Assembly (NCBI RefSeq): GCF_017875735.1
Contig: NZ_JAGGMZ010000001.1
Span: forward strand, 2,790,001-2,854,000
DNA length: 64,000 nt
Direction: 5' to 3'
Source of the DNA: Arthrobacter sp. CAN_C5
GTDB lineage: Bacteria; Actinomycetota; Actinomycetes; Actinomycetales; Micrococcaceae
A model generated the notes under the pieces. That model did not search any database, had not been told where the DNA came from, and saw only the letters and a list, made by a program, of their open reading frames with translations. Shown piece by piece: positions 1 to 64,000 of this stretch; position 1 is the stretch's first letter; each line of letters starts with the position of its first letter. The position numbers and the translations under genes were made by a program.

Positions 1-622
1 CCGCGACGGCGTCGGGTGCCGGTAGCCGGATCTGGTCCCGGGCCTGCGTCACGAGCGACTGGCTGTTCCGGACCAGGGATGCGGCCGTCCCCGCGAGTGC
101 CGCCACCGCGCCGCCCACGCCCACACCCAGGAGGAACCTTCGTCGTGCCACCGGTCCGGGGGTCCCGACGTCGGCCGCCCGGCGGGGCTGCCAGGCCACC
201 AACCGGTCGGTCAGGACGGTGACTAACATGACGCCGAGCACCAGGGCCACCACCGGGGCTGCGAACGCGGCGGTCGAGGACTGCGGCCGCGCAGCGACGG
301 CGGCGATGCCCGCCAGCCCGAAGACCAGCACCAGGGCCGCGCCGCTCCGACGCCACCGGTACTCAAGGATTCCGGCTCCGGCGGCCACCCCCGCAATGAT
401 CACAAACATGGTGATCAGGAAGATCAGTTTGTCGGCCGTGCCGAACGTCTCAATCGCCCAGTCCTTGACGCCGGGCGGCAGCACGTCGATCACCGTTGAG
501 CCGACCGCTGTCACCGGGGAGACCGACGGGCTGACCAGAGCGGCGGTCAGTTCGGCGGCGATCACTGCGATCGCCACCGCAACCAGCCCGGACAGTGCCG
601 CCCACCCGTTGATCCGTCCCAT
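1..622 (-). CDS. Membrane-anchored molybdopterin-dependent oxidoreductase, N-terminal part (truncated by window edge)
   Basis: An open frame runs leftward from an ATG at 622 without a stop to the window edge, giving 207 residues of an incomplete protein. The visible part has about four hydrophobic segments (roughly residues 7-30, 66-86, 94-111 and 118-137). A basic stretch follows with three arginines at 160-162, then FLLG and another hydrophobic run to about 184. In sulfite-oxidase/YedY-like oxidoreductases of actinobacteria such an N-terminal membrane region precedes the molybdopterin domain, which would lie outside the window. The divergent moaA-moaD pair, which makes molybdopterin, supports a Moco enzyme. 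Membrane topology is seen directly; the enzyme class is inferred from the layout and neighbours. Confidence 0.65.
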   Translation of the reverse strand, partial: MGRINGWAALSGLVAVAIAVIAAELTAALVSPSVSPVTAVGSTVIDVLPPGVKDWAIETFGTADKLIFLITMFVIIAGVAAGAGILEYRWRRSGAALVLVFGLAGIAAVAARPQSSTAAFAAPVVALVLGVMLVTVLTDRLVAWQPRRAADVGTPGPVARRRFLLGVGVGGAVAALAGTAASLVRNSQSLVTQARDQIRLPAPDAVA

Positions 623-748
623 ACCGGTGCACCGTCCTGTCTCTTCTATCGTCATTAGCCCAACGTCTGCGACCGCCCTTCAGTTCGCCAGGCGAGAATA
701 AGCCCCCACCGAATAGTGGGCTCAGCTGAAAGGGCGTAATCTCGAAAA
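623..748. other. Divergent intergenic region between oxidoreductase and moaA
   Basis: This 126 bp must carry promoters for both directions. I see no convincing -35/-10 pair and no structured leader resembling a Moco riboswitch. A GAAAGGG run at about 727-734 lies upstream of the moaA start. Confidence 0.4.
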
Positions 749-1828
749 ATGGGAATTGAACTGGGTATGCCGCACATCGGGGTCCAGCGTCCCACGGATG
801 CCGGGCCGGGGCTCATGGACAGTTTTGGTCGCAAGGCCACTGACATGCGCCTGTCGTTGACCGACAAATGCAATCTTCGCTGCACCTATTGCATGCCCGC
901 TGAGGGCCTGGACTGGCTGCAGAAATCGGCGGTTCTCTCCCGGGAGGAGATTGTCCGGCTGGTCCGGATCGGCGTCGACACGCTCGGGGTCCGCGAGCTG
1001 CGCCTGACCGGCGGTGAGCCGCTGGTCCGCGCCGACCTGCTGCAGATCATCAGCGACATCCGCGCCAACCACGCGGATCTTCCCATCTCCATGACCACCA
1101 ACGGGCTGGGACTGGACAAGAAGGCACAGGCGCTCAAGGATGCAGGGTTGAGCAGGATCAATGTGTCGATGGATTCGCTCCACCCCGACACGTTCGCCCA
1201 GCTGACCCGGCGCCCGTTCCTCGACCGGGTGCTGCGCGGCATCGAGGCAGCAGCTGAGGTGGGGCTGGGCCTCGTCAAGATCAACGCTGTGCTGATGCGC
1301 GGCATCAACGACCATGAGGCACCCGACCTGCTCGAGTGGGCCGTCTCCAAGGGCTTCGAGCTGCGCTTCATCGAGCAGATGCCCCTCGACGCCGACCACG
1401 GCTGGACCCGGGACGGCATGATCACCGCCCTGGAAATGCGGACCCTGCTGGAGCAGCAGTTCGTGCTCACCTCCGATCCGCGCAACCGTGACGGCGCCCC
1501 CGCCGAACGCTGGGAGGTGCGGCGGATCGCTGCGCCGGACATCGTCGTCGGAACCGTTGGCATTATCGCCTCCGTCACCGAGCCGTTCTGCGCCGACTGC
1601 CGGCGGACCCGGGTCACCGCCGAGGGGAAGATCATGAGTTGCCTGTTCTCCCGCGAGGAGACCGATCTGCGGGACCTGTTGCGCTCAGACGCCGACGACG
1701 ACGCCATCGCCGCCCGCTGGCAGGACGCCATGTGGGCCAAGCCGAAAGCCCACGGGATGGGCCATGTGGGACTCGGCTCGGAGGACTTCGTCCAGCCGGA
1801 CCGCAGCATGAGCGCGATAGGCGGCTAG
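749..1828 (+). CDS. moaA: GTP 3',8-cyclase MoaA
   Basis: MoaA is a radical-SAM enzyme that starts molybdenum cofactor synthesis by converting GTP to 3',8-cyclo-GTP, which MoaC then turns into cyclic pyranopterin monophosphate. The 359-residue protein has the radical SAM motif with Cys41, Cys45 and Cys48 (CNLRCTYC), the LTGGEPLVR segment at 87-94, and the second [4Fe-4S] cluster cysteines 281, 284 and 298. It ends in the Gly-Gly tail typical of MoaA. Length is normal for the family. The next gene, moaD, starts on the base after the stop codon, so the two are one transcription unit. moaC, moaE and moeA are not in the window. Confidence 0.96.
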   Translation: MGIELGMPHIGVQRPTDAGPGLMDSFGRKATDMRLSLTDKCNLRCTYCMPAEGLDWLQKSAVLSREEIVRLVRIGVDTLGVRELRLTGGEPLVRADLLQIISDIRANHADLPISMTTNGLGLDKKAQALKDAGLSRINVSMDSLHPDTFAQLTRRPFLDRVLRGIEAAAEVGLGLVKINAVLMRGINDHEAPDLLEWAVSKGFELRFIEQMPLDADHGWTRDGMITALEMRTLLEQQFVLTSDPRNRDGAPAERWEVRRIAAPDIVVGTVGIIASVTEPFCADCRRTRVTAEGKIMSCLFSREETDLRDLLRSDADDDAIAARWQDAMWAKPKAHGMGHVGLGSEDFVQPDRSMSAIGG

Positions 1829-2092
1829 ATGCTGGTTCGATATTTCGGCGCCGCGCAAGCCGCAGCCGGTGTTGCAGAAGAGCGCCTCGACCTCGCAGCA
1901 GGGTCGCTCGACACGGTGCTCGAGCGCATCACCGCCCGGTACCCGCAGCCGGTTCGGGCTGGCGGGCCGGCGATGCCCGAAGTTCTCGCCCGGAGCAGCT
2001 TCCTCCTGAATGAGGTGGCCCTCCGGGACCGCGGTCGGGTGCTGACCGCCGACGACGTCCTGGACATCCTGCCGCCCTTCGCCGGCGGGTAG
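1829..2092 (+). CDS. moaD: Molybdopterin synthase sulfur carrier subunit MoaD
   Basis: MoaD is a ubiquitin-fold protein that carries sulfur as a C-terminal thiocarboxylate and donates it to cyclic pyranopterin monophosphate in the MoaD-MoaE synthase. The 87-residue product ends in PPFAGG, with the essential Gly-Gly terminus, and its length fits the MoaD/ThiS family. The ATG follows the moaA stop directly, so it is probably translationally coupled. MoaE is not nearby and must be encoded elsewhere. The ThiS alternative is less likely because of the moaA neighbour. Confidence 0.9.
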   Translation: MLVRYFGAAQAAAGVAEERLDLAAGSLDTVLERITARYPQPVRAGGPAMPEVLARSSFLLNEVALRDRGRVLTADDVLDILPPFAGG

Positions 2093-2123
2093 CCTCAGCC
2101 CGTCTCCACCCCCGGACCACGCG

Positions 2124-3302
2124 CTAGACGCGCTCCAACAGCATCGCCGTGCCCTGGCCGACCCCCACGCACATGGTCGCGAGCCCCCGGTCCGCCTGCT
2201 CGCGTTCCATCCGTCCGAGCAGGGTGATAGCGATCCGTGCACCCGATGAACCCAGCGCATGCCCGAGGGCGATGGCGCCGCCGTCGCTGTTCACAATCCC
2301 CGGGTCGAGACCCAGCCTGCGGATGCAGGCCAACGACTGGGTGGCGAACGCCTCATTGAGCTCCACCGCACCGATGTCGTCGATCCCCCAGCCGGCCCGG
2401 GAAAGCACCTTCTCCGTCGCGGGTACCGGACCGATGCCCATGATTTCCGGCGGCACTCCCGCTGATGCGCCGTCCACGACGCGTGCCCGGGGAACCAGAC
2501 CGAACCGCTTCACCGCGCTCTCGCTGGCGACGACGATGGCGGACGCCCCGTCGTTGAGTGAGCTCGCGTTTCCTGCCGTGACGATCCCGCCCGGCCGCAC
2601 GACCGAACGAAGCGAGGCCAAAGTTTCCAGCGATGTACCTGGCCGGGGACCCTCGTCCTGGTCGACAACGCCGGTCTTCGTTTCAACGGGCAGAAGCTCC
2701 TGGGTGAACCGCCCCGCAGCAATGGCCGCCAGGGCATTCTGATGGGATTTCACCGCGAACGCATCAGCATCTTCCCGGGTGATGCCATCCAGCGACGCCA
2801 CTTCTTCAGCGGTTTCCGGCATCGACAGCTTTTGCTGGTCGCTGAAGCGCGGGTTGGTGAATCGCCAACCCAGGGAGGTGTCAGCAATTTCGCCGGGCCG
2901 GGCGAAGGCCTTCACTGGTTTTTCCATCACCCACGGTGCGCGGGTCATGGACTCCACCCCGCCTGCAATGACCACATCAGCGGCACCGGACTTGATCATC
3001 TGGGAGGCGATCAAAATGGCGCTCAGCCCTGACGCGCACAGCCGGTTGACGGTCAGGCCGGGAACCGTGTCCGGCAACCCGGCCAGTAGCGTTGCCATCC
3101 GCGCCACGTTCCGGTTGTCTTCGCCGGACTGGTTGACGCAGCCCAGAATCACTTCGTCGACGGCCTGCGGGTCCACGCCCGCACGTTGCAGGGACTCCCG
3201 GACCACCAAAGCCGCAAGGTCATCCGGTCGCACCGATGACAGGGCGCCACCATAACGGCCGACAGGAGTTCTCACTCCTCCGACAAGAAAAGCTTCATTC
3301 AT
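2124..3302 (-). CDS. Acetyl-CoA C-acyltransferase (thiolase)
   Basis: This is a degradative-type thiolase that would cleave a 3-oxoacyl-CoA, here probably acetoacetyl-CoA, into acetyl-CoA units. The 392-residue protein contains the acyl-accepting Cys89 in NRLCASGL, the His348 motif GGAIALGHALG, and the second catalytic Cys378 in MCVGVGQG. It is the last gene of a leftward unit with the GCDH-like dehydrogenase (40 bp away) and the CaiB-type transferase. An AGGGAC ribosome-binding site precedes the ATG. Substrate chain length cannot be read from the sequence. In this context it would be the final step of the island's pathway. Confidence 0.9.
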   Translation of the reverse strand: MNEAFLVGGVRTPVGRYGGALSSVRPDDLAALVVRESLQRAGVDPQAVDEVILGCVNQSGEDNRNVARMATLLAGLPDTVPGLTVNRLCASGLSAILIASQMIKSGAADVVIAGGVESMTRAPWVMEKPVKAFARPGEIADTSLGWRFTNPRFSDQQKLSMPETAEEVASLDGITREDADAFAVKSHQNALAAIAAGRFTQELLPVETKTGVVDQDEGPRPGTSLETLASLRSVVRPGGIVTAGNASSLNDGASAIVVASESAVKRFGLVPRARVVDGASAGVPPEIMGIGPVPATEKVLSRAGWGIDDIGAVELNEAFATQSLACIRRLGLDPGIVNSDGGAIALGHALGSSGARIAITLLGRMEREQADRGLATMCVGVGQGTAMLLERV

Positions 3303-3342
3303 TGGGTGTCCCTTGGTTGAGGTGTTGGCTGGATGGGCGGGG

Positions 3343-4548
3343 TCAGGCGAACGCGGAGATGCCGGTGATGTCGCGCCCGATCAGCAGCGACTGGATGGAG
3401 TCGGTCCCCTCGTAGGTGTGCACCACCTCCATGTCGGTCATGTGGCGGGCCACATGGTTTTCCAGCAGCAACCCATTCCCACCCAGAATGTCCCGGGCCT
3501 GCAGACAGATCCAGCGAGCCTTCTGGGCGGTATGCATCTTCGCGAGTGAGGCCATGGGGCTGGTCATTTTTCCCTGATCCGCGAGGGTGGCAAGGCGGAA
3601 ACAGATCAACTGCATCGCTGTCAGCTCGGAGAGCATGTTGGCGAGCTTGTTCTGCACCAGCTGGAAGCCCGCGATCGGCTTGCCGAACTGCACCCGCTGC
3701 GTGGCATAAGAAACCGCAGCTTCGTAGGCAGCAATGCCGTGGCCCACGGCTTCCCAGGATGCCCCGCTGCGGGTTGCCGTCAGTACCCGGGTCACGTCCC
3801 TGAAGGAGTGAGCCTCGGCGAGCTTGTTCTCGGCCGGGATGCGGACGTTGTCGATCATCACATCGGGCTGCCAGATGGCCCGCTTGCCGATTTTTCCGGT
3901 GATGAGTTCGGTGGTGTATCCATCCGGGTAGGTGCCGTCGTCATTCTTTTCCAGAATGAAGCCATTGACCTTGTTGTCTGCTTCATCGCGCGCCCAGATG
4001 ATGACGACGTCGGCGATGTTGGCGTTCCCGATCCACCGCTTGCGGCCGTTCAGGACGTAGTGCTCACCTTCCCGTCGGGCTGTGGTTTCAAGCGCCACCG
4101 AGTCCGACCCATGGTCCGGCTCAGTCAGGCCAAACGCGCCAATCTTGTCCAGCGTTGCCATGCCGGGCAGCCACCGCTGCTTCTGTTCCTCGTTGCCGAG
4201 CATGTTGATGGTGCCCATCGACAGCCCCGACTGCACTCCGATGAACGTATTGAGGCTGCCGTCACCGCGCGACATCTCAACGGAAACCATTCCCGCGGCC
4301 AGCCTGCTCAGCCCGGGGCAACCGTAGCCCTCGATGGTGGAACCAACGATTCCGAGCTGGGCAATGCCGGGGACCAGTTCAAAGGGAAACTGCGCAGCTT
4401 CCCAGTAGTCGTTGATCACCGGAAGCACCGATGTATCGACGAAGCCGCGGACTTTCTTCCGGATCAGCACCTCCTCCTCGGACAGGAGCTCATCAAGAAG
4501 GTAGTAGTCAACGTTCACGGGATCAGCGCTCTGGGCGGTAGTGCTCAT
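3343..4548 (-). CDS. Acyl-CoA dehydrogenase, GCDH-like fold but lacking the dicarboxylate-binding residues
   Basis: This is an FAD-dependent acyl-CoA dehydrogenase of 401 residues, closest in pattern to glutaryl-CoA dehydrogenase. It carries the GLTEP FAD/substrate motif, the ARDILGGNG segment, and a catalytic Glu380 in YEGTDSIQ. At the position where human glutaryl-CoA dehydrogenase has Arg94 and Ser98, which bind the glutaryl carboxylate, this protein has Asn100 and Gly104. The paralogue at 10352-11569 keeps Arg and Ser there. I therefore expect a non-dicarboxylic acyl-CoA substrate, though that is inference. It sits between the thiolase and the CaiB-type gene. GAGGACC is the ribosome-binding site. 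Confidence 0.85.
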   Translation of the reverse strand: MSTTAQSADPVNVDYYLLDELLSEEEVLIRKKVRGFVDTSVLPVINDYWEAAQFPFELVPGIAQLGIVGSTIEGYGCPGLSRLAAGMVSVEMSRGDGSLNTFIGVQSGLSMGTINMLGNEEQKQRWLPGMATLDKIGAFGLTEPDHGSDSVALETTARREGEHYVLNGRKRWIGNANIADVVIIWARDEADNKVNGFILEKNDDGTYPDGYTTELITGKIGKRAIWQPDVMIDNVRIPAENKLAEAHSFRDVTRVLTATRSGASWEAVGHGIAAYEAAVSYATQRVQFGKPIAGFQLVQNKLANMLSELTAMQLICFRLATLADQGKMTSPMASLAKMHTAQKARWICLQARDILGGNGLLLENHVARHMTDMEVVHTYEGTDSIQSLLIGRDITGISAFA

Positions 4549-4584
4549 GGGGTCCTCATCTGTCGTCGTCGGGTCTGGGAAAGT

Positions 4585-5787
4585 TCAGCGGGCTGCGGTG
4601 AGCTGCTGGGCAAGCCAGCCGCGCACCAGGTCCGAGCTGGAGCCCAGCATCGGCGGAGCCAAATCGTAGGTGGCAGGCGTCCGGGAGAAACTCACCGGGT
4701 GTCGAACGGTCGGAATCTGTCGTTCGTTCTCGCCCGGGAGTACCACTGGATCAAGGCCCAACCTGTCGGCAAGGTCCACCCCGCCCTTCACATCCTGGAT
4801 GGGCGCACAGGGCAACCCCGCACCGGAAAGGAGGGGGAACCATTCCTCGGCCGAGCGGGCTGCCAGCTGCACTTCGAGGAGGATGCGCAGCTCCGACCGG
4901 TGAGCGTTGCGTTGCTCCGCGGAGGAGAACCGTTGGTCCTGCGCCAGTTCGGGTACCTCAAGCACGGCGCAGAGCCGCGCAAACTGGCCGTTGTTGGCTG
5001 CGGCGATGACCAGCCGGCCGTCACCGGTCAGCATCGGCTCGTAGGGGTAGAGGCTGGGGTGTTCGTTACCCATCCGGGTGGGAATGACACCGCCAGTGAC
5101 ATAGGCCGCGGATTGGTTGACCATCCCCGACAGGGCTGAGGACAGCAGATTCAGCTCCACACGCTGCCCTTCCCCGGTGGTGGTGCGGTGATGGAGCGCT
5201 CCAAGAATTCCCGTGCTGGCGTGCAAGCCAGTGATGACGTCGAACATTGCCAACCCGGCACGGTACGGTTCCGTCTCCTGGCCGCCGGTGAGGCTCATCA
5301 TCCCGGAGGCCGCCTGCACCAGGAGGTCATAACCGGGGAGCGCGGCGCCCGCACCGGTTCCGAAGCCCGTGATCGAGGCGTAGATGACCGTGGGATTGAG
5401 ATCGGCAATCGCGGCGTAGTCGAGACCGTAGCGCTCCAGTCCATGGGGCTTGAAGTTCTCGACGACTATGTCGGCCCGGGCGGCCAGCTGCTGTGCGAGG
5501 GCAAGGTCCGAGGGCTCGTTGAAGTCCAGGGTGATCGAGTGTTTGTTCCGGTTGACGGAGAGGAAGAACGTGCTCTCCTCGTCGCGTACCGGCGGCTTCC
5601 AGGTCCGGGCATCGTCCCCGTCCGGAGACTCGACCTTGATCACTGTGGCGCCCATATCGGCGAGCAGCATCGTGCAGTACGGACCCGCCAGCACCCTGCT
5701 GAAATCCGCAACGACCACTCCGCTCAGCGGACCACTCCCGGTGCGTCCAAAGATTTCGTTCAGCGTGTCCGCTGCAGCTTCCGCCAT
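4585..5787 (-). CDS. CaiB/BaiF family (family III) CoA-transferase
   Basis: Family III CoA-transferases move CoA between acyl-CoA and free acids through an aspartyl mixed anhydride. The 400-residue product has the N-terminal motif ADFSRVLAGPYCTMLLADMGA (about 27-47), the KVESPDGDD segment and VNRNKHSITLD, all typical. Asp183 in FDVITG aligns with the catalytic aspartate. I chose the ATG at 5787 because GGAGG lies six to seven bases upstream; the frame stays open further upstream but has no such site. Next to a glutaryl-CoA dehydrogenase-like pair, a succinyl-CoA:glutarate CoA-transferase role (the SUGCT relatives are of this family) is attractive, but the substrate is not proven by sequence. 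Confidence 0.87.
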   Translation of the reverse strand: MAEAAADTLNEIFGRTGSGPLSGVVVADFSRVLAGPYCTMLLADMGATVIKVESPDGDDARTWKPPVRDEESTFFLSVNRNKHSITLDFNEPSDLALAQQLAARADIVVENFKPHGLERYGLDYAAIADLNPTVIYASITGFGTGAGAALPGYDLLVQAASGMMSLTGGQETEPYRAGLAMFDVITGLHASTGILGALHHRTTTGEGQRVELNLLSSALSGMVNQSAAYVTGGVIPTRMGNEHPSLYPYEPMLTGDGRLVIAAANNGQFARLCAVLEVPELAQDQRFSSAEQRNAHRSELRILLEVQLAARSAEEWFPLLSGAGLPCAPIQDVKGGVDLADRLGLDPVVLPGENERQIPTVRHPVSFSRTPATYDLAPPMLGSSSDLVRGWLAQQLTAAR

Positions 5788-5805
5788 AGTTGATCCTCCA
5801 TCACA

Positions 5806-5821
5806 TGTGTCGTATGTCACC
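5806..5821. promoter_or_regulatory. Weak Crp/GlxR-like palindrome upstream of the CaiB-type gene
   Basis: TGTGT-N6-TCACC matches the TGTGA-N6-TCACA consensus at eight of ten positions and begins 19 bp upstream of the CoA-transferase start. It overlaps a separate CACATGTG palindrome. That is weak alone, but it gains weight from three better matches upstream of other acid-catabolism units in this window. Confidence 0.4.
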
Positions 5822-5928
5822 ACCCTCGCAGAGGCCCAAGCTCGCGTCCAATACAAATTGTGTCGACTATTTTTACGATTTCAGGAATAATCTCTTGACA
5901 CTCTTCCCCATACTTCACACCGATAGCT

Positions 5929-5962
5929 CAATGATTGATAGCTTTTTCAGCCCCAATCATTG
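5929..5962. promoter_or_regulatory. Inverted repeat CAATGATTG / CAATCATTG, candidate LysR operator
   Basis: CAATGATTG (5929-5937) and its exact reverse complement CAATCATTG (5954-5962) flank a 16-bp spacer in the divergent region between the CaiB gene and the lysR gene. The first arm lies inside the shorter palindrome TCAATGATTGA. The 8-mer TCAATGAT recurs at 10266-10273 in the other divergent region of the island. Autoregulation by the adjacent LysR protein is the obvious hypothesis. Confidence 0.45.
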
Positions 5963-5989
5963 ACTCGTGGTAGCAACGCCGACAATAAT
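5960..5989 (+). promoter_or_regulatory. Candidate promoter for lysR, near-leaderless
   Basis: TTGACT (5960-5965) is followed after 18 bp by AATAAT (5984-5989), only eight bases before the lysR ATG at 5998. No clear Shine-Dalgarno precedes that ATG. A transcript starting at or within a few bases of the ATG would be leaderless, as is common in actinobacteria. The -35 overlaps the right arm of the inverted repeat, consistent with autorepression. Confidence 0.5.
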
Positions 5990-5997
5990 TCAGGGTT

Positions 5998-6906
5998 ATG
6001 GAAATACAGCAAGTCCGCGCCTTCCTCGCCGTCGCCCAGGAACTGCACTTCGGCCGTGCCGCGGAACGTCTGCACATCGCCCAGCCACCACTGAGCCGCA
6101 CCATCAAGAATCTTGAACGCGAGCTGGGTGCAACCCTTTTTGAGCGCAGCACCCGAAGCGTGAAACTCACGACTGCGGGCCAGGCGCTGCTGGCCCCGGC
6201 AGAGGAGATCATGTCAGCCTGTCGCAGGGCGCGATCGGCAGTGACTTCGGCAGGCAAGGGTGAGACCGGGAGGGTCCGGGTGGCTTTCGCGGGTGTGTCC
6301 TCCCACGTCATGGTGGGCAAGCTGGCCAAGCTGGTCAGGCAGACCCACCCCGGAATCGACATTGAGCTATACAGCTCCTACTACGCCGTCCCTGCCTTGA
6401 ATGAGGTCATTGCGGGCACCATGGACATCGGCCTGGGCCGGTGGAGCTTCCTACCCTCGGGGATCGAATCGCGGACCGTGGCCCGGGAGACTCTGGTGAT
6501 TGCGCTGCCGTCAAACCATAGGCTGGCTCACCGGACGTCGGTCCGGATGACAGATTTTGCCACCGAGGATTTTGTTGCCTTGCCGCCGGACCCGGGGGCA
6601 GTCCTCAGGGAACATCTCGATCGGCTTTCCCACGGTGCTGGCTTTGTGCCCTCGATCGTGCAGGCTGCACCCGATACGTCCACGCTGCTGTCGTTGGTCG
6701 CCGCAGACATCGGCTGCGCCCTTACTGTGTCCTCTGTCCCGGACAACGTGTCCTACCCGGGGGTGGTGTTTGTCCCCCTTGAGGATCCGGCCGAACCCAT
6801 CCTGCTGCGTCTGATCTGGCGCAGCGATGACAGCAGTCCAGCGCTGCGCGAGGTCCTGCGCCTTTCAGAGGCCCTGATGCCTTCGCCGGAGCCGTCCCCG
6901 GCCTGA
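5998..6906 (+). CDS. LysR family transcriptional regulator
   Basis: The 302-residue protein has the standard N-terminal winged helix-turn-helix (about 1-60, with HFGRAAERLHIAQPPLSRTI). A periplasmic-binding-protein-like effector domain follows from about residue 90 to the end. LysR regulators usually bind a T-N11-A dyad and sense a pathway metabolite. The gene lies divergent to the CaiB operon and convergent with the TRAP transporter operon, in the middle of the island, so it is the likely specific regulator. The inducer is unknown and may be the imported acid or its CoA ester. Its promoter appears almost leaderless. Confidence 0.93.
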   Translation: MEIQQVRAFLAVAQELHFGRAAERLHIAQPPLSRTIKNLERELGATLFERSTRSVKLTTAGQALLAPAEEIMSACRRARSAVTSAGKGETGRVRVAFAGVSSHVMVGKLAKLVRQTHPGIDIELYSSYYAVPALNEVIAGTMDIGLGRWSFLPSGIESRTVARETLVIALPSNHRLAHRTSVRMTDFATEDFVALPPDPGAVLREHLDRLSHGAGFVPSIVQAAPDTSTLLSLVAADIGCALTVSSVPDNVSYPGVVFVPLEDPAEPILLRLIWRSDDSSPALREVLRLSEALMPSPEPSPA

Positions 6907-6928
6907 GCGGGCCGAATCCCGCCCAGGC
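6901..6928. terminator. Hairpin between convergent lysR and TRAP permease
   Basis: GCCTG-a-GCGGG pairs with CCCGC-c-CAGGC around a six-base loop, giving ten of eleven paired positions. It overlaps the lysR stop codon. There is no strong T-run on either side, so it may act in both directions but with uncertain strength. Confidence 0.5.
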
Positions 6929-6942
6929 CGCACCTCCAGTGT

Positions 6943-8970
6943 TTACTCTGAGAGCGACTGCAGCCGGCCCTCCGCGTGGGTGGGCGCCGCCGCCGTCGGG
7001 GTTTGTCCGTCCTTGCGGAGGGCAATGAAGGTCAGGAGTAAAACCACACCCAGCAGCACCCCACCGAGGGCCGCGGCGGCCACTCCCGGCATCATCAGGC
7101 TGACACCGGCGACAGCTGAGACGACGCGCAGCAGCATCGGCAACCGCCGGCCCATGCCAAGCACCCACCCTTCGAAGGCACAGGCCAGAGCGTAGACACC
7201 GATCAGGCTGAGACTGAACGCCATCACAATCTCCGGCAACGGGGCCTGGGCAACCAGCGCCGGATTCAGCGCAAACCCAAACGGCACGATGTACTTCACT
7301 GCCCCCAGCTTCATTGCGGAGACGCTGGTCTTCATCGGGTCGGAACCGGCGATCCCGGCGGCGGCAAACGACGCGAGCGCCACCGGCGGCGTGATGTAGG
7401 AGACTGCGGCCCAATAGATGACGAACAGGTGGGCTGCGATCGGATCGATACCGAGTTCGACGACGGCGGGGACCATGACAATTGCCAGGAACACGTAGGC
7501 CGCGGAAACGGTCATACCCATGCCCAGGATGAAGCAGGTCACGGCACCGGCAATGAGCATCAGCACCACGTTGTCCCCGACCAGGACCAGCAGTTCCCTG
7601 GCCAGTGAGAGAGTTACCCCGGACATGTTGAGCCCGCCAACAATGAGCCCCACCCCCGCGATGATGCCCAGGATTTCGCTGATGGTCCTGCCGCAGTCGA
7701 AAAGCATATCGACGAACCGGCGTGGCGTGAGCCTGCCCTCCCGCTTGACCATCCCGTAGACCACCAGGGCACCGGCCACCCAGAACGGTGCCTGCGTTTC
7801 CGTGGTGACCACCAGAAGGGCGGTCAACATGACAAGTGAGGCAAGGTACGGCCAGCCCGAGGCCATCACCGGACCAAACCTGGGCAGTTTGGACTTCGGC
7901 AGCCCCGCCAGGCCCTTCCTGGAGGAATAGGCATCAATCTGAAGGTAGATGCCCACGTAGTACAGGATTGCGGGAATAGTCGCGGCGATCAGAATTTCCT
8001 TGTAGGGGACACCCACAAAGGAAATCATCAGGAACGCCGCGGTGCCCATCACCGGCGGGGTAATGGATCCGCCGGATGACGCTGTGGCCTCAACCGCCCC
8101 TGCGTACCGGGGCGAAAACCCGGCCTTGATCATGGCCGGGATGGTCATGGGCCCGGTGGTGAGCACATTCGAGACGGCGCTGCCGCTCATCATGCCCATG
8201 GACGCGCTGCTGGCCACCGACACCTTGGCGGCGCCGCCGCGTGCACCACCAAACAGGGATTGGGCCAGATTGTGGAAGAACGTCGATCCGCCGGTGTGCC
8301 GGAGAATCACCCCGAAGAGCAGGAATCCGATCAGGATGCTGGCTGCGGTTTGCAGCGGCAGGCCCATGATCCCTTCGACGCCCACCGCATGGATCTGGGC
8401 TGTGGTCCGGAAATCATGGGAGATGCCCTGCAGAAATCCGAAGGGCATCCGGGAAGAGAACATCGGATACACAGAGAACAGGAACGCGATGACCGCAACC
8501 GCTGACCCGGCTGTGCGCCGCAATGCCTCGATCGCCAGCCCCCACAGCACCACGCTGAAGACGGCTGCCAGCGGCGGCGCCGCGTAATCCCATCCCAGAT
8601 TCAGGATGGTCTCGGCGTTGACGCCGAAGTAGACGGTGACCACCAGCGTCGCGGCGAACAGAACGACGTCGTACCAGGCCAGCGCGGCAGGCCTTGGTCG
8701 AGGCCCGACACCATCGTCAGCGGCCGGCAACGTCACGGACTTTGACGCCGGGAAGATGATGAACGCGATGGCCAGGAAGCAGGTCAGCATGTAGTACAGA
8801 TAGGCGTGCGTGAGCAGTGTGACACCGAAGAGATCCCAAAAGAACACCTGGTTCATTGAGAGCAGGATGCCGAGAACAGTGAACACCACCACCACTGCCC
8901 GCCAGGGGCCGTTCAGCCGCGGCGGCGCATCGGTTGTCGTCCCAGCGGGAGGCGCAGTCTCAATCGTCAA
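6943..8970 (-). CDS. TRAP transporter permease, fused small and large subunits (TAXI-TRAP)
   Basis: This is the membrane part of a tripartite ATP-independent periplasmic transporter, with DctQ- and DctM-like regions fused in one chain of about 675 residues. Many hydrophobic helices are visible through the whole length, with the motifs GGSITPPVMGTAAF and YWAAVSYITPPVALASFAAAG that mark the large subunit. It would use a cation gradient to import the acid delivered by the binding protein encoded just upstream. I chose the TTG at 8970, which overlaps the end of the binding-protein gene by 11 bp and has GGAAGGAAG upstream. The frame stays open further into that gene, but those residues look non-genic. 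Confidence 0.88.
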   Translation of the reverse strand: MTIETAPPAGTTTDAPPRLNGPWRAVVVVFTVLGILLSMNQVFFWDLFGVTLLTHAYLYYMLTCFLAIAFIIFPASKSVTLPAADDGVGPRPRPAALAWYDVVLFAATLVVTVYFGVNAETILNLGWDYAAPPLAAVFSVVLWGLAIEALRRTAGSAVAVIAFLFSVYPMFSSRMPFGFLQGISHDFRTTAQIHAVGVEGIMGLPLQTAASILIGFLLFGVILRHTGGSTFFHNLAQSLFGGARGGAAKVSVASSASMGMMSGSAVSNVLTTGPMTIPAMIKAGFSPRYAGAVEATASSGGSITPPVMGTAAFLMISFVGVPYKEILIAATIPAILYYVGIYLQIDAYSSRKGLAGLPKSKLPRFGPVMASGWPYLASLVMLTALLVVTTETQAPFWVAGALVVYGMVKREGRLTPRRFVDMLFDCGRTISEILGIIAGVGLIVGGLNMSGVTLSLARELLVLVGDNVVLMLIAGAVTCFILGMGMTVSAAYVFLAIVMVPAVVELGIDPIAAHLFVIYWAAVSYITPPVALASFAAAGIAGSDPMKTSVSAMKLGAVKYIVPFGFALNPALVAQAPLPEIVMAFSLSLIGVYALACAFEGWVLGMGRRLPMLLRVVSAVAGVSLMMPGVAAAALGGVLLGVVLLLTFIALRKDGQTPTAAAPTHAEGRLQSLSE

Positions 8971-10075
8971 GGTGTTCTTCCTTCCATGCGGTCCATTCCT
9001 GGGCCAGGTTTTCCTTGTCAGCCGGTCCGATGAATGTTTCCCAGCCTTCCTGCAATGCGGCCTGCCGTTCGACAAGTTCGGCATTGCGTTGTTCAGCCTC
9101 TTCGGTCCACATGCCCTGTTCCTCGAGATACCTCACGGTCCCGGGATGAAACGGGACCACCAGGGGCTCGGTGAGCACCTTGTCGAGGGCAAACTCACCA
9201 GCGGACGGTGTGGTGTTTTCATAGCGGTCAAAGTTTTCGTCCATGGCTTTCACCAGGTCATAGACCTGCTGCTCATCGGTGTGCGCATAGGTGGAGATCG
9301 GGACGGTGTAGGCGAAATTTTTTGCCGAGTCCCCCTCCTCCATTCCCGGGGCTCCCGAAAACTCGCCGATGGTCACCATCGGGGCGATCGCGTTGACGGC
9401 TGCCATCTTTTCGGGGGAATCGTCGTTCATGCTCATCCAGTCGACGTCCACCGTGCTGGCGAGCTCTTCCAGGTTGGAGCCATAGGCACTGCTGAACAGG
9501 ACATCCAGCCGACCGGTCTTCAGCGCCTCGGTCTGGTCGCTGTAACTTACGTCGACGGGTTCGACGTCATCCCAGGTCAGGCCGCCGTAGGCAAGGTAGG
9601 CCTCCAGCTTGAGGTTAATTGAGGTATTGGCTGTGACCCGGGGGAATTTTTTTCCTTTGAGGTCCTCGAAGGTTTCGATGCCAGCGTCGGTGCGGGTCAT
9701 CAGCCCATAATTTCCCATGGGTGCCCACACCACGCGGAGATCCTGGGGGCCCCAGTTCTCGCTGGAGAAGTCCTGGATGCCCTCGAATCCGAAGTAGTAT
9801 TCGTCCCCCATCCGGCTGAACTGAGCGCTGCCAGCCTTCAGTGGAGCAACCCGCCCGATCGATGTGTCGGAGGTGAGGATACGAACCTGGGTGCCCTGCA
9901 CACGGGTGAGACTGTCCGATACAGCGGCAAGGTCGTTGTAGGTTCCGGTTCCCACACCGTAGGTAGTCATCACCAGCTGGGAATTCGGGTCAGCGCGGCT
10001 GTCGGGCGAACTGCTGGTAACGATGCCAGCGACGAGGACTCCGGCCAGCACGGTACAGGTCAAGATTTTCTTCAT
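8960..10075 (-). CDS. TAXI family TRAP transporter solute-binding protein
   Basis: The 371-residue product starts with MKK, a hydrophobic core and a small-residue region that together read as a Sec signal peptide (about 1-29). No lipobox cysteine is present, so how the binding protein is retained at the membrane of a Gram-positive cell is unclear. The mature start TTYGVGTGTYNDLAAVSDSL is typical of the TAXI family, which binds glutamate, 2-oxoglutarate and other carboxylates. It overlaps the permease gene by 11 bp and would deliver substrate to it. It is divergent from the second GCDH-like operon, which suggests that the imported acid is the substrate of the island. Confidence 0.88.
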   Translation of the reverse strand: MKKILTCTVLAGVLVAGIVTSSSPDSRADPNSQLVMTTYGVGTGTYNDLAAVSDSLTRVQGTQVRILTSDTSIGRVAPLKAGSAQFSRMGDEYYFGFEGIQDFSSENWGPQDLRVVWAPMGNYGLMTRTDAGIETFEDLKGKKFPRVTANTSINLKLEAYLAYGGLTWDDVEPVDVSYSDQTEALKTGRLDVLFSSAYGSNLEELASTVDVDWMSMNDDSPEKMAAVNAIAPMVTIGEFSGAPGMEEGDSAKNFAYTVPISTYAHTDEQQVYDLVKAMDENFDRYENTTPSAGEFALDKVLTEPLVVPFHPGTVRYLEEQGMWTEEAEQRNAELVERQAALQEGWETFIGPADKENLAQEWTAWKEEHLDD

Positions 10076-10284
10076 TGAAAGCCCCTAGGAGATCCGGCTG
10101 CCGGCGATATGCCTTACTGCCATGGACCAGTTGCCTGAAAGTGTTATCTACGTCACTCTCCCAGAAGGGTCACCCATACTTCCAATACCTAATTCGCCGG
10201 AGATTCATACCCTGAATGAAGTGATGGACAGGACGCCCTCTCGAAGATTTGTTTTCGATTGGGTATCAATGATGCCCGGCTTTG

Positions 10285-10305
10285 GTATTGGATTAGCTGT
10301 AATAC
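10285..10305. promoter_or_regulatory. LysR-type T-N11-A dyad (GTATT-N11-AATAC)
   Basis: GTATT at 10285-10289 and AATAC at 10301-10305 are perfect inverted arms separated by 11 bp, the classical LysR-family recognition geometry. The site lies 47 bp upstream of the GCDH-like dehydrogenase start and about 210 bp from the binding-protein start. It is therefore well placed to control the rightward operon. Confidence 0.6.
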
Positions 10306-10314
10306 TCCTGAGAG

Positions 10315-10330
10315 AGTGAGGGCAGTCACT
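10315..10330. promoter_or_regulatory. Crp/GlxR-type palindrome AGTGA-N6-TCACT
   Basis: A perfect palindrome with the GTGA-N6-TCAC core of the Crp/GlxR consensus; only the outermost bases differ (A/T instead of T/A). It is ten bases right of the LysR dyad and 21 bp upstream of the dehydrogenase ATG. This close position suggests repression or a transcription start overlapping the site. Confidence 0.6.
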
Positions 10331-10351
10331 ACATTTTTGAAGGAGACCCCC

Positions 10352-11569
10352 ATGACGGCAGCACTCAACGAATCCCCTGTCGCTTCGGCACTACCGGATG
10401 TCGCGAACGTCCCCGACACCTCCGACGTCCTGCAGCTCAACGGACTACTCAGTACCCAGGAGCTAGCCGTTCAGGCGACGGTCAGGGCCTTTGTGGACAC
10501 CAGGATCAAGCCCAACATCGCCCAGTGGTACGAGAGCGCTTCCTTCCCCACCGAAATAATGCACGAGCTCGGTGACCTGGGAGTGCTGGGCATGCACCTT
10601 CACGGGTACGGCTGCCCCGGGCGCACGGCTGTCGAATACGGCGTGGCCGCCATGGAACTGGAAGCCGGTGATTCAGGCATCCGGACGCTCGTCAGTGTGC
10701 AGGGCTCACTGGCGATGAGCGCCATCCACAAGTGGGGCTCCGAAGAGCAGAAGAATCATTGGCTGCCGTCCATGGCTACCGGCCGCACGATCGGTTGCTT
10801 CGGTCTCACGGAGCCAACCGCAGGCAGCGACCCATCCGCCATGAAGACGTTCGCCCGCAAGGAGGGAGCGTCCTGGATTCTCAGTGGCGAGAAGCGCTGG
10901 ATTGGTCTGGCGTCTATTGCCCAGGTGGCTGTGATCTGGGCAATGACGGACGACGGTGTTCGCGGGTTCCTGGTGCCCACTGACTCCCCCGGCTTCGTGG
11001 CAACCCCAATCACCTCCAAGCTCTCCATGCGCGCCTCGGTTCAGTGCGACATCGTCATGACGGATATCCGGCTCCCCGACACCGCAATCCTCCCCGGGGC
11101 AAAAGGCTTGCGCGGCCCGTTCTCCTGCCTGAACGAGGCGCGGTACGGAATTATCTGGGGTGCCATGGGTGCGGCCCGTGACAGCTACCAGGCCGCACTG
11201 GACTACTCACAGGGACGTCTGCAGTTCGACAAGCCGCTTGCCTCCTATCAACTCACCCAGGAGAAACTGGTCAACATGGTGCTGGAAATCCAGAAGGGTG
11301 TCCTGCTCGCCATTCACATCGGCCGGCTAAAGGACGCAGGCACCCTGCGGCCTGAACAGATTTCAGTAGGCAAACTCAACAATGTGCGGGAAGCCATCGC
11401 CATCGCACGCGAGGCTCGGACCGTTCTGGGCGGCAACGGCGTGACCCTCGACTATTCGCCACTGCGCCACGCCAACAACTTGGAGAGTGTGCGCACTTAT
11501 GAGGGTACTGATGAGGTGCACACCCTGATTCTGGGCAGCCACCTCACCGGCATTCCTGCGTTCAGGTAG
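10352..11569 (+). CDS. gcdH: Glutaryl-CoA dehydrogenase
   Basis: This 405-residue flavoprotein follows the human and bacterial glutaryl-CoA dehydrogenase pattern closely. It has DSGIRTLVSVQGSLAM, where Arg111 and Ser115 align with human Arg94 and Ser98 that hold the distal carboxylate. It also has GCFGLTEP (148-155), ARYGIIWGAMGA (263-274), and the catalytic Glu384 in YEGTDEVH. The expected reaction is oxidation and decarboxylation of glutaryl-CoA to crotonyl-CoA. The ATG at 10352 was chosen for its AAGGAG site at 10340-10345. Ten bases separate it from the enoyl-CoA hydratase gene, and the 3-hydroxyacyl-CoA dehydrogenase follows, giving the next two steps. A related dicarboxylic acyl-CoA remains possible. 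Confidence 0.88.
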   Translation: MTAALNESPVASALPDVANVPDTSDVLQLNGLLSTQELAVQATVRAFVDTRIKPNIAQWYESASFPTEIMHELGDLGVLGMHLHGYGCPGRTAVEYGVAAMELEAGDSGIRTLVSVQGSLAMSAIHKWGSEEQKNHWLPSMATGRTIGCFGLTEPTAGSDPSAMKTFARKEGASWILSGEKRWIGLASIAQVAVIWAMTDDGVRGFLVPTDSPGFVATPITSKLSMRASVQCDIVMTDIRLPDTAILPGAKGLRGPFSCLNEARYGIIWGAMGAARDSYQAALDYSQGRLQFDKPLASYQLTQEKLVNMVLEIQKGVLLAIHIGRLKDAGTLRPEQISVGKLNNVREAIAIAREARTVLGGNGVTLDYSPLRHANNLESVRTYEGTDEVHTLILGSHLTGIPAFR

Positions 11570-11579
11570 AGGCGCCGTC

Positions 11580-12356
11580 ATGGAATTCACCCTGATCAGC
11601 GCCGAGTCCATCAACGGGTTGGGCATCATCACCATCAATCGCCCGGCGAGCCGCAATGCCCTCAACCGGGTTGTCCTGGACGAGATCGCCGGCGCCCTGG
11701 ACCTCTTCCTTGACGACGAAGGAGTGGGCGCGGTGATCTTTACCGGTGCCGGGGGGAAGGCGTTTATTGCTGGCGCCGACATCAACCAGTTAGCCAACTA
11801 CACCCTGGTTGATGGCCTCTCCGGCAGGATGCAGCGGCTCTACGACACCATCGAGGCTTACGAGCTGCCGACCATCGCCGCCATCAACGGGTATGCGCTC
11901 GGTGGGGGGCTCGAACTTGCGATGGCGTGTGACATCCGGATAGCGGTAGAAGGTAGCCGGTTTGCCCTGCCGGAAACCAATCTTGGCATCATTCCCGGCG
12001 CGGGTGGAACTCAGCGGTTGTCGAGGCTGGTGGGCCGGGGGCGCGCCGTGGAACTCATCCTGACCGGGAGGCTGGTTGACGCACCCGAGGCTCTGGGCAT
12101 GGGGCTGGTGACCGACGTCGTCCCGTCGTCGGACCTGATGGATACGGTGAGGAAAACCGCCGACACCATCCTGGCGAAGGGTCCGCTGGCAGTCCGCCTG
12201 GCCAAAATGGTGGTGAAACACGGCTTTGACACCGATCAGCAGACCGGGCTTCTCCTGGAGCGGCTTGCGCAGTCGCTCCTGTACACCACCCAGGACAAAG
12301 CAGAAGGCACCGCAGCATTCCTCGAAAAACGCTCAGCCAGATACGTAGGAAAGTAG
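11580..12356 (+). CDS. Enoyl-CoA hydratase/crotonase
   Basis: A 258-residue crotonase-fold protein that would hydrate crotonyl-CoA, or another 2-enoyl-CoA, to the 3-hydroxyacyl-CoA. It has the oxyanion-hole segment FIAGADINQL and both catalytic glutamates: Glu112 in GGGLELA and Glu132 in PETNLGIIPGAGGTQRL. The full catalytic set argues for a true hydratase rather than an isomerase-like paralogue. It lies between the glutaryl-CoA dehydrogenase (10 bp before) and the 3-hydroxyacyl-CoA dehydrogenase (2 bp after), so the three are surely co-transcribed. Confidence 0.92.
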   Translation: MEFTLISAESINGLGIITINRPASRNALNRVVLDEIAGALDLFLDDEGVGAVIFTGAGGKAFIAGADINQLANYTLVDGLSGRMQRLYDTIEAYELPTIAAINGYALGGGLELAMACDIRIAVEGSRFALPETNLGIIPGAGGTQRLSRLVGRGRAVELILTGRLVDAPEALGMGLVTDVVPSSDLMDTVRKTADTILAKGPLAVRLAKMVVKHGFDTDQQTGLLLERLAQSLLYTTQDKAEGTAAFLEKRSARYVGK

Positions 12357-12358
12357 CT

Positions 12359-13246
12359 ATGGAAACGACACCTGATCTTCAGAAAATTCACCGCATCCTC
12401 GTCGTGGGTGCGGGCGCCATGGGCTCCCAAATCGGATTGGTCGGCGCGCTGGCCGGGTATCAGGTCACCGTCCAGGACATCTCGGAGCGGATGCTGGCGC
12501 CGGCGAGTGAGGAGCTCTCACTGCGGCTCGACCGCAGCGTTGCCAAAGGCCGCCTCGAACGCGGCGCAGCGGACGCTGCGTTGAACCGGATGAGCTTCAC
12601 CACCAGCCTCAGGGATGCCGCCTCGACTGCTGACTTCGTCATCGAGGCAGCAGTGGAAAAACTGGATATCAAACGGGAGATCTTCCGGGAACTCGATGAG
12701 TACGCACCAGCCCATGCAGTGTTGGCTACCAATTCCTCCACGCTGGGCTCATCGAAAGTGGCGGATGCCACCGGGCGCCCGGACCGGGTCTGCAACATGC
12801 ACTTCTTCAATCCAGCCCTGGTCATGAAATGCGTCGAGGTGGTGCGCCACGAGAGCACCTCCCAGCAGACAGTGGACACCGCAATGGGCCTCGCCGCACG
12901 GCTGGGCAAAGCGCCAATCCTGATCAACCGCGAGATCCCCGGGTTCGTCGCGAACCGCCTGCTGGGCGCGTTGCGCACCGAGGCGCTGAAACTGTACGAC
13001 GGCGGCATAGCGAGTTTTGAAGACATTGACACGGCGGCCAAGACTGCGTTGGGTCACCCCATGGGCCCCTTCGAATTGATGGACCTGGTGGGCCTCGATG
13101 TCGCCTACCTGATCAGGCAGGCCCATCATCAGGAGACCGGGGATCCCGCCGACCTGCCGCATCCGGCCCTTACCGAGCTCTACGAAGCCGGGCACTACGG
13201 CCGAAAGACCGGGAAGGGCTGGTACGAGTACACCGAGGGCAGCTAG
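12359..13246 (+). CDS. 3-hydroxyacyl-CoA dehydrogenase (3-hydroxybutyryl-CoA dehydrogenase type)
   Basis: A 295-residue NAD(P)-dependent dehydrogenase with the Rossmann motif GAGAMGSQIG (17-26). The catalytic His148 lies in MHFFNPA with Glu160 as partner, followed by the C-terminal helical domain with PGFVANRLLG. It is the length of the single-domain PaaH/Hbd type, which oxidises short-chain 3-hydroxyacyl-CoA to the 3-oxo form. As the last gene of the operon it would make acetoacetyl-CoA, the substrate of the thiolase at the other end of the island. A strong terminator follows. Confidence 0.92.
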   Translation: METTPDLQKIHRILVVGAGAMGSQIGLVGALAGYQVTVQDISERMLAPASEELSLRLDRSVAKGRLERGAADAALNRMSFTTSLRDAASTADFVIEAAVEKLDIKREIFRELDEYAPAHAVLATNSSTLGSSKVADATGRPDRVCNMHFFNPALVMKCVEVVRHESTSQQTVDTAMGLAARLGKAPILINREIPGFVANRLLGALRTEALKLYDGGIASFEDIDTAAKTALGHPMGPFELMDLVGLDVAYLIRQAHHQETGDPADLPHPALTELYEAGHYGRKTGKGWYEYTEGS

Positions 13247-13292
13247 AGGCACCCCGCTCGCGCCCTGTCACACCGTTCAGTCATGATCCTCA

Positions 13293-13321
13293 AACGCGCC
13301 CCTGCTGAACAGGGGCGCGTT
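13293..13321. terminator. Bidirectional terminator hairpin
   Basis: AACGCGCCCCTG and CAGGGGCGCGTT form a perfect 12-bp stem with a five-base loop between two convergent genes: the 3-hydroxyacyl-CoA dehydrogenase (+) and the M16 protease (-). Short A/T flanks on both sides allow termination in either direction. Confidence 0.85.
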
Positions 13322-13342
13322 CGAAGATTCTGTGCAGGACCG

Positions 13343-14809
13343 CTAGTGACCGAAGTCCGTCGGTGTGTCGAACGGTCCGACGACCGTGATGGTGCGCGGA
13401 GCGGCAGCCAGCTCGGCCGCCAGTTCCCGCACCTGATCCCCGGTGACCGCGTTGATCCGGGCCAGCACCTCGTCCAGTCCCAGGAACTCCCCCGACACCA
13501 GTTCAGCCCTGCCCAGCCGCGACATCCGCGAGCCACTGTCCTCCAGCGCCATCACCATGCCCCCGGAGAGCTGCCCAACCGCGCGGCGCAGCTCGTCGGC
13601 TGAGATGCCCTCAGCGGCGAGCCGGTCCAGTTCGGCACCGAGCAGGTCGATCACCTGCCCGGTCTTCGCTGGGGAACAGCCCGCGTACATCGCGAAGTAC
13701 CCGGCATCCGCGTAGGAGGCCGAGAAAGAGTAGGTCGAGTAGACCAGTCCCCGCTTTTCCCGGATCTCCTGGAACAGCCGCGATGACATTCCCCCGCCCA
13801 GCACAGCGTTCAGGACGCTCATGACGAACCGCCGCTCGTCGGTCGCGGTAATCGATGGGCAGCCCACCAGGATGTTCGCCTGCTCCACCGCGCGGCGGAT
13901 CACTCGGATCCCGCCGGTACTCTCGATGGCGACCGGCGTATCGGACCGCCGGGCAACGGGCAGCGCATCCTCGTCGAGGGTCCATCCGGCGGTGCGCAGC
14001 GCGTCGAGCACCAGGGAGCAGACCACCTCGTGGTCCAGTCCGCCTGCTGCGGTGACCACGAGTTCGGAGGGACGGTAGTACCTGCGGTAGTGGTCCAGGA
14101 CCGACTCGCGGGGTACCGCCTTGATCGCCTCGGGTGTGCCGCCGATGGGCCGGCCCAGTGGGTGTGACCCCAGGACCGCCTCGACGAACTCTTCGTGCGC
14201 GACGTCGGCGGGGTCGTCGCTGTCCATGGCGATTTCCTCGAGAATGACATCGCGTTCCTGCTCCAGCTCGTCGGCGTCGATCACCGCGCTGGTCACCATG
14301 TCAGCGATGACGTCGATCGCCATGGGCAGGTCGGCGTCCAGCACGCGGGCAAAGTAGCAGGTGTGCTCCTTCGCCGTGGCAGCGTTGCACTCCCCGCCCA
14401 CCTCATCGAACGCCTCGGCAATGTCGAGTGCCGTGCGTCGGGTGGTGCCCTTGAAGAGCAGGTGCTCCAGGAAGTGGGTTGAGCCGTGCTGGCCCGCCGC
14501 CTCATCGCGGGATCCGACGCCCACCCAGAATCCGATGGTCGCCGACCGTTGGCCGGGCATCGCCTCGGTGAGGACACGCACACCGCCGGGGAGCACCGAA
14601 CGGCGCACGACGGCGCCGCCCAGGGTTCCAGCGACAAGGGTCGGGTCCTGCGCCTGGGCCGAGCCGCCGGCCGTGGGCGCAGGGGTGGGCACCAACGGCA
14701 GGAGGATGGAGGAAGGGCCGGTGCGATTCTCGTGTGAAACGGCCAACGGCCCCGTTCCCGACGAAGTGTCGGGAACGGAGCCGGAGGCGTTGTTAGCTAA
14801 TACAGCCAT
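13343..14809 (-). CDS. M16 family zinc metallopeptidase
   Basis: A pitrilysin-type protease of 488 residues with the inverted zinc motif HFLEH (His112, Glu115, His116) and the third ligand Glu192 in LEEIAM at the expected distance. It has the two M16 half-domains of a subunit of about 420 residues. The first 65 or so residues are Pro/Ser/Ala-rich and not family-like, so a later start is possible. The ATG at 14809 lies three bases after the pnp stop, however, which favours coupling. The pnp-M16 order is widespread in Gram-positive bacteria. Its substrate is not known. Confidence 0.88.
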   Translation of the reverse strand: MAVLANNASGSVPDTSSGTGPLAVSHENRTGPSSILLPLVPTPAPTAGGSAQAQDPTLVAGTLGGAVVRRSVLPGGVRVLTEAMPGQRSATIGFWVGVGSRDEAAGQHGSTHFLEHLLFKGTTRRTALDIAEAFDEVGGECNAATAKEHTCYFARVLDADLPMAIDVIADMVTSAVIDADELEQERDVILEEIAMDSDDPADVAHEEFVEAVLGSHPLGRPIGGTPEAIKAVPRESVLDHYRRYYRPSELVVTAAGGLDHEVVCSLVLDALRTAGWTLDEDALPVARRSDTPVAIESTGGIRVIRRAVEQANILVGCPSITATDERRFVMSVLNAVLGGGMSSRLFQEIREKRGLVYSTYSFSASYADAGYFAMYAGCSPAKTGQVIDLLGAELDRLAAEGISADELRRAVGQLSGGMVMALEDSGSRMSRLGRAELVSGEFLGLDEVLARINAVTGDQVRELAAELAAAPRTITVVGPFDTPTDFGH

Positions 14810-14812
14810 TCG

Positions 14813-17086
14813 TTAGTTGTCGTCGCCCTCTGCTGAGCCGACCGAGACTGCCGAAGCATCGTCGGCGGCGGCGGCGTCGTCGGCAACCACTGGGGAGAGC
14901 GAAAGCTTTCCGCGGTCGTCGATCTTGGTGATTTCAACCTGGACCTTCTGGCCCACCGAGACAATGTCGTCGACGTTGTCGACGCGCTTGCCGTTGGCCA
15001 GCTTGCGCAGCTCGGAGATGTGGAGCAGCCCATCCTTGCCCGGGGTCAGGGAGACGAAGGCACCGAAGGTGGTGGTCTTGACGACCGTACCCAGGTACCG
15101 CTCGCCAATCTCAGGAACCTGAGGGTTGGCGATGGCGTTCACCGCGGCGCGTGCAGCCTCGGCCGCACCACCGTTGGTGGCGCCGATCAGGACGGTGCCG
15201 TCATCTTCAATGGAGATGTCAGCGCCGGTGTCTTCCTGGATCTGGTTGATCATCTTGCCCTTGGGGCCAATGACCTCGCCGATCTTGTCAACCGGGATCT
15301 TCACCGAGATGATGCGTGGCGCGAACTCGGAGAGCTCGTCCGGCACGTCGATGGCTGCCTCAAGGACACCCAGGATGTGCAGGCGGGCTTCGCGGGCCTG
15401 CTTCAGTGCTGCGGCGAGCACCGAGGCGGGGATGCCGTCGAGTTTGGTGTCCAGCTGGATCGCTGTGACGAACTCGGCGGTACCGGCAACCTTGAAGTCC
15501 ATGTCACCGAAAGCATCTTCGGCGCCGAGGATGTCGGTCAGCGCCGCGTAGCGGGTCTGACCGTCGACGACGTCGGACACCAGGCCCATGGCGATACCGG
15601 CGACGGGTGCCTTCAGGGGCACACCGGCGTTCAGCAGCGACAGGGTTGAGGCACAGACCGAGCCCATCGACGTCGAGCCGTTGGAGCTCAGCGCCTCGGA
15701 GACCTGGCGGATGGCGTACGGGAATTCCTCACGGCTCGGCAGAACCGGCATGAGGGCACGCTCTGCGAGGGCACCGTGACCGATTTCGCGGCGCTTCGGC
15801 GAACCGACGCGGCCGGTTTCACCGGTGGAGTAGGGAGGGAAGTTGTAGTTGTGCATGTAGCGCTTGCGCGTTACCGGCGACAACGAGTCGATCTGCTGTT
15901 CCATCTTGAGCATGTTCAGCGTGGTGATGCCCATGATCTGGGTTTCGCCGCGCTCGAAGATTGCCGAACCGTGGACCCGGGGCAGCACCTCAACTTCGGC
16001 AGTGAGCTGGCGGATGTCGCTCAGGCCACGGCCGTCGATACGGATCTGGTCCTTGAGGATGCGCTGGCGGACAACGCTCTTGGTGACCGAGCGGAAAGCA
16101 GCTGAGAGTTCCTTCTCGCGGCCTTCGAACTGCCCGGCGAGGTCAGCGGTGACGCTGTCCTTGAGTGCGTCGGAGGCGAGGTCGCGCTCCTTTTTGTCAG
16201 CGATCTGGAAGACCTCGGTCAGCTTGGCTGCTGCTGCCGACTCCACTGCTGCGAAGACGTCGTCCTGGTAGTCGAGGAAGACCGGGAAGTCGACGGTTGG
16301 CTTGGCGGCGCGGCCGGCAAGGTCAGCCTGCGCGTCACAGAGGGCGCGGATGTACGGCTTTGCCGCTTCCAGTCCATCGGCCACGATCTCTTCGGTCGGT
16401 GCGGTGGCACCGTCTTCCTTGATGAGCTTCCACGAGTTGTCGGTAGCTTCAGCCTCGACCATCATGATGGCGACGTCGTCGCCCTCGGGTCCGCTGACAA
16501 CGCGGCCGGCGACGACCATGTCGAAGACCGAGTTCTCGAGCTCGGAGTGCTTCGGGAAGGCAATCCACTGGTCTTCGCCGCTGCCGTCGGACACGAGTGC
16601 CACGCGGACACCGCCGATGGGACCGGAGAAGGGAAGGCCGGAGAGCTGCGTGGACATCGACGCCGCGTTGATTGCGACGACGTCATACCGCACGTCGGGG
16701 TTGATCGCCAGAACGGTGACGACGATCTGGACCTCGTTGCGGAGGCCCTTCACGAACGCCGGGCGCAGTGGGCGGTCCATCAGCCGGCAGGCGAGGATCG
16801 CCTCGGTGGAGGGGCGGCCTTCGCGGCGGAAGAAGGAACCTGGGATACGCCCTGCGGCGTACATGCGCTCTTCAACGTCGACGGTCAGGGGGAAGAAGTC
16901 GAAGCCTTCGCGGGGGTGCTTGCCAGCGGTCGTTGCTGACAGGAGTGCGGTGTCTTCGTCGATGTACACCATTGCGGCGCCAGCTGCCTGCTGTGCAAGG
17001 CGGCCAGTCTCGAACCGTACGGTGCGCTTGCCGAACCGGCCGTTGTCAATAACGGCTTCGGCGAATTGGATTTCGGGACCCTCCAT
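14813..17086 (-). CDS. pnp: Polyribonucleotide nucleotidyltransferase (PNPase)
   Basis: PNPase degrades RNA 3' to 5' using phosphate, acts in the RNA decay machinery and can also add tails; some actinobacterial forms were named guanosine pentaphosphate synthetase. The 757 residues cover two RNase PH domains. The active-site region contains [11 protein letters not shown]-like residues near 470. A KH domain with [17 protein letters not shown] and a C-terminal S1 domain follow. A GGAGGTGA ribosome-binding site precedes the ATG. The acidic tail AEGDDN is ordinary for the family. It sits between rpsO and the M16 gene in the standard order. Confidence 0.97.
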
Positions 17087-17131
17087 AGAGAGTCACCTCC
17101 GTTTCTGTTTAGCGAGCCTTGCCGGAACCTG

Positions 17132-17151
17132 CCCACCGTCTTCGCGGTGGG
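17132..17151 (-). promoter_or_regulatory. Hairpin in the pnp leader
   Basis: CCCACCG pairs perfectly with CGGTGGG around a six-base loop, about 45 bp upstream of the pnp start. pnp leaders in other bacteria fold into structures that PNPase autoregulates, so a control role is possible. Only the fold itself is seen here. Confidence 0.4.
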
Positions 17152-17323
17152 TATCGCATCCGGTCTTCGATCGAGATCCACGGGAACTCACGCATCGTCG
17201 GCACCAAAGTGTGCTGGACGTGCCGTCTGCTCCCGGAGACCACTACCGAGGACCGCGAATGCGCGGTGCCTGCCTGGCTCCAATGTGTTGAGTTGTTCGT
17301 GTGGCCGGTGGCCACATGTGGAA

Positions 17324-17355
17324 GGCGGCTCCTTCCCTTCAAGGAAGGCGCCGCC
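17324..17355 (-). terminator. Terminator hairpin after rpsO
   Basis: GGCGGC-t-CCTTCC pairs with GGAAGG-c-GCCGCC around a six-base loop, 12 bp downstream of the rpsO stop. The stem is strong but no long U-run follows, so some read-through into pnp is likely, as in other rpsO-pnp units. Confidence 0.65.
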
Positions 17356-17367
17356 CCACGTGTGTTA

Positions 17368-17637
17368 CTAGCGGCGCAGGCCGAGACGCTCGATGAGCGT
17401 ACGGTAGCGCGTGATGTCAGTCTTGCGCAGGTAGTCCAGCAGACGACGACGGCGTCCAACCATCAGGAGCAGGCCACGACGCGTGTGGTGGTCGTGCTTG
17501 TGCATCTTGAGGTGTTCGGTCAGGTCGAGAATACGGCGGGACAGCATAGCAATCTGCACCTCAGGTGAGCCGGTATCGGCTTCCCCGGTTGCATATTCCT
17601 TGATGATTTCCTGCTTGATAGCGGCGTCAAGGGCCAC
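17368..17637 (-). CDS. rpsO: 30S ribosomal protein S15
   Basis: S15 binds the central domain of 16S rRNA early in small-subunit assembly. The 89-residue protein has normal length and the conserved segments [33 protein letters not shown] and LLDYLRKTD. The start is GTG with TAGGAGTTT upstream. It lies upstream of pnp, separated by about 280 bp that contain a terminator-like hairpin. Confidence 0.98.
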
Positions 17638-17773
17638 AATAAACTCCTAGAGTTGTACCGTGAACAATTTTCCTGGTCTTCACGGCAGCTAAATTCACTT
17701 GGAGCTTCGCTGCCGAGCCATGGACACAGAAAGATCCAGCCACCACGGACTGCAGCCGGATCCACGTTCGAGT

Positions 17774-18766
17774 TTACCTGCTGTGGTGTTGTTCTGTCGA
17801 AAGGACCTCGCGCGTGCGTACGACGTCCAGGTGCATTTGTGCGATCAGCGCCTCGGGCCCGGTGTAGGCGACCATTCCCCGGAGCCGCTGGGTGAACTCG
17901 ACGATGATGATCTGCCCGTACAGGTCGAAGTCGGAGACCTCTTCCTGGGGCCGGTCAATGACGTGGGCTTCAACGTGCCGGCTGACGCCCTCGAAGGTGG
18001 GGTTCGACCCCACCGAGATGGCAGCCGGCCAGCGGGTCCCCGCTTCATCCAGCAGCCACCCGGCGTAGATTCCGTCAGCGGGAATGTAGCCTCCGGAGTC
18101 CGGGGACAGGTTGGCGGTCGGGTAGCCCAGCTCCCTCCCCCGGGCGGCACCGTGCACCACTTCTCCCCGCATCCGGTGCGGACGCCCGAGGATCCGTGCC
18201 GCCGTGGCGACGTCGCCGTCCTCCAGCGCTTCGCGGACCCAGGTGGAGGAGCAGCGCCGGTCGCCGTCGGCCTCGGTGGGTTCGGTGGGGCTGGCACCGA
18301 AGTCGTCGATGACGATCACTTCGAAGCCGAGCTTCGCGCCGAGTTCCCGCATGGTGTCCAGGTCACCGCTGTTGTCACGGCCAAACCTGACGTCCCGTCC
18401 CACCACGACTGCCCGTGCGTCCAGGGCGTCGACGAAGACCTTGGTGACAAACTCCTCGGGGGTGTTTGCCGCCAGTTCCAGCGTGTAGTGCATCATGACC
18501 AATGCCTGGATGCCGGTGGTGGCGAGGGTTTCAATCCGGTCCTCGAGGCCCATGATGAGCTCGGGCGCCTGATCCGGGCGGTGGACCTTTGCCGGGTGCG
18601 GTTCGAAGGACACCACCACCGCCGCGGCATGGTGCGACTCCGCCGCTGCAACCAGGTGCTGCAACACCCGCTGGTGCCCGATGTGGACGCCGTCGAAGTT
18701 GCCGATGGTGACCACAGATGGACCAAAACCATTCGGAACACTGGTCAGGTCATTCCAGTAGTACAC
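17774..18766 (-). CDS. ribF: Bifunctional riboflavin kinase / FAD synthetase
   Basis: RibF phosphorylates riboflavin to FMN and adenylates FMN to FAD. The 330-residue protein has the N-terminal nucleotidyltransferase domain with TIGNFDGVHIGHQ (20-32) and STWVREALEDGD (about 191-202). The C-terminal kinase domain carries GYPTANLSP (about 223-231) and the YAGWL segment. It starts with GTG, preceded by AGAGGAGATGC. No FMN riboswitch-like sequence is visible upstream, so it is probably not flavin-controlled at RNA level. It lies between rpsO and a DUF4345 gene. Confidence 0.96.
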   Translation of the reverse strand: MYYWNDLTSVPNGFGPSVVTIGNFDGVHIGHQRVLQHLVAAAESHHAAAVVVSFEPHPAKVHRPDQAPELIMGLEDRIETLATTGIQALVMMHYTLELAANTPEEFVTKVFVDALDARAVVVGRDVRFGRDNSGDLDTMRELGAKLGFEVIVIDDFGASPTEPTEADGDRRCSSTWVREALEDGDVATAARILGRPHRMRGEVVHGAARGRELGYPTANLSPDSGGYIPADGIYAGWLLDEAGTRWPAAISVGSNPTFEGVSRHVEAHVIDRPQEEVSDFDLYGQIIIVEFTQRLRGMVAYTGPEALIAQMHLDVVRTREVLSTEQHHSR

Positions 18767-18839
18767 GCATCTCCTCTTTCGTTTCTTCGTTCAGTGCTGC
18801 CCGGCAGTGCGCCGGCACAGCGTGCCGCCCGTGGGCTGA

Positions 18840-19511
18840 TTAGCCGCGGGCGGCGTACTCGTTGCGGATTTCAGTGGTCTTCGCGATGTACCGGTGCCAG
18901 ACCAGCAGGGCGGCCGGGAAAGCGAGTTCGATGACCATCAGGATGATCATCATGTAGTGCGGGGTCCCGGAGAATGCCCAGGACAGGACGCGGCCAATCC
19001 CGCCGATGAAGACCATCAGGCAGACCATCCACAGCATGTTCGCCCATTCGAACTTCACACCGATGGTGATGAACGCGGCACCAACACCCACCATCATCGC
19101 GGCGAAGAACCGGAACTGGCTTTCCAGGGTGGGGCTGGGGGTGCCAATATCGGTGTCGGGCAGGCCCGAGGTCCCGGTGATCAGGTAGTACGCGCCGAAA
19201 CCGGCGAGGATCAGCCCGACCAGGACGACGACTGTCCGGAAGACGCCCCACTCCCCCTTGGCCGACTTGGGTTTGGTGGCCTTCTTCGAGCTCTTCGCAG
19301 CCGTTTTCGGATCCGACGACGGCGTAGCGGTCCGGGACGATGCTCCGGGGGCGGGGCTCGGCTGGCTCCCAGCAGGGCGTGACTGACCGGGGGCCGGCTG
19401 GCTCCCAGCAGGGCGTGACTGACCAGCCGCTGGACTGGACGGCTTGCTGCCGGAGCCTGGACGGGTGCTGTCCTGTGGATTGCCGGTGGGGTGATTCTCT
19501 GGGCTGGACAT
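18840..19511 (-). CDS. DUF4345-like membrane protein with Pro/Ser-rich repeat N-terminus
   Basis: The 223-residue product has a disordered N-terminal half (about 1-85) rich in Ser, Pro and Lys. It includes a direct repeat in which GQSRPAGSQP occurs twice in tandem. Four hydrophobic segments follow (roughly 92-112, 135-152, 160-178 and 184-205), with FRFFAAMMVGVGAAFI matching the DUF4345 pattern. Function is unknown. It lies in the ribF-truB interval on the same strand as its neighbours. The family call is moderate; the membrane nature is clear. Confidence 0.7.
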   Translation of the reverse strand: MSSPENHPTGNPQDSTRPGSGSKPSSPAAGQSRPAGSQPAPGQSRPAGSQPSPAPGASSRTATPSSDPKTAAKSSKKATKPKSAKGEWGVFRTVVVLVGLILAGFGAYYLITGTSGLPDTDIGTPSPTLESQFRFFAAMMVGVGAAFITIGVKFEWANMLWMVCLMVFIGGIGRVLSWAFSGTPHYMMIILMVIELAFPAALLVWHRYIAKTTEIRNEYAARG

Positions 19512-19575
19512 GAGGCTCCCTTATGGATGTGCCGCTACTGGTCGAAGGTGAAATCTGTGTGCTGCTGACATACTC

Positions 19576-20046
19576 TCACGCAGTGGGGCTGGCCCGCTCG
19601 GTGGCGGGTTCAGCTGCCCGCCCGCGCCGGTTGAGATAGAGCCACCAGAGCCCCAGCACCGGCAGGAGCAGGGGAACGAAGCCGTACCCGCGTCCAAAGA
19701 GCGACCAGACCGTGTCGTTGGGGAACGCCTCGGGGTCAAGGAGGCTGAACAGCCCGATGGTCAGCACACCGACCAGTTCCAGGCCGACCGCGCCCACCGA
19801 GATCCAGTACCAACGCCGCCCGGGCATCGCCAGGGACACCGTGGCGAGGACATACACGCCGGCCGCGAGGGCGGTCAGGAGGTAAGCCAGCGGGGCTTCG
19901 GCGAACTTGGTGCTGATCTGGAAGACGGCCCGTGCGGTTGCCGCGAGGGCGAAAATACCGTAGACGGCAATCAGTAGGCGACCCGGACCGCTGTTGCGGT
20001 GACGAGAGGGCCCTACCGGGGACGTTTCAGTGCGGCGCGTGCTCAC
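19576..20046 (-). CDS. Small integral membrane protein
   Basis: I read a 156-residue protein starting at the GTG at 20046, which overlaps the stop of the preceding gene in a GTGA arrangement. Three to four hydrophobic segments are visible: LLIAVYGIFALAAT, a YLLTALAAGVYVLATVSL region, WISVGAVGLELVGVLTIGLF and FVPLLLPVLGLWWLYL. A basic tail follows. I do not recognise a named family with certainty. The frame stays open further upstream, but that stretch overlaps the preceding gene and is Arg-rich, so it is not coding. Co-translation with the next membrane protein suggests a shared role. Confidence 0.65.
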   Translation of the reverse strand: MSTRRTETSPVGPSRHRNSGPGRLLIAVYGIFALAATARAVFQISTKFAEAPLAYLLTALAAGVYVLATVSLAMPGRRWYWISVGAVGLELVGVLTIGLFSLLDPEAFPNDTVWSLFGRGYGFVPLLLPVLGLWWLYLNRRGRAAEPATERASPTA

Positions 20047-20414
20047 AGGGGCACCCGGTCCCAGATCTGTTCCATCCGGAACAGCATAACGAAGACGGTG
20101 ATCCCGACGGCGCCGAGTACCACGTTGCTCCATCGGCTGCGCTCCAGGATGGCCCACCAGAACCCGGCCAGCGGGATACACAGCGCGGTGAGGAGGTAGC
20201 CCCAGAACTCCCAGGTCTCCCCGGCAATCGGCTCGCCACCGGTCTGCCTGATGATGGCTGCCACACCGTAGACCAGCAGGAACAGTTCGACGGCAGCGAC
20301 AGAGAGGATGGTGACGTCGTTGGGCGGCTGCCGGATCGCCGCCGCGCCGAAGCAGATGACCGCCGAGACCACGCAAACGATCACGCCGGCAATGAAAAAC
20401 CCGTCCACGATCAT
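20043..20414 (-). CDS. Small integral membrane protein
   Basis: A 123-residue protein made almost entirely of four hydrophobic segments (about 5-27, 36-58, 70-88 and 94-112). It starts with an ATG that overlaps the truB stop codon (ATGA) and its own end overlaps the next membrane-protein gene by four bases. The three genes are therefore tightly coupled. No catalytic motif is visible and I cannot name the family. Confidence 0.7.
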   Translation of the reverse strand: MIVDGFFIAGVIVCVVSAVICFGAAAIRQPPNDVTILSVAAVELFLLVYGVAAIIRQTGGEPIAGETWEFWGYLLTALCIPLAGFWWAILERSRWSNVVLGAVGITVFVMLFRMEQIWDRVPL

Positions 20415-21391
20415 GAGGGGGTGCCGTTCTCGCCGGCGGTTGCGCTGTTCCCGTCGGAGGCAGTGCCGTTCTCACCGGCGGAGGTCTCGTTGCCGGGGGC
20501 GAAGACCAGCAGGGGGCGCGCCCGGTCGGCCGAGTTTTTCAGCAGGGCAACCAGGGTGCCGTCGGGAGCGAACGCCGCCACCGGACCGCCGTCGTCCCCG
20601 GCCGGGATAAACCGTCCGTGGGACAGGTCGAGCGCCTCGCCAGCGGAGAGTTCCCGCGGGGTGAACAGGACCCGTGCCGCGTCGTTGATAGGGAGGAGCC
20701 GCAGGTCGGTGGCGAGTTCCTCGAGGGTGGAAGCCTGGTCCAAAGAGTAGGGCCCCACCTGGGTGCGCCGGAGCGCGGTCAGGTGGCCGCCGACCCCGAG
20801 CGCCCGGCCCAGGTCACGGGCCAGGGCGCGGATGTAGGTGCCGGAACTGCATTCGACGGTGACATCGAGGTCCAGCAAGGTCTCATCGGCGTCCGGGTCT
20901 GTCACGGTCCGCATGTCGTGAAGCTCGAACCGGTGGATGGTCACGGGACGGGCCGCGAGGACAACGTCCTCGCCGGAGCGGACCCGGGTATAGGCGCGCT
21001 GACCCTTGACCTTGATGGCGCTCACGCTGCTGGGAACCTGTTCGATGTCGCCGGTGAGGGCCGCAACTCCTGCGCGAATGGCCTCGCCAGTGATATCGGC
21101 GGCCGAGGTGGTGGTGACGACGTCGCCCTCGGCATCGTCGGTCACTGTTGACTGGCCGAGCCTGATGGTGGCCGTGTAGGTCTTCGAGGTGCCCACCACA
21201 AAGGTCAGCAGCCGGGTCGCGCGGTTGATGCCGACCACCAGCACCCCTGTCGCCATCGGGTCGAGGGTGCCCGCGTGGCCCACCTTCCGGGTTCCCGCGA
21301 GCCGCCTCATCTTGCTCACCACGTCATGGCTGGTCCAGCCCTGAGGCTTGTCCACGATAATCAGTCCTGAGTGGACTTGCCCGGAATTCAC
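20411..21391 (-). CDS. truB: tRNA pseudouridine(55) synthase TruB
   Basis: TruB makes pseudouridine 55 in the T-loop of tRNAs. From the GTG at 21391 the protein has 326 residues, with the opening SGLIIVDKPQGWTSHDVV and the catalytic aspartate in GHAGTLDPMATGVL. The RAYTRVRSGEDV-like substrate segment and CSSGTYIRALARDLG complete the pattern. The C-terminal tail holds tandem SAGENGTAS-like repeats. I chose the GTG because GAGAGG lies just upstream; a longer open frame exists but adds nonconserved Arg/Pro-rich residues. TATACT lies seven bases upstream of the GTG and could be a -10 giving a very short leader. Confidence 0.95.
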   Translation of the reverse strand: MNSGQVHSGLIIVDKPQGWTSHDVVSKMRRLAGTRKVGHAGTLDPMATGVLVVGINRATRLLTFVVGTSKTYTATIRLGQSTVTDDAEGDVVTTTSAADITGEAIRAGVAALTGDIEQVPSSVSAIKVKGQRAYTRVRSGEDVVLAARPVTIHRFELHDMRTVTDPDADETLLDLDVTVECSSGTYIRALARDLGRALGVGGHLTALRRTQVGPYSLDQASTLEELATDLRLLPINDAARVLFTPRELSAGEALDLSHGRFIPAGDDGGPVAAFAPDGTLVALLKNSADRARPLLVFAPGNETSAGENGTASDGNSATAGENGTPS

Positions 21392-21518
21392 GCCTCTCAG
21401 TATAGGCGGGATGTAGTGGGCCACCGTCCGGCGGCGGAGCCCACCGGGACGGATAGGGAGCGGCTGCGCCGCCGGGTCGTCGGCGGCCAGCCCACCCTGG
21501 CGGCGATACGCTAGGCCC

Positions 21519-22718
21519 ATGCCGAACATCTCGACCCACGCCGCTGCGCTGCCACCGAACCAGATCCGCGAAATCACGCAGGCCGCCTGGGCCACCCCCG
21601 GCGCGATCGTCCTCAGTATCGGCGAACCAGGGTTCGCGGTGGCGCGGCATGTGCTGGAGGCGGGGATGGCCGCGCTTGACCGGGATGAGACGAACTACAC
21701 ACCCAACGCCGGCATCGCACCGCTGCGGGAAGCCTTCGCCAAGCGGTTCGGCGACCAGAATTCAGTCGACGTGGATCCGGCGCGAGTGTACGTGACGGCC
21801 GGCGCGCAGCAGGGCCTACACCTGGCGATGAGCCTGTTGCTCGGGGTCGGGGATGAAGTCCTGATTCCGAACCCCGGGTACCCCACGTTCGGGATGACAG
21901 CCCGCCTGCTCCATGCGGTCCCGGTGGAGTACCCGCTCCACGCCGGGCACGGGTTCCAGCCACGGGTTGAGGACCTGGAGCGGCTCGTCGGGCCCCGTAC
22001 CCGGGTGCTGGTCCTCAATTCGCCGTCCAACCCACTGGGCGCGGTGTTCAGCGAGGACCTGACCCGGGCGCTGATGGAGTTCGCCCGGGCGCATGACCTG
22101 TGGGTCATTTCCGACGAGTGCTACGAGTCGTTCACCTACGATGTGCCCCACGTCAGCCCAGCACGCTTTGATGGGTCGGGATCCGCTGACGGGTCGGCTG
22201 ACTGCCCGATAGATTCCTCGGCGCGGGTCTTCACCTCGGTGACCCTGTCCAAGACGTACGGACTGACCGGGATCCGGGTTGGTGCGTTGATCACCCCGCC
22301 GGGGATGCAGCAGCGTCTGGACAATGTCATGGAATCGATCGTCTCCTGCGTTGCGGCGTCCTCGCAGTATTCGGCCCTGGCGGCCCTGACCGGGCCCCAG
22401 GACTATGTCGCCACCGCGCTGGAGCATTACCGCCGCAATCGGGACGCTGCGTCGGCGGTCCTGGCAGCGCTGGGAATCGACTTCCTCGACGCGCAGGGCG
22501 CGTTCTACCTGTGGGCCGACCTCTCCCACGCCACCGACGGAAACGTCAGGGACTGGGTGCACCGGCTGCTGAGGGAGCAGGGTGTTGCGGTCGCTCCGGG
22601 CACCGCCTTCGGTTCGATAGGTGAAGGGTGGATTCGCATCTCGCTGTGTGGCGATACCGATGAGCTGGTGGAGGGTCTGTCGCGACTCCCTGGCCGCCCA
22701 CCACGCCACCACGACTAG
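21519..22718 (+). CDS. Class I/II pyridoxal-phosphate aminotransferase
   Basis: A fold-type I aminotransferase of 399 residues, cytosolic. It shows the substrate-side motif NYTPNAGIAPLREA, the SPSNPLGAV segment (Asn171) and the cofactor-binding DECYE (Asp199, Tyr202). The Schiff-base Lys245 lies in TLSKTYGLTGIR. The amino donor and acceptor cannot be deduced. The gene is divergent from truB and stands on the opposite strand from the flanking RNA/translation genes, so it interrupts the conserved truB-rbfA order. Confidence 0.88.
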   Translation: MPNISTHAAALPPNQIREITQAAWATPGAIVLSIGEPGFAVARHVLEAGMAALDRDETNYTPNAGIAPLREAFAKRFGDQNSVDVDPARVYVTAGAQQGLHLAMSLLLGVGDEVLIPNPGYPTFGMTARLLHAVPVEYPLHAGHGFQPRVEDLERLVGPRTRVLVLNSPSNPLGAVFSEDLTRALMEFARAHDLWVISDECYESFTYDVPHVSPARFDGSGSADGSADCPIDSSARVFTSVTLSKTYGLTGIRVGALITPPGMQQRLDNVMESIVSCVAASSQYSALAALTGPQDYVATALEHYRRNRDAASAVLAALGIDFLDAQGAFYLWADLSHATDGNVRDWVHRLLREQGVAVAPGTAFGSIGEGWIRISLCGDTDELVEGLSRLPGRPPRHHD

Positions 22719-22742
22719 AACCAGCTCAGTTTCTGGCTGACA

Positions 22743-22771
22743 TTTACATCAAAGTTGACTGGGTCTATCCT
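22743..22771 (+). promoter_or_regulatory. Candidate promoter for the ScyD/ScyE-like gene
   Basis: TTTACA (22743-22748) and TATCCT (22766-22771) are separated by 17 bp. This would give a leader of about 125 bases before the GTG at 22902. Confidence 0.45.
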
Positions 22772-22901
22772 GTGAATGTTTCGGTGGTCTACCGTCCCAG
22801 AATGACGCTTAGGCGGACGATTTGGGGGCATGGGGCGCGCGGCGTTCTCGCCGGAAAAAGGTCTCACGTTGTCACTTTCGTCAATGTTGAGGAGATACAC
22901 C

Positions 22902-24089
22902 GTGAAAAAAGCAACCTCCGCCGCGCTCGCATCCATTGCACTCGCGGCGACCCTGGGGCTCGGAGCCGGCCCCGCGCATTCCTGGGGATACAGCAAACCC
23001 CTCCCCACACCGGGTAAGACCACCACCCTGGCCGATGGCCTCCTGTCGCCCCTGCGGCTCGCCCTCGGACCTGGGAAATCGTTCGACGTCGCCCAGTCCT
23101 TCGGCGGGACCGTCGACCGCATCGCGGCGGATGGTTCGATCCAGCAACTCGATGCCATGCCCGGCTACTTCTCAGGCTCGGTGTCCCGCTTCGGGGGAAC
23201 CACCTATTACACGATGACTGTTGGCGCGGGTGAGGGCATACCGGCAGCCAACGAGTCCCTTCTGAAGTCCATTGACAGGCGCGGCAAGGTCAGGACCATC
23301 ACCGACATCGCCGCGTATGAACGTGCGGCGAATCCTGACGGCGGCACCATCTACGGGTTCAGGGACCTGGACGAGGAGTGCCTGGCCGCACAGGTCAATC
23401 TGGGTCCCTTCGCACGGTACCCCGGAGCCCAGGATTCCAACCCCTATGCCACCGTGGCCCTCGGCTCCCAGGTACTCGTAGCGGATGCTGGAGCCAATGC
23501 GATCTTCAGGGTTGACCGGTGGGGCAAGGTGTCCACCGTCGCGGTCCTGCCCGCAATCCCCCTCGAAATCAACGAGGAACGGGCGGCGGCGCTCGGACTC
23601 GATCCGTGCGCTGTGGGCTCCACCTACTACCTGGAACCGGTGCCCACTGACATCGAGATCGGGTGGAACGGCAAGCTCTATGTGACCTCGCTACCCGGCG
23701 GGCCGGAGGATCCGTCGCTCGGAGCCCTCGGCTCCGTGTTCGCCGTCAACCTGTGGAAGGGCACCGCCACCCAGGTGGCTACCGGGCTGGTCACCCCCAC
23801 CGGGGTGGCAGTGGACGGGGGCGGGAACATCTACGTGGCTGAGCTGTTCGCGAACCGGATTTCGGTCATCCCCCGTGGATCGTCAACGGCGCAGCCGCTG
23901 CTGGAGGTCCCCCTGCCCGCAGAGGTCGAGCTGCGGGGGTCGACCCTGTACGCCACCACCGATGTCCTCCCCGGAGAAGGGACACCTCCCGACGGGAAGG
24001 TGATCAAGGTGAAGCTCAACGGCGGACACGGCTGGTACCCGTCCGGGCAGGAACCGACCGGTGACACGGCCGACGCCAACCAGGACTGA
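22902..24089 (+). CDS. Secreted ScyD/ScyE-family beta-propeller-like protein
   Basis: From the GTG at 22902 (GAGGAG upstream) the protein has 395 residues. A Sec signal peptide is clear: VKK, a long Ala/Leu core and a PAHS cleavage region near residue 27. The mature part repeats segments that alternate glycine-rich turns with short strands, for example LVADAGANAIFRVDRWGKV and VAVDGGGNIYVAELFANRI, as in NHL-type propellers. The pattern matches the ScyD/ScyE family, named for cyanobacterial scytonemin genes, but in actinobacteria its role is unknown. It is exported and probably binds a ligand or surface component. Confidence 0.72.
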   Translation: MKKATSAALASIALAATLGLGAGPAHSWGYSKPLPTPGKTTTLADGLLSPLRLALGPGKSFDVAQSFGGTVDRIAADGSIQQLDAMPGYFSGSVSRFGGTTYYTMTVGAGEGIPAANESLLKSIDRRGKVRTITDIAAYERAANPDGGTIYGFRDLDEECLAAQVNLGPFARYPGAQDSNPYATVALGSQVLVADAGANAIFRVDRWGKVSTVAVLPAIPLEINEERAAALGLDPCAVGSTYYLEPVPTDIEIGWNGKLYVTSLPGGPEDPSLGALGSVFAVNLWKGTATQVATGLVTPTGVAVDGGGNIYVAELFANRISVIPRGSSTAQPLLEVPLPAEVELRGSTLYATTDVLPGEGTPPDGKVIKVKLNGGHGWYPSGQEPTGDTADANQD

Positions 24090-24181
24090 CCAGCAGGAAT
24101 TCAACCAGTGTTAACGCCGGGAGGGCGGGTCCGCTGCTGCGGACCCGCCCTCCCGTGTGTACTGGCCTAATGTGTACTGAC

Positions 24182-24646
24182 CTACTTGGCGGCGTCGGGA
24201 TTCGCCGGCTCAGCCTCGTCGTCGTCCTCGTCCGGTTTGCGGTACGGGTCCGCGTCCCCCGCGAACTTTGCGCCCTGGGCGATCGCGGCAACTTCCGCGT
24301 CACGCTCCCGGGCAGTCCGCAGCAGCTCTTCGAGATGGCTCGCGTTGACCGGGATTTCGTCGGGAACGAATTCGAGGGTCGGCGTCAGGCGGGCGGTGAT
24401 GTTCCGTCCCACCTCTGACCGCAGCACACCGCGGGCCGACTCGAGGGCGGTGCGGGTGGCAGCCTGCTCGTCTGCATCGCCGAAGACCGTGTAGTACAGG
24501 GTCGCGTGCTGGAGGTCGTTGGTGACCCGTGCATCCGTGATGGTCACGGCCTCGAGCCGTGGATCCTTGACCCGGCGGCGCAGAGCCTCAGCGACAATTA
24601 CCTTAATCCGTTGGGCGAGCCGTGAAGCCCGTGCCGGATCTGCCAT
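24182..24646 (-). CDS. rbfA: Ribosome-binding factor A
   Basis: RbfA helps 30S maturation by acting on the 5' end of 16S rRNA. The 154-residue protein has the small KH-like domain with RLAQRIKVIVAEALRR and VTNDLQHATLYYTVFG, plus an acidic disordered tail rich in Asp and Glu. The ATG at 24646 is preceded by AAGAGGAG. It lies downstream of infB in the usual order but is separated from it by a 338-bp noncoding stretch. Confidence 0.95.
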   Translation of the reverse strand: MADPARASRLAQRIKVIVAEALRRRVKDPRLEAVTITDARVTNDLQHATLYYTVFGDADEQAATRTALESARGVLRSEVGRNITARLTPTLEFVPDEIPVNASHLEELLRTARERDAEVAAIAQGAKFAGDADPYRKPDEDDDEAEPANPDAAK

Positions 24647-24984
24647 AACTAACTCCTCTTGCCTAAACAATTACTAAAACGGGTACTTCAGGGACGCCCG
24701 GGAACGCCATGGTTGGCTACCGGGCGATCAAATCGCGCAATCTGTGACGCGCGGCCGTCGTCGATATCCGGCGGCCGGGCCAGACGCCCAACCCGAGCCG
24801 TTGGAGAAATCCGGCAGCCCATGGTTGGTGGGCGTCTGAGCGCCCGCCGACCGGAAAACTAAACACCAAGTCCAGAGTGCGGGCGCGAAGTGGGCAAGGG
24901 CCGCCGGATTTCTCCTGCGGCCCCAGCAGCGAAATGGGCAAAGGCGCCCCGGATCCCGGGGCGCCCGCCCACAACTTCAACAAC
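24647..24984. other. Noncoding rbfA-infB interval with nested inverted repeats
   Basis: No convincing gene is present in this 338-bp stretch. It contains a long inverted repeat with 18-base arms (24803-24820 and 24898-24915, one mismatch, 77-bp loop) and a second pair, AGACGCCCAACC (24782-24793) against a near complement at 24823-24837. The motif CCATGGTTGG occurs twice. The infB terminator lies at 24943-24965. It may be a decayed mobile-type repeat or a structured RNA region. Confidence 0.5.
24943..24965 (-). terminator. Terminator after infB
   Basis: GGCGCCCCGG pairs perfectly with CCGGGGCGCC around three bases, 19 bp beyond the infB stop. On the minus strand the stem is followed by TTT. 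It would limit read-through from infB into rbfA. Confidence 0.7.
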
Positions 24985-27879
24985 CTAGACGCGCGGCTTC
25001 TCGCGCATCTCGTAGGTCTCGACAATGTCGCCTTCCTTGACGTCATTGAAGGACCCGAGGCCGATACCACACTCGAAGTCCGTGCGGACCTCGGTGGCAT
25101 CGTCCTTGAAGCGACGTAGAGACTCGACCGTGAGGTTGTCGCCGACAACCGTCCCGTCGCGGACCAGACGTGCCTTGGAGTTCCTGCGGATGACACCGGA
25201 GCGGACGATCGATCCGGCAATGTTGCCGAACTTCGAGGACCTGAAGACTTCCCGGATCTCTGCGGTTCCGAGTTGCGCTTCTTCGTACTCGGGCTTGAGC
25301 ATGCCCTTGAGTGCTGCCTCAATGTCATCGATTGCTGCGTAGATGACCGAGTAGAAGCGCAGGTCGACACCTTCGCGGTCGGCAAGGTCTGCCACCCGCT
25401 CGGCTGGCCGGACGTTGAACCCGATGATGATCGCCGAGTCCACGGTGGCCAGGTTGACGTCGTTCTGCGTGATGGCGCCGACGCCACGGTGGATGACCCG
25501 CAGCGCAACTCCATCGCCCACATCGATCTTGAGCAGAGAATCTTCGAGTGCTTCGACAGCACCGGAGACGTCGCCCTTGAGGATGAGGTTGAGGGTGTCG
25601 ACCTTGCCGTCTGCGACGGCCTGGTCGAAGTCCTCGAGGCTGATGCGCTTGCGGCGCTTCGCCAGGGCTGCGTTACGGTCGGCTGCTTCACGCTTCTCGG
25701 CGATCTGGCGGCCGGTCCGCTCGTCAGGTGTCACCAGGAAGGTGTCACCGGCGCGCGGCACCGTCGAGAGGCCCAGCACCTGAACGGGGCGGGATGGTCC
25801 TGCGACCATGACGTTGTCGCCGTCCTCGTTGAACATCGCCCGGACACGTCCGTGCGCCACACCGGCGACGATCGTGTCGCCGACGTTCAGCGTTCCGGAC
25901 TGGACCAGCACGGTTGCAACAGCACCGCGGCCCTTGTCCAGGTTGGCTTCGATGGCGATACCGCGGGCGTCCTTGTTCGGGTTGGCCCGCATGTCGAGTG
26001 CAGCGTCAGCGGTCAAGAGGACAGCTTCGAGCAGTTCGTCGATGCCTTCACCCTTGAGCGCCGACACGTGGACGAACATGGTGTCGCCACCGTATTCCTC
26101 GGGGACCAGACCGTACTCGGTGAGCTGACCCTTGACCTTGTCGGGGTTGGCCCCTTCGCGGTCGATCTTGTTCACTGCGACGACGATCGGCACGTTGGCC
26201 GCCTGGGCGTGGTTCAGTGCCTCAACCGTCTGGGGCATGACGCCGTCGTCGGCCGCGACAACCAGGACCGCGATGTCGGTGACCTTGGCACCACGGGCAC
26301 GCATGGCGGTGAACGCCTCGTGGCCGGGGGTGTCAATGAACGTGATGGCGCGCTCGGTGCCCTCATGCTCGTGGTCGATCTGGTAGGCACCGATGTGCTG
26401 GGTGATGCCGCCGTGCTCGCCTTCGACGACGTTCGACTTGCGGATCGCATCCAGCAGGCGCGTCTTACCGTGGTCGACGTGGCCCATGACGGTGACCACT
26501 GGAGGACGGGCCTCCAGCTGGGTGTCACCCTCGGCTTCGAGTTCGGCGTCGATGTCGATGTCGAAGTTGCCGAGCAGCTCGCGCTCCTCGTCCTCCGGCG
26601 AAACGACCTGGATCTTGTAACCCAGTTCCGTGCCGAGCACCTCGAAGGTGCCTTCGTCGAGGGACTGGGTGGCGGTCGCCATTTCACCAAGGTGGAACAG
26701 GACCGTGACCAGTGCCGCCGGGTTCGCATCTATCTTCTCGGCGAACTCGGAGAGTGAGGAGCCACGACGCAACCGGACAACAGTGTTGCCGTCGCCGCGG
26801 GGTACGCTGACGCCGCCCAGGGACGGAGCTGACATCTGCTCCAGTTCCTGACGCTTTGCACGCTTCGACTTGCGCTGCTTGCCGCGTCCTGCGCCGCCCT
26901 TACCGAAAGCACCGGCAGTGCCGCCGCGTCCGCGACCGCCCTTGCCGAAGCCGCCGCCGGCGGGTGCGCCGCCACCGGCACCGGGTGCGCCACCTGGGCC
27001 GCCACGGCCTGGTCCGCCACCTGGGCGCGCCGCGCCGCCACGGCCTGGGGCCGCTGGGCGTTCGGTGCGGTTGGGCATCATGCCCGGCGTTGGACGTGAT
27101 CCTGGTGCGCCAGCTGCCGGACGGGGACCGCCCGGACGCGCCGAGCCTGCCGCTGGCCGTGGGCCACCAGCACCGGTTGCCGGGCGGGGTCCGCCAGCAC
27201 CAGCGGCTGGCCGCTGGCCGGCCGCGTCGTCACGGCGTCCCGGACGCGGCATGCCCTGGGATGGCGCAAAGGGGTTGTTGCCGGGGCGGGGTCCGCCGGA
27301 GCGGTCGCCGTCGCCGCGACCCGAGCGGGGCATGCCCTGCGAGGGTGCGAACGGGTTGTTGCCTGGTCGGGGAGCACCGGGTCGGGCCGCCGAACCGGAA
27401 CGCGCGGCAGGAGCCTGCGCCTCGGCCGGCTTGGGTGCCGGGCGTGCGCCCGGCTTGGCTGCCGACGAGGCTTCCGGGGCTGTTGGCTCAGCAGCTGCTG
27501 GAGCCGCCGGGGCCGCTGCCGGGGCGGCGGCTGGTTCGGGGGTGGCTGCGGGGGTGTCCTTGCGGTCCTTCTCCGGTGCCTTCGGACCGGGAGTAGCCGG
27601 TGAGGCTGACTTCGGCGGGGCAGGGGTGGAAGCCGCTGGGCTTGCTGCAGGTGCCGGCGCGGCCTTGGCGGGCGCCGGATCAGCGGCAGGCTTGGCTGCT
27701 GCTGCGGGTGCGGCAGCGGGTGCTGCCGGGAAAGCGCCGCGAAGTTTCTTCACGACGGGTGCCTCGATTGTTGACGAGGCGGAACGGACGAATTCGCCCA
27801 GTTCCTGCAGCTTGGCTACTGCATCTTTCGAAGTAATTCCGAGCTCTTTGGCGAGCTCGTGTACGCGGACCTTAGCCAC
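24985..27879 (-). CDS. infB: Translation initiation factor IF-2
   Basis: IF-2 is the GTPase that places initiator tRNA on the 30S subunit and promotes subunit joining. The 964-residue protein has the N-terminal IF2N motif ([18 protein letters not shown]). A very long Ala/Pro/Gly/Arg-rich linker (about 50-340) with repeated [11 protein letters not shown] blocks follows. The G domain has [16 protein letters not shown] and NKID, and domains II to IV follow. The long linker is usual for high-GC actinobacteria. The start is GTG with GGAGAAAT upstream. Two long open frames on the other strand over this gene are composition artefacts. Confidence 0.98.
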
Positions 27880-28031
27880 ATTTCTCCTGTCTCGGTCCGC
27901 ACCGAGTCAGGCACGAACCAACTATTTCCTACTGCAGACCACAGCCGCCGGGGCAACTGAAAATCCGATTGCAAAGCTCAACAGATTGTTCATCGTTGGG
28001 CACTCATCGCTGGGTACTCATCGGGAATCCA

Positions 28032-28361
28032 TCAGTTTTCTGACCCGCTTTCAGGGGGGACGGTTTCTTTAGGGTGGCTCCGTAGCGAAGCTTCCTTGAG
28101 TGTGTGGAGCCGGTCCTCGACTTCGCGAGGGTCAACCTGACCCCGAAAGGCTCGGTTGAAAGCACCCCTCTTGAGGGCCTGCTCCAGGCACGCCGGCGTG
28201 GGGTGCAACCACGCACCTCTACCGGAGAGTCGGCGGCGATCATCAATCACGACGACGTTGGAGCCGTCCGGATTTCCTCTCACCAACCGCAGCAAAACAG
28301 CCTGGTCATCACGTTTCCGGCAACCGACGCACGTTCTGATCGCGGCACGTTGGGATGGCAA
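28032..28361 (-). CDS. ylxR: YlxR family (DUF448) RNA-binding protein
   Basis: YlxR is a small nucleic-acid-binding protein encoded between nusA and infB in many Gram-positive bacteria. The 109-residue product opens with the family signature RTCVGCRKRD (9-18) and has GRGAWLHPTPACLEQALKRG (47-66). The start appears to be TTG at 28361; no ATG fits the conserved N-terminus. The last third is nonconserved. In Bacillus and clostridia YlxR proteins have been linked to nucleoid or RNase P functions, but the role here is not established. Confidence 0.9.
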   Translation of the reverse strand: MPSQRAAIRTCVGCRKRDDQAVLLRLVRGNPDGSNVVVIDDRRRLSGRGAWLHPTPACLEQALKRGAFNRAFRGQVDPREVEDRLHTLKEASLRSHPKETVPPESGSEN

Positions 28362-28429
28362 TGACCTAAGCCTCTTCCATTCTAGCTCTTTTCGGCAGGC
28401 AAGGCCGCATTGGCAGCACTACCCGGTCT

Positions 28430-29401
28430 TCAGGCCTTGACGGCGTCGGACACAATGTCGATCCGCCACCCGGTCAGTTTCGCTGCCAGTCGAGCGTTCT
28501 GACCCTCTTTGCCGATAGCCAGCGACAGCTGGTAATCGGGTACCACCACCCGCGCTGACCGGGTGCTCTCGTCGGTGATGGTGACCGACGAGACGCGTGA
28601 GGGCGACAACGAACTGGCAATGAAGGTGGCTGGATCGTCGCTGTAGTCGACGATGTCGATCTTTTCGTCGTTGAGCTCGTTCATGACCGCCCGGACACGG
28701 GAACCCATCTCACCAATGCAGGCACCCTTGGCGTTCACGCCTGGAACCTTTGCTTTCACCGCGATCTTGGTGCGGTGCCCGGCCTCGCGGGCCAGCGCGA
28801 CAATTTCGACCGTGTGGTCGGCGATCTCGGGTACTTCCAGTTCGAACAGTTTCCGGACCAATCCCGGATGCGACCGGGACAGGGTGATTGAGGGACCCTT
28901 CATGCCGCGGTGAACGTCGACGACGAAGGCACGCAACCGCGCGCCGTGCAGGTACTTCTCCCCCGGCACCTGCTCGGGTGGTGGAAGCAGCGCCTCCACC
29001 GATCCGAGGTTGACCTGGATCATGTGCGGGTTGGTGCCCTGCTGGATCATCCCTGCGACCAGCTCGCCCTCTTTCCCGCGGAACTCGCCCAGGATGTTGT
29101 CATCTTCCGCATCACGGAGGCGCTGGAGAATGATCTGCCGCGCGGTGCTCGCCGCAATCCTGCCGAAGCCCGTGGGGGTGTCATCAAACTCGCCGACCGG
29201 GGCGCCGTCGTCGTCGGTCTCGGTCGCCCAGATGGTGACGTGTCCGCTCTTGCGATCCAGTTCAGCGCGCGCGGTATCCTGCGATCCCGCGGTCTTGTGG
29301 TACGCGACCAGCAGTGCCTGCTCGATGGTGGGGATCAGGAGCTCCAACGGGATCTCCCGTTCTCGCTCCAGCAGCCTGAGCGCACTCATATCAATATCCA
29401 T
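28430..29401 (-). CDS. nusA: Transcription termination/antitermination factor NusA
   Basis: NusA binds RNA polymerase and nascent RNA and modulates pausing, termination and antitermination. The 323-residue protein has the N-terminal polymerase-binding domain, an S1 domain (about 110-180) and two KH domains with [18 protein letters not shown] and [18 protein letters not shown]. It lacks C-terminal acidic repeats, as is normal for actinobacteria. Its ATG follows the rimP stop directly, so both are translated from one message. Confidence 0.97.
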
Positions 29402-30076
29402 TTAGTTCTCCGAAGCTGTGGGTGTGATGGTGGTGGGGCGGGAATCGTCGAAGGTGCCCTCGTCCCCGCTGTCGTCAAGAGGCGATTCATCTGGGTGCGT
29501 GTCGTCCAGGTGCGCGAACTCAACCTGCACGGTGCCTTTGCGGATGCCCGCAAGAGGCAGGGTCAGGGGGTCGCCGGTCTTCGGCTTCATCCCCTTCTTC
29601 ACCGGGATCTGGGGGGTTAGCCGGACGCTGTCCCCGCTGACTTCCAGAAGCCGCCCGGTAATGTCGTCCCCTTTGAGCTGGCGGACAGTGACCATGCGGC
29701 CCACGTTCCGGCGCCAGTGGCGGGGCTCTGTGAGCGGTCGGGACACACCCGGTGAGGAAACCTCAAGGCTGTAGGGCCGCCCGTGGTCATGCGTGTCTGC
29801 ATCCATGGCCAGTGAGACGTCGTGTGCGACGTCGGATATCAGGTCGAGGTTGACGCTGCCGGTCTGATCTTCCGGCAGGTCAACAACCACGTTGACCATG
29901 CGTTCCGATCCAGCGGACTTGATCTCCACGGCCTCAAGGAAGAGCCCGTGCTGCTCGACGGTGGGCTGCAGCAGCGCTGTGAGCCTGGTCGATTCCACCT
30001 GGTTGTCCGCGTCACGCGCTTGTTGCTGCAGCGTACTTGCCGCAGGCGGACTGTCATTGCCCGGCCGAACCGCCAT
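29402..30076 (-). CDS. rimP: Ribosome maturation factor RimP
   Basis: RimP binds the 30S subunit and assists its maturation. The 224-residue product contains the family segments SLEVSSPGVSRPLTEPRHW and GRLLEVSGDSVRL. The N-terminal 30 residues and the C-terminal 35 acidic residues extend beyond the core. It is the first gene of the leftward rimP-nusA-ylxR-infB unit and abuts nusA without a gap. Confidence 0.95.
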   Translation of the reverse strand: MAVRPGNDSPPAASTLQQQARDADNQVESTRLTALLQPTVEQHGLFLEAVEIKSAGSERMVNVVVDLPEDQTGSVNLDLISDVAHDVSLAMDADTHDHGRPYSLEVSSPGVSRPLTEPRHWRRNVGRMVTVRQLKGDDITGRLLEVSGDSVRLTPQIPVKKGMKPKTGDPLTLPLAGIRKGTVQVEFAHLDDTHPDESPLDDSGDEGTFDDSRPTTITPTASEN

Positions 30077-30163
30077 TGCTGCCTCCCACTCGATGATGTT
30101 GTAGCTCTAGCGTAGCGACTTTGAACCAAATACGGGGTACCAGCCGCCGAACGGGCGGGGATC

Positions 30164-31312
30164 GTGACATCATCAAGAGTTGTGAAGGACTCTTCTGGCC
30201 CCCGGCGTTCCGGCCTCGGCGTTGCCCGTGGTGTCGCCCGCGGCGTCGCACACCGGACTGTCCGCACCCTCGCCCTGGTCCTCGCCTTCGTCCTGGTGAT
30301 CGCCCTCGGGCTAAACCTGGATGGTCCCCCCGACCCCGGCCCGCCTCAGCTGTCGCTCACAGAACAGGCCCAGGTGGATGCGGAAGTATCTGCAACCGAC
30401 CTCGCTGCCGAAGCAACAATTCTTTCCGACGGTGCGGCCGCCGACAGTCCGGGCGTCGGCGACGCCTATGCTGCAACGGCCGATCTGCTGCAGGAGCAGG
30501 CCACGGCGCTCCGGCATCCTGTCCTTTCGCCGGTTTCCTCCCCCACCGTTTCCGCCGCCACATCATCCACAGAACCCGCCGGAGGGGAGGGTCGGGACTC
30601 CCCCGGGGCACCCGAAGCCAAGGACGGCTCCGCGCCGGCCGGCTCCGCCCCGGCCACAGCGATTTCGAAACCGGCACCCACGCCCACCAGTTTCGTGGCC
30701 GACCTGTTCTCCGCTGCACAACAGAACCGGGAGGCCTCGGTCGGCGCGGAACCGGGTATAGCGCGTCTGCTCGCGTCGGTGGCCGTCAGCCAGCGGCATC
30801 AGGCGCTGTCCTTAGCAGGACTGCAGGGCCTGGAGGTACCGGAATGGGAGCAGCTGCCAACGGCCCCTCCCGGCCAGCAGCCCGAGTGCACTGCCACGGA
30901 CCCCGTCGACCCGCCTGCGGCAGAGCACCTCAGTGCAGCGGTGTCCGCCGAGCACCAGACCGCGTACGCCTACGAGGTTGCAGCGGCGCGCATCGCCGAC
31001 GGCGCGCCGCTCACCGACCGTGCCGAGCAGCACGCCGTCGCCGCGCTAGCGGGCGAGGGTATCCTCCAGGGGCTGGCGTGCACACAACTGCCGACGCAAA
31101 TCCCCGCGTACGCCCTCGACGCCGGCTTCTTTGACGACCCGACGGGCACCCTGAACCGGCTGAACACGGAGCTGGTGAGGATGTACGCGGATCTGGTCGG
31201 ACTAACTGACGGACCCGCACGGCTGTGGGCGGTCGAACGGTTCAGCGACGTCGCCGAGCAGCGGCAGTTGACCACCAGCACCCTTGAAGCATTTCCCGGC
31301 ATCATCGACTGA
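30164..31312 (+). CDS. DUF4439 (ferritin-like) domain membrane-anchored or secreted protein
   Basis: The 382-residue protein has a basic N-terminus and one long hydrophobic segment (about 34-52), read as a signal anchor. A Ser/Pro/Ala-rich linker follows (about 110-180). The C-terminal domain (about 255-380) contains SAEHQTAYAYEVAAARI, the pattern of the ferritin-like DUF4439 family. The GTG at 30164 was taken as start; a second GTG at 30182 is equally possible. Function is unknown. The next gene is a VIT-type metal transporter, so an iron-related role is conceivable but speculative. Confidence 0.75.
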   Translation: MTSSRVVKDSSGPRRSGLGVARGVARGVAHRTVRTLALVLAFVLVIALGLNLDGPPDPGPPQLSLTEQAQVDAEVSATDLAAEATILSDGAAADSPGVGDAYAATADLLQEQATALRHPVLSPVSSPTVSAATSSTEPAGGEGRDSPGAPEAKDGSAPAGSAPATAISKPAPTPTSFVADLFSAAQQNREASVGAEPGIARLLASVAVSQRHQALSLAGLQGLEVPEWEQLPTAPPGQQPECTATDPVDPPAAEHLSAAVSAEHQTAYAYEVAAARIADGAPLTDRAEQHAVAALAGEGILQGLACTQLPTQIPAYALDAGFFDDPTGTLNRLNTELVRMYADLVGLTDGPARLWAVERFSDVAEQRQLTTSTLEAFPGIID

Positions 31313-31332
31313 GCAGACGAAAGGTAGCCACC

Positions 31333-32106
31333 ATGGAAGAGTCCGGCACGGGCAGGGCAGCAACAGAGGATACCGGTGGCCTGTCGGGGGTCCCAGCCAC
31401 ACTCCACGGAGACGAGCCCCACCGCAGCGACCTGGCCCACCGGCTGAACTGGCTGCGGGCCGGGGTCCTGGGTGCCAACGACGGGATCGTATCGGTGGCA
31501 GCGGTGGTGGTCGGTGTGGCAGGGGTGACCAATGCGCCCGGGCCGATCCTCACCGCGGGCCTGGCGGCACTGGTCGGTGGTGCCCTCTCCATGGCGCTCG
31601 GCGAATACGTGTCGGTGAGCAGCCAGAGCGACAGCCAGCGGGCGTTGATCGAAAAGGAGCGGCGGGAACTGAGCGAACAACCCGAGGAGGAGCTTGCCGA
31701 ACTTGCTGCCATCTATGAGGGACGCGGGCTCACGCCCGCCACAGCACACACCGTCGCCGTGGAACTGACCAGCCACGACGCGCTGGCAGCCCACCTCGAC
31801 GCCGAATTGGGTATCAAGGAGACCGACGTGGTGAGCGCCTGGAATGCCGCGTTCGCCTCCGCCGCGGCCTTCATCCTGGGCGCCATCCTGCCCCTCCTTG
31901 CCATCCTGCTGCCACCGCTGCAGTGGCGGGTTCCGACCACCTTCATTGCCGTCCTGGTAGCCCTGTCGATCACCGGTGCGGTGGGAGCAGCCATCGGTGG
32001 CGCGTCCAGGCTCCGCGCGTCCCTGCGAGTGGTCATTGGGGGTGCGTTGGCGCTCGCCGCGACCTACCTGATTGGGTCACTCCTGGGTGCGAGCAACCTC
32101 GTCTAG
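31333..32106 (+). CDS. VIT1/CCC1 family transporter
   Basis: A 257-residue membrane protein with the VIT family signature RAGVLGANDGIVSVAAVVVG and GGALSMALGEYVSVSSQ. A cytoplasmic helical insert (about 100-165) and three further transmembrane segments follow to the C-terminus. Relatives move Fe2+ or Mn2+ out of the cytosol or into stores. An AAAGGTAG site precedes the ATG. It lies 20 bp after the DUF4439 gene and is probably co-transcribed with it. Confidence 0.88.
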   Translation: MEESGTGRAATEDTGGLSGVPATLHGDEPHRSDLAHRLNWLRAGVLGANDGIVSVAAVVVGVAGVTNAPGPILTAGLAALVGGALSMALGEYVSVSSQSDSQRALIEKERRELSEQPEEELAELAAIYEGRGLTPATAHTVAVELTSHDALAAHLDAELGIKETDVVSAWNAAFASAAAFILGAILPLLAILLPPLQWRVPTTFIAVLVALSITGAVGAAIGGASRLRASLRVVIGGALALAATYLIGSLLGASNLV

Positions 32107-32146
32107 CTCCCCGCCGGGTCAGCGCTCTGAGCCTAGACTGGGGATC

Positions 32147-33151
32147 GTGGACGTATCAGCGATCGAGCTCCCCTCCGCCCTGGTTCGCGGCGCCCGCGAG
32201 CTGCCGTCCGGGCACGGCTGGCTGAACAGGTGGCGGGACCTGGCCCGGACCGCGCTCGCCGAGTGGGGGCTCAGCATCGACTTGCCGGGCGACACCCCGC
32301 CCTGGGTCGGTAGCGCGGCCCTGGTAGTGCCGGTCCGCTGCGCCGATGGCAGCGCCGCCGTCCTGAAGATCAGCATCCCCCACGACGAAGCACTCACCGA
32401 GCCCGATGCGTTAACCCTGTGGGGAGGCCGGGGCGCGGTGCGGCTGCTCGAGGCGTCCCGCGATGACTACGTGCTGCTGCTGGAGCGGCTGGACGGAGAC
32501 CGGTCTCTCGCCGGGCTGCCACTGGACGAGACAGCCGCCATCTGGGGTGGATTGGTCCGGGAGCTGGCCCTGACACCGGACGGGAGTGAGCTGTGGCGGG
32601 ACATTCCGTCGGTGGCCGCCCAGGCGGAGATGTGGACCGACACGATGCCTGCGGACTGGGATCTGCTGGGACGGCCCTTCGACCGGTGGCTCCTTGAATG
32701 CGCACTGGAGGTGTGCCAGGTACGGGGAGCCGTGGGGCGACGGTCCGAGCGGGATGTTCTCGTGCACTCGGACCTGCACTACCTCAACATCCTGCGCCGG
32801 ATGGACTCTGATGCCACCGGATCCGCGGGCTACCTGGCCATCGATCCCAAGCCGCTGGTAGGCGACGCCGAGTTTGCGGTAGCCCCGATGCTGTGGAACC
32901 GGATTGGGGATCTGTTCCCGGGCGACCCGGAGGGCCATCTGCGGGAGCGGTGCTCGGATCTGGCATTCGCAGCAGGCCTCGACCCACTTCTGGCACGGGA
33001 TTGGGCAGTGGTCCGGGAGGTCCAGAACGCCCTCTCCGCCGTGGAAGCTGGACACCGGGACAACGCCCAGCGTTCACTGTGGGTGGCCAGCACGCTGCTG
33101 CGCCGTACCCTCCCGGAACTGCCCGCTGCAGCGGATCTGGCCCGGCCCTGA
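32147..33151 (+). CDS. Aminoglycoside/hydroxyurea-type phosphotransferase family protein
   Basis: The 334-residue protein has the kinase-like fold of APH(6)/hydroxyurea kinases: Lys74 in AAVLKIS, the catalytic loop HSDLHYLN (Asp209, Asn214) and the metal-binding AIDPKPLVGD (Asp233). These catalytic residues are complete, so an active kinase is likely. Chromosomal members of this family often have no demonstrated resistance role, and the substrate cannot be read here. The GTG at 32147 was chosen over a frame extending upstream into the VIT gene because GGGGA lies just before it. TAGACT upstream may be a -10. Confidence 0.78.
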   Translation: MDVSAIELPSALVRGARELPSGHGWLNRWRDLARTALAEWGLSIDLPGDTPPWVGSAALVVPVRCADGSAAVLKISIPHDEALTEPDALTLWGGRGAVRLLEASRDDYVLLLERLDGDRSLAGLPLDETAAIWGGLVRELALTPDGSELWRDIPSVAAQAEMWTDTMPADWDLLGRPFDRWLLECALEVCQVRGAVGRRSERDVLVHSDLHYLNILRRMDSDATGSAGYLAIDPKPLVGDAEFAVAPMLWNRIGDLFPGDPEGHLRERCSDLAFAAGLDPLLARDWAVVREVQNALSAVEAGHRDNAQRSLWVASTLLRRTLPELPAAADLARP

Positions 33152-33195
33152 AGCGGGGCTGGGGTCGCTGCCCCGGGCCGGCAGCGCCAGTATCA

Positions 33196-33250
33196 CTGCA
33201 GCTCGGAATGACGTCAGCTTGGAATTACTGCAGCTTGAAATTACTGCAGC
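33196..33250. repeat. 16-bp imperfect tandem repeat over the TauE/SafE stop codon
   Basis: Three 16-bp units and a 7-bp partial fourth (33196, 33212, 33228 and 33244), each close to CTGCAGCTTGGAATTA. The array lies in the convergent 3' region of the kinase-like gene and the exporter gene. Its last units cover the exporter's stop codon. Confidence 0.7.
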
Positions 33251-34047
33251 GCTGGCTGCACGTTTTCCACCCACACGTCGTACCCAAGCTTTGCGATCAG
33301 CGCGCTGACCACCACGAGGAAGACGATTCTGATGAATTTGCTGCCCTGGGTGATGGCCATCCGTGACCCCACATAGCCACCGACCATGTTGGCCAACCCC
33401 AGCACCAGGCCCAGGCCCCACAGCAGGGAGCCATTGGGGAGGAAGAACATCAGCGCACCAAAGTTGGTGGCAAGGTTCACGATCTTCGACTTGGCGCTGG
33501 CGTCGAGGAAGCTGTAACCGAGCAAGGTGACCATCGCGATGATCAGGAAAGAACCGGTCCCCGGGCCGATCAGCCCGTCGTAGAATCCGATCACCAGACC
33601 GATCGCTGCGGCCGTCCCATAGTGCCGGCCGCCGGTATGACGCAGTTTGGTCAGGGTTCCGACGGTGGGCCGGAACGCCGTGAACACCGCCACCGCGATG
33701 AGTGCGACAACAATGATGGGCTTGAACACTGACGACGGCAACGACGTCGCAATGATCGCACCACCAAACCCGCCGACCAGCGCTATCCCCGCCATCGGCA
33801 GAGCCGTCCTCAGATCGGGTTTGGCCCGCCGGTAGTAGGTGATGGCACTGGTGGTGGTGCCGAACAGCGAACCCATCTTGTTGGTGGCCAGCGCCTGGAC
33901 CGGGGTGATCCCCGGGACCAGGAGCAGTGCTGGCAGCTGGAGCAGGCCGCCGCCGCCGACCACCGCGTCGACCCAGCCAGCAGCGAACCCGGCAACCACC
34001 ACCAGGAGGATCGTCGCGAGCTGGATTTCCTCCAGCCCGGAGCTCAC
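33241..34047 (-). CDS. TauE/SafE family membrane protein (sulfite/anion exporter type)
   Basis: A 268-residue protein with about eight hydrophobic segments and the family motifs AGFAAGWVDAVVGGGGLLQLPALLL and IGFYDGLIGPGTGSFL, split between its two halves. Members export sulfite, sulfoacetate or other organosulfur anions; the substrate here is unknown. The start is GTG at 34047, nine bases after the proS stop, so it probably shares the proS transcript. Confidence 0.88.
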   Translation of the reverse strand: MSSGLEEIQLATILLVVVAGFAAGWVDAVVGGGGLLQLPALLLVPGITPVQALATNKMGSLFGTTTSAITYYRRAKPDLRTALPMAGIALVGGFGGAIIATSLPSSVFKPIIVVALIAVAVFTAFRPTVGTLTKLRHTGGRHYGTAAAIGLVIGFYDGLIGPGTGSFLIIAMVTLLGYSFLDASAKSKIVNLATNFGALMFFLPNGSLLWGLGLVLGLANMVGGYVGSRMAITQGSKFIRIVFLVVVSALIAKLGYDVWVENVQPALQ

Positions 34048-34056
34048 CCGGCCCTG

Positions 34057-35856
34057 CTAGGAGTTGACGAGGCGGCGAAGGTGTTCCACGACGTCCGCCA
34101 CCGCAATGTTCTCTGCCTCACCACTGCGGCGGTCCTTGACCTCCACCACTCCGTCGGCCAGGCCGCGCCCGACCACGACGATGGTTGGCACGCCGATCAG
34201 CTCGGCATCACCGAACTTGACGCCCGGGGAGACCTTGGGCCGGTCGTCGTACATGACCTCGAGACCGGCAGCCGAAAGGTCCTCGGCAAGTTGGTTGGCC
34301 GCGGCGAAGATTTCCTCGCCCTTGCCCGTGGCGACCAGGTGGATGTCCGCCGGGGCAACGTTCCTCGGCCAGATGATGCCCTTGTCGTCGCGGTTCGATT
34401 CGGCCAGAGCAGCAATTGCCCGGGTGACACCTACGCCATAGGAGCCCATCGTGACGGTGGCAAGCTTCCCGTTCTGGTCGAGGACCTTCAGGTTCAGTGC
34501 CTCGGCATACTTCCGGCCCAGCTGGAAGATGTGGCCCATCTCGATGCCGCGGGCCGCCTTGAGCGGGCCCGAACCGTCGGGGGCCTCGTCGCCGTCGCGC
34601 ACCTCCACAGCCTCGATGGTCCCGTCCCAGGTGAAGTCGCGGGAGGCGACCAGGCCGAAGACGTGTTTGCCCCTGACGTTGGCGCCGGTGATCCAGGACG
34701 TTCCCGCCACGATGCGGGGGTCCACCAGGTAGGTGATCCCCGTTGACCCGTCGGCGCCGAGCACCGGGGCGTCCAGGCTCACTCCGGGGCCGATGTACCC
34801 CTTGACCAGGCCCGGATGCTTCCTCAGGTCCTCGTCGGTGGCAGGCTCCACCATCACTTCGCCGCCCACCTCGAGGTGCGGTGCAAGGTTCGCTTCGATG
34901 CGCTTCACATCGACCGTCCGGTCACCCGGCAGGCCGATGATGACCAGCCGGCGCTCACCGGTGGGCAGGATGGCGGCCAGCACCACGTTCTTCAGGGTGT
35001 CAGCAGCAGTCCAGGGGCCGCCGTCACGGGCCAGGGCCTCGTTCGCGTGGTTCACCAGGGTATCGATGGTCGAGGTATCAGGGGTGTCCTTGATTTCTGC
35101 GGCTGCGGCTCCGGAGAAATCGACCTCGTCCGGGACGACAGTGGTGACCGCCTCGACGTTTGCGGTGTAGCCGCCCTCGGAAGCGACGAAGGTGTCCTCG
35201 CCAATTTCCGAGGGGTGCAGGAATTCTTCGCTCTTGGACCCACCCATGGCGCCGGCGGTCGCCGCGACGGGCACGATGGTGAGGCCGAGCCGTTCGAAGA
35301 TGCGCAGATAGGCGGCACGGTGCAGCTGGTAGCTGCGCTCCAGCCCGGCGTCGTCGATGTCGAAGGAGTAGGAATCCTTCATGATGAATTCACGGCCGCG
35401 CAGCAAGCCGGCACGGGGCCTGGCCTCGTCCCGGTACTTGGACTGGATCTGGAACAGGCTCAGCGGTAGGTCCTTGTACGAGTTGTACAGGTCCTTGACC
35501 AGGAGGGTGAACATCTCCTCATGGGTTGGTGCCAGCAGGTAGTCGGCTCCCTTGCGGTCCTGGAGCCTGAAGATGCCGTCGCCGTACTCGGTCCACCGGT
35601 TCGTCGCCTCGTAGGGCTCCTTGGGCAGCAGTGCGGGGAAGTGCACCTCCTGCGCGCCGATGCCTGCCATCTCCTCACGGATAATGGTCTCCACCTTGCC
35701 AAGCACCCTCAGCCCCAGCGGCAACCAGCTGTAGATGCCGGGGGCTGCCCTCCGGATGTAGCCGGCCCGCACGAGGAGCCGGTGGCTGGCGACCTCTGCG
35801 TCGGAGGGGTCCTCGCGCAGGGTGCGCAGGAAGAGGGTGGAGAGTCGAAGGACCAC
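34057..35856 (-). CDS. proS: Prolyl-tRNA synthetase
   Basis: ProRS charges tRNA-Pro. The 599-residue protein has the class II motifs, including [20 protein letters not shown], and an editing (INS) insertion between motifs 2 and 3 (about 220-390), as in the bacterial-type enzyme. The C-terminal anticodon-binding domain follows, with [15 protein letters not shown]. The start is GTG at 35856. Length and architecture are normal. Confidence 0.97.
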
Positions 35857-35964
35857 GCGTTAAAATCCGTTTCTTCAGCACTGACTGCCGGGGGCAGCTT
35901 TACAATCAGATACCAATCTAACTGTTTCGGGAGGCACCTGATGACACGGGCGCCCGACGGTGCC

Positions 35965-36789
35965 TTACTGCAGGCTCCGCAGCGCGGCGACCGTCGCGTC
36001 GACGAGCTCCTCACCCCGGGTCAGATCCTCCGCGTTGTCACCGGAGCTGCCGACTGTGACGTTGATCGTGGTGGTGCCGATCAGTGCGGTCAGGGAGACG
36101 GTCTCCTGAATGGTCCCGGGGATCCGAACCACGGTCCGGACGGCGAAGGTCCTGTCGGCGTTGGTAGTCACCCGTTGCTCGGTGACGGCCGCCGTGACCA
36201 CTTCACCGGCGATGTCCATCTCGAACTCGGAGCACTCCGCGAGCTGGCTGCGGTTGGCCGCAAGCTGGTCCTGGATGACGTCGTCGGACCCGTGGCTGGT
36301 GAGGCTGAGCGAGTCGGGCTGCAGGGAGGAGGCCCCGGCGAAGGTCATGACGGCGAGCGAGGCACTGAGGGCAGGCCCGACGACGTCGGTGTCGGCGAAG
36401 ACGTTGCATTCCTCGGGGGTCACCGTCAGGTCGCTGGGCGCCTCGGTTCCGGCCCGGTCCACCAGGTCGCGAATGTCCGAGTCAGGAAGAATCACCCCGG
36501 CGAGTGACTGCTCCTCATCCACCGCCGTCAGCGCAGCAACCAGTTCCTCGGGGGTGTATTCGGTGTTCGGCTGGGCAATCGTCGTGGGATCGGTCCCGGC
36601 CGGTTCCGTACTGGTGGGATCGACAGTTGGTTCGGCGGCCTCAGTGGGTTCGGCTCCGTCGGTCGGTTCGGCTGACAGCGTGGCGGGAGCGGGGAGTTCG
36701 TCAATGTCCGGGCCAGCGCTGCAGCCCCCGACGGCGATGAGCGCAGCACACGAGAGCACGGTGAGCGGGCGTCGCCTCCGGTCTTTCAC
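35965..36789 (-). CDS. Putative lipoprotein with acidic Thr/Pro-rich linker
   Basis: The 274-residue product has a type II signal peptide: basic start, hydrophobic core and the lipobox IAVGGC with the lipidated cysteine at 23. A linker of EPT-like repeats follows (about 41-75), then a folded domain of about 200 residues with two further cysteines (127 and 185) that may pair. I do not recognise the domain; its size and strand-rich pattern resemble extracytoplasmic sensor-like lipoproteins of actinobacteria. It lies between proS and a GNAT gene on the same strand. Confidence 0.75.
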   Translation of the reverse strand: MKDRRRRPLTVLSCAALIAVGGCSAGPDIDELPAPATLSAEPTDGAEPTEAAEPTVDPTSTEPAGTDPTTIAQPNTEYTPEELVAALTAVDEEQSLAGVILPDSDIRDLVDRAGTEAPSDLTVTPEECNVFADTDVVGPALSASLAVMTFAGASSLQPDSLSLTSHGSDDVIQDQLAANRSQLAECSEFEMDIAGEVVTAAVTEQRVTTNADRTFAVRTVVRIPGTIQETVSLTALIGTTTINVTVGSSGDNAEDLTRGEELVDATVAALRSLQ

Positions 36790-36819
36790 GACAGCGTCAC
36801 TTTCACAACAGCGCCGCCT

Positions 36820-37770
36820 TCACAGCAGCACCGTGGCGAAGGTGCCCACTTCTTCGAAGCCCACCGTCCGGTAGGCGGAGAGAGCGCGCGTGTTGAACGA
36901 GTTGACGTACAGACTCACCACTGGCGCGCGCTGCTGTGCGGCAATGACGACGGCGGCGAGGTAGCGGGCGCTGAGCCCCTGTCCACGGTAGGCCGGGTTC
37001 ATCCAGACCCCCTGGATCTGGACGGTGGTGCTCGAGACGGTGCCGAGCTCGGCCTTGAAGATCACCTGGCCGTCGTCGTCGAAATCGGCGAGGGACGCCT
37101 GCCGGCGAACCAGGGAGGCGACGCGGCGACGGTAATGATCGCCGCCGCCGGTGAAGGGCGAGTACCCGACTTCCTCTTCGAACATGGCGGCACAGGCAGG
37201 AACGATCACATCCAGCTCATCCTCGCGGGTGAACCGGAGTCCCGGCGCCGGGTCTACCTTGGGCGTTCCGGTGATGGCCAGCAGCGGCTGCTGGGGCCGC
37301 ACATCGAACGGCTCCGGGCTGTGCAGCCGCAGGGTCGACCAGATGGCCAGGACCGCGTCGGCTGGCCCGAAGATGGAGGAAAACTTTCGGCCGGAGGCGC
37401 CCAGGTGGGTGCCGAGCGCCGCGCCATCGTCCGGGGACACCCCGATCGGCACCAAGTTGACGCCGGCCCAGCAAGCCGAGACGAGTTCCCCTGCCCTGAA
37501 CATTCCGATCACTTCGCCGCCCGCGTAGGACGGAGACAAGCCACGGGAGGCTTCCAGGTGGGATGCGATGAAGACATTCGACGTCGGGTCCCGGTCAACC
37601 AGGCGGCCGAGCGCCTCGTTGTGTTCCTTGTCGAGCGTCAGGAAGCCGTCATCCACTGCGGTACCCGTAGCGGCAGCCCCGGCAGCGTCTGGTCCGGTCG
37701 CGTCGGGTTGCTCTGCGTGCGACCTAACTGACGGTAACCATGGGGCCACCCTGGCCAGCAGTCTCGCCAT
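36820..37770 (-). CDS. GNAT acetyltransferase with DUF4081-type N-terminal domain
   Basis: The 316-residue protein has a divergent N-terminal half and a C-terminal GNAT domain. Acetyl-CoA binding is indicated by [21 protein letters not shown] (about 254-274) and the closing [20 protein letters not shown]. The frame begins 47 bp inside ispG; a GTG at 37749 is an alternative start with a shorter overlap. Such a GNAT commonly follows ispG in actinobacteria. Substrate unknown. Confidence 0.82.
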
Positions 37771-38890
37771 CAGCTTCCCCCATCTCCTCAGCTATTCTCA
37801 TGGCCTCTTCAATGAGTGTCTCAACAATCTGGTCCTCGGGAACAGTCTTGATGACCTGTCCCTTGACGAAAATCTGGCCTTTTCCGTTTCCGGACGCAAC
37901 ACCGAGGTCGGCTTCACGTGCTTCGCCGGGACCGTTGACGACACAGCCCATCACCGCGACGCGCAAGGGAATTTCCATCCCTTCCAGGCCGGCAGTGACC
38001 TGCTCGGCGAGGGTGTAGACATCCACCTGGGCGCGGCCGCAGGAAGGGCAGGACACAATTTCCAGCTTGCGGGGTCGCAGGTTCAGCGACTGCAGGATCT
38101 GATTGCCCACCTTGATTTCCTCAACCGGCGGTGCCGACAGGGAGACGCGGATGGTGTCGCCGATGCCTTTGGCCAGGAGGGCTCCGAAGGCTGTCGCCGA
38201 CTTGATGGTGCCCTGGAAGGCCGGCCCGGCCTCGGTGACGCCCAGGTGAAGGGGCCAGTCGCCGCGCTCGGCCAGCAGCTCGTAGGCACGCACCATGATC
38301 ACCGGGTCGTTGTGCTTGACCGAGATCTTGAAGTCGTGGAAGTCGTGTTCCTCGAAGAGTGAGGCTTCCCAGACCGCCGATTCGACGAGCGCTTCGGGGG
38401 TGGCTTTGCCGTACTTTTCCATCAGCCGCGGGTCGAGCGACCCGGCGTTGACGCCGATCCGGATCGAGGTGCCGGCAGCCTTGGCCGCTGCGGCGATCTC
38501 CTTGATCTGATCGTCGAACTTCCTGATGTTGCCGGGGTTGACCCGGACTGCTGCGCACCCGGCATCGATCGCCGCGAACACATACTTCGGCTGGAAGTGG
38601 ATATCGGCGATGACCGGAATCTGGGACTTCCTGGCGATGATCGGCAGCGCCGCGGCGTCGTCGGCAGACGGGCAGGCGACCCGGACAATGTCGCAACCGG
38701 TGGCCGTCAGTTCTGCGATCTGCTGGAGCGTCGCGTTGATGTCGGTGGTGGGGGTGGTGGTCATGGACTGGATGCTGATAGGCGAATCCGATCCAACGCC
38801 CACGGAGCCGACCTTGATCTGCCGGGTTTTGCGGCGCGGAGCAAGGACGGGCGGCGGTGCGGCTGGCATTCCTAAACTGACCGAGGTCAA
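37724..38890 (-). CDS. ispG: 4-hydroxy-3-methylbut-2-enyl-diphosphate synthase
   Basis: IspG (GcpE) reduces methylerythritol cyclodiphosphate to HMBPP in the MEP isoprenoid pathway using a [4Fe-4S] cluster. The protein has [30 protein letters not shown] and the cluster cysteines in [11 protein letters not shown] and CVVNGPGE. I start it at the TTG at 38890 because GGAGG lies at ideal distance; the ATG at 38902, four codons upstream, overlaps that site and has none of its own. The other MEP gene dxr lies 3 kb upstream on the same strand. Confidence 0.95.
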
Positions 38891-38949
38891 AGGATCCTCC
38901 ATGTGTAGTTCATCGGTACATCAAGTATTTACAGGTTGCGAGGTTGGGC

Positions 38950-39240
38950 TCAGGCGTACTGCGACAGCAGGCCGATGCCGGGTTTCCACTCGGTGGCCTT
39001 GACTGCTGCGATGGCGCCAACCAGCGCGAACGGATCCTGGCTTACCAGATCGTTGAGCGACTGCTCGTTCTCAGCGGTGAAGATCAGGAGTGCGCCGGCT
39101 CCGTCGGCGAATGCGCCGGACGCGAGCACGCGACCTTCCCCTACCAGACCGGTCAGCCATTCGCGGTGAGCTGGCCGGTGCTCGTCGCGTAGGTCGGAGG
39201 TATCAGGGCCATACACGTATTCCACTGCGAAAACACTCAT
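38950..39240 (-). CDS. YciI-like protein
   Basis: A 96-residue alpha/beta-barrel-type protein of the YciI family. It has EHRPAHREWLTGLVGEGRVLASGAF, with the His and Asp-like positions of the family, and FTAENEQSLNDLVSQDPF. Members include muconolactone isomerase-like and stress-related proteins; no specific reaction can be assigned. It lies between the membrane partner of satD and ispG. Confidence 0.82.
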   Translation of the reverse strand: MSVFAVEYVYGPDTSDLRDEHRPAHREWLTGLVGEGRVLASGAFADGAGALLIFTAENEQSLNDLVSQDPFALVGAIAAVKATEWKPGIGLLSQYA

Positions 39241-39259
39241 AGAACCACCTTATACGTGA

Positions 39260-39721
39260 TTACAGCAGGTACCTCGCCGCGAGGACGGCGACGGCCGCAG
39301 CCCACAGCAGTGATGCGAGGGTGCCGATGATGAACCGCTCAGCGACCGCGGGCGTTTCCTTCAGTTCGGAGTAGCGGCCCAGGCCCTTGATCGCCACGAC
39401 GTAGGCAATGGCCACGGGCTCGTTGGCAAGGATGGCTGCGGCGACGCCGAGCCGCTCCAGGATCCCGATCACCAGGCCACCCCGCAGGACACCCGGCCGG
39501 GGCATCGCAGGGTTTGCCGGGGTGCCGGGCTGGTGTGCGGGCTGGGCCGGGACCACAATCGTGAGGGTCTTGCCGGGTGTCCCGTAGTCGACAGTCCGCT
39601 GCTGCCCTGTGGATTCACCGTGCTCGTCGACCGATCGTGCGACCTTCAACACACCGATCGTGACAGGCCACCCCACTCCGGCTGCCACGAGCAGCGTCAG
39701 TATCACCCACAGCGCTTCCAT
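39260..39721 (-). CDS. Membrane protein paired with SatD (C-terminal region like DUF3307 proteins)
   Basis: The 153-residue product has a hydrophobic N-terminus (about 4-25), a Pro-rich soluble stretch and two to three C-terminal hydrophobic segments (about 80-105 and 130-152). The segment IKGLGRYSELKETPAVAERFIIGTL resembles the end of DUF3307-type membrane proteins that are often found beside satD. GGACGAGAG precedes the ATG. It lies 125 bp after satD and probably forms a functional pair with it. Function is unknown. Confidence 0.6.
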   Translation of the reverse strand: MEALWVILTLLVAAGVGWPVTIGVLKVARSVDEHGESTGQQRTVDYGTPGKTLTIVVPAQPAHQPGTPANPAMPRPGVLRGGLVIGILERLGVAAAILANEPVAIAYVVAIKGLGRYSELKETPAVAERFIIGTLASLLWAAAVAVLAARYLL

Positions 39722-39846
39722 CTCTCGTCCTCCGTCGCGGCTTTCGCATCACAGGCCGGCTGGGGATCCCCTACTGAGGCATCCCGACTGCAGCCTTCAC
39801 TCCGGGACTCTACCGTCTGGGTACGACACCGGACGGGTACGACGCT

Positions 39847-40455
39847 TCACCCTGGGGTAGCTGCCTCCCCCGCATCCGCGCGGGCCAGCAGGACGGCGGC
39901 AGCCGGCCGGGCGGCCCACTCCTCGACCCACGCCGAACGGGCAACCGCCTTGCTGACGGCCTGGGTGGTGATGCCCAGCCGGCGTGCCGCTGCGGTTTGG
40001 CTCCCCCACTTGTTGGGTTCCAACTGGTCCAGGATCCGCCATTCAGCAGCGGTTCGCTTCATCACGTGCAGCCCAATCAGCATCAGTACGCCTTCGGCGT
40101 CGGCGGCCCCGAGTCCACCCTCCACGGCGACGGCGGCCCGGTCCCCCGCCTTCTTGGCGCGCTCGACGGCGGCGCGGGCGGCAACAAAGGCTGCACCCCG
40201 GCCTTCCCGGGCAGTCGCTGGCAGCGGTAGGTCGACGTCGCCCACCCCAATGCCCACGTACCAGCCGCCCGCCCGCAGGCACAGCAGGGCGGCGTCCACC
40301 ACTGCCTCGGGCGATTCGAGCACTCCCTGCGCCTCATCCCCCACCGACCGGTCGAAGGGAACGATCACCGGCACCTGCCGCAGCAACTGGAGCAACCTGG
40401 GAACGCCGTCGTCGGCGTGCGAACTGCCTTTCTGGTCAATCGTCAGCACGAACAT
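39847..40455 (-). CDS. SatD family DNA-binding protein
   Basis: A 202-residue SatD-like protein with an N-terminal domain of unknown role and a C-terminal helix-turn-helix (about 148-185: GSQTAAARRLGITTQAVSKAV) that reads like an MarR/sigma-type DNA-recognition unit. No Shine-Dalgarno precedes the ATG. A good promoter ends just upstream, so the message is probably leaderless. An AT-rich block of inverted repeats covers that promoter, suggesting autoregulation. The neighbour downstream is a small membrane protein, an association seen for SatD elsewhere. Role unknown; in streptococci Sat genes were named for secretion and acid tolerance. Confidence 0.72.
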   Translation of the reverse strand: MFVLTIDQKGSSHADDGVPRLLQLLRQVPVIVPFDRSVGDEAQGVLESPEAVVDAALLCLRAGGWYVGIGVGDVDLPLPATAREGRGAAFVAARAAVERAKKAGDRAAVAVEGGLGAADAEGVLMLIGLHVMKRTAAEWRILDQLEPNKWGSQTAAARRLGITTQAVSKAVARSAWVEEWAARPAAAVLLARADAGEAATPG

Positions 40456-40458
40456 ATG

Positions 40459-40520
40459 ACAACCATATTGGGTTGTAAATTAAATATCAACCTATTTGGT
40501 ACTCAAATTGATTTACAACC
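40459..40520 (-). promoter_or_regulatory. satD promoter with overlapping operator-like inverted repeats
   Basis: On the minus strand TTGATA (40485-40490) and TATGGT (40462-40467) are 17 bp apart and end seven bases before the satD ATG. ACAACC (40459-40464) and GGTTGT (40471-40476) form one palindrome over the -10. GGTTGTAAAT (40471-40480) and ATTTACAACC (40511-40520) form a second with 10-bp arms. The whole block is strikingly AT-rich in this GC-rich chromosome. Confidence 0.65.
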
Positions 40521-40547
40521 GGTCTTCAGGTGGGTCGGGAAGACTGG

Positions 40548-41903
40548 CTAGCCGAAGAGGTCGACCGGCTTCACGATGTCGGCGTAAATCAGCAACGCGC
40601 CCATTCCCATCAGCAACACGGCCACCACATAGGTGAGCGGGAGGAGTTTCGCCATGTCGAAGGGGCCGGGGTCGGGGCGCCTGAACAGCCGCGCGAAGGT
40701 CCGGCGGAGTCCCTCCCAGAGCGCACCGGCGATGTGTCCGCCGTCGAGGGGCAGCAAGGGGATGAGGTTGAACACAAACAGGGCAATATTGACGCCGCCC
40801 ACCAGCCCGACCAGGGTTGCCACGCGGGACTCGATCGGGATCTCGTCCATGGCGGAGACCTCGCCGGCGATCCGGCCGACGCCGACCACGCTGATGGGTC
40901 CCTCCGGATCGCGCGGAGCATCCGAGAATGCGGCCTGCCCCACCTCGACGACCCGCTGCGGGAGGTTGATCACCACCCCGGTCACCGCGACGACATTCTC
41001 GCCGACCGCCGGCAACACTTCGCTGGCGGGGCCGGGGACCAGTTCCTGCTGTGAGCCGACGCCGATGAATCCCACGGCTTCCAGCACCGGATTGCCGTCG
41101 GCGTCGAGCTTGGGGCGGCCGTCAATGTCGGGCACCGGACGTTCGGTCAGCAGTGGCGTGATCGTGGTGTTGATGGTTTCGCCGTCGCGCACGTAGGTGA
41201 CGTCCGTTTCGGCGCCAGCCGTATCCCGGATCCAGGCGGAGAGCTCGGTCCAGTCGGTGACTTCCTGGCCGTCATAGCTCACCACGCGGTCGCCTGGCTG
41301 CAGGCCCGCCTCGAACGCGGGGGCCGCGGGATCGTCAGCCGTGCACGAGGTCTGGCCGGTTGACGCCTGCTGGCTGGCGGGGACCACACACTCGTACACC
41401 TCGGAGACCGTGGTGGTCGCCTGGGGCGATCCGAAGCCCATGATGAGGACGGCGAACATGATGACGCCGATCAGCAGGTTCATCACCGGCCCACCGAGCA
41501 TGATGACGATCCGCTTCCAGATGGGCAACTTGTAGAAGACCCGGTTCTCATCACCTGGACGGAGCTGCTCGGCGGCGGCCTGCCGGGCGTCGTTGGTGAG
41601 CTGCTGGAACATCCCGGTGCTGGACGGCCGGACCGCGGTGCCGGAGTCGACGTCGTCGTTCTTGGCGGGTGGAAACATCCCCACCATCGCCACATATCCC
41701 CCCAGGGGGATGGCCTTGAACCCGTATTCGGTGTCGCCGCGACGGCGGGAGAAGAGGGTGGGTCCGAATCCGATCATGTACTGGGTGACGCGGACCCTGA
41801 AAAGCTTGGCGGGGACAAGATGCCCCACTTCGTGCAGAGCAATGGACGCCGCAATGCCTACTGCAACGAAAAGTACTCCCAGAACGAAGAGCAGAATGGA
41901 CAA
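40548..41903 (-). CDS. M50 family site-2-type zinc metalloprotease (RseP/Rip1-like)
   Basis: An intramembrane protease of 451 residues with the HEVGH zinc motif (His24, Glu25, His28) in the first membrane segment. A PDZ domain follows (about 185-275), and a second membrane zinc site is seen in NLIPLLPLDGGHI (about 384-396). Family members cleave anti-sigma factors or other membrane proteins within the bilayer. The start is TTG with AAGGAACC upstream. It lies between dxr and the satD/ispG region, the order typical for actinobacteria. Confidence 0.93.
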   Translation of the reverse strand: MSILLFVLGVLFVAVGIAASIALHEVGHLVPAKLFRVRVTQYMIGFGPTLFSRRRGDTEYGFKAIPLGGYVAMVGMFPPAKNDDVDSGTAVRPSSTGMFQQLTNDARQAAAEQLRPGDENRVFYKLPIWKRIVIMLGGPVMNLLIGVIMFAVLIMGFGSPQATTTVSEVYECVVPASQQASTGQTSCTADDPAAPAFEAGLQPGDRVVSYDGQEVTDWTELSAWIRDTAGAETDVTYVRDGETINTTITPLLTERPVPDIDGRPKLDADGNPVLEAVGFIGVGSQQELVPGPASEVLPAVGENVVAVTGVVINLPQRVVEVGQAAFSDAPRDPEGPISVVGVGRIAGEVSAMDEIPIESRVATLVGLVGGVNIALFVFNLIPLLPLDGGHIAGALWEGLRRTFARLFRRPDPGPFDMAKLLPLTYVVAVLLMGMGALLIYADIVKPVDLFG

Positions 41904-41918
41904 CGTGGTTCCTTTGGC

Positions 41919-43136
41919 TTAGCTGTACTGATCCTGCACACCACAACGAATCCGGGCGAGTGTGCGTGCCCGTTTCTCGGCGTCGAGCACGCTGCTGAGA
42001 GTGAGTGGCCCGCCACTGTCATGCTCGGCGGTGATGGCCTCCACCGTATCCACAATGTCAGTGAAACCTATGGCTCCGCTGTGAAAAGCCTCGACGGCCT
42101 CCTCGTTGGCGGCGTTGAAGACTGCCATCGCCGTTCCCCCGCGCGCCGCAGCCGCCTTGGCCAGCCGCACGGCCGGGAAGGCTTCCTCGTCGAGGGGTTC
42201 GAAGGTCCAGGAGGCGGCGGTGGTCCAGTCACACGGGGTTGCCGCACCCGGGATGCGGTGCGGCCACCCGATGCCGAGGGCAATGGGCAGGCGCATATCG
42301 GGCGGTGAGGCCTGGGCGATGGTTGACCCGTCGGTGAACTGCACCATCGAGTGGATGATCGACTGTGGGTGCACGACGACGTCAATCTGTTCCAGCGGGA
42401 TGCCGAACAGCAGATGGGCCTCAATGACCTCCAGCGCCTTATTGACCATGGTGGCGGAATTGGTGGTGACCATCCTGCCCATGTCCCAGGTTGGGTGGGC
42501 AAGGGCCTGCTGCGGGGTGACGCTCTGCAGGTCCTTCCGCGCCTTGCCCCGGAAGGGTCCGCCGGATGCGGTGAGAATCAGCCGGTCGACCTCTGCTGCA
42601 CTGCCGGAGCGAAGGCACTGGGCAATGGCCGAGTGCTCCGAGTCGACGGGAACAATCTGGCCTTCAGCGGCGACGTCGTGGACCAGTTGGCCGCCCACGA
42701 TGAGGGATTCCTTATTGGCCAGGGCCAACAGGTGTCCGGCCTTGAGCGCCGCGAGAGTTGGCGCGAGCCCGATGGAACCGGTGATCCCATTGAGGACGAC
42801 GTCGGCGTCGGGCCAGGCGGCGAGATGGGCTGAGGCGTCGGGCCCGGTGAACAGTTGCGGCGAATAGTTTTTTGCTGCCGGAACTGCGGCGGCAGCCTTG
42901 CGGATGGCGTCGCTGAGTCCGGCGTCGGTGCCGGAGGCCGAGGCGACAGCCTGGGCGTTGACCGCGACAGCCTGCTCTGCCAACAGCGTCAGGTTGCCTC
43001 CGCCGGCCGAGATGGCGGTGACGATGAAGCGCTCGGGTGCCTGCCGGATCACGTCGATGGCCTGGGTGCCGATGGAGCCGGTGGAGCCGAGAATGACCAC
43101 CCGGCGTCGTCCAGTGGCTGGGGCGATAAATTCCAT
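41919..43136 (-). CDS. dxr: 1-deoxy-D-xylulose-5-phosphate reductoisomerase
   Basis: Dxr converts DXP to methylerythritol 4-phosphate with NADPH, the committed MEP step. The 405 residues include the nucleotide-binding GSTGSIGTQ (17-25), LALANKESLIVGG (about 135-147), the metal/substrate segment VDSEHSAIAQCL and TASGGPFRGK. Asp and Glu metal ligands are conserved within these motifs. Fifteen bp separate it from the M50 protease gene. Confidence 0.97.
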   Translation of the reverse strand: MEFIAPATGRRRVVILGSTGSIGTQAIDVIRQAPERFIVTAISAGGGNLTLLAEQAVAVNAQAVASASGTDAGLSDAIRKAAAAVPAAKNYSPQLFTGPDASAHLAAWPDADVVLNGITGSIGLAPTLAALKAGHLLALANKESLIVGGQLVHDVAAEGQIVPVDSEHSAIAQCLRSGSAAEVDRLILTASGGPFRGKARKDLQSVTPQQALAHPTWDMGRMVTTNSATMVNKALEVIEAHLLFGIPLEQIDVVVHPQSIIHSMVQFTDGSTIAQASPPDMRLPIALGIGWPHRIPGAATPCDWTTAASWTFEPLDEEAFPAVRLAKAAAARGGTAMAVFNAANEEAVEAFHSGAIGFTDIVDTVEAITAEHDSGGPLTLSSVLDAEKRARTLARIRCGVQDQYS

Positions 43137-43168
43137 GGTTCAAGTATCGCGCACGGGGCCGGACGCAA

Positions 43169-43230
43169 AAACGGCCCTCAGGCTCAGGCCCGCCGGTTGC
43201 GATGGCAGTTCCTGAGCCCAAGGGCCGTTT
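43169..43230 (-). terminator. Long-stem terminator between the NAD(P)-binding protein gene and dxr
   Basis: Arms of 20 bases (43169-43188 and 43211-43230) pair at 18 positions around a 22-base loop. On the minus strand the stem runs into TTTTT. It lies 51 bp past the stop of the leftward gene at 43281 and 33 bp before the dxr start, so it isolates dxr from upstream transcription. Confidence 0.8.
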
Positions 43231-43235
43231 CTGTT

Positions 43236-43287
43236 GAGCGGACCGCTGGTGAGCGGGGTTGCTGGTGAGCGGGTCGCTGGTTAGCGG
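43236..43287. repeat. 15/16-bp imperfect tandem repeat reaching the stop codon
   Basis: Units GAGCGGACCGCTGGT, GAGCGGGGTTGCTGGT and GAGCGGGTCGCTGGT followed by a partial TAGCGG; the partial unit covers the stop codon of the leftward gene. It lies between that stop and the terminator. Confidence 0.7.
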
Positions 43288-43952
43288 CTGATGGAGGCGA
43301 GCGCGTCGGCGATGGTTTCCTCGCCGGAGATCAGCTCCAGCACCTGTCGGTCCCCGAGCTTGCTGTCGAGCAACGCCGCGATGACCGTAGCCACGTCCTT
43401 GCGTGGCACCGACCCCTGGCCGGTCTTCGAAGTAAGCCGCACCCTGCCGGTCGCGGCGTCGTCGGTCAGTCCACCCGGGCGGATAACCGTCCAGCTGAAG
43501 GACGACCTTGCCGCCAGGTCTTCCTCTGCGGCGAGCTTGGCCTGAAGGTAGGCGTAGAAGATGTCGTCGAGTCCGTCAGGGCGCTGGCCGTCCCGAACCG
43601 AGTCGGCTCCCATCGAGGAAACCTGGACGAACCGCTTGACGCCGGCAATCTCTGCGGCGTCTGCCAGCAGCACTGAGGCTCCGCGATCGACCGAGTCTTT
43701 CCGTTCCGCACTGCTGTCTGGGCCTGCGCCGGCTGCGAAAACGACAGCGTCGGCTCCAGTCAGCACCTGGGCGAGCTCGTCGGGCGTACTCGACTCGAGG
43801 TCGACCACTACCGGGGTGCCGCCGTCGTTCTCAATGTCTGTGTTCTGCTCCGGGTTGCGGACCAGTCCGACAACCTCGTGACCCTGTTGAACAAGCTGGC
43901 GGGTAAGTTCGCGGGCAATTTTTCCGTGGGCTCCTGCTATCACTGTTCTCAT
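43281..43952 (-). CDS. NAD(P)H-binding atypical SDR family protein
   Basis: A 223-residue Rossmann-fold protein with an N-terminal GAHGKIARELTRQL motif and VVFAAGAGPDSS. FVQVSSMGAD and WTVIRPGGLTDD follow, as in atypical SDRs such as YwnB or flavin-reductase-like proteins. The usual Tyr-x3-Lys is present only loosely (YAYLQAKLAAE). The reaction is unknown. It is a single gene with its own terminator. Confidence 0.82.
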   Translation of the reverse strand: MRTVIAGAHGKIARELTRQLVQQGHEVVGLVRNPEQNTDIENDGGTPVVVDLESSTPDELAQVLTGADAVVFAAGAGPDSSAERKDSVDRGASVLLADAAEIAGVKRFVQVSSMGADSVRDGQRPDGLDDIFYAYLQAKLAAEEDLAARSSFSWTVIRPGGLTDDAATGRVRLTSKTGQGSVPRKDVATVIAALLDSKLGDRQVLELISGEETIADALASISR

Positions 43953-44018
43953 ATAGGGGTAACGGTGAACGGACCTTCACAAATTCCCGGAACTGATCTT
44001 CAGCCGAGGCTGGCAGGA

Positions 44019-44837
44019 TTATCCGGGCAGTTCCCCAGCCCGTGCCAGGGTCTGCTCGGCATGACGAAGGATCGGCCCATCGATCATCCGACCCTGAAAC
44101 TGAAAGACGCCGCCGCTCTGGGCTGCCTCGGTAAGGATTGCCCGGGCATAGTCGACTTCCTCAGCCGACGGCCGATACGCCTGACGGATCACCGGCGCCT
44201 GACTCGGATGAATGCAGGCCTTCGACCCAAATCCCGAAGCCACTGCATCCTGGGACTCGGCCGCCAACCCGTCCAGATCGGCAATGTTGATATACACCGA
44301 GTCCATCGCCGCCTTGCCCGCGGCAGCCGCGGCCAACAACACCTGGGATCGGGCCTGCAGCGCCACGTGCCGATAGGAGCCGTCAGCTGTCCGGCTGGAC
44401 GACCCGCCCAACGACGCGACCAGATCCTCGGCACCCCACATCAACGCCACCACATTCGGTTCGGCCGCGATCGCCTGCGCGTTCAGCACCCCTACCGCTG
44501 TCTCGCACAGGGCGACAACCGAAAACGCACTCAATCCCCAGAGATCGGCAGCCGATTCAGCCTTGGCCAGCATCACGGTGCGATACGGCGTGTGCTTGAG
44601 CATCTCGACGTCGGGCGCGTAGTCGCCTGACGACGCAGGGTTGATCCGCACGATAGTGCGCGAAGGGTCAAGCGTGCTCACCGCCACCGCTTCCCGCGCC
44701 GCGGCCTTGCCGTCCGGAGCTACCGCATCCTCGAGGTCAAGGATCACTGCGTCCGCACGGTCAGCCGCCTTCGCGAACCGCTCCGGCCGGTCGGCGGGAC
44801 AGAACAGCAGCGACGGCCCCATGGTAAAGGTCTTCAT
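44019..44837 (-). CDS. CitE-like beta-hydroxyacyl-CoA lyase (HpcH/HpaI family)
   Basis: From the ATG at 44837 the protein has 272 residues with SLLFCPADRPERFAKA, ADAVILDLEDAVAPDGK and the acidic metal ligand region WGAEDLVASLGG. GFGSKACIHPSQ completes the CitE/MclA family. The start overlaps the maoC stop by four bases. Its operon matches the Mycobacterium tuberculosis citE-Rv2499c-fadE19-accA1-accD1-scoBA group, where the CitE-like protein has been reported as a bifunctional lyase in leucine and itaconate breakdown. By that analogy it would cleave (R)-citramalyl-CoA or HMG-CoA-type substrates; this is inference. Confidence 0.85.
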   Translation of the reverse strand: MKTFTMGPSLLFCPADRPERFAKAADRADAVILDLEDAVAPDGKAAAREAVAVSTLDPSRTIVRINPASSGDYAPDVEMLKHTPYRTVMLAKAESAADLWGLSAFSVVALCETAVGVLNAQAIAAEPNVVALMWGAEDLVASLGGSSSRTADGSYRHVALQARSQVLLAAAAAGKAAMDSVYINIADLDGLAAESQDAVASGFGSKACIHPSQAPVIRQAYRPSAEEVDYARAILTEAAQSGGVFQFQGRMIDGPILRHAEQTLARAGELPG

Positions 44838-45350
44838 GAGCTCAGGTGCCCTTCCCTGGTCCACATCAGAACGCTTCTGGTGACCAGTGCGACGACGGTG
44901 CCGTCCTGATTCCGGCCGGTGTGTTCCATCGTGACGATGCCCTGGCCGGGCCGCGACGCCGAAAGCCGCTTCTCGGTCACCACCGTGTCCGTGTACAGGG
45001 TGTCCCCGTGGAACAGCGGGTGCGGGAACCGCACATCGGTCATCCCCAGTTGCGCCACGATGGTCCCCTGGGTCAGCTGCGGGACCGACTGCCCGACGAC
45101 GGTCGCCAGTGTCAGCATCGAGTTCATCAGCCGCTGCCCAAAGGGTTGCGTCGAACTCCACGCCGCGTCGAGATGGAGGGCCTGCGTGTTCATGGTCATC
45201 GTCGTAAACAGGACGTTATCGGTCTCTGTCAGGGTGCGTCCTGGCCGATGCGAATACACCACCTCGGTGTCGAGTTCCTCAAAATAGAGCCCACGCTGCT
45301 CCACCACGGCACGCTCGGGCGCTTCCCTCTGGATGTTCGCCGCGTCAGTC

Positions 45351-45358
<8 letters not shown>
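44834..45358 (-). CDS. MaoC family dehydratase/hydratase
   Basis: A hot-dog-fold protein of 174 residues from the ATG at 45358, which overlaps the scoB stop by eight bases. Conserved [14 protein letters not shown] near residue 50 matches the hydratase motif position, and [19 protein letters not shown] is typical of single MaoC domains. It would hydrate a 2-enoyl-CoA with (R) stereochemistry. In the equivalent mycobacterial cluster the MaoC protein partners the CitE-like lyase, so an itaconyl-CoA or methylglutaconyl-CoA hydratase role is plausible. Confidence 0.85.
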
Positions 45359-46004
<646 letters not shown>

Positions 46005-46007
46005 GTC

Positions 46008-46814
46008 TCAGACCGCCTTTGCAGAAGTGGAGTCGGCAGGGTTGGATTCGGTAGGTGCCTCGGAAGCGAGTGATACGGTGCGCTTCTCGATCCGCTTTTC
46101 CGGGTTCGCGGCCAGCACCACGCGTTGGACAAAGATCCCAGGGATGTGAACCTGCGCGGGGTCGAGTTCGCCTGGTTCCACCAGTTCCTCCACCTCGGCG
46201 ATGGTGATCTTCCCGGCCTGGGCGCACAACGGGTTGAAGTTCATCGCGGTGGCGTGGAACACCAGGTTGCCGTGCCGGTCACCCTTCCAGGCATGAACAA
46301 GCGCGTAATCGGGGTTGACCGACTCCTCCAGCACATAGTCCTGGCCGCCGAAGGTGCGTACTTCCTTCGGCGCTGAAGCCTTCGTAACGTTCCCGGCGTC
46401 GTCGTAATTCTGCGGCAACCCACCCTCGCTCACCTGCGTGCCGACCCCGGCGGGAGTGTAGAACGCGGGGATCCCGGCGCCCCCCGCGCGCAACCGCTCG
46501 GCAAGGGTGCCCTGCGGGGTCAGTTCCACCTCCAGCTCACCGGAGAGGTACTGGCGGGCAAACTCCTTGTTCTCGCCCACGTAGGAGCTGATGGTGCGAC
46601 GGATCCGCCCATCGAAGAGGAGAACGCCGAGCCCCCAGTTGTCCACCCCGCAGTTGTTGCTGATGGTTTCCAGATCGGTGGTGCCCTGCTCGTGCAGGGC
46701 ACTGATCAGGGCAACCGGGATTCCGCAGAGGCCAAACCCGCCGACGGCAAGTGACGCACCATCGGGGATATCGGCTACCGCTTCGGCAGCCGTCGCAACA
46801 ACTTTGTCGATCAC
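46008..46814 (-). CDS. scoA: 3-oxoacid CoA-transferase subunit A
   Basis: The 268-residue large-subunit partner of ScoB. It has [19 protein letters not shown] (19-37) and [29 protein letters not shown] as expected for family I alpha subunits. The C-terminal 30 residues are extra. The start is GTG with AAGGAG six bases before. It is followed without a gap by scoB. Confidence 0.92.
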
Positions 46815-46848
46815 TGTAACTCCTTAGGTACTGGCGTGTGGCGTGGGG

Positions 46849-48009
46849 CTAGAGACCGAGTTCCCGGGCGATCAGCATCAGCTGAACCTCGGTTGTCCCC
46901 TCGCCCACTTCGAGAATCTTCGAATCGCGGTAGTGGCGTGACACGGTGAACTCGTTGATGAATCCGTAGCCGCCGAAGATCTGGGTGGCGTCGCGGGCGT
47001 TGTCCATGGCAGCTTCACCAGCCACCAGCTTAGCGATGGATGCCTGCGTCTTGAACGGCTTGCCGGCCAGCATGCGTGACGCGGCGTCGTAGTAGGCCAA
47101 CCGGGCGGTGTGCGCCCTGGCCTGCATCCGGGCGATCTTGAACTGGATCGACTGGAACGACCCGATATTGGTGCCGAACGCCTGACGCTCCTTGGCGTAC
47201 TTGATCGATTCCTCGACACAGCCCTGCGCGGCACCGGTGGCGAGCGCGGCGATGGCAATGCGGCCCTCATCGAGGATCTGGAGGAAGTTCGCGTAGCCGC
47301 GGCCACGCATGCCCAGCAGGTTCGCCTCCGGAACGTGCACGTCGGTCAGGGTGAGCGGGTGGGTGTCGGAGGCGTTCCAGCCCACCTTGTTGTATGCCTT
47401 CTCTGCCGTGAAACCTGGTGTGTCGGACGGGACGAGGATGGTGGAGATTTCCTTCTTCACCGAACCGTCCTCGCGCGTGACGGTGTCGGTGACAGCCGTG
47501 ACGGTGACCAGCCGGGTGATGTCGGTGCCGGAGTTGGTGATGAACTCCTTGGTGCCGTTGATGACCCATTCGCCGTTCACGAGCTTCGCGGTCGTTTTGG
47601 TGCCCGAGGCGTCCGAACCAGCCTCGGACTCGGTCAGACCGAAGCCACCGAGGGCCTTGCCACTGGCCAGCATGGGCAGCCATTCACGTTTCTGCTCCTC
47701 GGTGCCGAACCGGTAAACCGGCATCGCGCCGAGGGAGACCCCTGCCTCGAGGGTGATGGCCACGGACTGATCCACCCGGGCCAGCTGTTCCAGGGCGAGG
47801 CACAGGGCGAAGTAGTCGCCTCCCATCCCGCCGAATTCCTCGGGGAAGGGCAGCCCGAACAGGCCCATGTCGGCCATCTGGTCGACGACGGCGTACGGGA
47901 AGCTGTGCTCTTCGTCGTGCTTGGCGGACACCGGCGCGACAACTTCGTCCGCGAATTCGCGGACAGTGTCCACCAGGTCCTGGTAGTCCTCGCTGAGTTC
48001 AAAATTCAT
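46849..48009 (-). CDS. Acyl-CoA dehydrogenase (isovaleryl/FadE19-type)
   Basis: A 386-residue flavoprotein with GFGLTESEAGSD (FAD/substrate contact), FGTNIGSFQSIQFKIA, ATQIFGGYGF and a C-terminal GEGTTEVQ. Short/branched-chain enzymes often place the base elsewhere than the GCDH-like Glu; the Glu within GEGT fits the common medium/short-chain position. Between scoA and the MCC-type carboxylase, oxidation of isovaleryl-CoA to 3-methylcrotonyl-CoA is the likely role. It is not closely related to the two GCDH-like enzymes of the other island. Confidence 0.88.
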   Translation of the reverse strand: MNFELSEDYQDLVDTVREFADEVVAPVSAKHDEEHSFPYAVVDQMADMGLFGLPFPEEFGGMGGDYFALCLALEQLARVDQSVAITLEAGVSLGAMPVYRFGTEEQKREWLPMLASGKALGGFGLTESEAGSDASGTKTTAKLVNGEWVINGTKEFITNSGTDITRLVTVTAVTDTVTREDGSVKKEISTILVPSDTPGFTAEKAYNKVGWNASDTHPLTLTDVHVPEANLLGMRGRGYANFLQILDEGRIAIAALATGAAQGCVEESIKYAKERQAFGTNIGSFQSIQFKIARMQARAHTARLAYYDAASRMLAGKPFKTQASIAKLVAGEAAMDNARDATQIFGGYGFINEFTVSRHYRDSKILEVGEGTTEVQLMLIARELGL

Positions 48010-48012
48010 GGC

Positions 48013-50142
48013 TTACAGTTCTTCTTTCATTTTCGGTGAGTCCGCAGGGTCGGGCAGGGTTTCCGTCACGTGGATTCGGGCGACGATCTGGTTGGCTTTG
48101 ACGAGGTCGCCGGGTTTGAGGTGGATCGAGACGGTACCGGCAACCGATGCGGTGAGCTGGTGCTCCATCTTCATGGCCTCGACGCTGAGCAGGGTCTGGC
48201 CGGCGTCGACCGTGTCGCCGTCGGCAACCGCCACCGACGTGACCGTTCCGGGCATCGTCGAGCGCACCTCGGGGTCTGCAGTGCCTTCGGCGCGGGCGAT
48301 CCGCGACAGCTGGGCTTCGAGACGCTCGGTCCTGCTGAGGCTCCGTACCGACGTGGACCAGCCGGCGTCGGCGTACCAGATCCTGCCTGCCCCACGTTCG
48401 ATCGCCGCGTTGCGACGGATTCCGTCAACTGTCACTGTCCCCTGCACGGGGTCGTAGGTCACGAAGCGAGTGTTGCCGTCCCCGATCCTGACCTCGAACC
48501 CGCTCCGGGCCGGCGTCACCAGAACCTCGCGGACGTCGTCGGGCGAGACAGCAAGGTTCAGACGTCGGGGCCGGTGGGCTCCAATCCGCCAGCCGTCGCG
48601 GCGGGCCCAGGGCGACGCGACGACGCCGTCGCGCACGCCGTACGGTCCGCCGTCGCTTTCGCTGGCACTCCCGCCAGCATCGACCGCAGCGAGAATCGAG
48701 AGTTCCTCGTCACTGATGCGGCGGAAGGCCAGTCCCGGCAGCTTCCGCTCGATCATGGTGGTGTCGAGGCGTCCGGCGCGGACGTCGTCGTCGTTGATCA
48801 GCAGCTTGAGGTACTCGATATTGGTGTTGACACCGAGCACCACCGTGTCGGCGAGCGCACGGTCCAAACGGTCCAGAGCCTCGGTGCGGTTGCGTCCCCA
48901 CGCGATGACCTTGGAGAGCATTGGGTCGTAGCTCGCGGAAACTTCGAGCCCGGTGAGCAGCGAGCTATCCACCCGGATGCCCTCGCCCCGGGGTTCGGAC
49001 AGCCCGGCCACTGTCCCGGTGGAGGGCAGGAAGTCAGCCTCGGGATCCTCGGCGTAAACCCGGGCCTCGACGGCGTGGCCGGTCAGCACCACGTCCTCCT
49101 GGGTGAGGGTGAGCTTGTCGCCGGCTGCAATACGGACCTGCCACTGGACCAGATCGATACCGGTGATCATCTCCGTGACCGGGTGCTCGACCTGGAGGCG
49201 GGTATTCATTTCCATGAAAAAGAATTCGTCCGGCGCGTCGGCCGATACCAGGAACTCAACGGTTCCCGCCCCGCTGTAGTCGACGCTGCGCGCGGCGTTG
49301 CAGGCAGCCTCACCGATGCGGATCCGGGTGGCATCGTCCAGGAGTGGTGAGGGAGCCTCCTCAATGACTTTCTGGTGCCGGCGCTGCAGGGAGCATTCCC
49401 GCTCCCCCAGGTGAATGACGTTGCCGTGGTTGTCAGCGAGTACCTGCACCTCGATGTGCCGCGGGGTGAGGATCAGGCGCTCAAGGAACAGGGTGTCATC
49501 CCCGAACGCCGAGGCAGCGACCCGCCTGGCGGTCGGCAGGGTGGCTGCCAGGTCTTCCTGACGCTCGACGACGTGCATTCCCTTGCCGCCGCCGCCCGCC
49601 GAGGGTTTGATCAGCAGCGGGAAACCAACGTCGGCGGCCGCGTCGAGCAGCTGCTGGTCGGTCAGGCCCGGCTGGGCGATGCCGGGCACCACCGGCACTC
49701 CATGGTCCATCACGTGGTTTTTGGACCGGATCTTGTCACCCATCACGTTCAGGGCGTGCACCGAGGGGCCAATGAAGGCAAGGCCAGCATCACTGAGCGC
49801 CTGGGCGAACCCCTGGTTCTCGCTGAGGAACCCATACCCGGGATGAACGGCCTGCGCGCCCGTCCGGCGGCAGGCCTCAAGGATCGCGTCGATGGAGAGG
49901 TAGCTCTGCGCCGGGGCGGCCGGGCCGATCCGGACCGCTTCGTCGGCCTCACGCACGTGGAGGGCACCGGCGTCGGCGTCGCTGTAGACCGCCACTGACC
50001 TGATGCCGAGTGCCCTGAGGGACCTGATGACCCGGCAGGCGATCTCGCCACGGTTGGCAACGAGCACTGTCGTGAACAGGGCTGTTTCGGGCACAGCCGT
50101 CCCGGGCAGGGTGGTATCAGTGGTTGGTTCAATCGGTAGCAT
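48013..50142 (-). CDS. Biotin-dependent acyl-CoA carboxylase alpha subunit (methylcrotonyl-CoA type)
   Basis: The 709-residue protein holds a biotin carboxylase domain (about 24-470) with [17 protein letters not shown], the ATP-grasp [12 protein letters not shown] and [15 protein letters not shown] linker region follows, and a C-terminal biotinyl domain has the acceptor Lys658 in VEAMKMEH. Partnered with the carboxyltransferase gene six bases upstream and the acyl-CoA dehydrogenase three bases downstream, it most likely carboxylates 3-methylcrotonyl-CoA in leucine breakdown; a propionyl/acetyl-CoA role is the alternative. Confidence 0.9.
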
Positions 50143-50148
50143 CTGCGC

Positions 50149-51753
50149 TCACATCCGGAAGAGGCCGAAGGAGGTGTCCCGGACCGGGGCGTTGGCACAG
50201 ACGTCCAACGCGAGGCCGAGCACCGTGCGGGTATCCGCGGGGTCAATAATGCCGTCGTCCCAGAGCCGGGCGGTCGAGTAGTAGGGACTGCCCTGCTCCT
50301 CGTACTGGTCGCGGATGGGGGCCTTGAAGGCCTCTTCGTCGTCGGCGCTCCACTCCTCGCCCCGCCCTTCCAGCTGGTCACGCTTGACGGTGGCCAGCAC
50401 CGAGGAGGCCTGGTTGCCGCCCATCACCGAGATCCGGCTGGAGGGCCACATCCACAGGAAACGCGGGGAGTAGGCACGGCCACACATCGAGTAGTTGCCT
50501 GCGCCGAAGGACCCGCCGACGACGACCGTCAGTTTGGGGACCCGGCAGGTGGCGACGGCGGTCACCATCTTGGCGCCGTTCTTCGCGATGCCACCGGCTT
50601 CGTAGTCGCGGCCGACCATGAAGCCCGAGAGGTTCTGCAGGAAGATCAGGGGGATGCCACGTTGGTCGCACAGCTCGATGAAGTGAGCGCCCTTGAGGGC
50701 GGATTCACTGAACAGCACTCCGTTATTGGCGACAATCCCCACCTGGTGGCCGTGTAGGGTAGCGAAGCCGGTCACCAGGGTGGCGCCGTACTCCTTCTTG
50801 AATTCATGGAACCCGCTGCCGTCCACGAGCCGGGCGATGACCTCGCGGGCATCGTAGGAGGCGTTGACATCTGTCGGGACGGCTCCGTAGACCTCGTCTG
50901 GATCGACTGCAGGTTCGATTGACCGCGTGATGTCCCAGGCAGGCTGGTTCCGGGGCAGCGTGGAGATGATGTCCCGGACAATCTCGAGCGCGTGGGCATC
51001 ATTTTCGGCGAGGTGGTCGGTGACGCCCGAGATTTTCGAGTGGACGTCTCCCCCGCCCAGCTCCTCGGCGGTGACAATTTCTCCGATTGCCGCTTTCACC
51101 AGCGGCGGTCCTCCGAGGAAGATGGTGCCCTGGTTACGGACGATGACCGTCTCGTCGCTCATCGCTGGAACGTAGGCGCCGCCCGCGGTGCAGGAGCCCA
51201 TGACGGCGGCGATCTGCGGAATCTTCCGGGCGGACATGGTGGCCTGGTTGAAGAAGATACGGCCGAAGTGTTCCCGGTCCGGAAACACCTCGTCCTGTTT
51301 CGGCAGGAACGCTCCGCCGGAGTCCACCAGGTAGACGCATGGCAGGTTGTTTTCCAGCGCGATTTCCTGGGCACGGAGGTGCTTCTTGACGGTGAGCGGG
51401 TAGTAGGTGCCGCCCTTGACCGTTGCATCGTTCGAGATCACGAGGACATGGCGGCCGTGGACCAGACCAACGCCGGCGATGACCCCGGCGCCCGGGCATT
51501 CGTCGTCGTACAGACCGTTGGCAGCCAGTGGCGCGATCTCCAGAAAGGGACTGCCGTCGTCGAGCAACTGGTCGATGCGCTCGCGCGGGAGGAGCTTGCC
51601 GCGGGCCACGTGCCGTTCACGGGAACGGGCTGGGCCTCCGAGAGCCGCCTCCGCAAGCCGGTCGCGTAATTCGTCCACCAGACCCCGTTGCGCACTGTCG
51701 TTCTCGCGAAAGCCGGGGCTGGTGGGATCTACCTGGGAAGTCAGCGTCTGCAT
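50149..51753 (-). CDS. Acyl-CoA carboxylase carboxyltransferase (beta) subunit, MCC type
   Basis: A 534-residue crotonase-superfamily carboxyltransferase with two halves: one with [19 protein letters not shown] and the [16 protein letters not shown] acyl-CoA site, the other with [21 protein letters not shown] and the biotin-side [24 protein letters not shown]-type segment. These patterns match methylcrotonyl-CoA carboxylase beta rather than propionyl-CoA carboxylase. It is the first gene of the operon. The divergent tetR gene and two palindromes lie upstream. Confidence 0.9.
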
Positions 51754-51811
51754 CGAGGTCTTTCCCTGACCGGTTGCTCATCGGCGAGCTAACCGTCGGT
51801 TGGAAGGCTTT

Positions 51812-51833
51812 TCAGTTAGTGTGTACTAACTGA
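51812..51833. promoter_or_regulatory. Perfect TetR-type palindrome O1
   Basis: TCAGTTAGT and ACTAACTGA are exact inverted 9-bp arms around GTGT, midway between the divergent tetR and carboxylase operon. The geometry fits a TetR-family dimer site. Confidence 0.75.
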
Positions 51834-51838
51834 GTTTA

Positions 51839-51856
51839 GGTTAGTAGCTAATAACC
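51839..51856. promoter_or_regulatory. Second palindrome O2 near the tetR start
   Basis: An 18-bp palindrome pairs at eight of nine positions (GGTTAGTAG / CTAATAACC). Its centre is 25 bp from O1, and it shares the GTTAGT half-site. It ends just before a possible TTG start of tetR, so it could mediate autorepression. Confidence 0.6.
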
Positions 51857-51859
51857 GAC

Positions 51860-52522
51860 TTGTCCACCAAAATAAGATCACCGGTCTCCGCGGCCGGACG
51901 AGATGGGGCACCCATGGAAGCTTCGGCTCCAGGCCGGATCACCGGGCGCAGCCGGGCGAAAGCGTCCCGACGCGCTGCGCTGCTCGACGCCGCGGCCGAG
52001 CTCTTCGCCGAACGGGGCTACAACGGGGTGTCGATCGAGGACCTGGGTGCCGCGGCCGGTGTCAGCGGCCCCGCGGTGTATCGCCACTTCAGCGGCAAAC
52101 CGGCAGTTCTTGCCGCCCTCCTGGCAGGGGTCAGCGAAGACTTGCTCCAGGGAAGCAACGCGGTCGTCGCGGAGGCAGCCGATCCGGCGTCAGCACTCCG
52201 GGGACTCATCCGGTTTCAGGTTGACTTCGCGCTGCGCAACGCCAACGTCATCCGGGTGCAGGACCGCGACCTGAACAGCCTCTCCCCCGAGGACGAGCAC
52301 ACGGTGCGGTTCCTGCAGCGTCAATATGTGGAAGTGTGGGTGGATGTCATGGCCCAGCTCCTGCCGGACGCCGACCCCGGCCACCTTCGACGAAAGGCTC
52401 ACGCCGCCTTCGGGCTGATCAACTCCACCCCGCACACCACGAACCGCCGGAAGACCGACAACGATATCGCCGATCTGCGGTCGCTGCTGGAGAAGATGGC
52501 CTGGTCGGCGCTTAATGCCTAG
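51860..52522 (+). CDS. TetR family transcriptional regulator
   Basis: A TetR-type repressor with helix-turn-helix residues in RRAALLDAAAELFAERGYNGVSIEDLGAAAGVSGPAVYRHFSG-like order (about 37-80), followed by an all-helical ligand domain. The longest frame starts at a TTG at 51860 (220 residues); an ATG at 51914 with GATGGGG upstream gives 202 residues and is equally likely. Divergent to the carboxylase operon with two palindromes between, it probably represses that operon and itself. The ligand is likely an acyl-CoA intermediate. Confidence 0.85.
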   Translation: MSTKIRSPVSAAGRDGAPMEASAPGRITGRSRAKASRRAALLDAAAELFAERGYNGVSIEDLGAAAGVSGPAVYRHFSGKPAVLAALLAGVSEDLLQGSNAVVAEAADPASALRGLIRFQVDFALRNANVIRVQDRDLNSLSPEDEHTVRFLQRQYVEVWVDVMAQLLPDADPGHLRRKAHAAFGLINSTPHTTNRRKTDNDIADLRSLLEKMAWSALNA

Positions 52523-52572
52523 CCGATTGCCTAGTAACCTGTTTCTACCCGACACCTAACCGAAAGTTCGAT

Positions 52573-53040
52573 GTGACTTCACTACGCGCCGTTGAACCCT
52601 CCGACCTGGACGAGTTTTTCACCCATCAGCTCGATCCCAGCGCCAACCACATGGCTGCGTTCACGGCCAAGAACCCCGCAGACCGTGGGGTGTTCAATCA
52701 CCACTGGCAGAACATCCTGAACGACCCCCAGATCACCGTGCGCACCATCCTCAACGACGGCGTTGTTGTGGGAAGCATCCTTGCGTACCGCAACGACGAG
52801 ACCCCCGAGATCAGCTACTGGATCGACAAGGCCCGCTGGGGTCAGGGCATTACGACGGCAGCCGTGGGGCTATTCCTCGAGGAGTTCACTGACCGGCCTA
52901 TCCGGGCACGCGCCGTGGTGGACAACGTCAACTCCATCAGGATCCTCGAACGCTACGGCTTCGAGCACATCGGTGAGGTCCAGGGATTCGCCAATGCCCG
53001 CGGCGCCGTCGTCAAGGAACTGGTTCTCGAACTCCGCTAG
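52573..53040 (+). CDS. GNAT acetyltransferase (RimJ/RimL-like)
   Basis: A 155-residue GNAT with ISYWIDKARWGQGITTAAVGLFL, which includes the acetyl-CoA-binding loop in RWGQGI. NVNSIRILERYGFEHIGEVQGFA follows, the usual C-terminal motif of RimJ/RimL-like ribosomal or small-molecule acetylases. The start is GTG. It lies 50 bp after tetR. The substrate is unknown. Confidence 0.85.
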   Translation: MTSLRAVEPSDLDEFFTHQLDPSANHMAAFTAKNPADRGVFNHHWQNILNDPQITVRTILNDGVVVGSILAYRNDETPEISYWIDKARWGQGITTAAVGLFLEEFTDRPIRARAVVDNVNSIRILERYGFEHIGEVQGFANARGAVVKELVLELR

Positions 53041-53049
53041 CGGTAGACG

Positions 53050-53151
53050 CCGGTGAGCAACCTGGACCATCCGCAGCAACCTCGACCTCGGTGAGGGAAA
53101 GGCCGGCCACGATTGCCCAGGTTGACCCGCCCGGTCCACCTTGCTCACCGG
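53050..53151. repeat. Inverted repeat with 19-base arms in a convergent 3' region
   Basis: Arms 53050-53068 and 53133-53151 (CCGGTGAGCAA...TGGACC against its complement) match at 17 of 19 positions across a 64-bp loop. They lie between the convergent GNAT and E2 genes, a place for termination. A CCCGCCCGGTCCAC motif also occurs twice nearby, at about 53127 and 53200. Confidence 0.55.
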
Positions 53152-53212
53152 ATCAGGCGTACCCCTGCGAATTCTCGACCCGGCGGCGCCCCTGAGGGCC
53201 CCGCCCGGTCCA

Positions 53213-54745
53213 CTAGATCATCGTCAGGACCATCCCGGGATCGGACAGGATCGTGCCGATGTCGGCGAGGAAGCGTGACCCCTGCTCGCCATCCACCAGG
53301 CGATGGTCGAACGACAGGCTGAGCGTCATCACCGAGCGCAACGCAATGTCGCCCTGATATTCCCACGGCGTCCGTCGCACGGCACCCATCGCGAGGATGG
53401 CCGCCTCCCCCGGGTTGAGGATCGGTGTTCCGGCGTCGATCCCGAACACTCCCACATTGGTGATGGAGATGGTGCCACCCGAGAGGTCCGACGGACTGGT
53501 TTTCCCGGCGCGGGCCGTCTCGGTCAGCGTGGTCAGGGCCCGGGCGAGCTCCAGCAGGGACATCCGGTCGGCGTCCTTGAGGTTGGGCACCATCAGCCCG
53601 CGCGGGGTGGCTGCGGCAATCCCCAGGTTCACATAGTGATGCTGCACGATCTCGGCGCCCGCCTCGTCCCAGCGGGTATTGACCGTGGGGTTGCGGTCCA
53701 CGGCAATGCACAACGCCTTGGCCACGAGGGTCAGCGGGGTGATCTTCACGTCGGCGAAAGCCCTGCTGGCCTTCAAACGTGCCACCAGGTCCATGGTGGG
53801 GGTGACGTCGATGGTCAGGAACTCGGTGACGTGCGGTGCGGTGAACGCGCTGGCGACCATCGCAGCCGCGGTGTGCTTGCGCATTCCCTTGATCGGGGTC
53901 CTGGTTTCACGGTGCCCAAGGGTCGCGGGCGGCTGGGGCGCTGCCTCGGATCCGACGATGCCGGAGGTCGCTCCCTGGTCGCTGTCCGCCGCCGAGAGCA
54001 CATCCTCGCGGGTGATCAGGCCGTTCGGCCCGGTCCCGGTGACCGATGCCAACTCAACCCCAAGATCACGCGCAAGTTTCCGCACCGGCGGCGTGGAGCG
54101 GGGCCGCTCCGGGGCTGCTGTGCCTGCCGACTCCGGCGCGACAGCTGACGCCGGCTCCGGCGCAACAGGTGCTGCTGGCGCTGATGCCGGCTCCGGTGCT
54201 GGCTTCGGTGCTGGCATTGGTGCTGGCATTGGTTGCTCTGGGGCCGCCGGCTCCACTGCCGTCGGCTCCACTGGTGCCGACGCCGCGGATGCCGACGCCG
54301 CGGATGCCGGTGAAGCACCGGCAGACCCGCCACGGGGGCGCCGGGAAGGCCGTCCACCCTTTTCGACCGCGGCACCATAACCCACGAGGTTGGGCTCGCG
54401 TTTGGCAGGGGCACCGTCGTCGCCACCGCCCGCACCATCGGAATCCGCTGCGGCGGGGCCACCAACACCTGCTCCCCCACTATCGGAGCCACCGACCGAC
54501 TGAACATCGAACGAGATGATCGGGGCACCGACTTCCACTACGGTGCCTGGCTGCTCATGCAACCGCGCCACCACCCCTGCGTAGGGTGATGGTAGTTCCA
54601 CCACCGCCTTGGCGGTCTCCACGTCGGCAATGATCTGGTTCAGCTCGACGATGTCGCCCTCGGCGACATGCCAGCTCACAATTTCCGACTCGGTCAGTCC
54701 CTCGCCCAGGTCGGGGAGCCTGAATTCCTTAATCACAGTTGCCAC
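53213..54745 (-). CDS. bkdC: Branched-chain 2-oxoacid dehydrogenase E2 (dihydrolipoamide acyltransferase)
   Basis: E2 forms the core of the complex and transfers the acyl group from lipoate to CoA. The 510-residue protein has one lipoyl domain with Lys46 in DVETAKAVVE. A long Ala/Pro-rich linker (about 110-215), a peripheral-subunit-binding domain (PVRKLARDLGVELASVTGTG) and the catalytic domain follow, with His481 and Asp485 in FDHRLVDG. The start is GTG, overlapping the E1beta stop by one base. E3 (lpd) is not in the window. A pyruvate substrate is less likely given E1 types and context. Confidence 0.9.
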   Translation of the reverse strand: MATVIKEFRLPDLGEGLTESEIVSWHVAEGDIVELNQIIADVETAKAVVELPSPYAGVVARLHEQPGTVVEVGAPIISFDVQSVGGSDSGGAGVGGPAAADSDGAGGGDDGAPAKREPNLVGYGAAVEKGGRPSRRPRGGSAGASPASAASASAASAPVEPTAVEPAAPEQPMPAPMPAPKPAPEPASAPAAPVAPEPASAVAPESAGTAAPERPRSTPPVRKLARDLGVELASVTGTGPNGLITREDVLSAADSDQGATSGIVGSEAAPQPPATLGHRETRTPIKGMRKHTAAAMVASAFTAPHVTEFLTIDVTPTMDLVARLKASRAFADVKITPLTLVAKALCIAVDRNPTVNTRWDEAGAEIVQHHYVNLGIAAATPRGLMVPNLKDADRMSLLELARALTTLTETARAGKTSPSDLSGGTISITNVGVFGIDAGTPILNPGEAAILAMGAVRRTPWEYQGDIALRSVMTLSLSFDHRLVDGEQGSRFLADIGTILSDPGMVLTMI

Positions 54746-55752
54746 TACCTTTCGAGCCCGCTCAGCGAATTGGGTCGTCCCATGACGCGGTCCACGCCGT
54801 CGAGAATCCGATCCAGGTCGGGCAGGTGATGGAATTCCAGTTTGGAGTACGGGTACGGGATGTCGAAGCCGGTTACCCGGACCGGTGCGTGCTCCAGATA
54901 GTTGAAGCAGCGCTCGGTGATGCTGGCCGCGATTTCCGCGCCCAGCCCACCCGACTGTGCCGCCTCGTGGGTGATCACCAACCGGCCGGTCTTCCGCACC
55001 GACGCCTCGATCGTCGCGAAGTCGATCGGGGCCAGCGACCGCAGGTCGATGACCTCCACTGACAGCCCGTCGTCGGACGCGGCGATCGCTGCGTCCCGCG
55101 CGGTAGGAACCAGCGGGCCGTAGGTCACCAGGGTGACGTCGCTTCCCGGGGAAACCACATGGGCGTCTTCCATGGAGGTCGCTGCGAGGTCGACCGACTC
55201 ATCCACCTCGCCCCTGGCGTGGTACCGCCGCTTCGGCTCGAAGTACAGGACGGGGTCATCGCTGGCGATGGCCTGCTGGATCATCGTGTACGCGTCCTGT
55301 GGATTGGAGACGCTGATGACCCTCAGGCCCGAGGTGTGGGTGAAATAGGCTTCGGGCGATTCCGAGTGATGCTCGGGCGACCCGATGCCGCCACCAAACG
55401 GCACCCGGATGGTGATGGGCATCTTCACGGCACCCTGGGTGCGGTAGTGAAGCTTGGCGACCTGACAGACTATCTGGTCGAAGGCCGGGTAGATGAACCC
55501 GTCGAACTGGATTTCGACCACGGGGCGGTAGCCGCGGTAGGCCATCCCGACGGCGGTCCCCATGATGGCCGATTCCGCCAGCGGAGTGTCCAGCACCCGG
55601 TGCTCGCCGAAGTCCTTCTGCAGCCCCTCGGTGATCCTGAAAACGCCACCCAGCTTGCCGATGTCCTCGCCCATGAGGATCACCTTCGGGTCGTGTTCCA
55701 TTGCCCTGCGCAGGCCGGCGTTGATGGCCCGGCCGAATGTCATGGTGGACAT
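54745..55752 (-). CDS. bkdB: Branched-chain 2-oxoacid dehydrogenase E1 component, beta subunit
   Basis: A 335-residue transketolase-like subunit with GEDIGKLGGVFRITEGL, PLAESAIMGTAVGMAYRG and VPFGGGIGSPEHHSES, which are E1beta hallmarks. It forms the thiamine-diphosphate heterotetramer with E1alpha. The ATG overlaps the E1alpha stop by one base, so the two are translationally coupled. Confidence 0.92.
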   Translation of the reverse strand: MSTMTFGRAINAGLRRAMEHDPKVILMGEDIGKLGGVFRITEGLQKDFGEHRVLDTPLAESAIMGTAVGMAYRGYRPVVEIQFDGFIYPAFDQIVCQVAKLHYRTQGAVKMPITIRVPFGGGIGSPEHHSESPEAYFTHTSGLRVISVSNPQDAYTMIQQAIASDDPVLYFEPKRRYHARGEVDESVDLAATSMEDAHVVSPGSDVTLVTYGPLVPTARDAAIAASDDGLSVEVIDLRSLAPIDFATIEASVRKTGRLVITHEAAQSGGLGAEIAASITERCFNYLEHAPVRVTGFDIPYPYSKLEFHHLPDLDRILDGVDRVMGRPNSLSGLER

Positions 55753-56876
55753 TAGTGGCTTCCTTCCGTGGCTGCGGGGTCCGACTCAAAGGTGGCGAGA
55801 TAACGGCCATAGTTCTCCTGCTGACGGTCCAGCCAGGAGTTGGGGGTGCTGTAGACGTGTTTGAAGACGTCCATCGGCTCGGGCTCGGGCATTTCGATGC
55901 AGCCAGAGCGGAGCTTCGCTGCGACCTCGGCCGCCTTCGTGTTCACCGCCGCCACGAATTCGTCGGTCATCAGGCCCATCGACTGGAGCAGTGTTGCCAA
56001 CCGGGAAATTGGGTCCTTCGCCGCCCAGTCCTCCAGTTCGTTGGCGTCACGGTACTTGGTGGGATCATCGGCGGTGGTGTGGGGTCCCATCCGGTAGGTG
56101 ACGGCTTCGATGAAGCTCGGTCCCCCGCCGGTCCTGGCCCGGTTCAGCGCCTGCCGGGTGACCGCCAGGCAGGCCAGCACGTCGTTGCCGTCGACGCGCA
56201 CCGAGGGGATGCCGAACCCGGGGGCCCGGTTGGCGATCGGAACGTGAGCCTGCAGGCCCACGGGCTCGGAGATTGCCCAGTGGTTGTTCTGGCAGAAGAA
56301 GATGACCGGTGCCTGGTAGCTGGCAGCGAAGACCATTGCCTCGTTGACATCGCCCTGGCTGGTGGCGCCATCCCCGAAGTAGGTGACGGCCACCGAGTCG
56401 GCGCCGTCGTTCTGGATGCCCATCGCGTACCCGGTGGCGTGCAGGGTCTGAGCGCCGATGATGACCTGGGGGGTGGCCATGTTGATGGTGAAGGGATCCC
56501 AGCCCGAGGAGGCGTTGCCCCGCCACACCCGCAGGATGTCGGTGAAATCCACTCCCCGGCAGTAGGCGACGGCGTTCTCCCGGTAGCTGGAGAAGACAAA
56601 GTCGTCCTCGCGGAGCGCGCGGCCGGAGCCGATCTGGGCTGCCTCCTGCCCCAGCAGCGGCGGCCAGAGGGCCAGTTCGCCCTGCCGCTGCAGCGCGGTC
56701 GCCTCGGCATCAATCCGGCGGACCACCACCATGTCCTCGTACAACGCCTGCAGCGCTGGGCCATCGACGTCGGCGACCCACCGGTCGTAGTCACTGTTCT
56801 CCCGCCGGACACCCGAGGGCGAGAGGAGCTGGATCAGCGTGTCTTCCCCGGCGGAAGCGGTGTCATTCAGAGGCAC
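55752..56876 (-). CDS. bkdA: Branched-chain 2-oxoacid dehydrogenase E1 component, alpha subunit
   Basis: A 374-residue ThDP-binding subunit with the cofactor motif GDGATSQGDVNEAM ending in FFCQNN (about 189-220). The substrate loop contains YRMGPHTTADDPTKYR, where E1alpha phosphorylation-loop residues lie in eukaryotic forms. The start is GTG at 56876. It is the first gene of the bkd operon. A perfect Crp/GlxR-type palindrome is upstream and the divergent Lrp gene lies 200 bp away. Confidence 0.92.
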   Translation of the reverse strand: MPLNDTASAGEDTLIQLLSPSGVRRENSDYDRWVADVDGPALQALYEDMVVVRRIDAEATALQRQGELALWPPLLGQEAAQIGSGRALREDDFVFSSYRENAVAYCRGVDFTDILRVWRGNASSGWDPFTINMATPQVIIGAQTLHATGYAMGIQNDGADSVAVTYFGDGATSQGDVNEAMVFAASYQAPVIFFCQNNHWAISEPVGLQAHVPIANRAPGFGIPSVRVDGNDVLACLAVTRQALNRARTGGGPSFIEAVTYRMGPHTTADDPTKYRDANELEDWAAKDPISRLATLLQSMGLMTDEFVAAVNTKAAEVAAKLRSGCIEMPEPEPMDVFKHVYSTPNSWLDRQQENYGRYLATFESDPAATEGSH

Positions 56877-56979
56877 AATTACACAACCTTCATCGATTGG
56901 GTCTTGACCGTGAACGGATCGCTTGGGATCCGTTCGACTGGCCCGACCTTGACCCCTGGGCGTCTTTACCCAAAGATAC

Positions 56980-56995
56980 TGTGACCCTACTCACA
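56980..56995. promoter_or_regulatory. Perfect Crp/GlxR-type site TGTGA-N6-TCACA
   Basis: TGTGA (56980-56984) and TCACA (56991-56995) match the consensus exactly. The site lies 104 bp upstream of the E1alpha start. On the minus strand it directly precedes TATCTT (complement of 56973-56978), a possible -10, so it would sit inside the promoter spacer and could repress. Confidence 0.75.
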
Positions 56996-57070
56996 GGGCC
57001 CATCGAGCACAACCGATCTTCGTTTGACTGAGCAGAATGCCCGATATTGACGACGGCGGCCGTGTTAGCA

Positions 57071-57085
57071 TTGCGCATTATGCAA
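57071..57085. promoter_or_regulatory. Lrp/AsnC-like TTGC...GCAA dyad over the bkdR start
   Basis: TTGC at 57071 and GCAA at 57082-57085 form an imperfect 15-bp dyad that covers the ATG at 57080. Lrp/AsnC regulators often bind such A/T-spaced inverted elements and control their own genes, but the match is short. Confidence 0.4.
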
Positions 57086-57556
57086 CCCTTGGATTCCACC
57101 GACACCCGCCTCCTGATTGCGCTGGCGAAAGACCCGCGACGCACGGTGGTGGCGCTGGCCCAGAAGTTGGGGCTATCGCGCAATACGGTGCAGGCTCGGA
57201 TGGCCCAACTGGAGAAGAAGTCGGTGTTCCTCTCCTTCGAGCGTCGGATCAATCCGGTTGCGCTCGGCTACCCGTTGATGGCGTTTATTCACGTGCATGT
57301 GCAGCAGCAGAAGCTGGCGACCATCACCGAGCAGCTCGCCGGCATCCCCGAAGTGCTGGAAGCCTACGGGCTGACCGGCCAAGCCGACATCCTGGTCAGG
57401 GTGGTCTGTGCCGACGCGGAGGACCTGTTCAGGATCAACGGAAAAATCCTCGGCTGTGACGGCGTGGAACGGTGCGACACCTCCCTGGCCATGGGCGAGC
57501 TGGTCCCCTTCCGGGTGGAGCCGCTGCTGGAACGGGGCCCCCGGGCCTCAAGCTAG
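57080..57556 (+). CDS. bkdR: Lrp/AsnC family regulator, probable BkdR
   Basis: From the ATG at 57080 the protein has 158 residues: an N-terminal helix-turn-helix (LDSTDTRLLIALAKDPRRTV to NTVQARMAQLEKK) and a C-terminal RAM/ligand domain (about 70-145) with VLEAYGLTGQADILVRVVC. Divergent orientation to the BCKDH operon matches BkdR of Pseudomonas, an Lrp-type activator of bkd responding to branched-chain amino acids. The gene is likely leaderless or has a very short leader, since no Shine-Dalgarno is visible. A longer frame from 57047 adds eleven residues without support. Confidence 0.88.
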   Translation: MQPLDSTDTRLLIALAKDPRRTVVALAQKLGLSRNTVQARMAQLEKKSVFLSFERRINPVALGYPLMAFIHVHVQQQKLATITEQLAGIPEVLEAYGLTGQADILVRVVCADAEDLFRINGKILGCDGVERCDTSLAMGELVPFRVEPLLERGPRASS

Positions 57557-57623
57557 GCCCCCACCCGGAGCAAGCTAGCCCGCCCATAGCAACAGGGTCA
57601 AGCTAAGCCCCCACGCAGAGCAA
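57548..57623. repeat. Direct repeat pair spanning the bkdR stop codon
   Basis: Two 26-bp copies (57548-57573 and 57598-57623) of TCAAGCTA-GCCCCCAC-type sequence differ at three positions and are spaced 50 bp apart. The first copy contains the last codons and stop of bkdR. A further partial copy, GCAAGCTAGCCC, lies between them. Confidence 0.65.
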
Positions 57624-57659
57624 CAGGCCGGTCCGAAAGGTATCGGACCGGCCTGTTGC
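57620..57659. terminator. Bidirectional terminator with 17-bp perfect stem
   Basis: GCAACAGGCCGGTCCGA pairs exactly with its complement around the six-base loop AAGGTA. It lies between the convergent bkdR and symporter genes. Confidence 0.85.
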
Positions 57660-57684
57660 CAGTGAGACGTCCGCGAAGACCGAC

Positions 57685-59307
57685 CTAGTGTTCGGTGGCC
57701 TTTTCCGCGCCGACCCCGGTAAGGGACCTGACTTCCATTTCCGCCTGCTTCTGCGGATCCTCGGTGGTCTTGGCCAGGACGCTACCCAGCCAGCCGAGGA
57801 AGAACGCGAGCGGGATGGAAACGATGCCCGGGTTGTTCAGCGGGAACAGGACGAAGTCGGCGCCCTGGATCATCGAGGTTTCCCGGCCCGAGACAACCGG
57901 CGAGAAGGCGATGAGCAGCATTGCCGACCCAAGTCCGCCGTACATGCTCCAGATTGCACCCTGGGTGTTGAAGCGCTTCCAGAAGAGCGAGTAGAGGATG
58001 GTGGGCAGGTTGGCACTGGCTGCGACAGCGAAGGCCAGGGCGACCAGGAAGGCGATGTTCTGCCCCTGGGCGCCGATGCCGCCAAGGATGGACAGGATCC
58101 CGATGACGACGACGGTGCGTCGTGCCACCTTCACCTCACCGTCGGGGTCAAGGTTGCCCTTGCGGATCACGTTCGCGTAGATGTCGTGGGCGAAGGATGC
58201 CGCTGCGGTGATCGTCAGTCCGGCAACCACCGCGAGGATGGTGGCGAAGGCGACCGCCGAAATCACGCCGAGCAGGATTGGTCCGCCCAGTTCGAACGCG
58301 AGCAGCGGTGCCGCCGAGTTGACTCCACCGGGGGCGGCGGTGATGCGGTCGGCGCCGATGAGGGCACCTGCACCGTAACCGAGCACCAGGGTGAACAGGT
58401 AGAACCCGCCGATGAGCCAAATGGCCCACACCACTGAGCGGCGGGCTTCCTTGGCAGTCGGCACCGTGTAGAACCGCATCAGGACGTGAGGCAGTGCAGC
58501 CGTACCGAGGACCAGCGCCAGGGCGAGCGAGACGAAGTCCAGCTGCGACGTGGAGCTGACCCCGTACTGAAGGCCCGGGTTGATGATCTCGGGGTTGCCC
58601 GCGGTCTCCATCGCGGCACCGAGCAGGGTGGACAGGTTGAAGTTGTGGATTGCGAGGACCCAGATGGTCATCACGAACGCGCCGGTGATCAGCATGACGG
58701 CCTTGATGATCTGCACCCAGGTGGTGCCCTTCATGCCGCCGATCAGTACATAGACGATCATCAGCCCGCCGACGACGGTGATCACCAGGGACTGGCCGAT
58801 CCGGTCGTCGATTCCCAGCAGAAGCGACACCAGTCCGCCCGCGCCGGCCATCTGCGCCAGCAGGTAGAAGAAGCAGACGGCAAGGGTGGTGATGGCGGCA
58901 GCAATGCGCACCGGACGCTGGCGCAGCCGGAACGACAGGACGTCGGCCATGGTGAACTTGCCCGTGTTGCGCAGCAGTTCGGCGACGAGCAGCAGCGCTA
59001 CCAGCCAGGCGACGAGGAAGCCGATGGAGTAGAGGAAGCCGTCGTAGCCGTTGATGGCGATGGCACCGACGATGCCGAGGAACGACGCCGCCGACAGGTA
59101 GTCGCCCGCAATGGCGGTACCGTTCTGCGGTCCGCTGAAGGACCGGCCGGCCGCGTAGTAGTCGGCGGCGGTCTTGGTATTACGGCTTGCCCGGAGCACG
59201 ATCACCAGGGTGACGGCGACGAACAGACCGAAAATGGTCATGTTCAGCCACGGCTCACCAACCTGGGTGCTCTCGACCGTCTGCATCGGCAGGGACAGCG
59301 GCATCAT
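57685..59307 (-). CDS. Sodium:solute symporter family transporter (acetate/monocarboxylate type, ActP/MctC-like)
   Basis: A 540-residue member of the SSS family with about 13 hydrophobic segments and AGRSFSGPQNGTAIAGDYLSAASFLGIVG near the N-terminus, the pattern of ActP/MctC. HVLMRFYTVPTAKEARRS is also typical. It would take up acetate, propionate or pyruvate with sodium or protons. Its ATG overlaps the DUF485 gene stop by four bases, as in the conserved yjcH-actP pair. A Crp/GlxR-type site lies upstream of the operon. Confidence 0.9.
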   Translation of the reverse strand: MMPLSLPMQTVESTQVGEPWLNMTIFGLFVAVTLVIVLRASRNTKTAADYYAAGRSFSGPQNGTAIAGDYLSAASFLGIVGAIAINGYDGFLYSIGFLVAWLVALLLVAELLRNTGKFTMADVLSFRLRQRPVRIAAAITTLAVCFFYLLAQMAGAGGLVSLLLGIDDRIGQSLVITVVGGLMIVYVLIGGMKGTTWVQIIKAVMLITGAFVMTIWVLAIHNFNLSTLLGAAMETAGNPEIINPGLQYGVSSTSQLDFVSLALALVLGTAALPHVLMRFYTVPTAKEARRSVVWAIWLIGGFYLFTLVLGYGAGALIGADRITAAPGGVNSAAPLLAFELGGPILLGVISAVAFATILAVVAGLTITAAASFAHDIYANVIRKGNLDPDGEVKVARRTVVVIGILSILGGIGAQGQNIAFLVALAFAVAASANLPTILYSLFWKRFNTQGAIWSMYGGLGSAMLLIAFSPVVSGRETSMIQGADFVLFPLNNPGIVSIPLAFFLGWLGSVLAKTTEDPQKQAEMEVRSLTGVGAEKATEH

Positions 59308-59687
59308 TTGTTCGCTCCTGGCTTTTCGACGAAGATCTCCGGTGCGGTGACCTCAAGCTCGTGGCGGATGTCCGCGGCGATCGGGTCCAGCTTCCGGTTG
59401 GCGTAGGTGACGTACCCCATGGTGATGGCGAAGGTGGTGACGAACTGCAGCAGCCCCATGATCAGGCCGATGTTGATGTTTCCCCAGACCGGGGTCGACA
59501 TGAAGTCGGTGGCGTAGGACGCCAGCAGTACATACAGGAAATACCAGAGCAGAAAGAAGACCGCCATTGGGAAAACGAAGCTGCGGTGGCGCTTCCGTAG
59601 CTCCTTGAACTGGGGATTCTGCTGATATGCGGTGAAGTCGACGGGCGCTGCTGTATGAGCGTCCGGCGGCGATGGCTCGGTAGCCAT
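59304..59687 (-). CDS. DUF485 membrane protein (YjcH-like), partner of the symporter
   Basis: From the ATG at 59687 (GAGGAGG upstream) the protein has 127 residues with two transmembrane helices (about 46-66 and 79-102). The DUF485 pattern is seen in FKELRKRHRSFVFPMAVFF and FLYVLLASYATDFM. DUF485 proteins are nearly always encoded with an acetate-type symporter and may assist it; their exact job is unknown. A second 127-residue relative lies at 61908-62291. Confidence 0.88.
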   Translation of the reverse strand: MATEPSPPDAHTAAPVDFTAYQQNPQFKELRKRHRSFVFPMAVFFLLWYFLYVLLASYATDFMSTPVWGNINIGLIMGLLQFVTTFAITMGYVTYANRKLDPIAADIRHELEVTAPEIFVEKPGANK

Positions 59688-59764
59688 GATTCCTCCTCGT
59701 TGAGAACGTCTTCCGCGCCAGGCCGACTCCGAAGGGTCCAGGAGTTGCATCGGTCGCGTAAAGG

Positions 59765-59780
59765 TGTGACTCCCATCACC
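59765..59780. promoter_or_regulatory. Crp/GlxR-type site TGTGA-N6-TCACC
   Basis: Nine of ten consensus positions match, 77 bp upstream of the DUF485-symporter operon start. Carbon-source uptake under Crp/GlxR control is well known in corynebacteria; here it is inferred from the motif. Confidence 0.65.
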
Positions 59781-59924
59781 ATGGGCCCTCCGGGCGCAGT
59801 TCTCCAATACCGCAGGACCGCTCATCGCCCAGTGAACACTCACTTGCGGTGAGCGGCCACCTCCTGCGGCGAATGGAAGCCCCAGGAGCCGCTGGGGAGC
59901 GCCGCCGACGGCTACTGTAGAGCA

Positions 59925-61115
59925 ATGTTCAGCACCGCCGTCGACACCGCCCTGGTGGGCGCCATTGTTGTCCTCACGATCGCGGTGGTCGCGGGCCTGG
60001 GATTCAAACTCTCCCGGTCCTACCGCGATCTAGGATCCGACGCCGACCGTGCCACCTACGCCACCCTCCATACTGCGGCGCTCGCCTCGGAGCATCTCCG
60101 TGCCGGCCTGACCGCCGCCGGGGCGTCAAAGGCCAGCAAGCATCTGCGGAGCCTCCTGCGGTGTGACACCCTCCTGATGACCGACGAGAATGCGGTACTC
60201 GCCTGGGACGGCGGCCGGGAGCAGCCCGCCCAGATCATGGAGCTGGTGCAGCAGGTGCTCGCCAGCGGCCGCACCCAGATTTTCAGGGAGGCCCAGCTTG
60301 GCGACCCCGGCGCGGTCCCCGGCGACGGACAGCTGGTGATCTCACCCATCCGGGTCGACAACCGGGTGGTGGGCACCGTGGGTGCGTTCGCGCCCTATGT
60401 GAATGCGGGGCTGGTGCGTGCCGCCAATGAAGTGGCCGGCTGGGTGTCCACCCAGGTGGAGCTCGCCGAGCTCGACTCCTCCAGGACACTACTGATGGAA
60501 GCTGAGGTACGCGCACTGCGCGCCCAGATCAGCCCCCACTTCATCTACAACTCCCTGAACGCCATCGCGTCCTTCATCAACACCGATCCGACCCGAGCCC
60601 GGGAGCTGGTGGTGGAGTTCGCCGATTTCACCAGGTACTCCTTCCGGCGGCACGGCGACTTCACCACGGTTGCCGAGGAACTGAAGTCGATCGACCGGTA
60701 CCTGCTGTTGGAGCGGGCTCGGTTCGGGGACCGGCTGAAGGTCAGCCTGGAGATTGGCCCCGAGGTGTTGAGCACAGTGATTCCTTTCCTCAGCCTGCAA
60801 CCCCTGGTGGAGAACGCGGTCCGCCATGGTCTGGAATCCACTGATGGGAGGGGCCACATCACCATCACTGCCCACGACGCCGGCGCGTTCGCCGAGGTCA
60901 CCATCGAGGACGACGGCGTGGGGATCGACCCCGACTATCTGCGTTCGGTCCTGGCCGGGCGTACCGAAGGGGTGCACGTGGGTCTACGGAACGTGGATCA
61001 GCGGCTGCGCCAGGTCTACGGCGAGGACCACGGGCTCACTATCGACACAGCGGTCGGTGCGGGAACCATGATCACCCTGCGGATCCCGAAGTCGCAACCC
61101 GACCACCACACCTGA
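59925..61115 (+). CDS. LytS/YehU-type sensor histidine kinase
   Basis: The 396-residue kinase has a single N-terminal membrane segment (about 8-28), a GAF-like sensing region (about 50-180) and the His_kinase domain. His205 in AQISPHFIYNSLNAI is the phosphoacceptor; the N-box is VENAVRHGLE and the G-box EDDGVGIDP. Unlike LytS or BtsS it lacks the multi-helix sensor, so the signal is probably cytoplasmic. TACTGT six bases before the ATG may be a -10, giving a leaderless message. The LytTR regulator follows and the two form a pair. Confidence 0.9.
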   Translation: MFSTAVDTALVGAIVVLTIAVVAGLGFKLSRSYRDLGSDADRATYATLHTAALASEHLRAGLTAAGASKASKHLRSLLRCDTLLMTDENAVLAWDGGREQPAQIMELVQQVLASGRTQIFREAQLGDPGAVPGDGQLVISPIRVDNRVVGTVGAFAPYVNAGLVRAANEVAGWVSTQVELAELDSSRTLLMEAEVRALRAQISPHFIYNSLNAIASFINTDPTRARELVVEFADFTRYSFRRHGDFTTVAEELKSIDRYLLLERARFGDRLKVSLEIGPEVLSTVIPFLSLQPLVENAVRHGLESTDGRGHITITAHDAGAFAEVTIEDDGVGIDPDYLRSVLAGRTEGVHVGLRNVDQRLRQVYGEDHGLTIDTAVGAGTMITLRIPKSQPDHHT

Positions 61116-61162
61116 GCACGTCGGTCACCCGGTGGGCCGGTGGGACGCGTAATCTGGAGCGC

Positions 61163-61897
61163 ATGGTCAATGTTGTCATCGCCGACGATGAGCTCCCCGC
61201 AGTCGAGGAACTGGCTTTTCTGCTCGCCAAGGATGCCCGGATCGGTACCATCCACCGCGCGTCGAGCGGCGCCGAGGCGCTGCGCGCTCTGGAGACCCAC
61301 GACGTTGATGCCCTGTTCCTGGACATCCACATGCCTGCCCTCTCGGGCCTGGACATTGCCCGGGTGATCTCGCGGTTCAGCCGGCCGCCCGCCGTCGTCT
61401 TCGTAACCGCCGACGAGGACAGGGCACTGGAGGCGTTCGACCTCCGTGCGGTCGACTACCTGCTCAAGCCGGTCCGGATGGAACGCCTCGCCGAATCGGT
61501 GCGGCGGATTTGCGAACTTATCGAGGCGGGCAAGGATGGCACCGCCGCCGCACCCGACGTGATCACCGTTGACCAGGGCGGCATCAGCCGGATGATCAGA
61601 CGAGACGAGGTCCGCTATGTCCAGGCACAGGGTGACTACGCCCGGCTGCACACCGCCGAGTCGAGCTACCTGATCCGGATTCCCCTGAACGACCTGGAAC
61701 ACCAGTGGGCCGAGGCGGGCTTCCTGCGCATCCACCGCTCCTATCTGGTGGCGATGAACCAGGTCCAGCAGGTCAAGATTGGTGCCGGCCGGGCGTCCCT
61801 GCTGGTGGGCGACGCCGAGCTTCCTGTCAGCCGCCGGCATCTGCCCGTGGTGCGGGACAAGCTTGAAGCGACCCGCCTCCGGCCCCGGCAGCAGTGA
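61163..61897 (+). CDS. LytTR-type response regulator
   Basis: A 244-residue regulator with a receiver domain: acidic pocket in IADDE, phosphoacceptor Asp54 in LFLDIHMP and Lys104 region in DYLLKPVRME. A C-terminal LytTR DNA-binding domain (about 135-240) contains RYVQAQGDYARLHTAESSYLIR and LRIHRSYLVAMNQV. LytTR proteins bind paired direct repeats upstream of targets, often a neighbouring transporter. Two transporter genes follow at once, so it likely controls symporter expression in this locus. Confidence 0.92.
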   Translation: MVNVVIADDELPAVEELAFLLAKDARIGTIHRASSGAEALRALETHDVDALFLDIHMPALSGLDIARVISRFSRPPAVVFVTADEDRALEAFDLRAVDYLLKPVRMERLAESVRRICELIEAGKDGTAAAPDVITVDQGGISRMIRRDEVRYVQAQGDYARLHTAESSYLIRIPLNDLEHQWAEAGFLRIHRSYLVAMNQVQQVKIGAGRASLLVGDAELPVSRRHLPVVRDKLEATRLRPRQQ

Positions 61898-61907
61898 GGT
61901 GGACCCC

Positions 61908-62291
61908 GTGAACCCCGCTGAGGGTCCACCCCAGCGGGTCCGGGTGACGGCGCCGCGTAGCGCAGCCCGGCTGCACCCCGGCTCCTACCCGGTGACCCGG
62001 GAAATGGCCGAGCAATCGGAGGTGGGAGAACTGTTTGTCAGGTCGCTGATCCGCTCGCAGTTCCGGCTGGCCGTCGTGGTGGCGTCGGGTTTCCTGGTCA
62101 TCCTGATCAGCATTCCGTTGCTGCTGGCCGTTTTCCCGCAGATCGGCGACCTGTCAGTCTTTACGGTACCGGTGCCCTGGCTGCTGCTGGGGGTGGGGGT
62201 ATACCCGCTGGTCATCAGCTGCGCTGCCCTCTATGTGCGCAGTGCGTCCCGCAACGAGATGCGCTTCAGGGACCTGGTCGATGAGGAGTAG
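61908..62291 (+). CDS. DUF485-like membrane protein, second copy
   Basis: A 127-residue protein with two hydrophobic helices (about 59-81 and 90-112) and a basic N-terminal half. It has the size and two-helix layout of the DUF485 partner at 59304-59687, and the symporter gene follows three bases later. The GTG at 61908 was chosen because GAGGTG lies six bases upstream; a GTG at 61899 is possible. Sequence identity to DUF485 is weak, so the family call rests partly on context. Confidence 0.7.
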   Translation: MNPAEGPPQRVRVTAPRSAARLHPGSYPVTREMAEQSEVGELFVRSLIRSQFRLAVVVASGFLVILISIPLLLAVFPQIGDLSVFTVPVPWLLLGVGVYPLVISCAALYVRSASRNEMRFRDLVDEE

Positions 62292-62294
62292 GTT

Positions 62295-63782
62295 GTGAAC
62301 GCCGAACTCAATCCGGTGGTCGGCTATGTTGCGTTGACCCTGGTTTCGCTGAGCACCGTGCTGATCGGGATCTACGGGTTGCGGATCTCGCGGACCACCG
62401 GTGACTTCTATGTCGCCTCCCGCACGGTTCGCCCCTGGTGGAATGCGTCGGCGATCGGCGGCGAATATCTGTCGGCGGCGAGCTTCCTCGGCGTGGCCGG
62501 ACTGATCCTGATCTCCGGCGTCGACGCCCTCTGGTTCCCGATCGGTTACACCGCCGGATACCTGATGCTGCTGCTCTTCGTTGCCGCTCCCCTGCGCCGG
62601 TCCGGTGCGTACACGATCCCCGACTTCGCCGAGGCCCGCCTGGAATCGTTGATGGTCAGGCGCGTGACCAGCCTCCTTGTCGTCGTCGTCGGCTGGCTGT
62701 ACATCGTGCCGCAACTGCACGGCGCGGCCCTCACCGTCCAGATCACCACGGGCCTGCCGCCATGGGTGGGCGCCGTCGCGGTGGTCGTCGTGGTGTGCCT
62801 GAGCGTTGTCACCGGAGGGATGCGCTCCATCACCTTTGTCCAGGCCTTCCAGTACTGGCTCAAACTCACTGCACTAGCGGTGCCGATAGTGTTCATCCTG
62901 CTGCGGCTGACCGCCGACGGCAGCCCGATCACCGACTCCGGTGCGGTGTTCGCGGCCGAACTGAACCTCGGCGGCGACGCCTCGCTGTACCGCAACATCT
63001 CGTTGGTCATCGCACTGCTCTTCGGGACCCTCGGTCTGCCACACGTGCTGGTGCGTTTCTACACCAATCCGGACGGAGCATCTGCGCGCCGAACCACCCT
63101 GATCGTGCTGGGGCTTTTGTCGGTGTTCTACCTGTTCCCCACGATGTACGGGATCCTCGGGCGGATCTACACCCCGGATCTGGCGGCCGACGGCGCCGCC
63201 GACGCGACGGTACTGCTGTTGCCAAGCCGGATCTTCGAGGGAACCGCCGGTGACCTGCTGTCGGCCCTGGTCACCGCTGGTGCCTTCGCGGCGTTCCTGT
63301 CGACAACGAGTGGGTTGGTGGTCTCCCTCGCCGGGGTGGTCAGCCAGGAATTCTTTCAGGGCAGCGTCAAGGGGTTCCGGCTGGCGGCTGTCATTTCTGC
63401 GGCGATCCCGCTGCTCCTGGCTCTGGCGACCAATACACTGGCCCTGGCGGGAAGCGTCAGCATGGTGTTCGCCTTCACGGCATCGACCATCTGCCCGCTG
63501 CTGCTGCTCGGGATCTGGTGGCGCGGGCTCACCGATGTGGGGGCAGTCTCCGGCATGCTCGCCGGCGCGGTGCTGTGCGGTGGATCAATCCTTACCGCGG
63601 CCGCCCTGGGCGATGAGTCTGCCCGCTATGAGTGGCTGGAGCAGCCCGCGCTATGGACGGTGCCGGCGGCGTTTGCAGTGACCATCATCGTCTCCCGGCT
63701 CACTGCTGCCAGGACTCCGGGAAGCGTGTCACGGGTCCTCGCCCGGTTGCACACTCCCGAACCGGTGCAACCGCCCGGATGA
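62295..63782 (+). CDS. Second sodium:solute symporter (acetate/carboxylate type)
   Basis: A 495-residue SSS-family transporter with about 13 hydrophobic segments. Its ASRTVRPWWNASAIGGEYLSAASFLGVAG parallels the N-terminus of the other symporter but with clear differences, and HVLVRFYTNPDGASARRT is conserved. The start is GTG with GAGGAG upstream. It is the last gene of the kinase-regulator-DUF485-symporter operon. Likely substrates are short carboxylates, possibly different from those of the first symporter. Confidence 0.9.
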   Translation: MNAELNPVVGYVALTLVSLSTVLIGIYGLRISRTTGDFYVASRTVRPWWNASAIGGEYLSAASFLGVAGLILISGVDALWFPIGYTAGYLMLLLFVAAPLRRSGAYTIPDFAEARLESLMVRRVTSLLVVVVGWLYIVPQLHGAALTVQITTGLPPWVGAVAVVVVVCLSVVTGGMRSITFVQAFQYWLKLTALAVPIVFILLRLTADGSPITDSGAVFAAELNLGGDASLYRNISLVIALLFGTLGLPHVLVRFYTNPDGASARRTTLIVLGLLSVFYLFPTMYGILGRIYTPDLAADGAADATVLLLPSRIFEGTAGDLLSALVTAGAFAAFLSTTSGLVVSLAGVVSQEFFQGSVKGFRLAAVISAAIPLLLALATNTLALAGSVSMVFAFTASTICPLLLLGIWWRGLTDVGAVSGMLAGAVLCGGSILTAAALGDESARYEWLEQPALWTVPAAFAVTIIVSRLTAARTPGSVSRVLARLHTPEPVQPPG

Positions 63783-63789
63783 GACCGAT

Positions 63790-64000
63790 CTAGTCGATCG
63801 CGGCCATCAGGCCGACCACGCGGTCCATGAACGCGTCGACCTGGCTTTCCTCGTAGCCTTCGGCGCCCTTCGCCTCCCGGAAGACGGCGCGCCTGACGAC
63901 GTCAACGCTCAGGGGGACATCGTTTTCGAAGTAGCCGCGCAGCCGGTCGCAAAGGGCGTCGACGTCGTCAACGTTGTAGCTGGCAGTCTTCTTCTTGGTG
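63790..64000 (-). CDS. DivIVA domain-containing protein, C-terminal part (truncated by window edge)
   Basis: Seventy residues of an open frame enter from the right edge and end at the stop at 63790-63792. The pattern YNVDDVDALCDRL, then VDVVRRAVFREAKGAEGYEE and SQVDAFMDRVV, is the DivIVA-domain repeat seen in small actinobacterial proteins. The upstream part lies outside the window. It is convergent with the symporter gene, with seven bases between. Role in the cell pole or envelope is possible but not shown. Confidence 0.75.
   Translation of the reverse strand, partial: TKKKTASYNVDDVDALCDRLRGYFENDVPLSVDVVRRAVFREAKGAEGYEESQVDAFMDRVVGLMAAID

Follow-up and report, generated by a model that had tools for sequence, protein, structure and literature searches.

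The island described here is probably, with a likelihood of about two in three, a horizontally acquired, LysR-controlled system for the uptake and β-oxidation of short α,ω-dicarboxylates, centred on adipate (C6). Dicarboxylates are well supported as the substrate class; we infer the precise substrate, the CoA donor and the inducer from sequence, and the predicted range is C5-C7, with the glutaryl-CoA dehydrogenase (GCDH), hydratase and 3-hydroxyacyl-CoA dehydrogenase as a putative glutaryl-CoA arm. Glutarate, or pimelate via glutaryl-CoA, is a plausible second substrate, because GCDH lies within the island and shares an upstream sequence core with the other genes. The initial annotation had proposed a glutarate (dicarboxylate) island; dicarboxylate uptake, CoA transfer and β-oxidation to acetyl-CoA stand, whereas glutarate as the defining substrate is weaker.

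Table 1. Positions of the island, its genes and intergenic regions, and its flanks
Feature	Position	Strand	Basis or remark
moaA/moaD, one island flank	749-2092		Family search
Whole island	2095-13340		Lies between moaA/moaD and the M16 peptidase gene
Thiolase, 3-oxoadipyl-CoA (PcaF/PaaJ) type	2124-3302	-	PcaF models, PDB matches, PaaJ identity; Cys89, His348, Cys378
ACAD1, acyl-CoA dehydrogenase (ACX4/FadE-like), proposed adipyl-CoA dehydrogenase	3343-4548	-	Glu380 at the catalytic-base position; Asn100
CaiB, family III CoA-transferase, proposed succinyl-CoA:adipate/glutarate CoA-transferase	4585-5787	-	PF02515 and tree; Asp183
Divergent LysR/CaiB region	5788-5997		GTATTGGAC at 5846-5854 (minus strand), core 5848-5854; 10-bp dyad 5928-5963
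LysR regulator	5998-6906	+	PF00126, PF03466
Fused TRAP permease	6943-8970	-	TIGR02123; putative TTG start within the stop region of TAXI
TAXI-family substrate-binding protein	8960-10075	-	TIGR02122 and tree
Divergent TAXI/GCDH region	10076-10351		Two GTATTGG cores: 10182 towards TAXI, 10285 towards GCDH
ACAD2, glutaryl-CoA dehydrogenase (GCDH)	10352-11569	+	Match to 3SWO; Arg111, Thr112, Glu104, Glu384
Enoyl-CoA hydratase	11580-12356	+	Family searches; Glu112/Glu132
3-Hydroxyacyl-CoA dehydrogenase	12359-13246	+	Family searches
M16 peptidase gene, other island flank	13343-14809		Family search

The nine genes (Table 1) form an 11.2-kb insertion in the 64-kb window, the whole stretch of DNA analysed. 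In a close relative (G420) the site is empty and aligns with the window as far as 2094 and again from 13342, and the moaA-M16 gap is below 450 bp, i.e. the flanks adjoin, in 26 of 30 same-genus loci examined. The GC fraction over 2014-13300 is 0.624 versus 0.656, and the insertion presumably originated by horizontal transfer. No direct repeats flanking the island were found among the repeat families listed (20 of 32), and no tRNA genes occur in the window. The genes are tightly spaced, at distances of 40 and 36 bp on the minus-strand arm and of 10 and 2 bp on the plus-strand one, and the proposed permease start overlaps the TAXI stop. The arrangement is not due to chance, as the identical nine-gene order recurs in two Arthrobacter strains, sp. 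H14 (L067; 76-89% identity) and sp. Bz4 (L059; 95-100%). Reading frames and family searches agree with the gene families and coordinates first given, recovering the CaiB-type CoA-transferase, TAXI-TRAP importer, GCDH, hydratase, 3-hydroxyacyl-CoA dehydrogenase and thiolase; the internal LysR gene and operon-like spacing were also correctly described, and the synteny that had been suggested as a check extends to the whole island in these two strains. The gene list was nevertheless incomplete, in that the second acyl-CoA dehydrogenase, ACAD1, had gone unmentioned.

CaiB matches PF02515 across its length (379.8 bits, cut-off 23.3) and carries Asp183 at what we take to be the nucleophile position of family III CoA-transferases. 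In a tree with long branches and an unsure root, the enzyme falls together with 47 other ACAD1-linked CaiBs on the same side of a branch (support 100), apart from 10 of the 11 CoA-transferases encoded beside GCDH without ACAD1, the paralogue of the same genome included; the remaining one (L116) falls within the ACAD1-linked group, and several of these GCDH-only rows are 4-kb stretches in which a distant ACAD1 could escape notice.

The best solved match of ACAD1 is plant acyl-CoA oxidase 4 (346 bits), and Asn100 stands where GCDH has its Arg. Among 79 named ACAD1 loci, taken from the best 80 of 248 matches, CaiB lies directly upstream of ACAD1 in 46, and the relatives' loci share LysR|CaiB-ACAD1 as their core, which a thiolase usually accompanies. 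The chn clusters encode the cyclohexanol/cyclohexanone pathway, which leads to adipate, and such genes are attached to the CaiB-ACAD1 unit in 14 relatives: at least two of four cyclohexanone-route genes are present in 14/46 loci with CaiB versus 0/33 without. The monooxygenase of this route occurs in 12 of these 14, and for both monooxygenases searched the best PDB match was cyclohexanone monooxygenase (885 and 780 bits, against no more than 524 for phenylacetone monooxygenase), while the other neighbours match general families only. The window island, in contrast, holds no chn-type gene and has the importer and GCDH instead. No close cyclohexanone monooxygenase was found in the genome (best 36% over 211 residues), and adipate would thus need an outside source or another route. 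The TAXI-linked ACAD1s of L091, L095 and L096 group with eight cyclohexanone-linked ones (18-row group, support 85). None of the 46 loci combines at least two cyclohexanone genes with TAXI/TRAP (p=0.02) or with GCDH (p=0.0007), both p values being rough since the rows are related. A residue marking the CaiB-linked ACAD1s was sought and rejected: 12 columns distinguish 10 Rubrobacter/Chloroflexota-type rows, none all 33 non-CaiB rows. The sole basic residue among these columns, Arg82, is present in 48/48 versus 0/10 of the Rubrobacter/Chloroflexota-type rows.

The thiolase scores 525-528 bits with the PcaF models, below the equivalog cut-offs (597/605), and its PDB matches are headed by an unspecified thiolase (430 bits), followed by a beta-ketoadipyl-CoA thiolase (425 bits). 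The phenylacetate PaaF-PaaH-PaaJ pathway runs through 2,3-didehydroadipyl-CoA, with PaaJ as its 3-oxoadipyl-CoA thiolase, and its genes are encoded elsewhere in the genome (L168). The homologous PcaF-like thiolase of that stretch, the PaaJ candidate, is 73.6% identical to that of the island. Its stretch also encodes PaaZ (1022 bits, cut-off 563), together with a PaaK frame truncated at the stretch end (485 bits, cut-off 646). Because this candidate also scores only 519-528 bits, the PcaF cut-off appears to be set too high for this lineage. A thiolase gene lies directly behind ACAD1 in 32/46 CaiB loci (25 at ≥59% identity to that of the window, 7 at 46-49%), including 11/14 of the cyclohexanone type and 4/10 with TAXI/TRAP; it is missing there in 6/10 of the latter.

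GCDH, with residues numbered from the ATG at 10352, has glutaryl-CoA dehydrogenases as closest homologues (552 bits with M. smegmatis 3SWO), although it reaches only 161 of the 470 bits set for the model 'glutaryl-CoA dehydrogenase Acd'. Arg111 and Glu384, presumably the carboxylate-binding residue and the catalytic Glu, are both present. The initial annotation had assigned a carboxylate-binding Arg and Ser; the Arg is confirmed, but Thr112 stands in place of the Ser (motif 'DSGIRT'). Two mycobacterial GCDH structures have Arg-Ser, and Arg-Thr recurs in the GCDH paralogue that the genome encodes elsewhere.

A GTATTGG core was found in 26/31 LysR/CaiB regions, or 24/29 without the two regions used for its discovery (shuffled mean 0.67), and 5' of GCDH in 8/8 loci (L060-L066, L068). 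The dinucleotide AC accompanies the core in all 26 LysR/CaiB sites and is lacking from both TAXI/GCDH copies of the window. The TAXI operons of L091, L095, L096, L114, L116, L120 and L128 have no upstream copy of the core. This core is the putative LysR site, and its common occurrence suggests a single LysR regulon over both arms. The dyad TCAATGATTG-N16-CAATCATTGA (5928-5963) was discarded as an operator: 4/300 shuffles reached it, and L067 keeps one half.

The importer combines a single fused membrane subunit (582.2 bits with TIGR02123, cut-off 320.65) with a TAXI protein (214.9 bits with TIGR02122, cut-off 84.35). Twelve TAXI proteins of ACAD1 loci are separated from 21 others by a branch with support 99, and this group is a candidate adipate importer. 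The ligand could not be read from residues, as markers such as Tyr94 and Tyr123 (12/12 versus 0/21) are not attributable to one. A 2024 eLife paper describes the uptake of diacids above C4 as not understood, save for a tripartite tricarboxylate transporter that binds adipate, and proposes a TRAP for azelate (PMC10945470); a TAXI for 2-oxoglutarate, cited in PMC11574862, and an itaconate TRAP (PMC12599236) are further exceptions. The TAXI protein VcGluP, tried with adipate, gave no response (PMC11574862, excerpt). Among the matches listed, from a search with most subscription literature outside it, no paper links the uptake of glutarate or adipate with a TAXI-TRAP.

These observations suggest a model in which the TAXI-TRAP would bring in a dicarboxylic acid, to which CaiB would transfer CoA from succinyl-CoA. 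ACAD1 would form 2,3-didehydroadipyl-CoA, the hydratase and 3-hydroxyacyl-CoA dehydrogenase would convert this into 3-oxoadipyl-CoA, and the PaaJ-like thiolase would release acetyl-CoA and succinyl-CoA, the latter able to start a further round. Glutaryl-CoA derived from glutarate or pimelate would proceed via GCDH to crotonyl-CoA and on to acetyl-CoA, with one LysR governing both arms through the common upstream core. A wider proposal is tentative, at slightly under even odds: in Actinomycetota, adipate (C5-C7 diacids) would enter through a TAXI-TRAP subfamily dedicated to this task and inherited together with the family III CoA-transferase and the ACX4-like adipyl-CoA dehydrogenase, and the even-chain (adipyl) arm would be coupled to the odd-chain (glutaryl) arm by a single LysR operator.

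If the island were devoted to glutarate, CaiB would be a succinyl-CoA:glutarate CoA-transferase, GCDH the key enzyme and ACAD1 an accessory. GCDH, hydratase and dehydrogenase do form one compact arm, GCDH occurs in 7/10 TAXI/TRAP loci, and the P. putida glutarate regulon likewise unites a LysR regulator (GcdR), gcdH and a family III CoA-transferase (PP_0159) (PMC10870600, excerpt). The island differs from that regulon in adding a second acyl-CoA dehydrogenase and a PaaJ-like thiolase beside the CoA-transferase, plus the TAXI-TRAP, and in a CaiB that groups with ACAD1-linked enzymes. Among NCBIfam models, CaiB scores best with succinate--glutarate CoA-transferase (NF052585; 331 bits, equivalog cut-off 750), but this model does not discriminate, as it gives 296-377 bits to all ten CaiBs tested, whatever their context, and such scores were rejected as a guide to context. 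Glutarate as the sole substrate was dropped after the CaiB tree, the thiolase comparison (acetoacetyl-CoA needs no PaaJ-type thiolase) and the cyclohexanone linkage; the claim is further weakened by the absence of GCDH from 30/46 CaiB-ACAD1 loci within the stretches examined, and by the related L037 (ACAD1-CaiB-LysR-hydratase-TRAP-TAXI), which shows no GCDH over 20 kb. We consider a glutarate island unlikely.

A longer diacid (suberate to azelate) or a different one (C6, but substituted or unsaturated), with adipyl-CoA and glutaryl-CoA as mere intermediates, is more doubtful still. The same enzymes would suffice, the tripartite tricarboxylate binding protein AdpC accepts adipate to azelate (PMC5812351, excerpt), and L060 and L068 have a TctCBA system nearby; the cyclohexanone linkage, however, indicates C6, and β-proteobacterial C8-C12 diacids are processed via PimCD-like pairs (PMC12543098, excerpt), whose PimC/PimD models give ACAD1 and GCDH only 54-78 bits (cut-offs 624-653). 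Oxidation of short-chain monocarboxylates of the butyrate or crotonate type appears very improbable: ACAD1 does resemble Staphylococcus FadE (338 bits, cut-off 600) as well as ACX4 of plants, and has relatives in fatty-acid-type loci without CaiB (61-68% identity), and some in loci that encode a FadB-like fusion protein, but the 33 loci without CaiB hold neither TAXI nor cyclohexanone genes in the stretches examined, the thiolase of one (L072) matches PRK07661 best (536 bits) with PcaF models absent at the threshold used, and GCDH would serve no purpose.

The dca genes of Acinetobacter baylyi encode a two-subunit CoA-transferase, an MFS permease and a porin. Family searches found none of these among the nine island genes, which supply a family III CoA-transferase and TAXI-TRAP instead, yet dcaAKIJP resembles the proposed route in leading from adipate uptake to 2,3-didehydroadipyl-CoA (PMC12337976, excerpt). 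In denitrifiers, o-phthalate clusters similarly place a TAXI-TRAP near a succinyl-CoA-dependent activation of a dicarboxylate (succinyl-CoA:phthalate CoA-transferase), but act on an aromatic substrate and use decarboxylation rather than β-oxidation (PMC13040137, excerpt).

Adipate serves as a building block for nylon 66, PBAT and polyurethanes, and the TAXI group of the ACAD1 loci provides a short list of candidate diacid importers. Should the adipate-centred reading be wrong, the island would be an ordinary, well-formed catabolic island. In engineered Pseudomonas, the adipyl and glutaryl arms need joining by mutation, a coupling problem met with pimelate in P. putida (PMC10870600, excerpt), and a native regulon driving both arms would, if true, answer it.

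Nine genes, with LysR and a transporter in their midst, lie in the first 13.3 kb of the window. Intergenic gaps are 36 and 40 bp in the minus-strand run encoding a family III CoA-transferase (CaiB), an ACX4/FadE-like acyl-CoA dehydrogenase (ACAD1) and a thiolase, and 10 and 2 bp in the plus-strand run that begins with a glutaryl-CoA dehydrogenase (GCDH). The proposed start of the fused TRAP permease overlaps the stop of the gene for the TAXI-family binding protein. The initial annotation had recognized a single acyl-CoA dehydrogenase, a GCDH with the carboxylate-binding Arg and Ser, but the island encodes two such enzymes. Arg111 of GCDH is indeed present, but it is followed by Thr112 where two mycobacterial structures have Arg-Ser; the GCDH paralogue of the same genome is likewise Arg-Thr, and Asn100 of ACAD1 occupies the position of the Arg. 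The residues expected from family motifs are in place, with Cys89, His348 and Cys378 in the thiolase, Asp183 in CaiB, Glu112 and Glu132 in the hydratase, Glu380 in ACAD1 and Glu384 in GCDH.

Features of the island in window coordinates
Feature	Position	Strand	Followed by
CaiB family III CoA-transferase	start 5787	-	ACAD1, thiolase
LysR	5998-6906	+	
TAXI binding protein, then fused TRAP permease	permease: proposed TTG start 8970	-	
GCDH	start 10352	+	enoyl-CoA hydratase, 3-hydroxyacyl-CoA dehydrogenase

The nine-gene block is an island. Its left neighbours are moaA and a moaD-like frame that runs to 2092, and its right neighbour is an M16 peptidase gene found in 38/38 same-genus genomes. The distance from moaA to the peptidase gene is below 450 bp in 26 of 30 fetched same-genus loci, the exceptions being the genome itself, the island-bearing G417, and also G399 and G113. 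When the window is aligned with the close relative G420, the match breaks at 2094 and restarts at 13342; the site is empty in G420, and an ACAD1 and a CaiB, both of 63% identity, are encoded elsewhere in its genome. GC content is 0.624 at 2014-13300 versus 0.656 in the remaining window, and in 79 overlapping 11.3-kb stretches to the right of the island it never drops below 0.647. ACAD1 occurs in 4/38 same-genus genomes (E <= 1e-120; identities 100, 100, 63 and 52%) and in 4/294 genomes sampled from the order (E <= 1e-150), and a TAXI relative occurs in 16/396 genomes (E <= 1e-30), the genome itself included in each count. Among named records, Arthrobacter sp. Bz4 is the nearest, and Arthrobacter sp. 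H14 has the same nine genes in identical order at 76-89% identity.

Named genomes were scanned with an ACAD1 alignment, and the best 80 of 248 matches gave 79 loci, to which the following counts refer. CaiB lies immediately upstream of ACAD1 in 46/79 and a thiolase immediately downstream in 38/79, both together in 32/79; these 32 thiolases are at least 59% identical to that of the window in 25 cases and 46-49% in seven. TAXI/TRAP genes occur in 10/46 loci with CaiB versus 0/33 without, GCDH in 16/46 versus 1/33, at least two of four cyclohexanone-route genes in 14/46 versus 0/33, and a cyclohexanone-route monooxygenase in 12/46 versus 0/33, where absences are not proof because some stretches end near the genes. 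A thiolase directly follows ACAD1 in 11/14 cyclohexanone-type loci and 4/10 TAXI/TRAP loci, and is therefore less firmly bound to the unit than CaiB. Cyclohexanone monooxygenase is the best PDB match of two monooxygenases (L087 and L126), and the other ten were identified by 63-92% identity to L087. These loci also carry a short-chain dehydrogenase, a Zn alcohol dehydrogenase, an alpha/beta hydrolase and an aldehyde dehydrogenase, named by family models in general terms only; this is the set expected for conversion of cyclohexanol to adipate. For the substrate of the CaiB-ACAD1 pair, this neighbourhood gives the best indication.

Among the 46 CaiB loci, two or more cyclohexanone genes never co-occur with GCDH (Fisher p=0.0007) or TAXI/TRAP (p=0.02), and GCDH tends to accompany TAXI/TRAP (7/10, p=0.02), although kinship among the rows weakens all three p values. 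Adipate made from cyclohexanone inside the cell requires neither importer nor GCDH; a cell drawing mixed diacids from outside would gain from both. Other loci combine an MFS gene with genes for MaoC and a short-chain dehydrogenase, or, in L060 and L068, have a tricarboxylate-type transporter. In these two, the GCDH, CaiB, ACAD1 and thiolase genes are followed, at positions of about 13.4-17.6 kb, by TctC-TctB-TctA-TctC and a CoA_trans-type gene, a possible alternative diacid importer serving the same pathway. ACAD1 kin are also present in loci resembling fatty-acid oxidation, such as L073, where the neighbour is a 791-aa protein with dehydrogenase and hydratase domains. A scaffold of Sporosarcina beigongshangi (Bacillota; scaffold18) carries GCDH-hydratase-dehydrogenase-ACAD1-thiolase at 68-80% identity to the window genes, either a recent transfer or a contaminant contig. 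Two CaiB-ACAD1-LysR copies with identical ACAD1 and CaiB lie ~49 kb apart on a single contig of Arthrobacter sp. H16F315, reflecting either an extensive duplication of recent date or an error of assembly.

All trees were quick searches. Branches are long in the 69-row CaiB tree, whose outgroup does not form one side of any branch; a support-100 branch places 48 ACAD1-linked CaiBs, including that of the window, together with five from TAXI loci (family f6) and the GCDH-only L116, opposite the other ten GCDH-only CaiBs, which include the paralogue of the same genome. In the ACAD1 tree (84 rows), cyclohexanone-linked rows are spread over two separate groups and TAXI-linked rows over three, and L091, L095 and L096 fall within an 18-row group containing eight cyclohexanone-linked rows (support 85). 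This mixture fits one pathway that may be supplied from within or by import. A LysR-CaiB-ACAD1-thiolase locus from a MAG labelled Alphaproteobacteria sits among Microbacteriaceae and Arthrobacter rows and is probably a mis-binned contig. In the TAXI tree (33 rows), a support-99 branch separates the 12 binding proteins encoded in ACAD1 loci, including the window and its near copy in Bz4, from 21 others, 20 of them f6. In four f6 loci (L030, L034, L036 and L043), TAXI-TRAP genes lie close to CaiBs that belong to neighbouring groups, some with other thiolases and acyl-CoA dehydrogenases; these loci perhaps handle other acids through TAXI-linked CoA-transferase routes.

Against 3-oxoadipyl-CoA thiolase models, the window thiolase reaches 525-528 bits, under the curated cut-offs of 597-605; with BktB and FadA it reaches 380 and 363 bits. 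Its best match in the PDB has no name more specific than thiolase (430 bits), and a beta-ketoadipyl-CoA thiolase comes next (425 bits). A second thiolase of this type in the genome (73.6% identity), on a stretch that also holds PaaZ (1022 bits, cut-off 563) and a PaaK frame truncated by the stretch end (485 bits against a cut-off of 646), scores alike at 519-528 bits, and the whole lineage therefore seems to sit under the cut-off. The thiolase of L072, a fatty-acid-type ACAD1 locus, scored best with PRK07661 (536 bits), with no PcaF models listed at the threshold used.

The core GTATTGG, a candidate LysR-binding site, emerged when the window's divergent regions were compared with those of Arthrobacter sp. 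H14. It occurs in 26/31 regions between LysR and CaiB (near copy Bz4 excluded), or 24/29 without the two discovery regions, against a mean of 0.67 and a maximum of 4 in 200 rounds of shuffling, which overstate significance because the regions share descent. L116 was counted by its second such region, which lacks the core present in its first. All 26 sites read GTATTGGAC. The core also lies inside the LysR-GCDH gap in 8/8 loci (L060-L066 and L068). Of the six copies in the 64 kb, three lie at 5848, 10182 and 10285, each sharing its strand with the gene it precedes; the latter two are without the AC of the 26 sites, and that at 10285 has the downstream AAT common to most other sites. In L091, L095, L096, L114, L116, L120 and L128, the region upstream of TAXI or of the operon containing it lacked the core. 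Between LysR and CaiB, a perfect 10-bp dyad, TCAATGATTG-N16-CAATCATTGA (5928-5963), was matched by 4/300 shuffles; Arthrobacter sp. H14 keeps one half.

We propose that the main substrate of the island is adipate. TAXI-TRAP would bring adipate in, CaiB would transfer CoA to it from succinyl-CoA, and ACAD1, the hydratase and the dehydrogenase would act in turn on the activated acid, after which the thiolase would yield acetyl-CoA and succinyl-CoA, the latter feeding back into the cycle. A glutaryl arm would use the same hydratase and dehydrogenase, its acetoacetyl-CoA being cut either by the window thiolase or by the product of one of the genome's other thiolase genes, of which five, the window's included, were found. 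A second GCDH-CaiB pair, with overlapping genes 74% and 52% identical to those of the window, lies at about 463660-466070 of contig C1 (L050:8659-11066) beside dihydroxy-acid dehydratase, FAA hydrolase, short-chain dehydrogenase, FAD oxidoreductase and MFS genes, along with a frame that resembles the TRAP permease at 30%. This pair seems to belong to a sugar-acid route and not to simple glutarate use.

Parts of the island have counterparts in the P. putida GcdR regulon (PMC10870600), in the dca genes (PMC12337976) and in o-phthalate TAXI-TRAP clusters (PMC13040137). A Geobacillus adipate study (PMC13135583) likewise describes a CoA-transferase gene adjoining one for an acyl-CoA dehydrogenase. 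Both are up-regulated on adipate, and the dehydrogenase gene carries a deletion that the authors regard as disabling. A TAXI protein of Vibrio cholerae gave no response to adipate (PMC11574862). No paper tying TAXI-TRAP to adipate or glutarate uptake was found among the literature matches listed, and the island offers a testable, possibly new importer.
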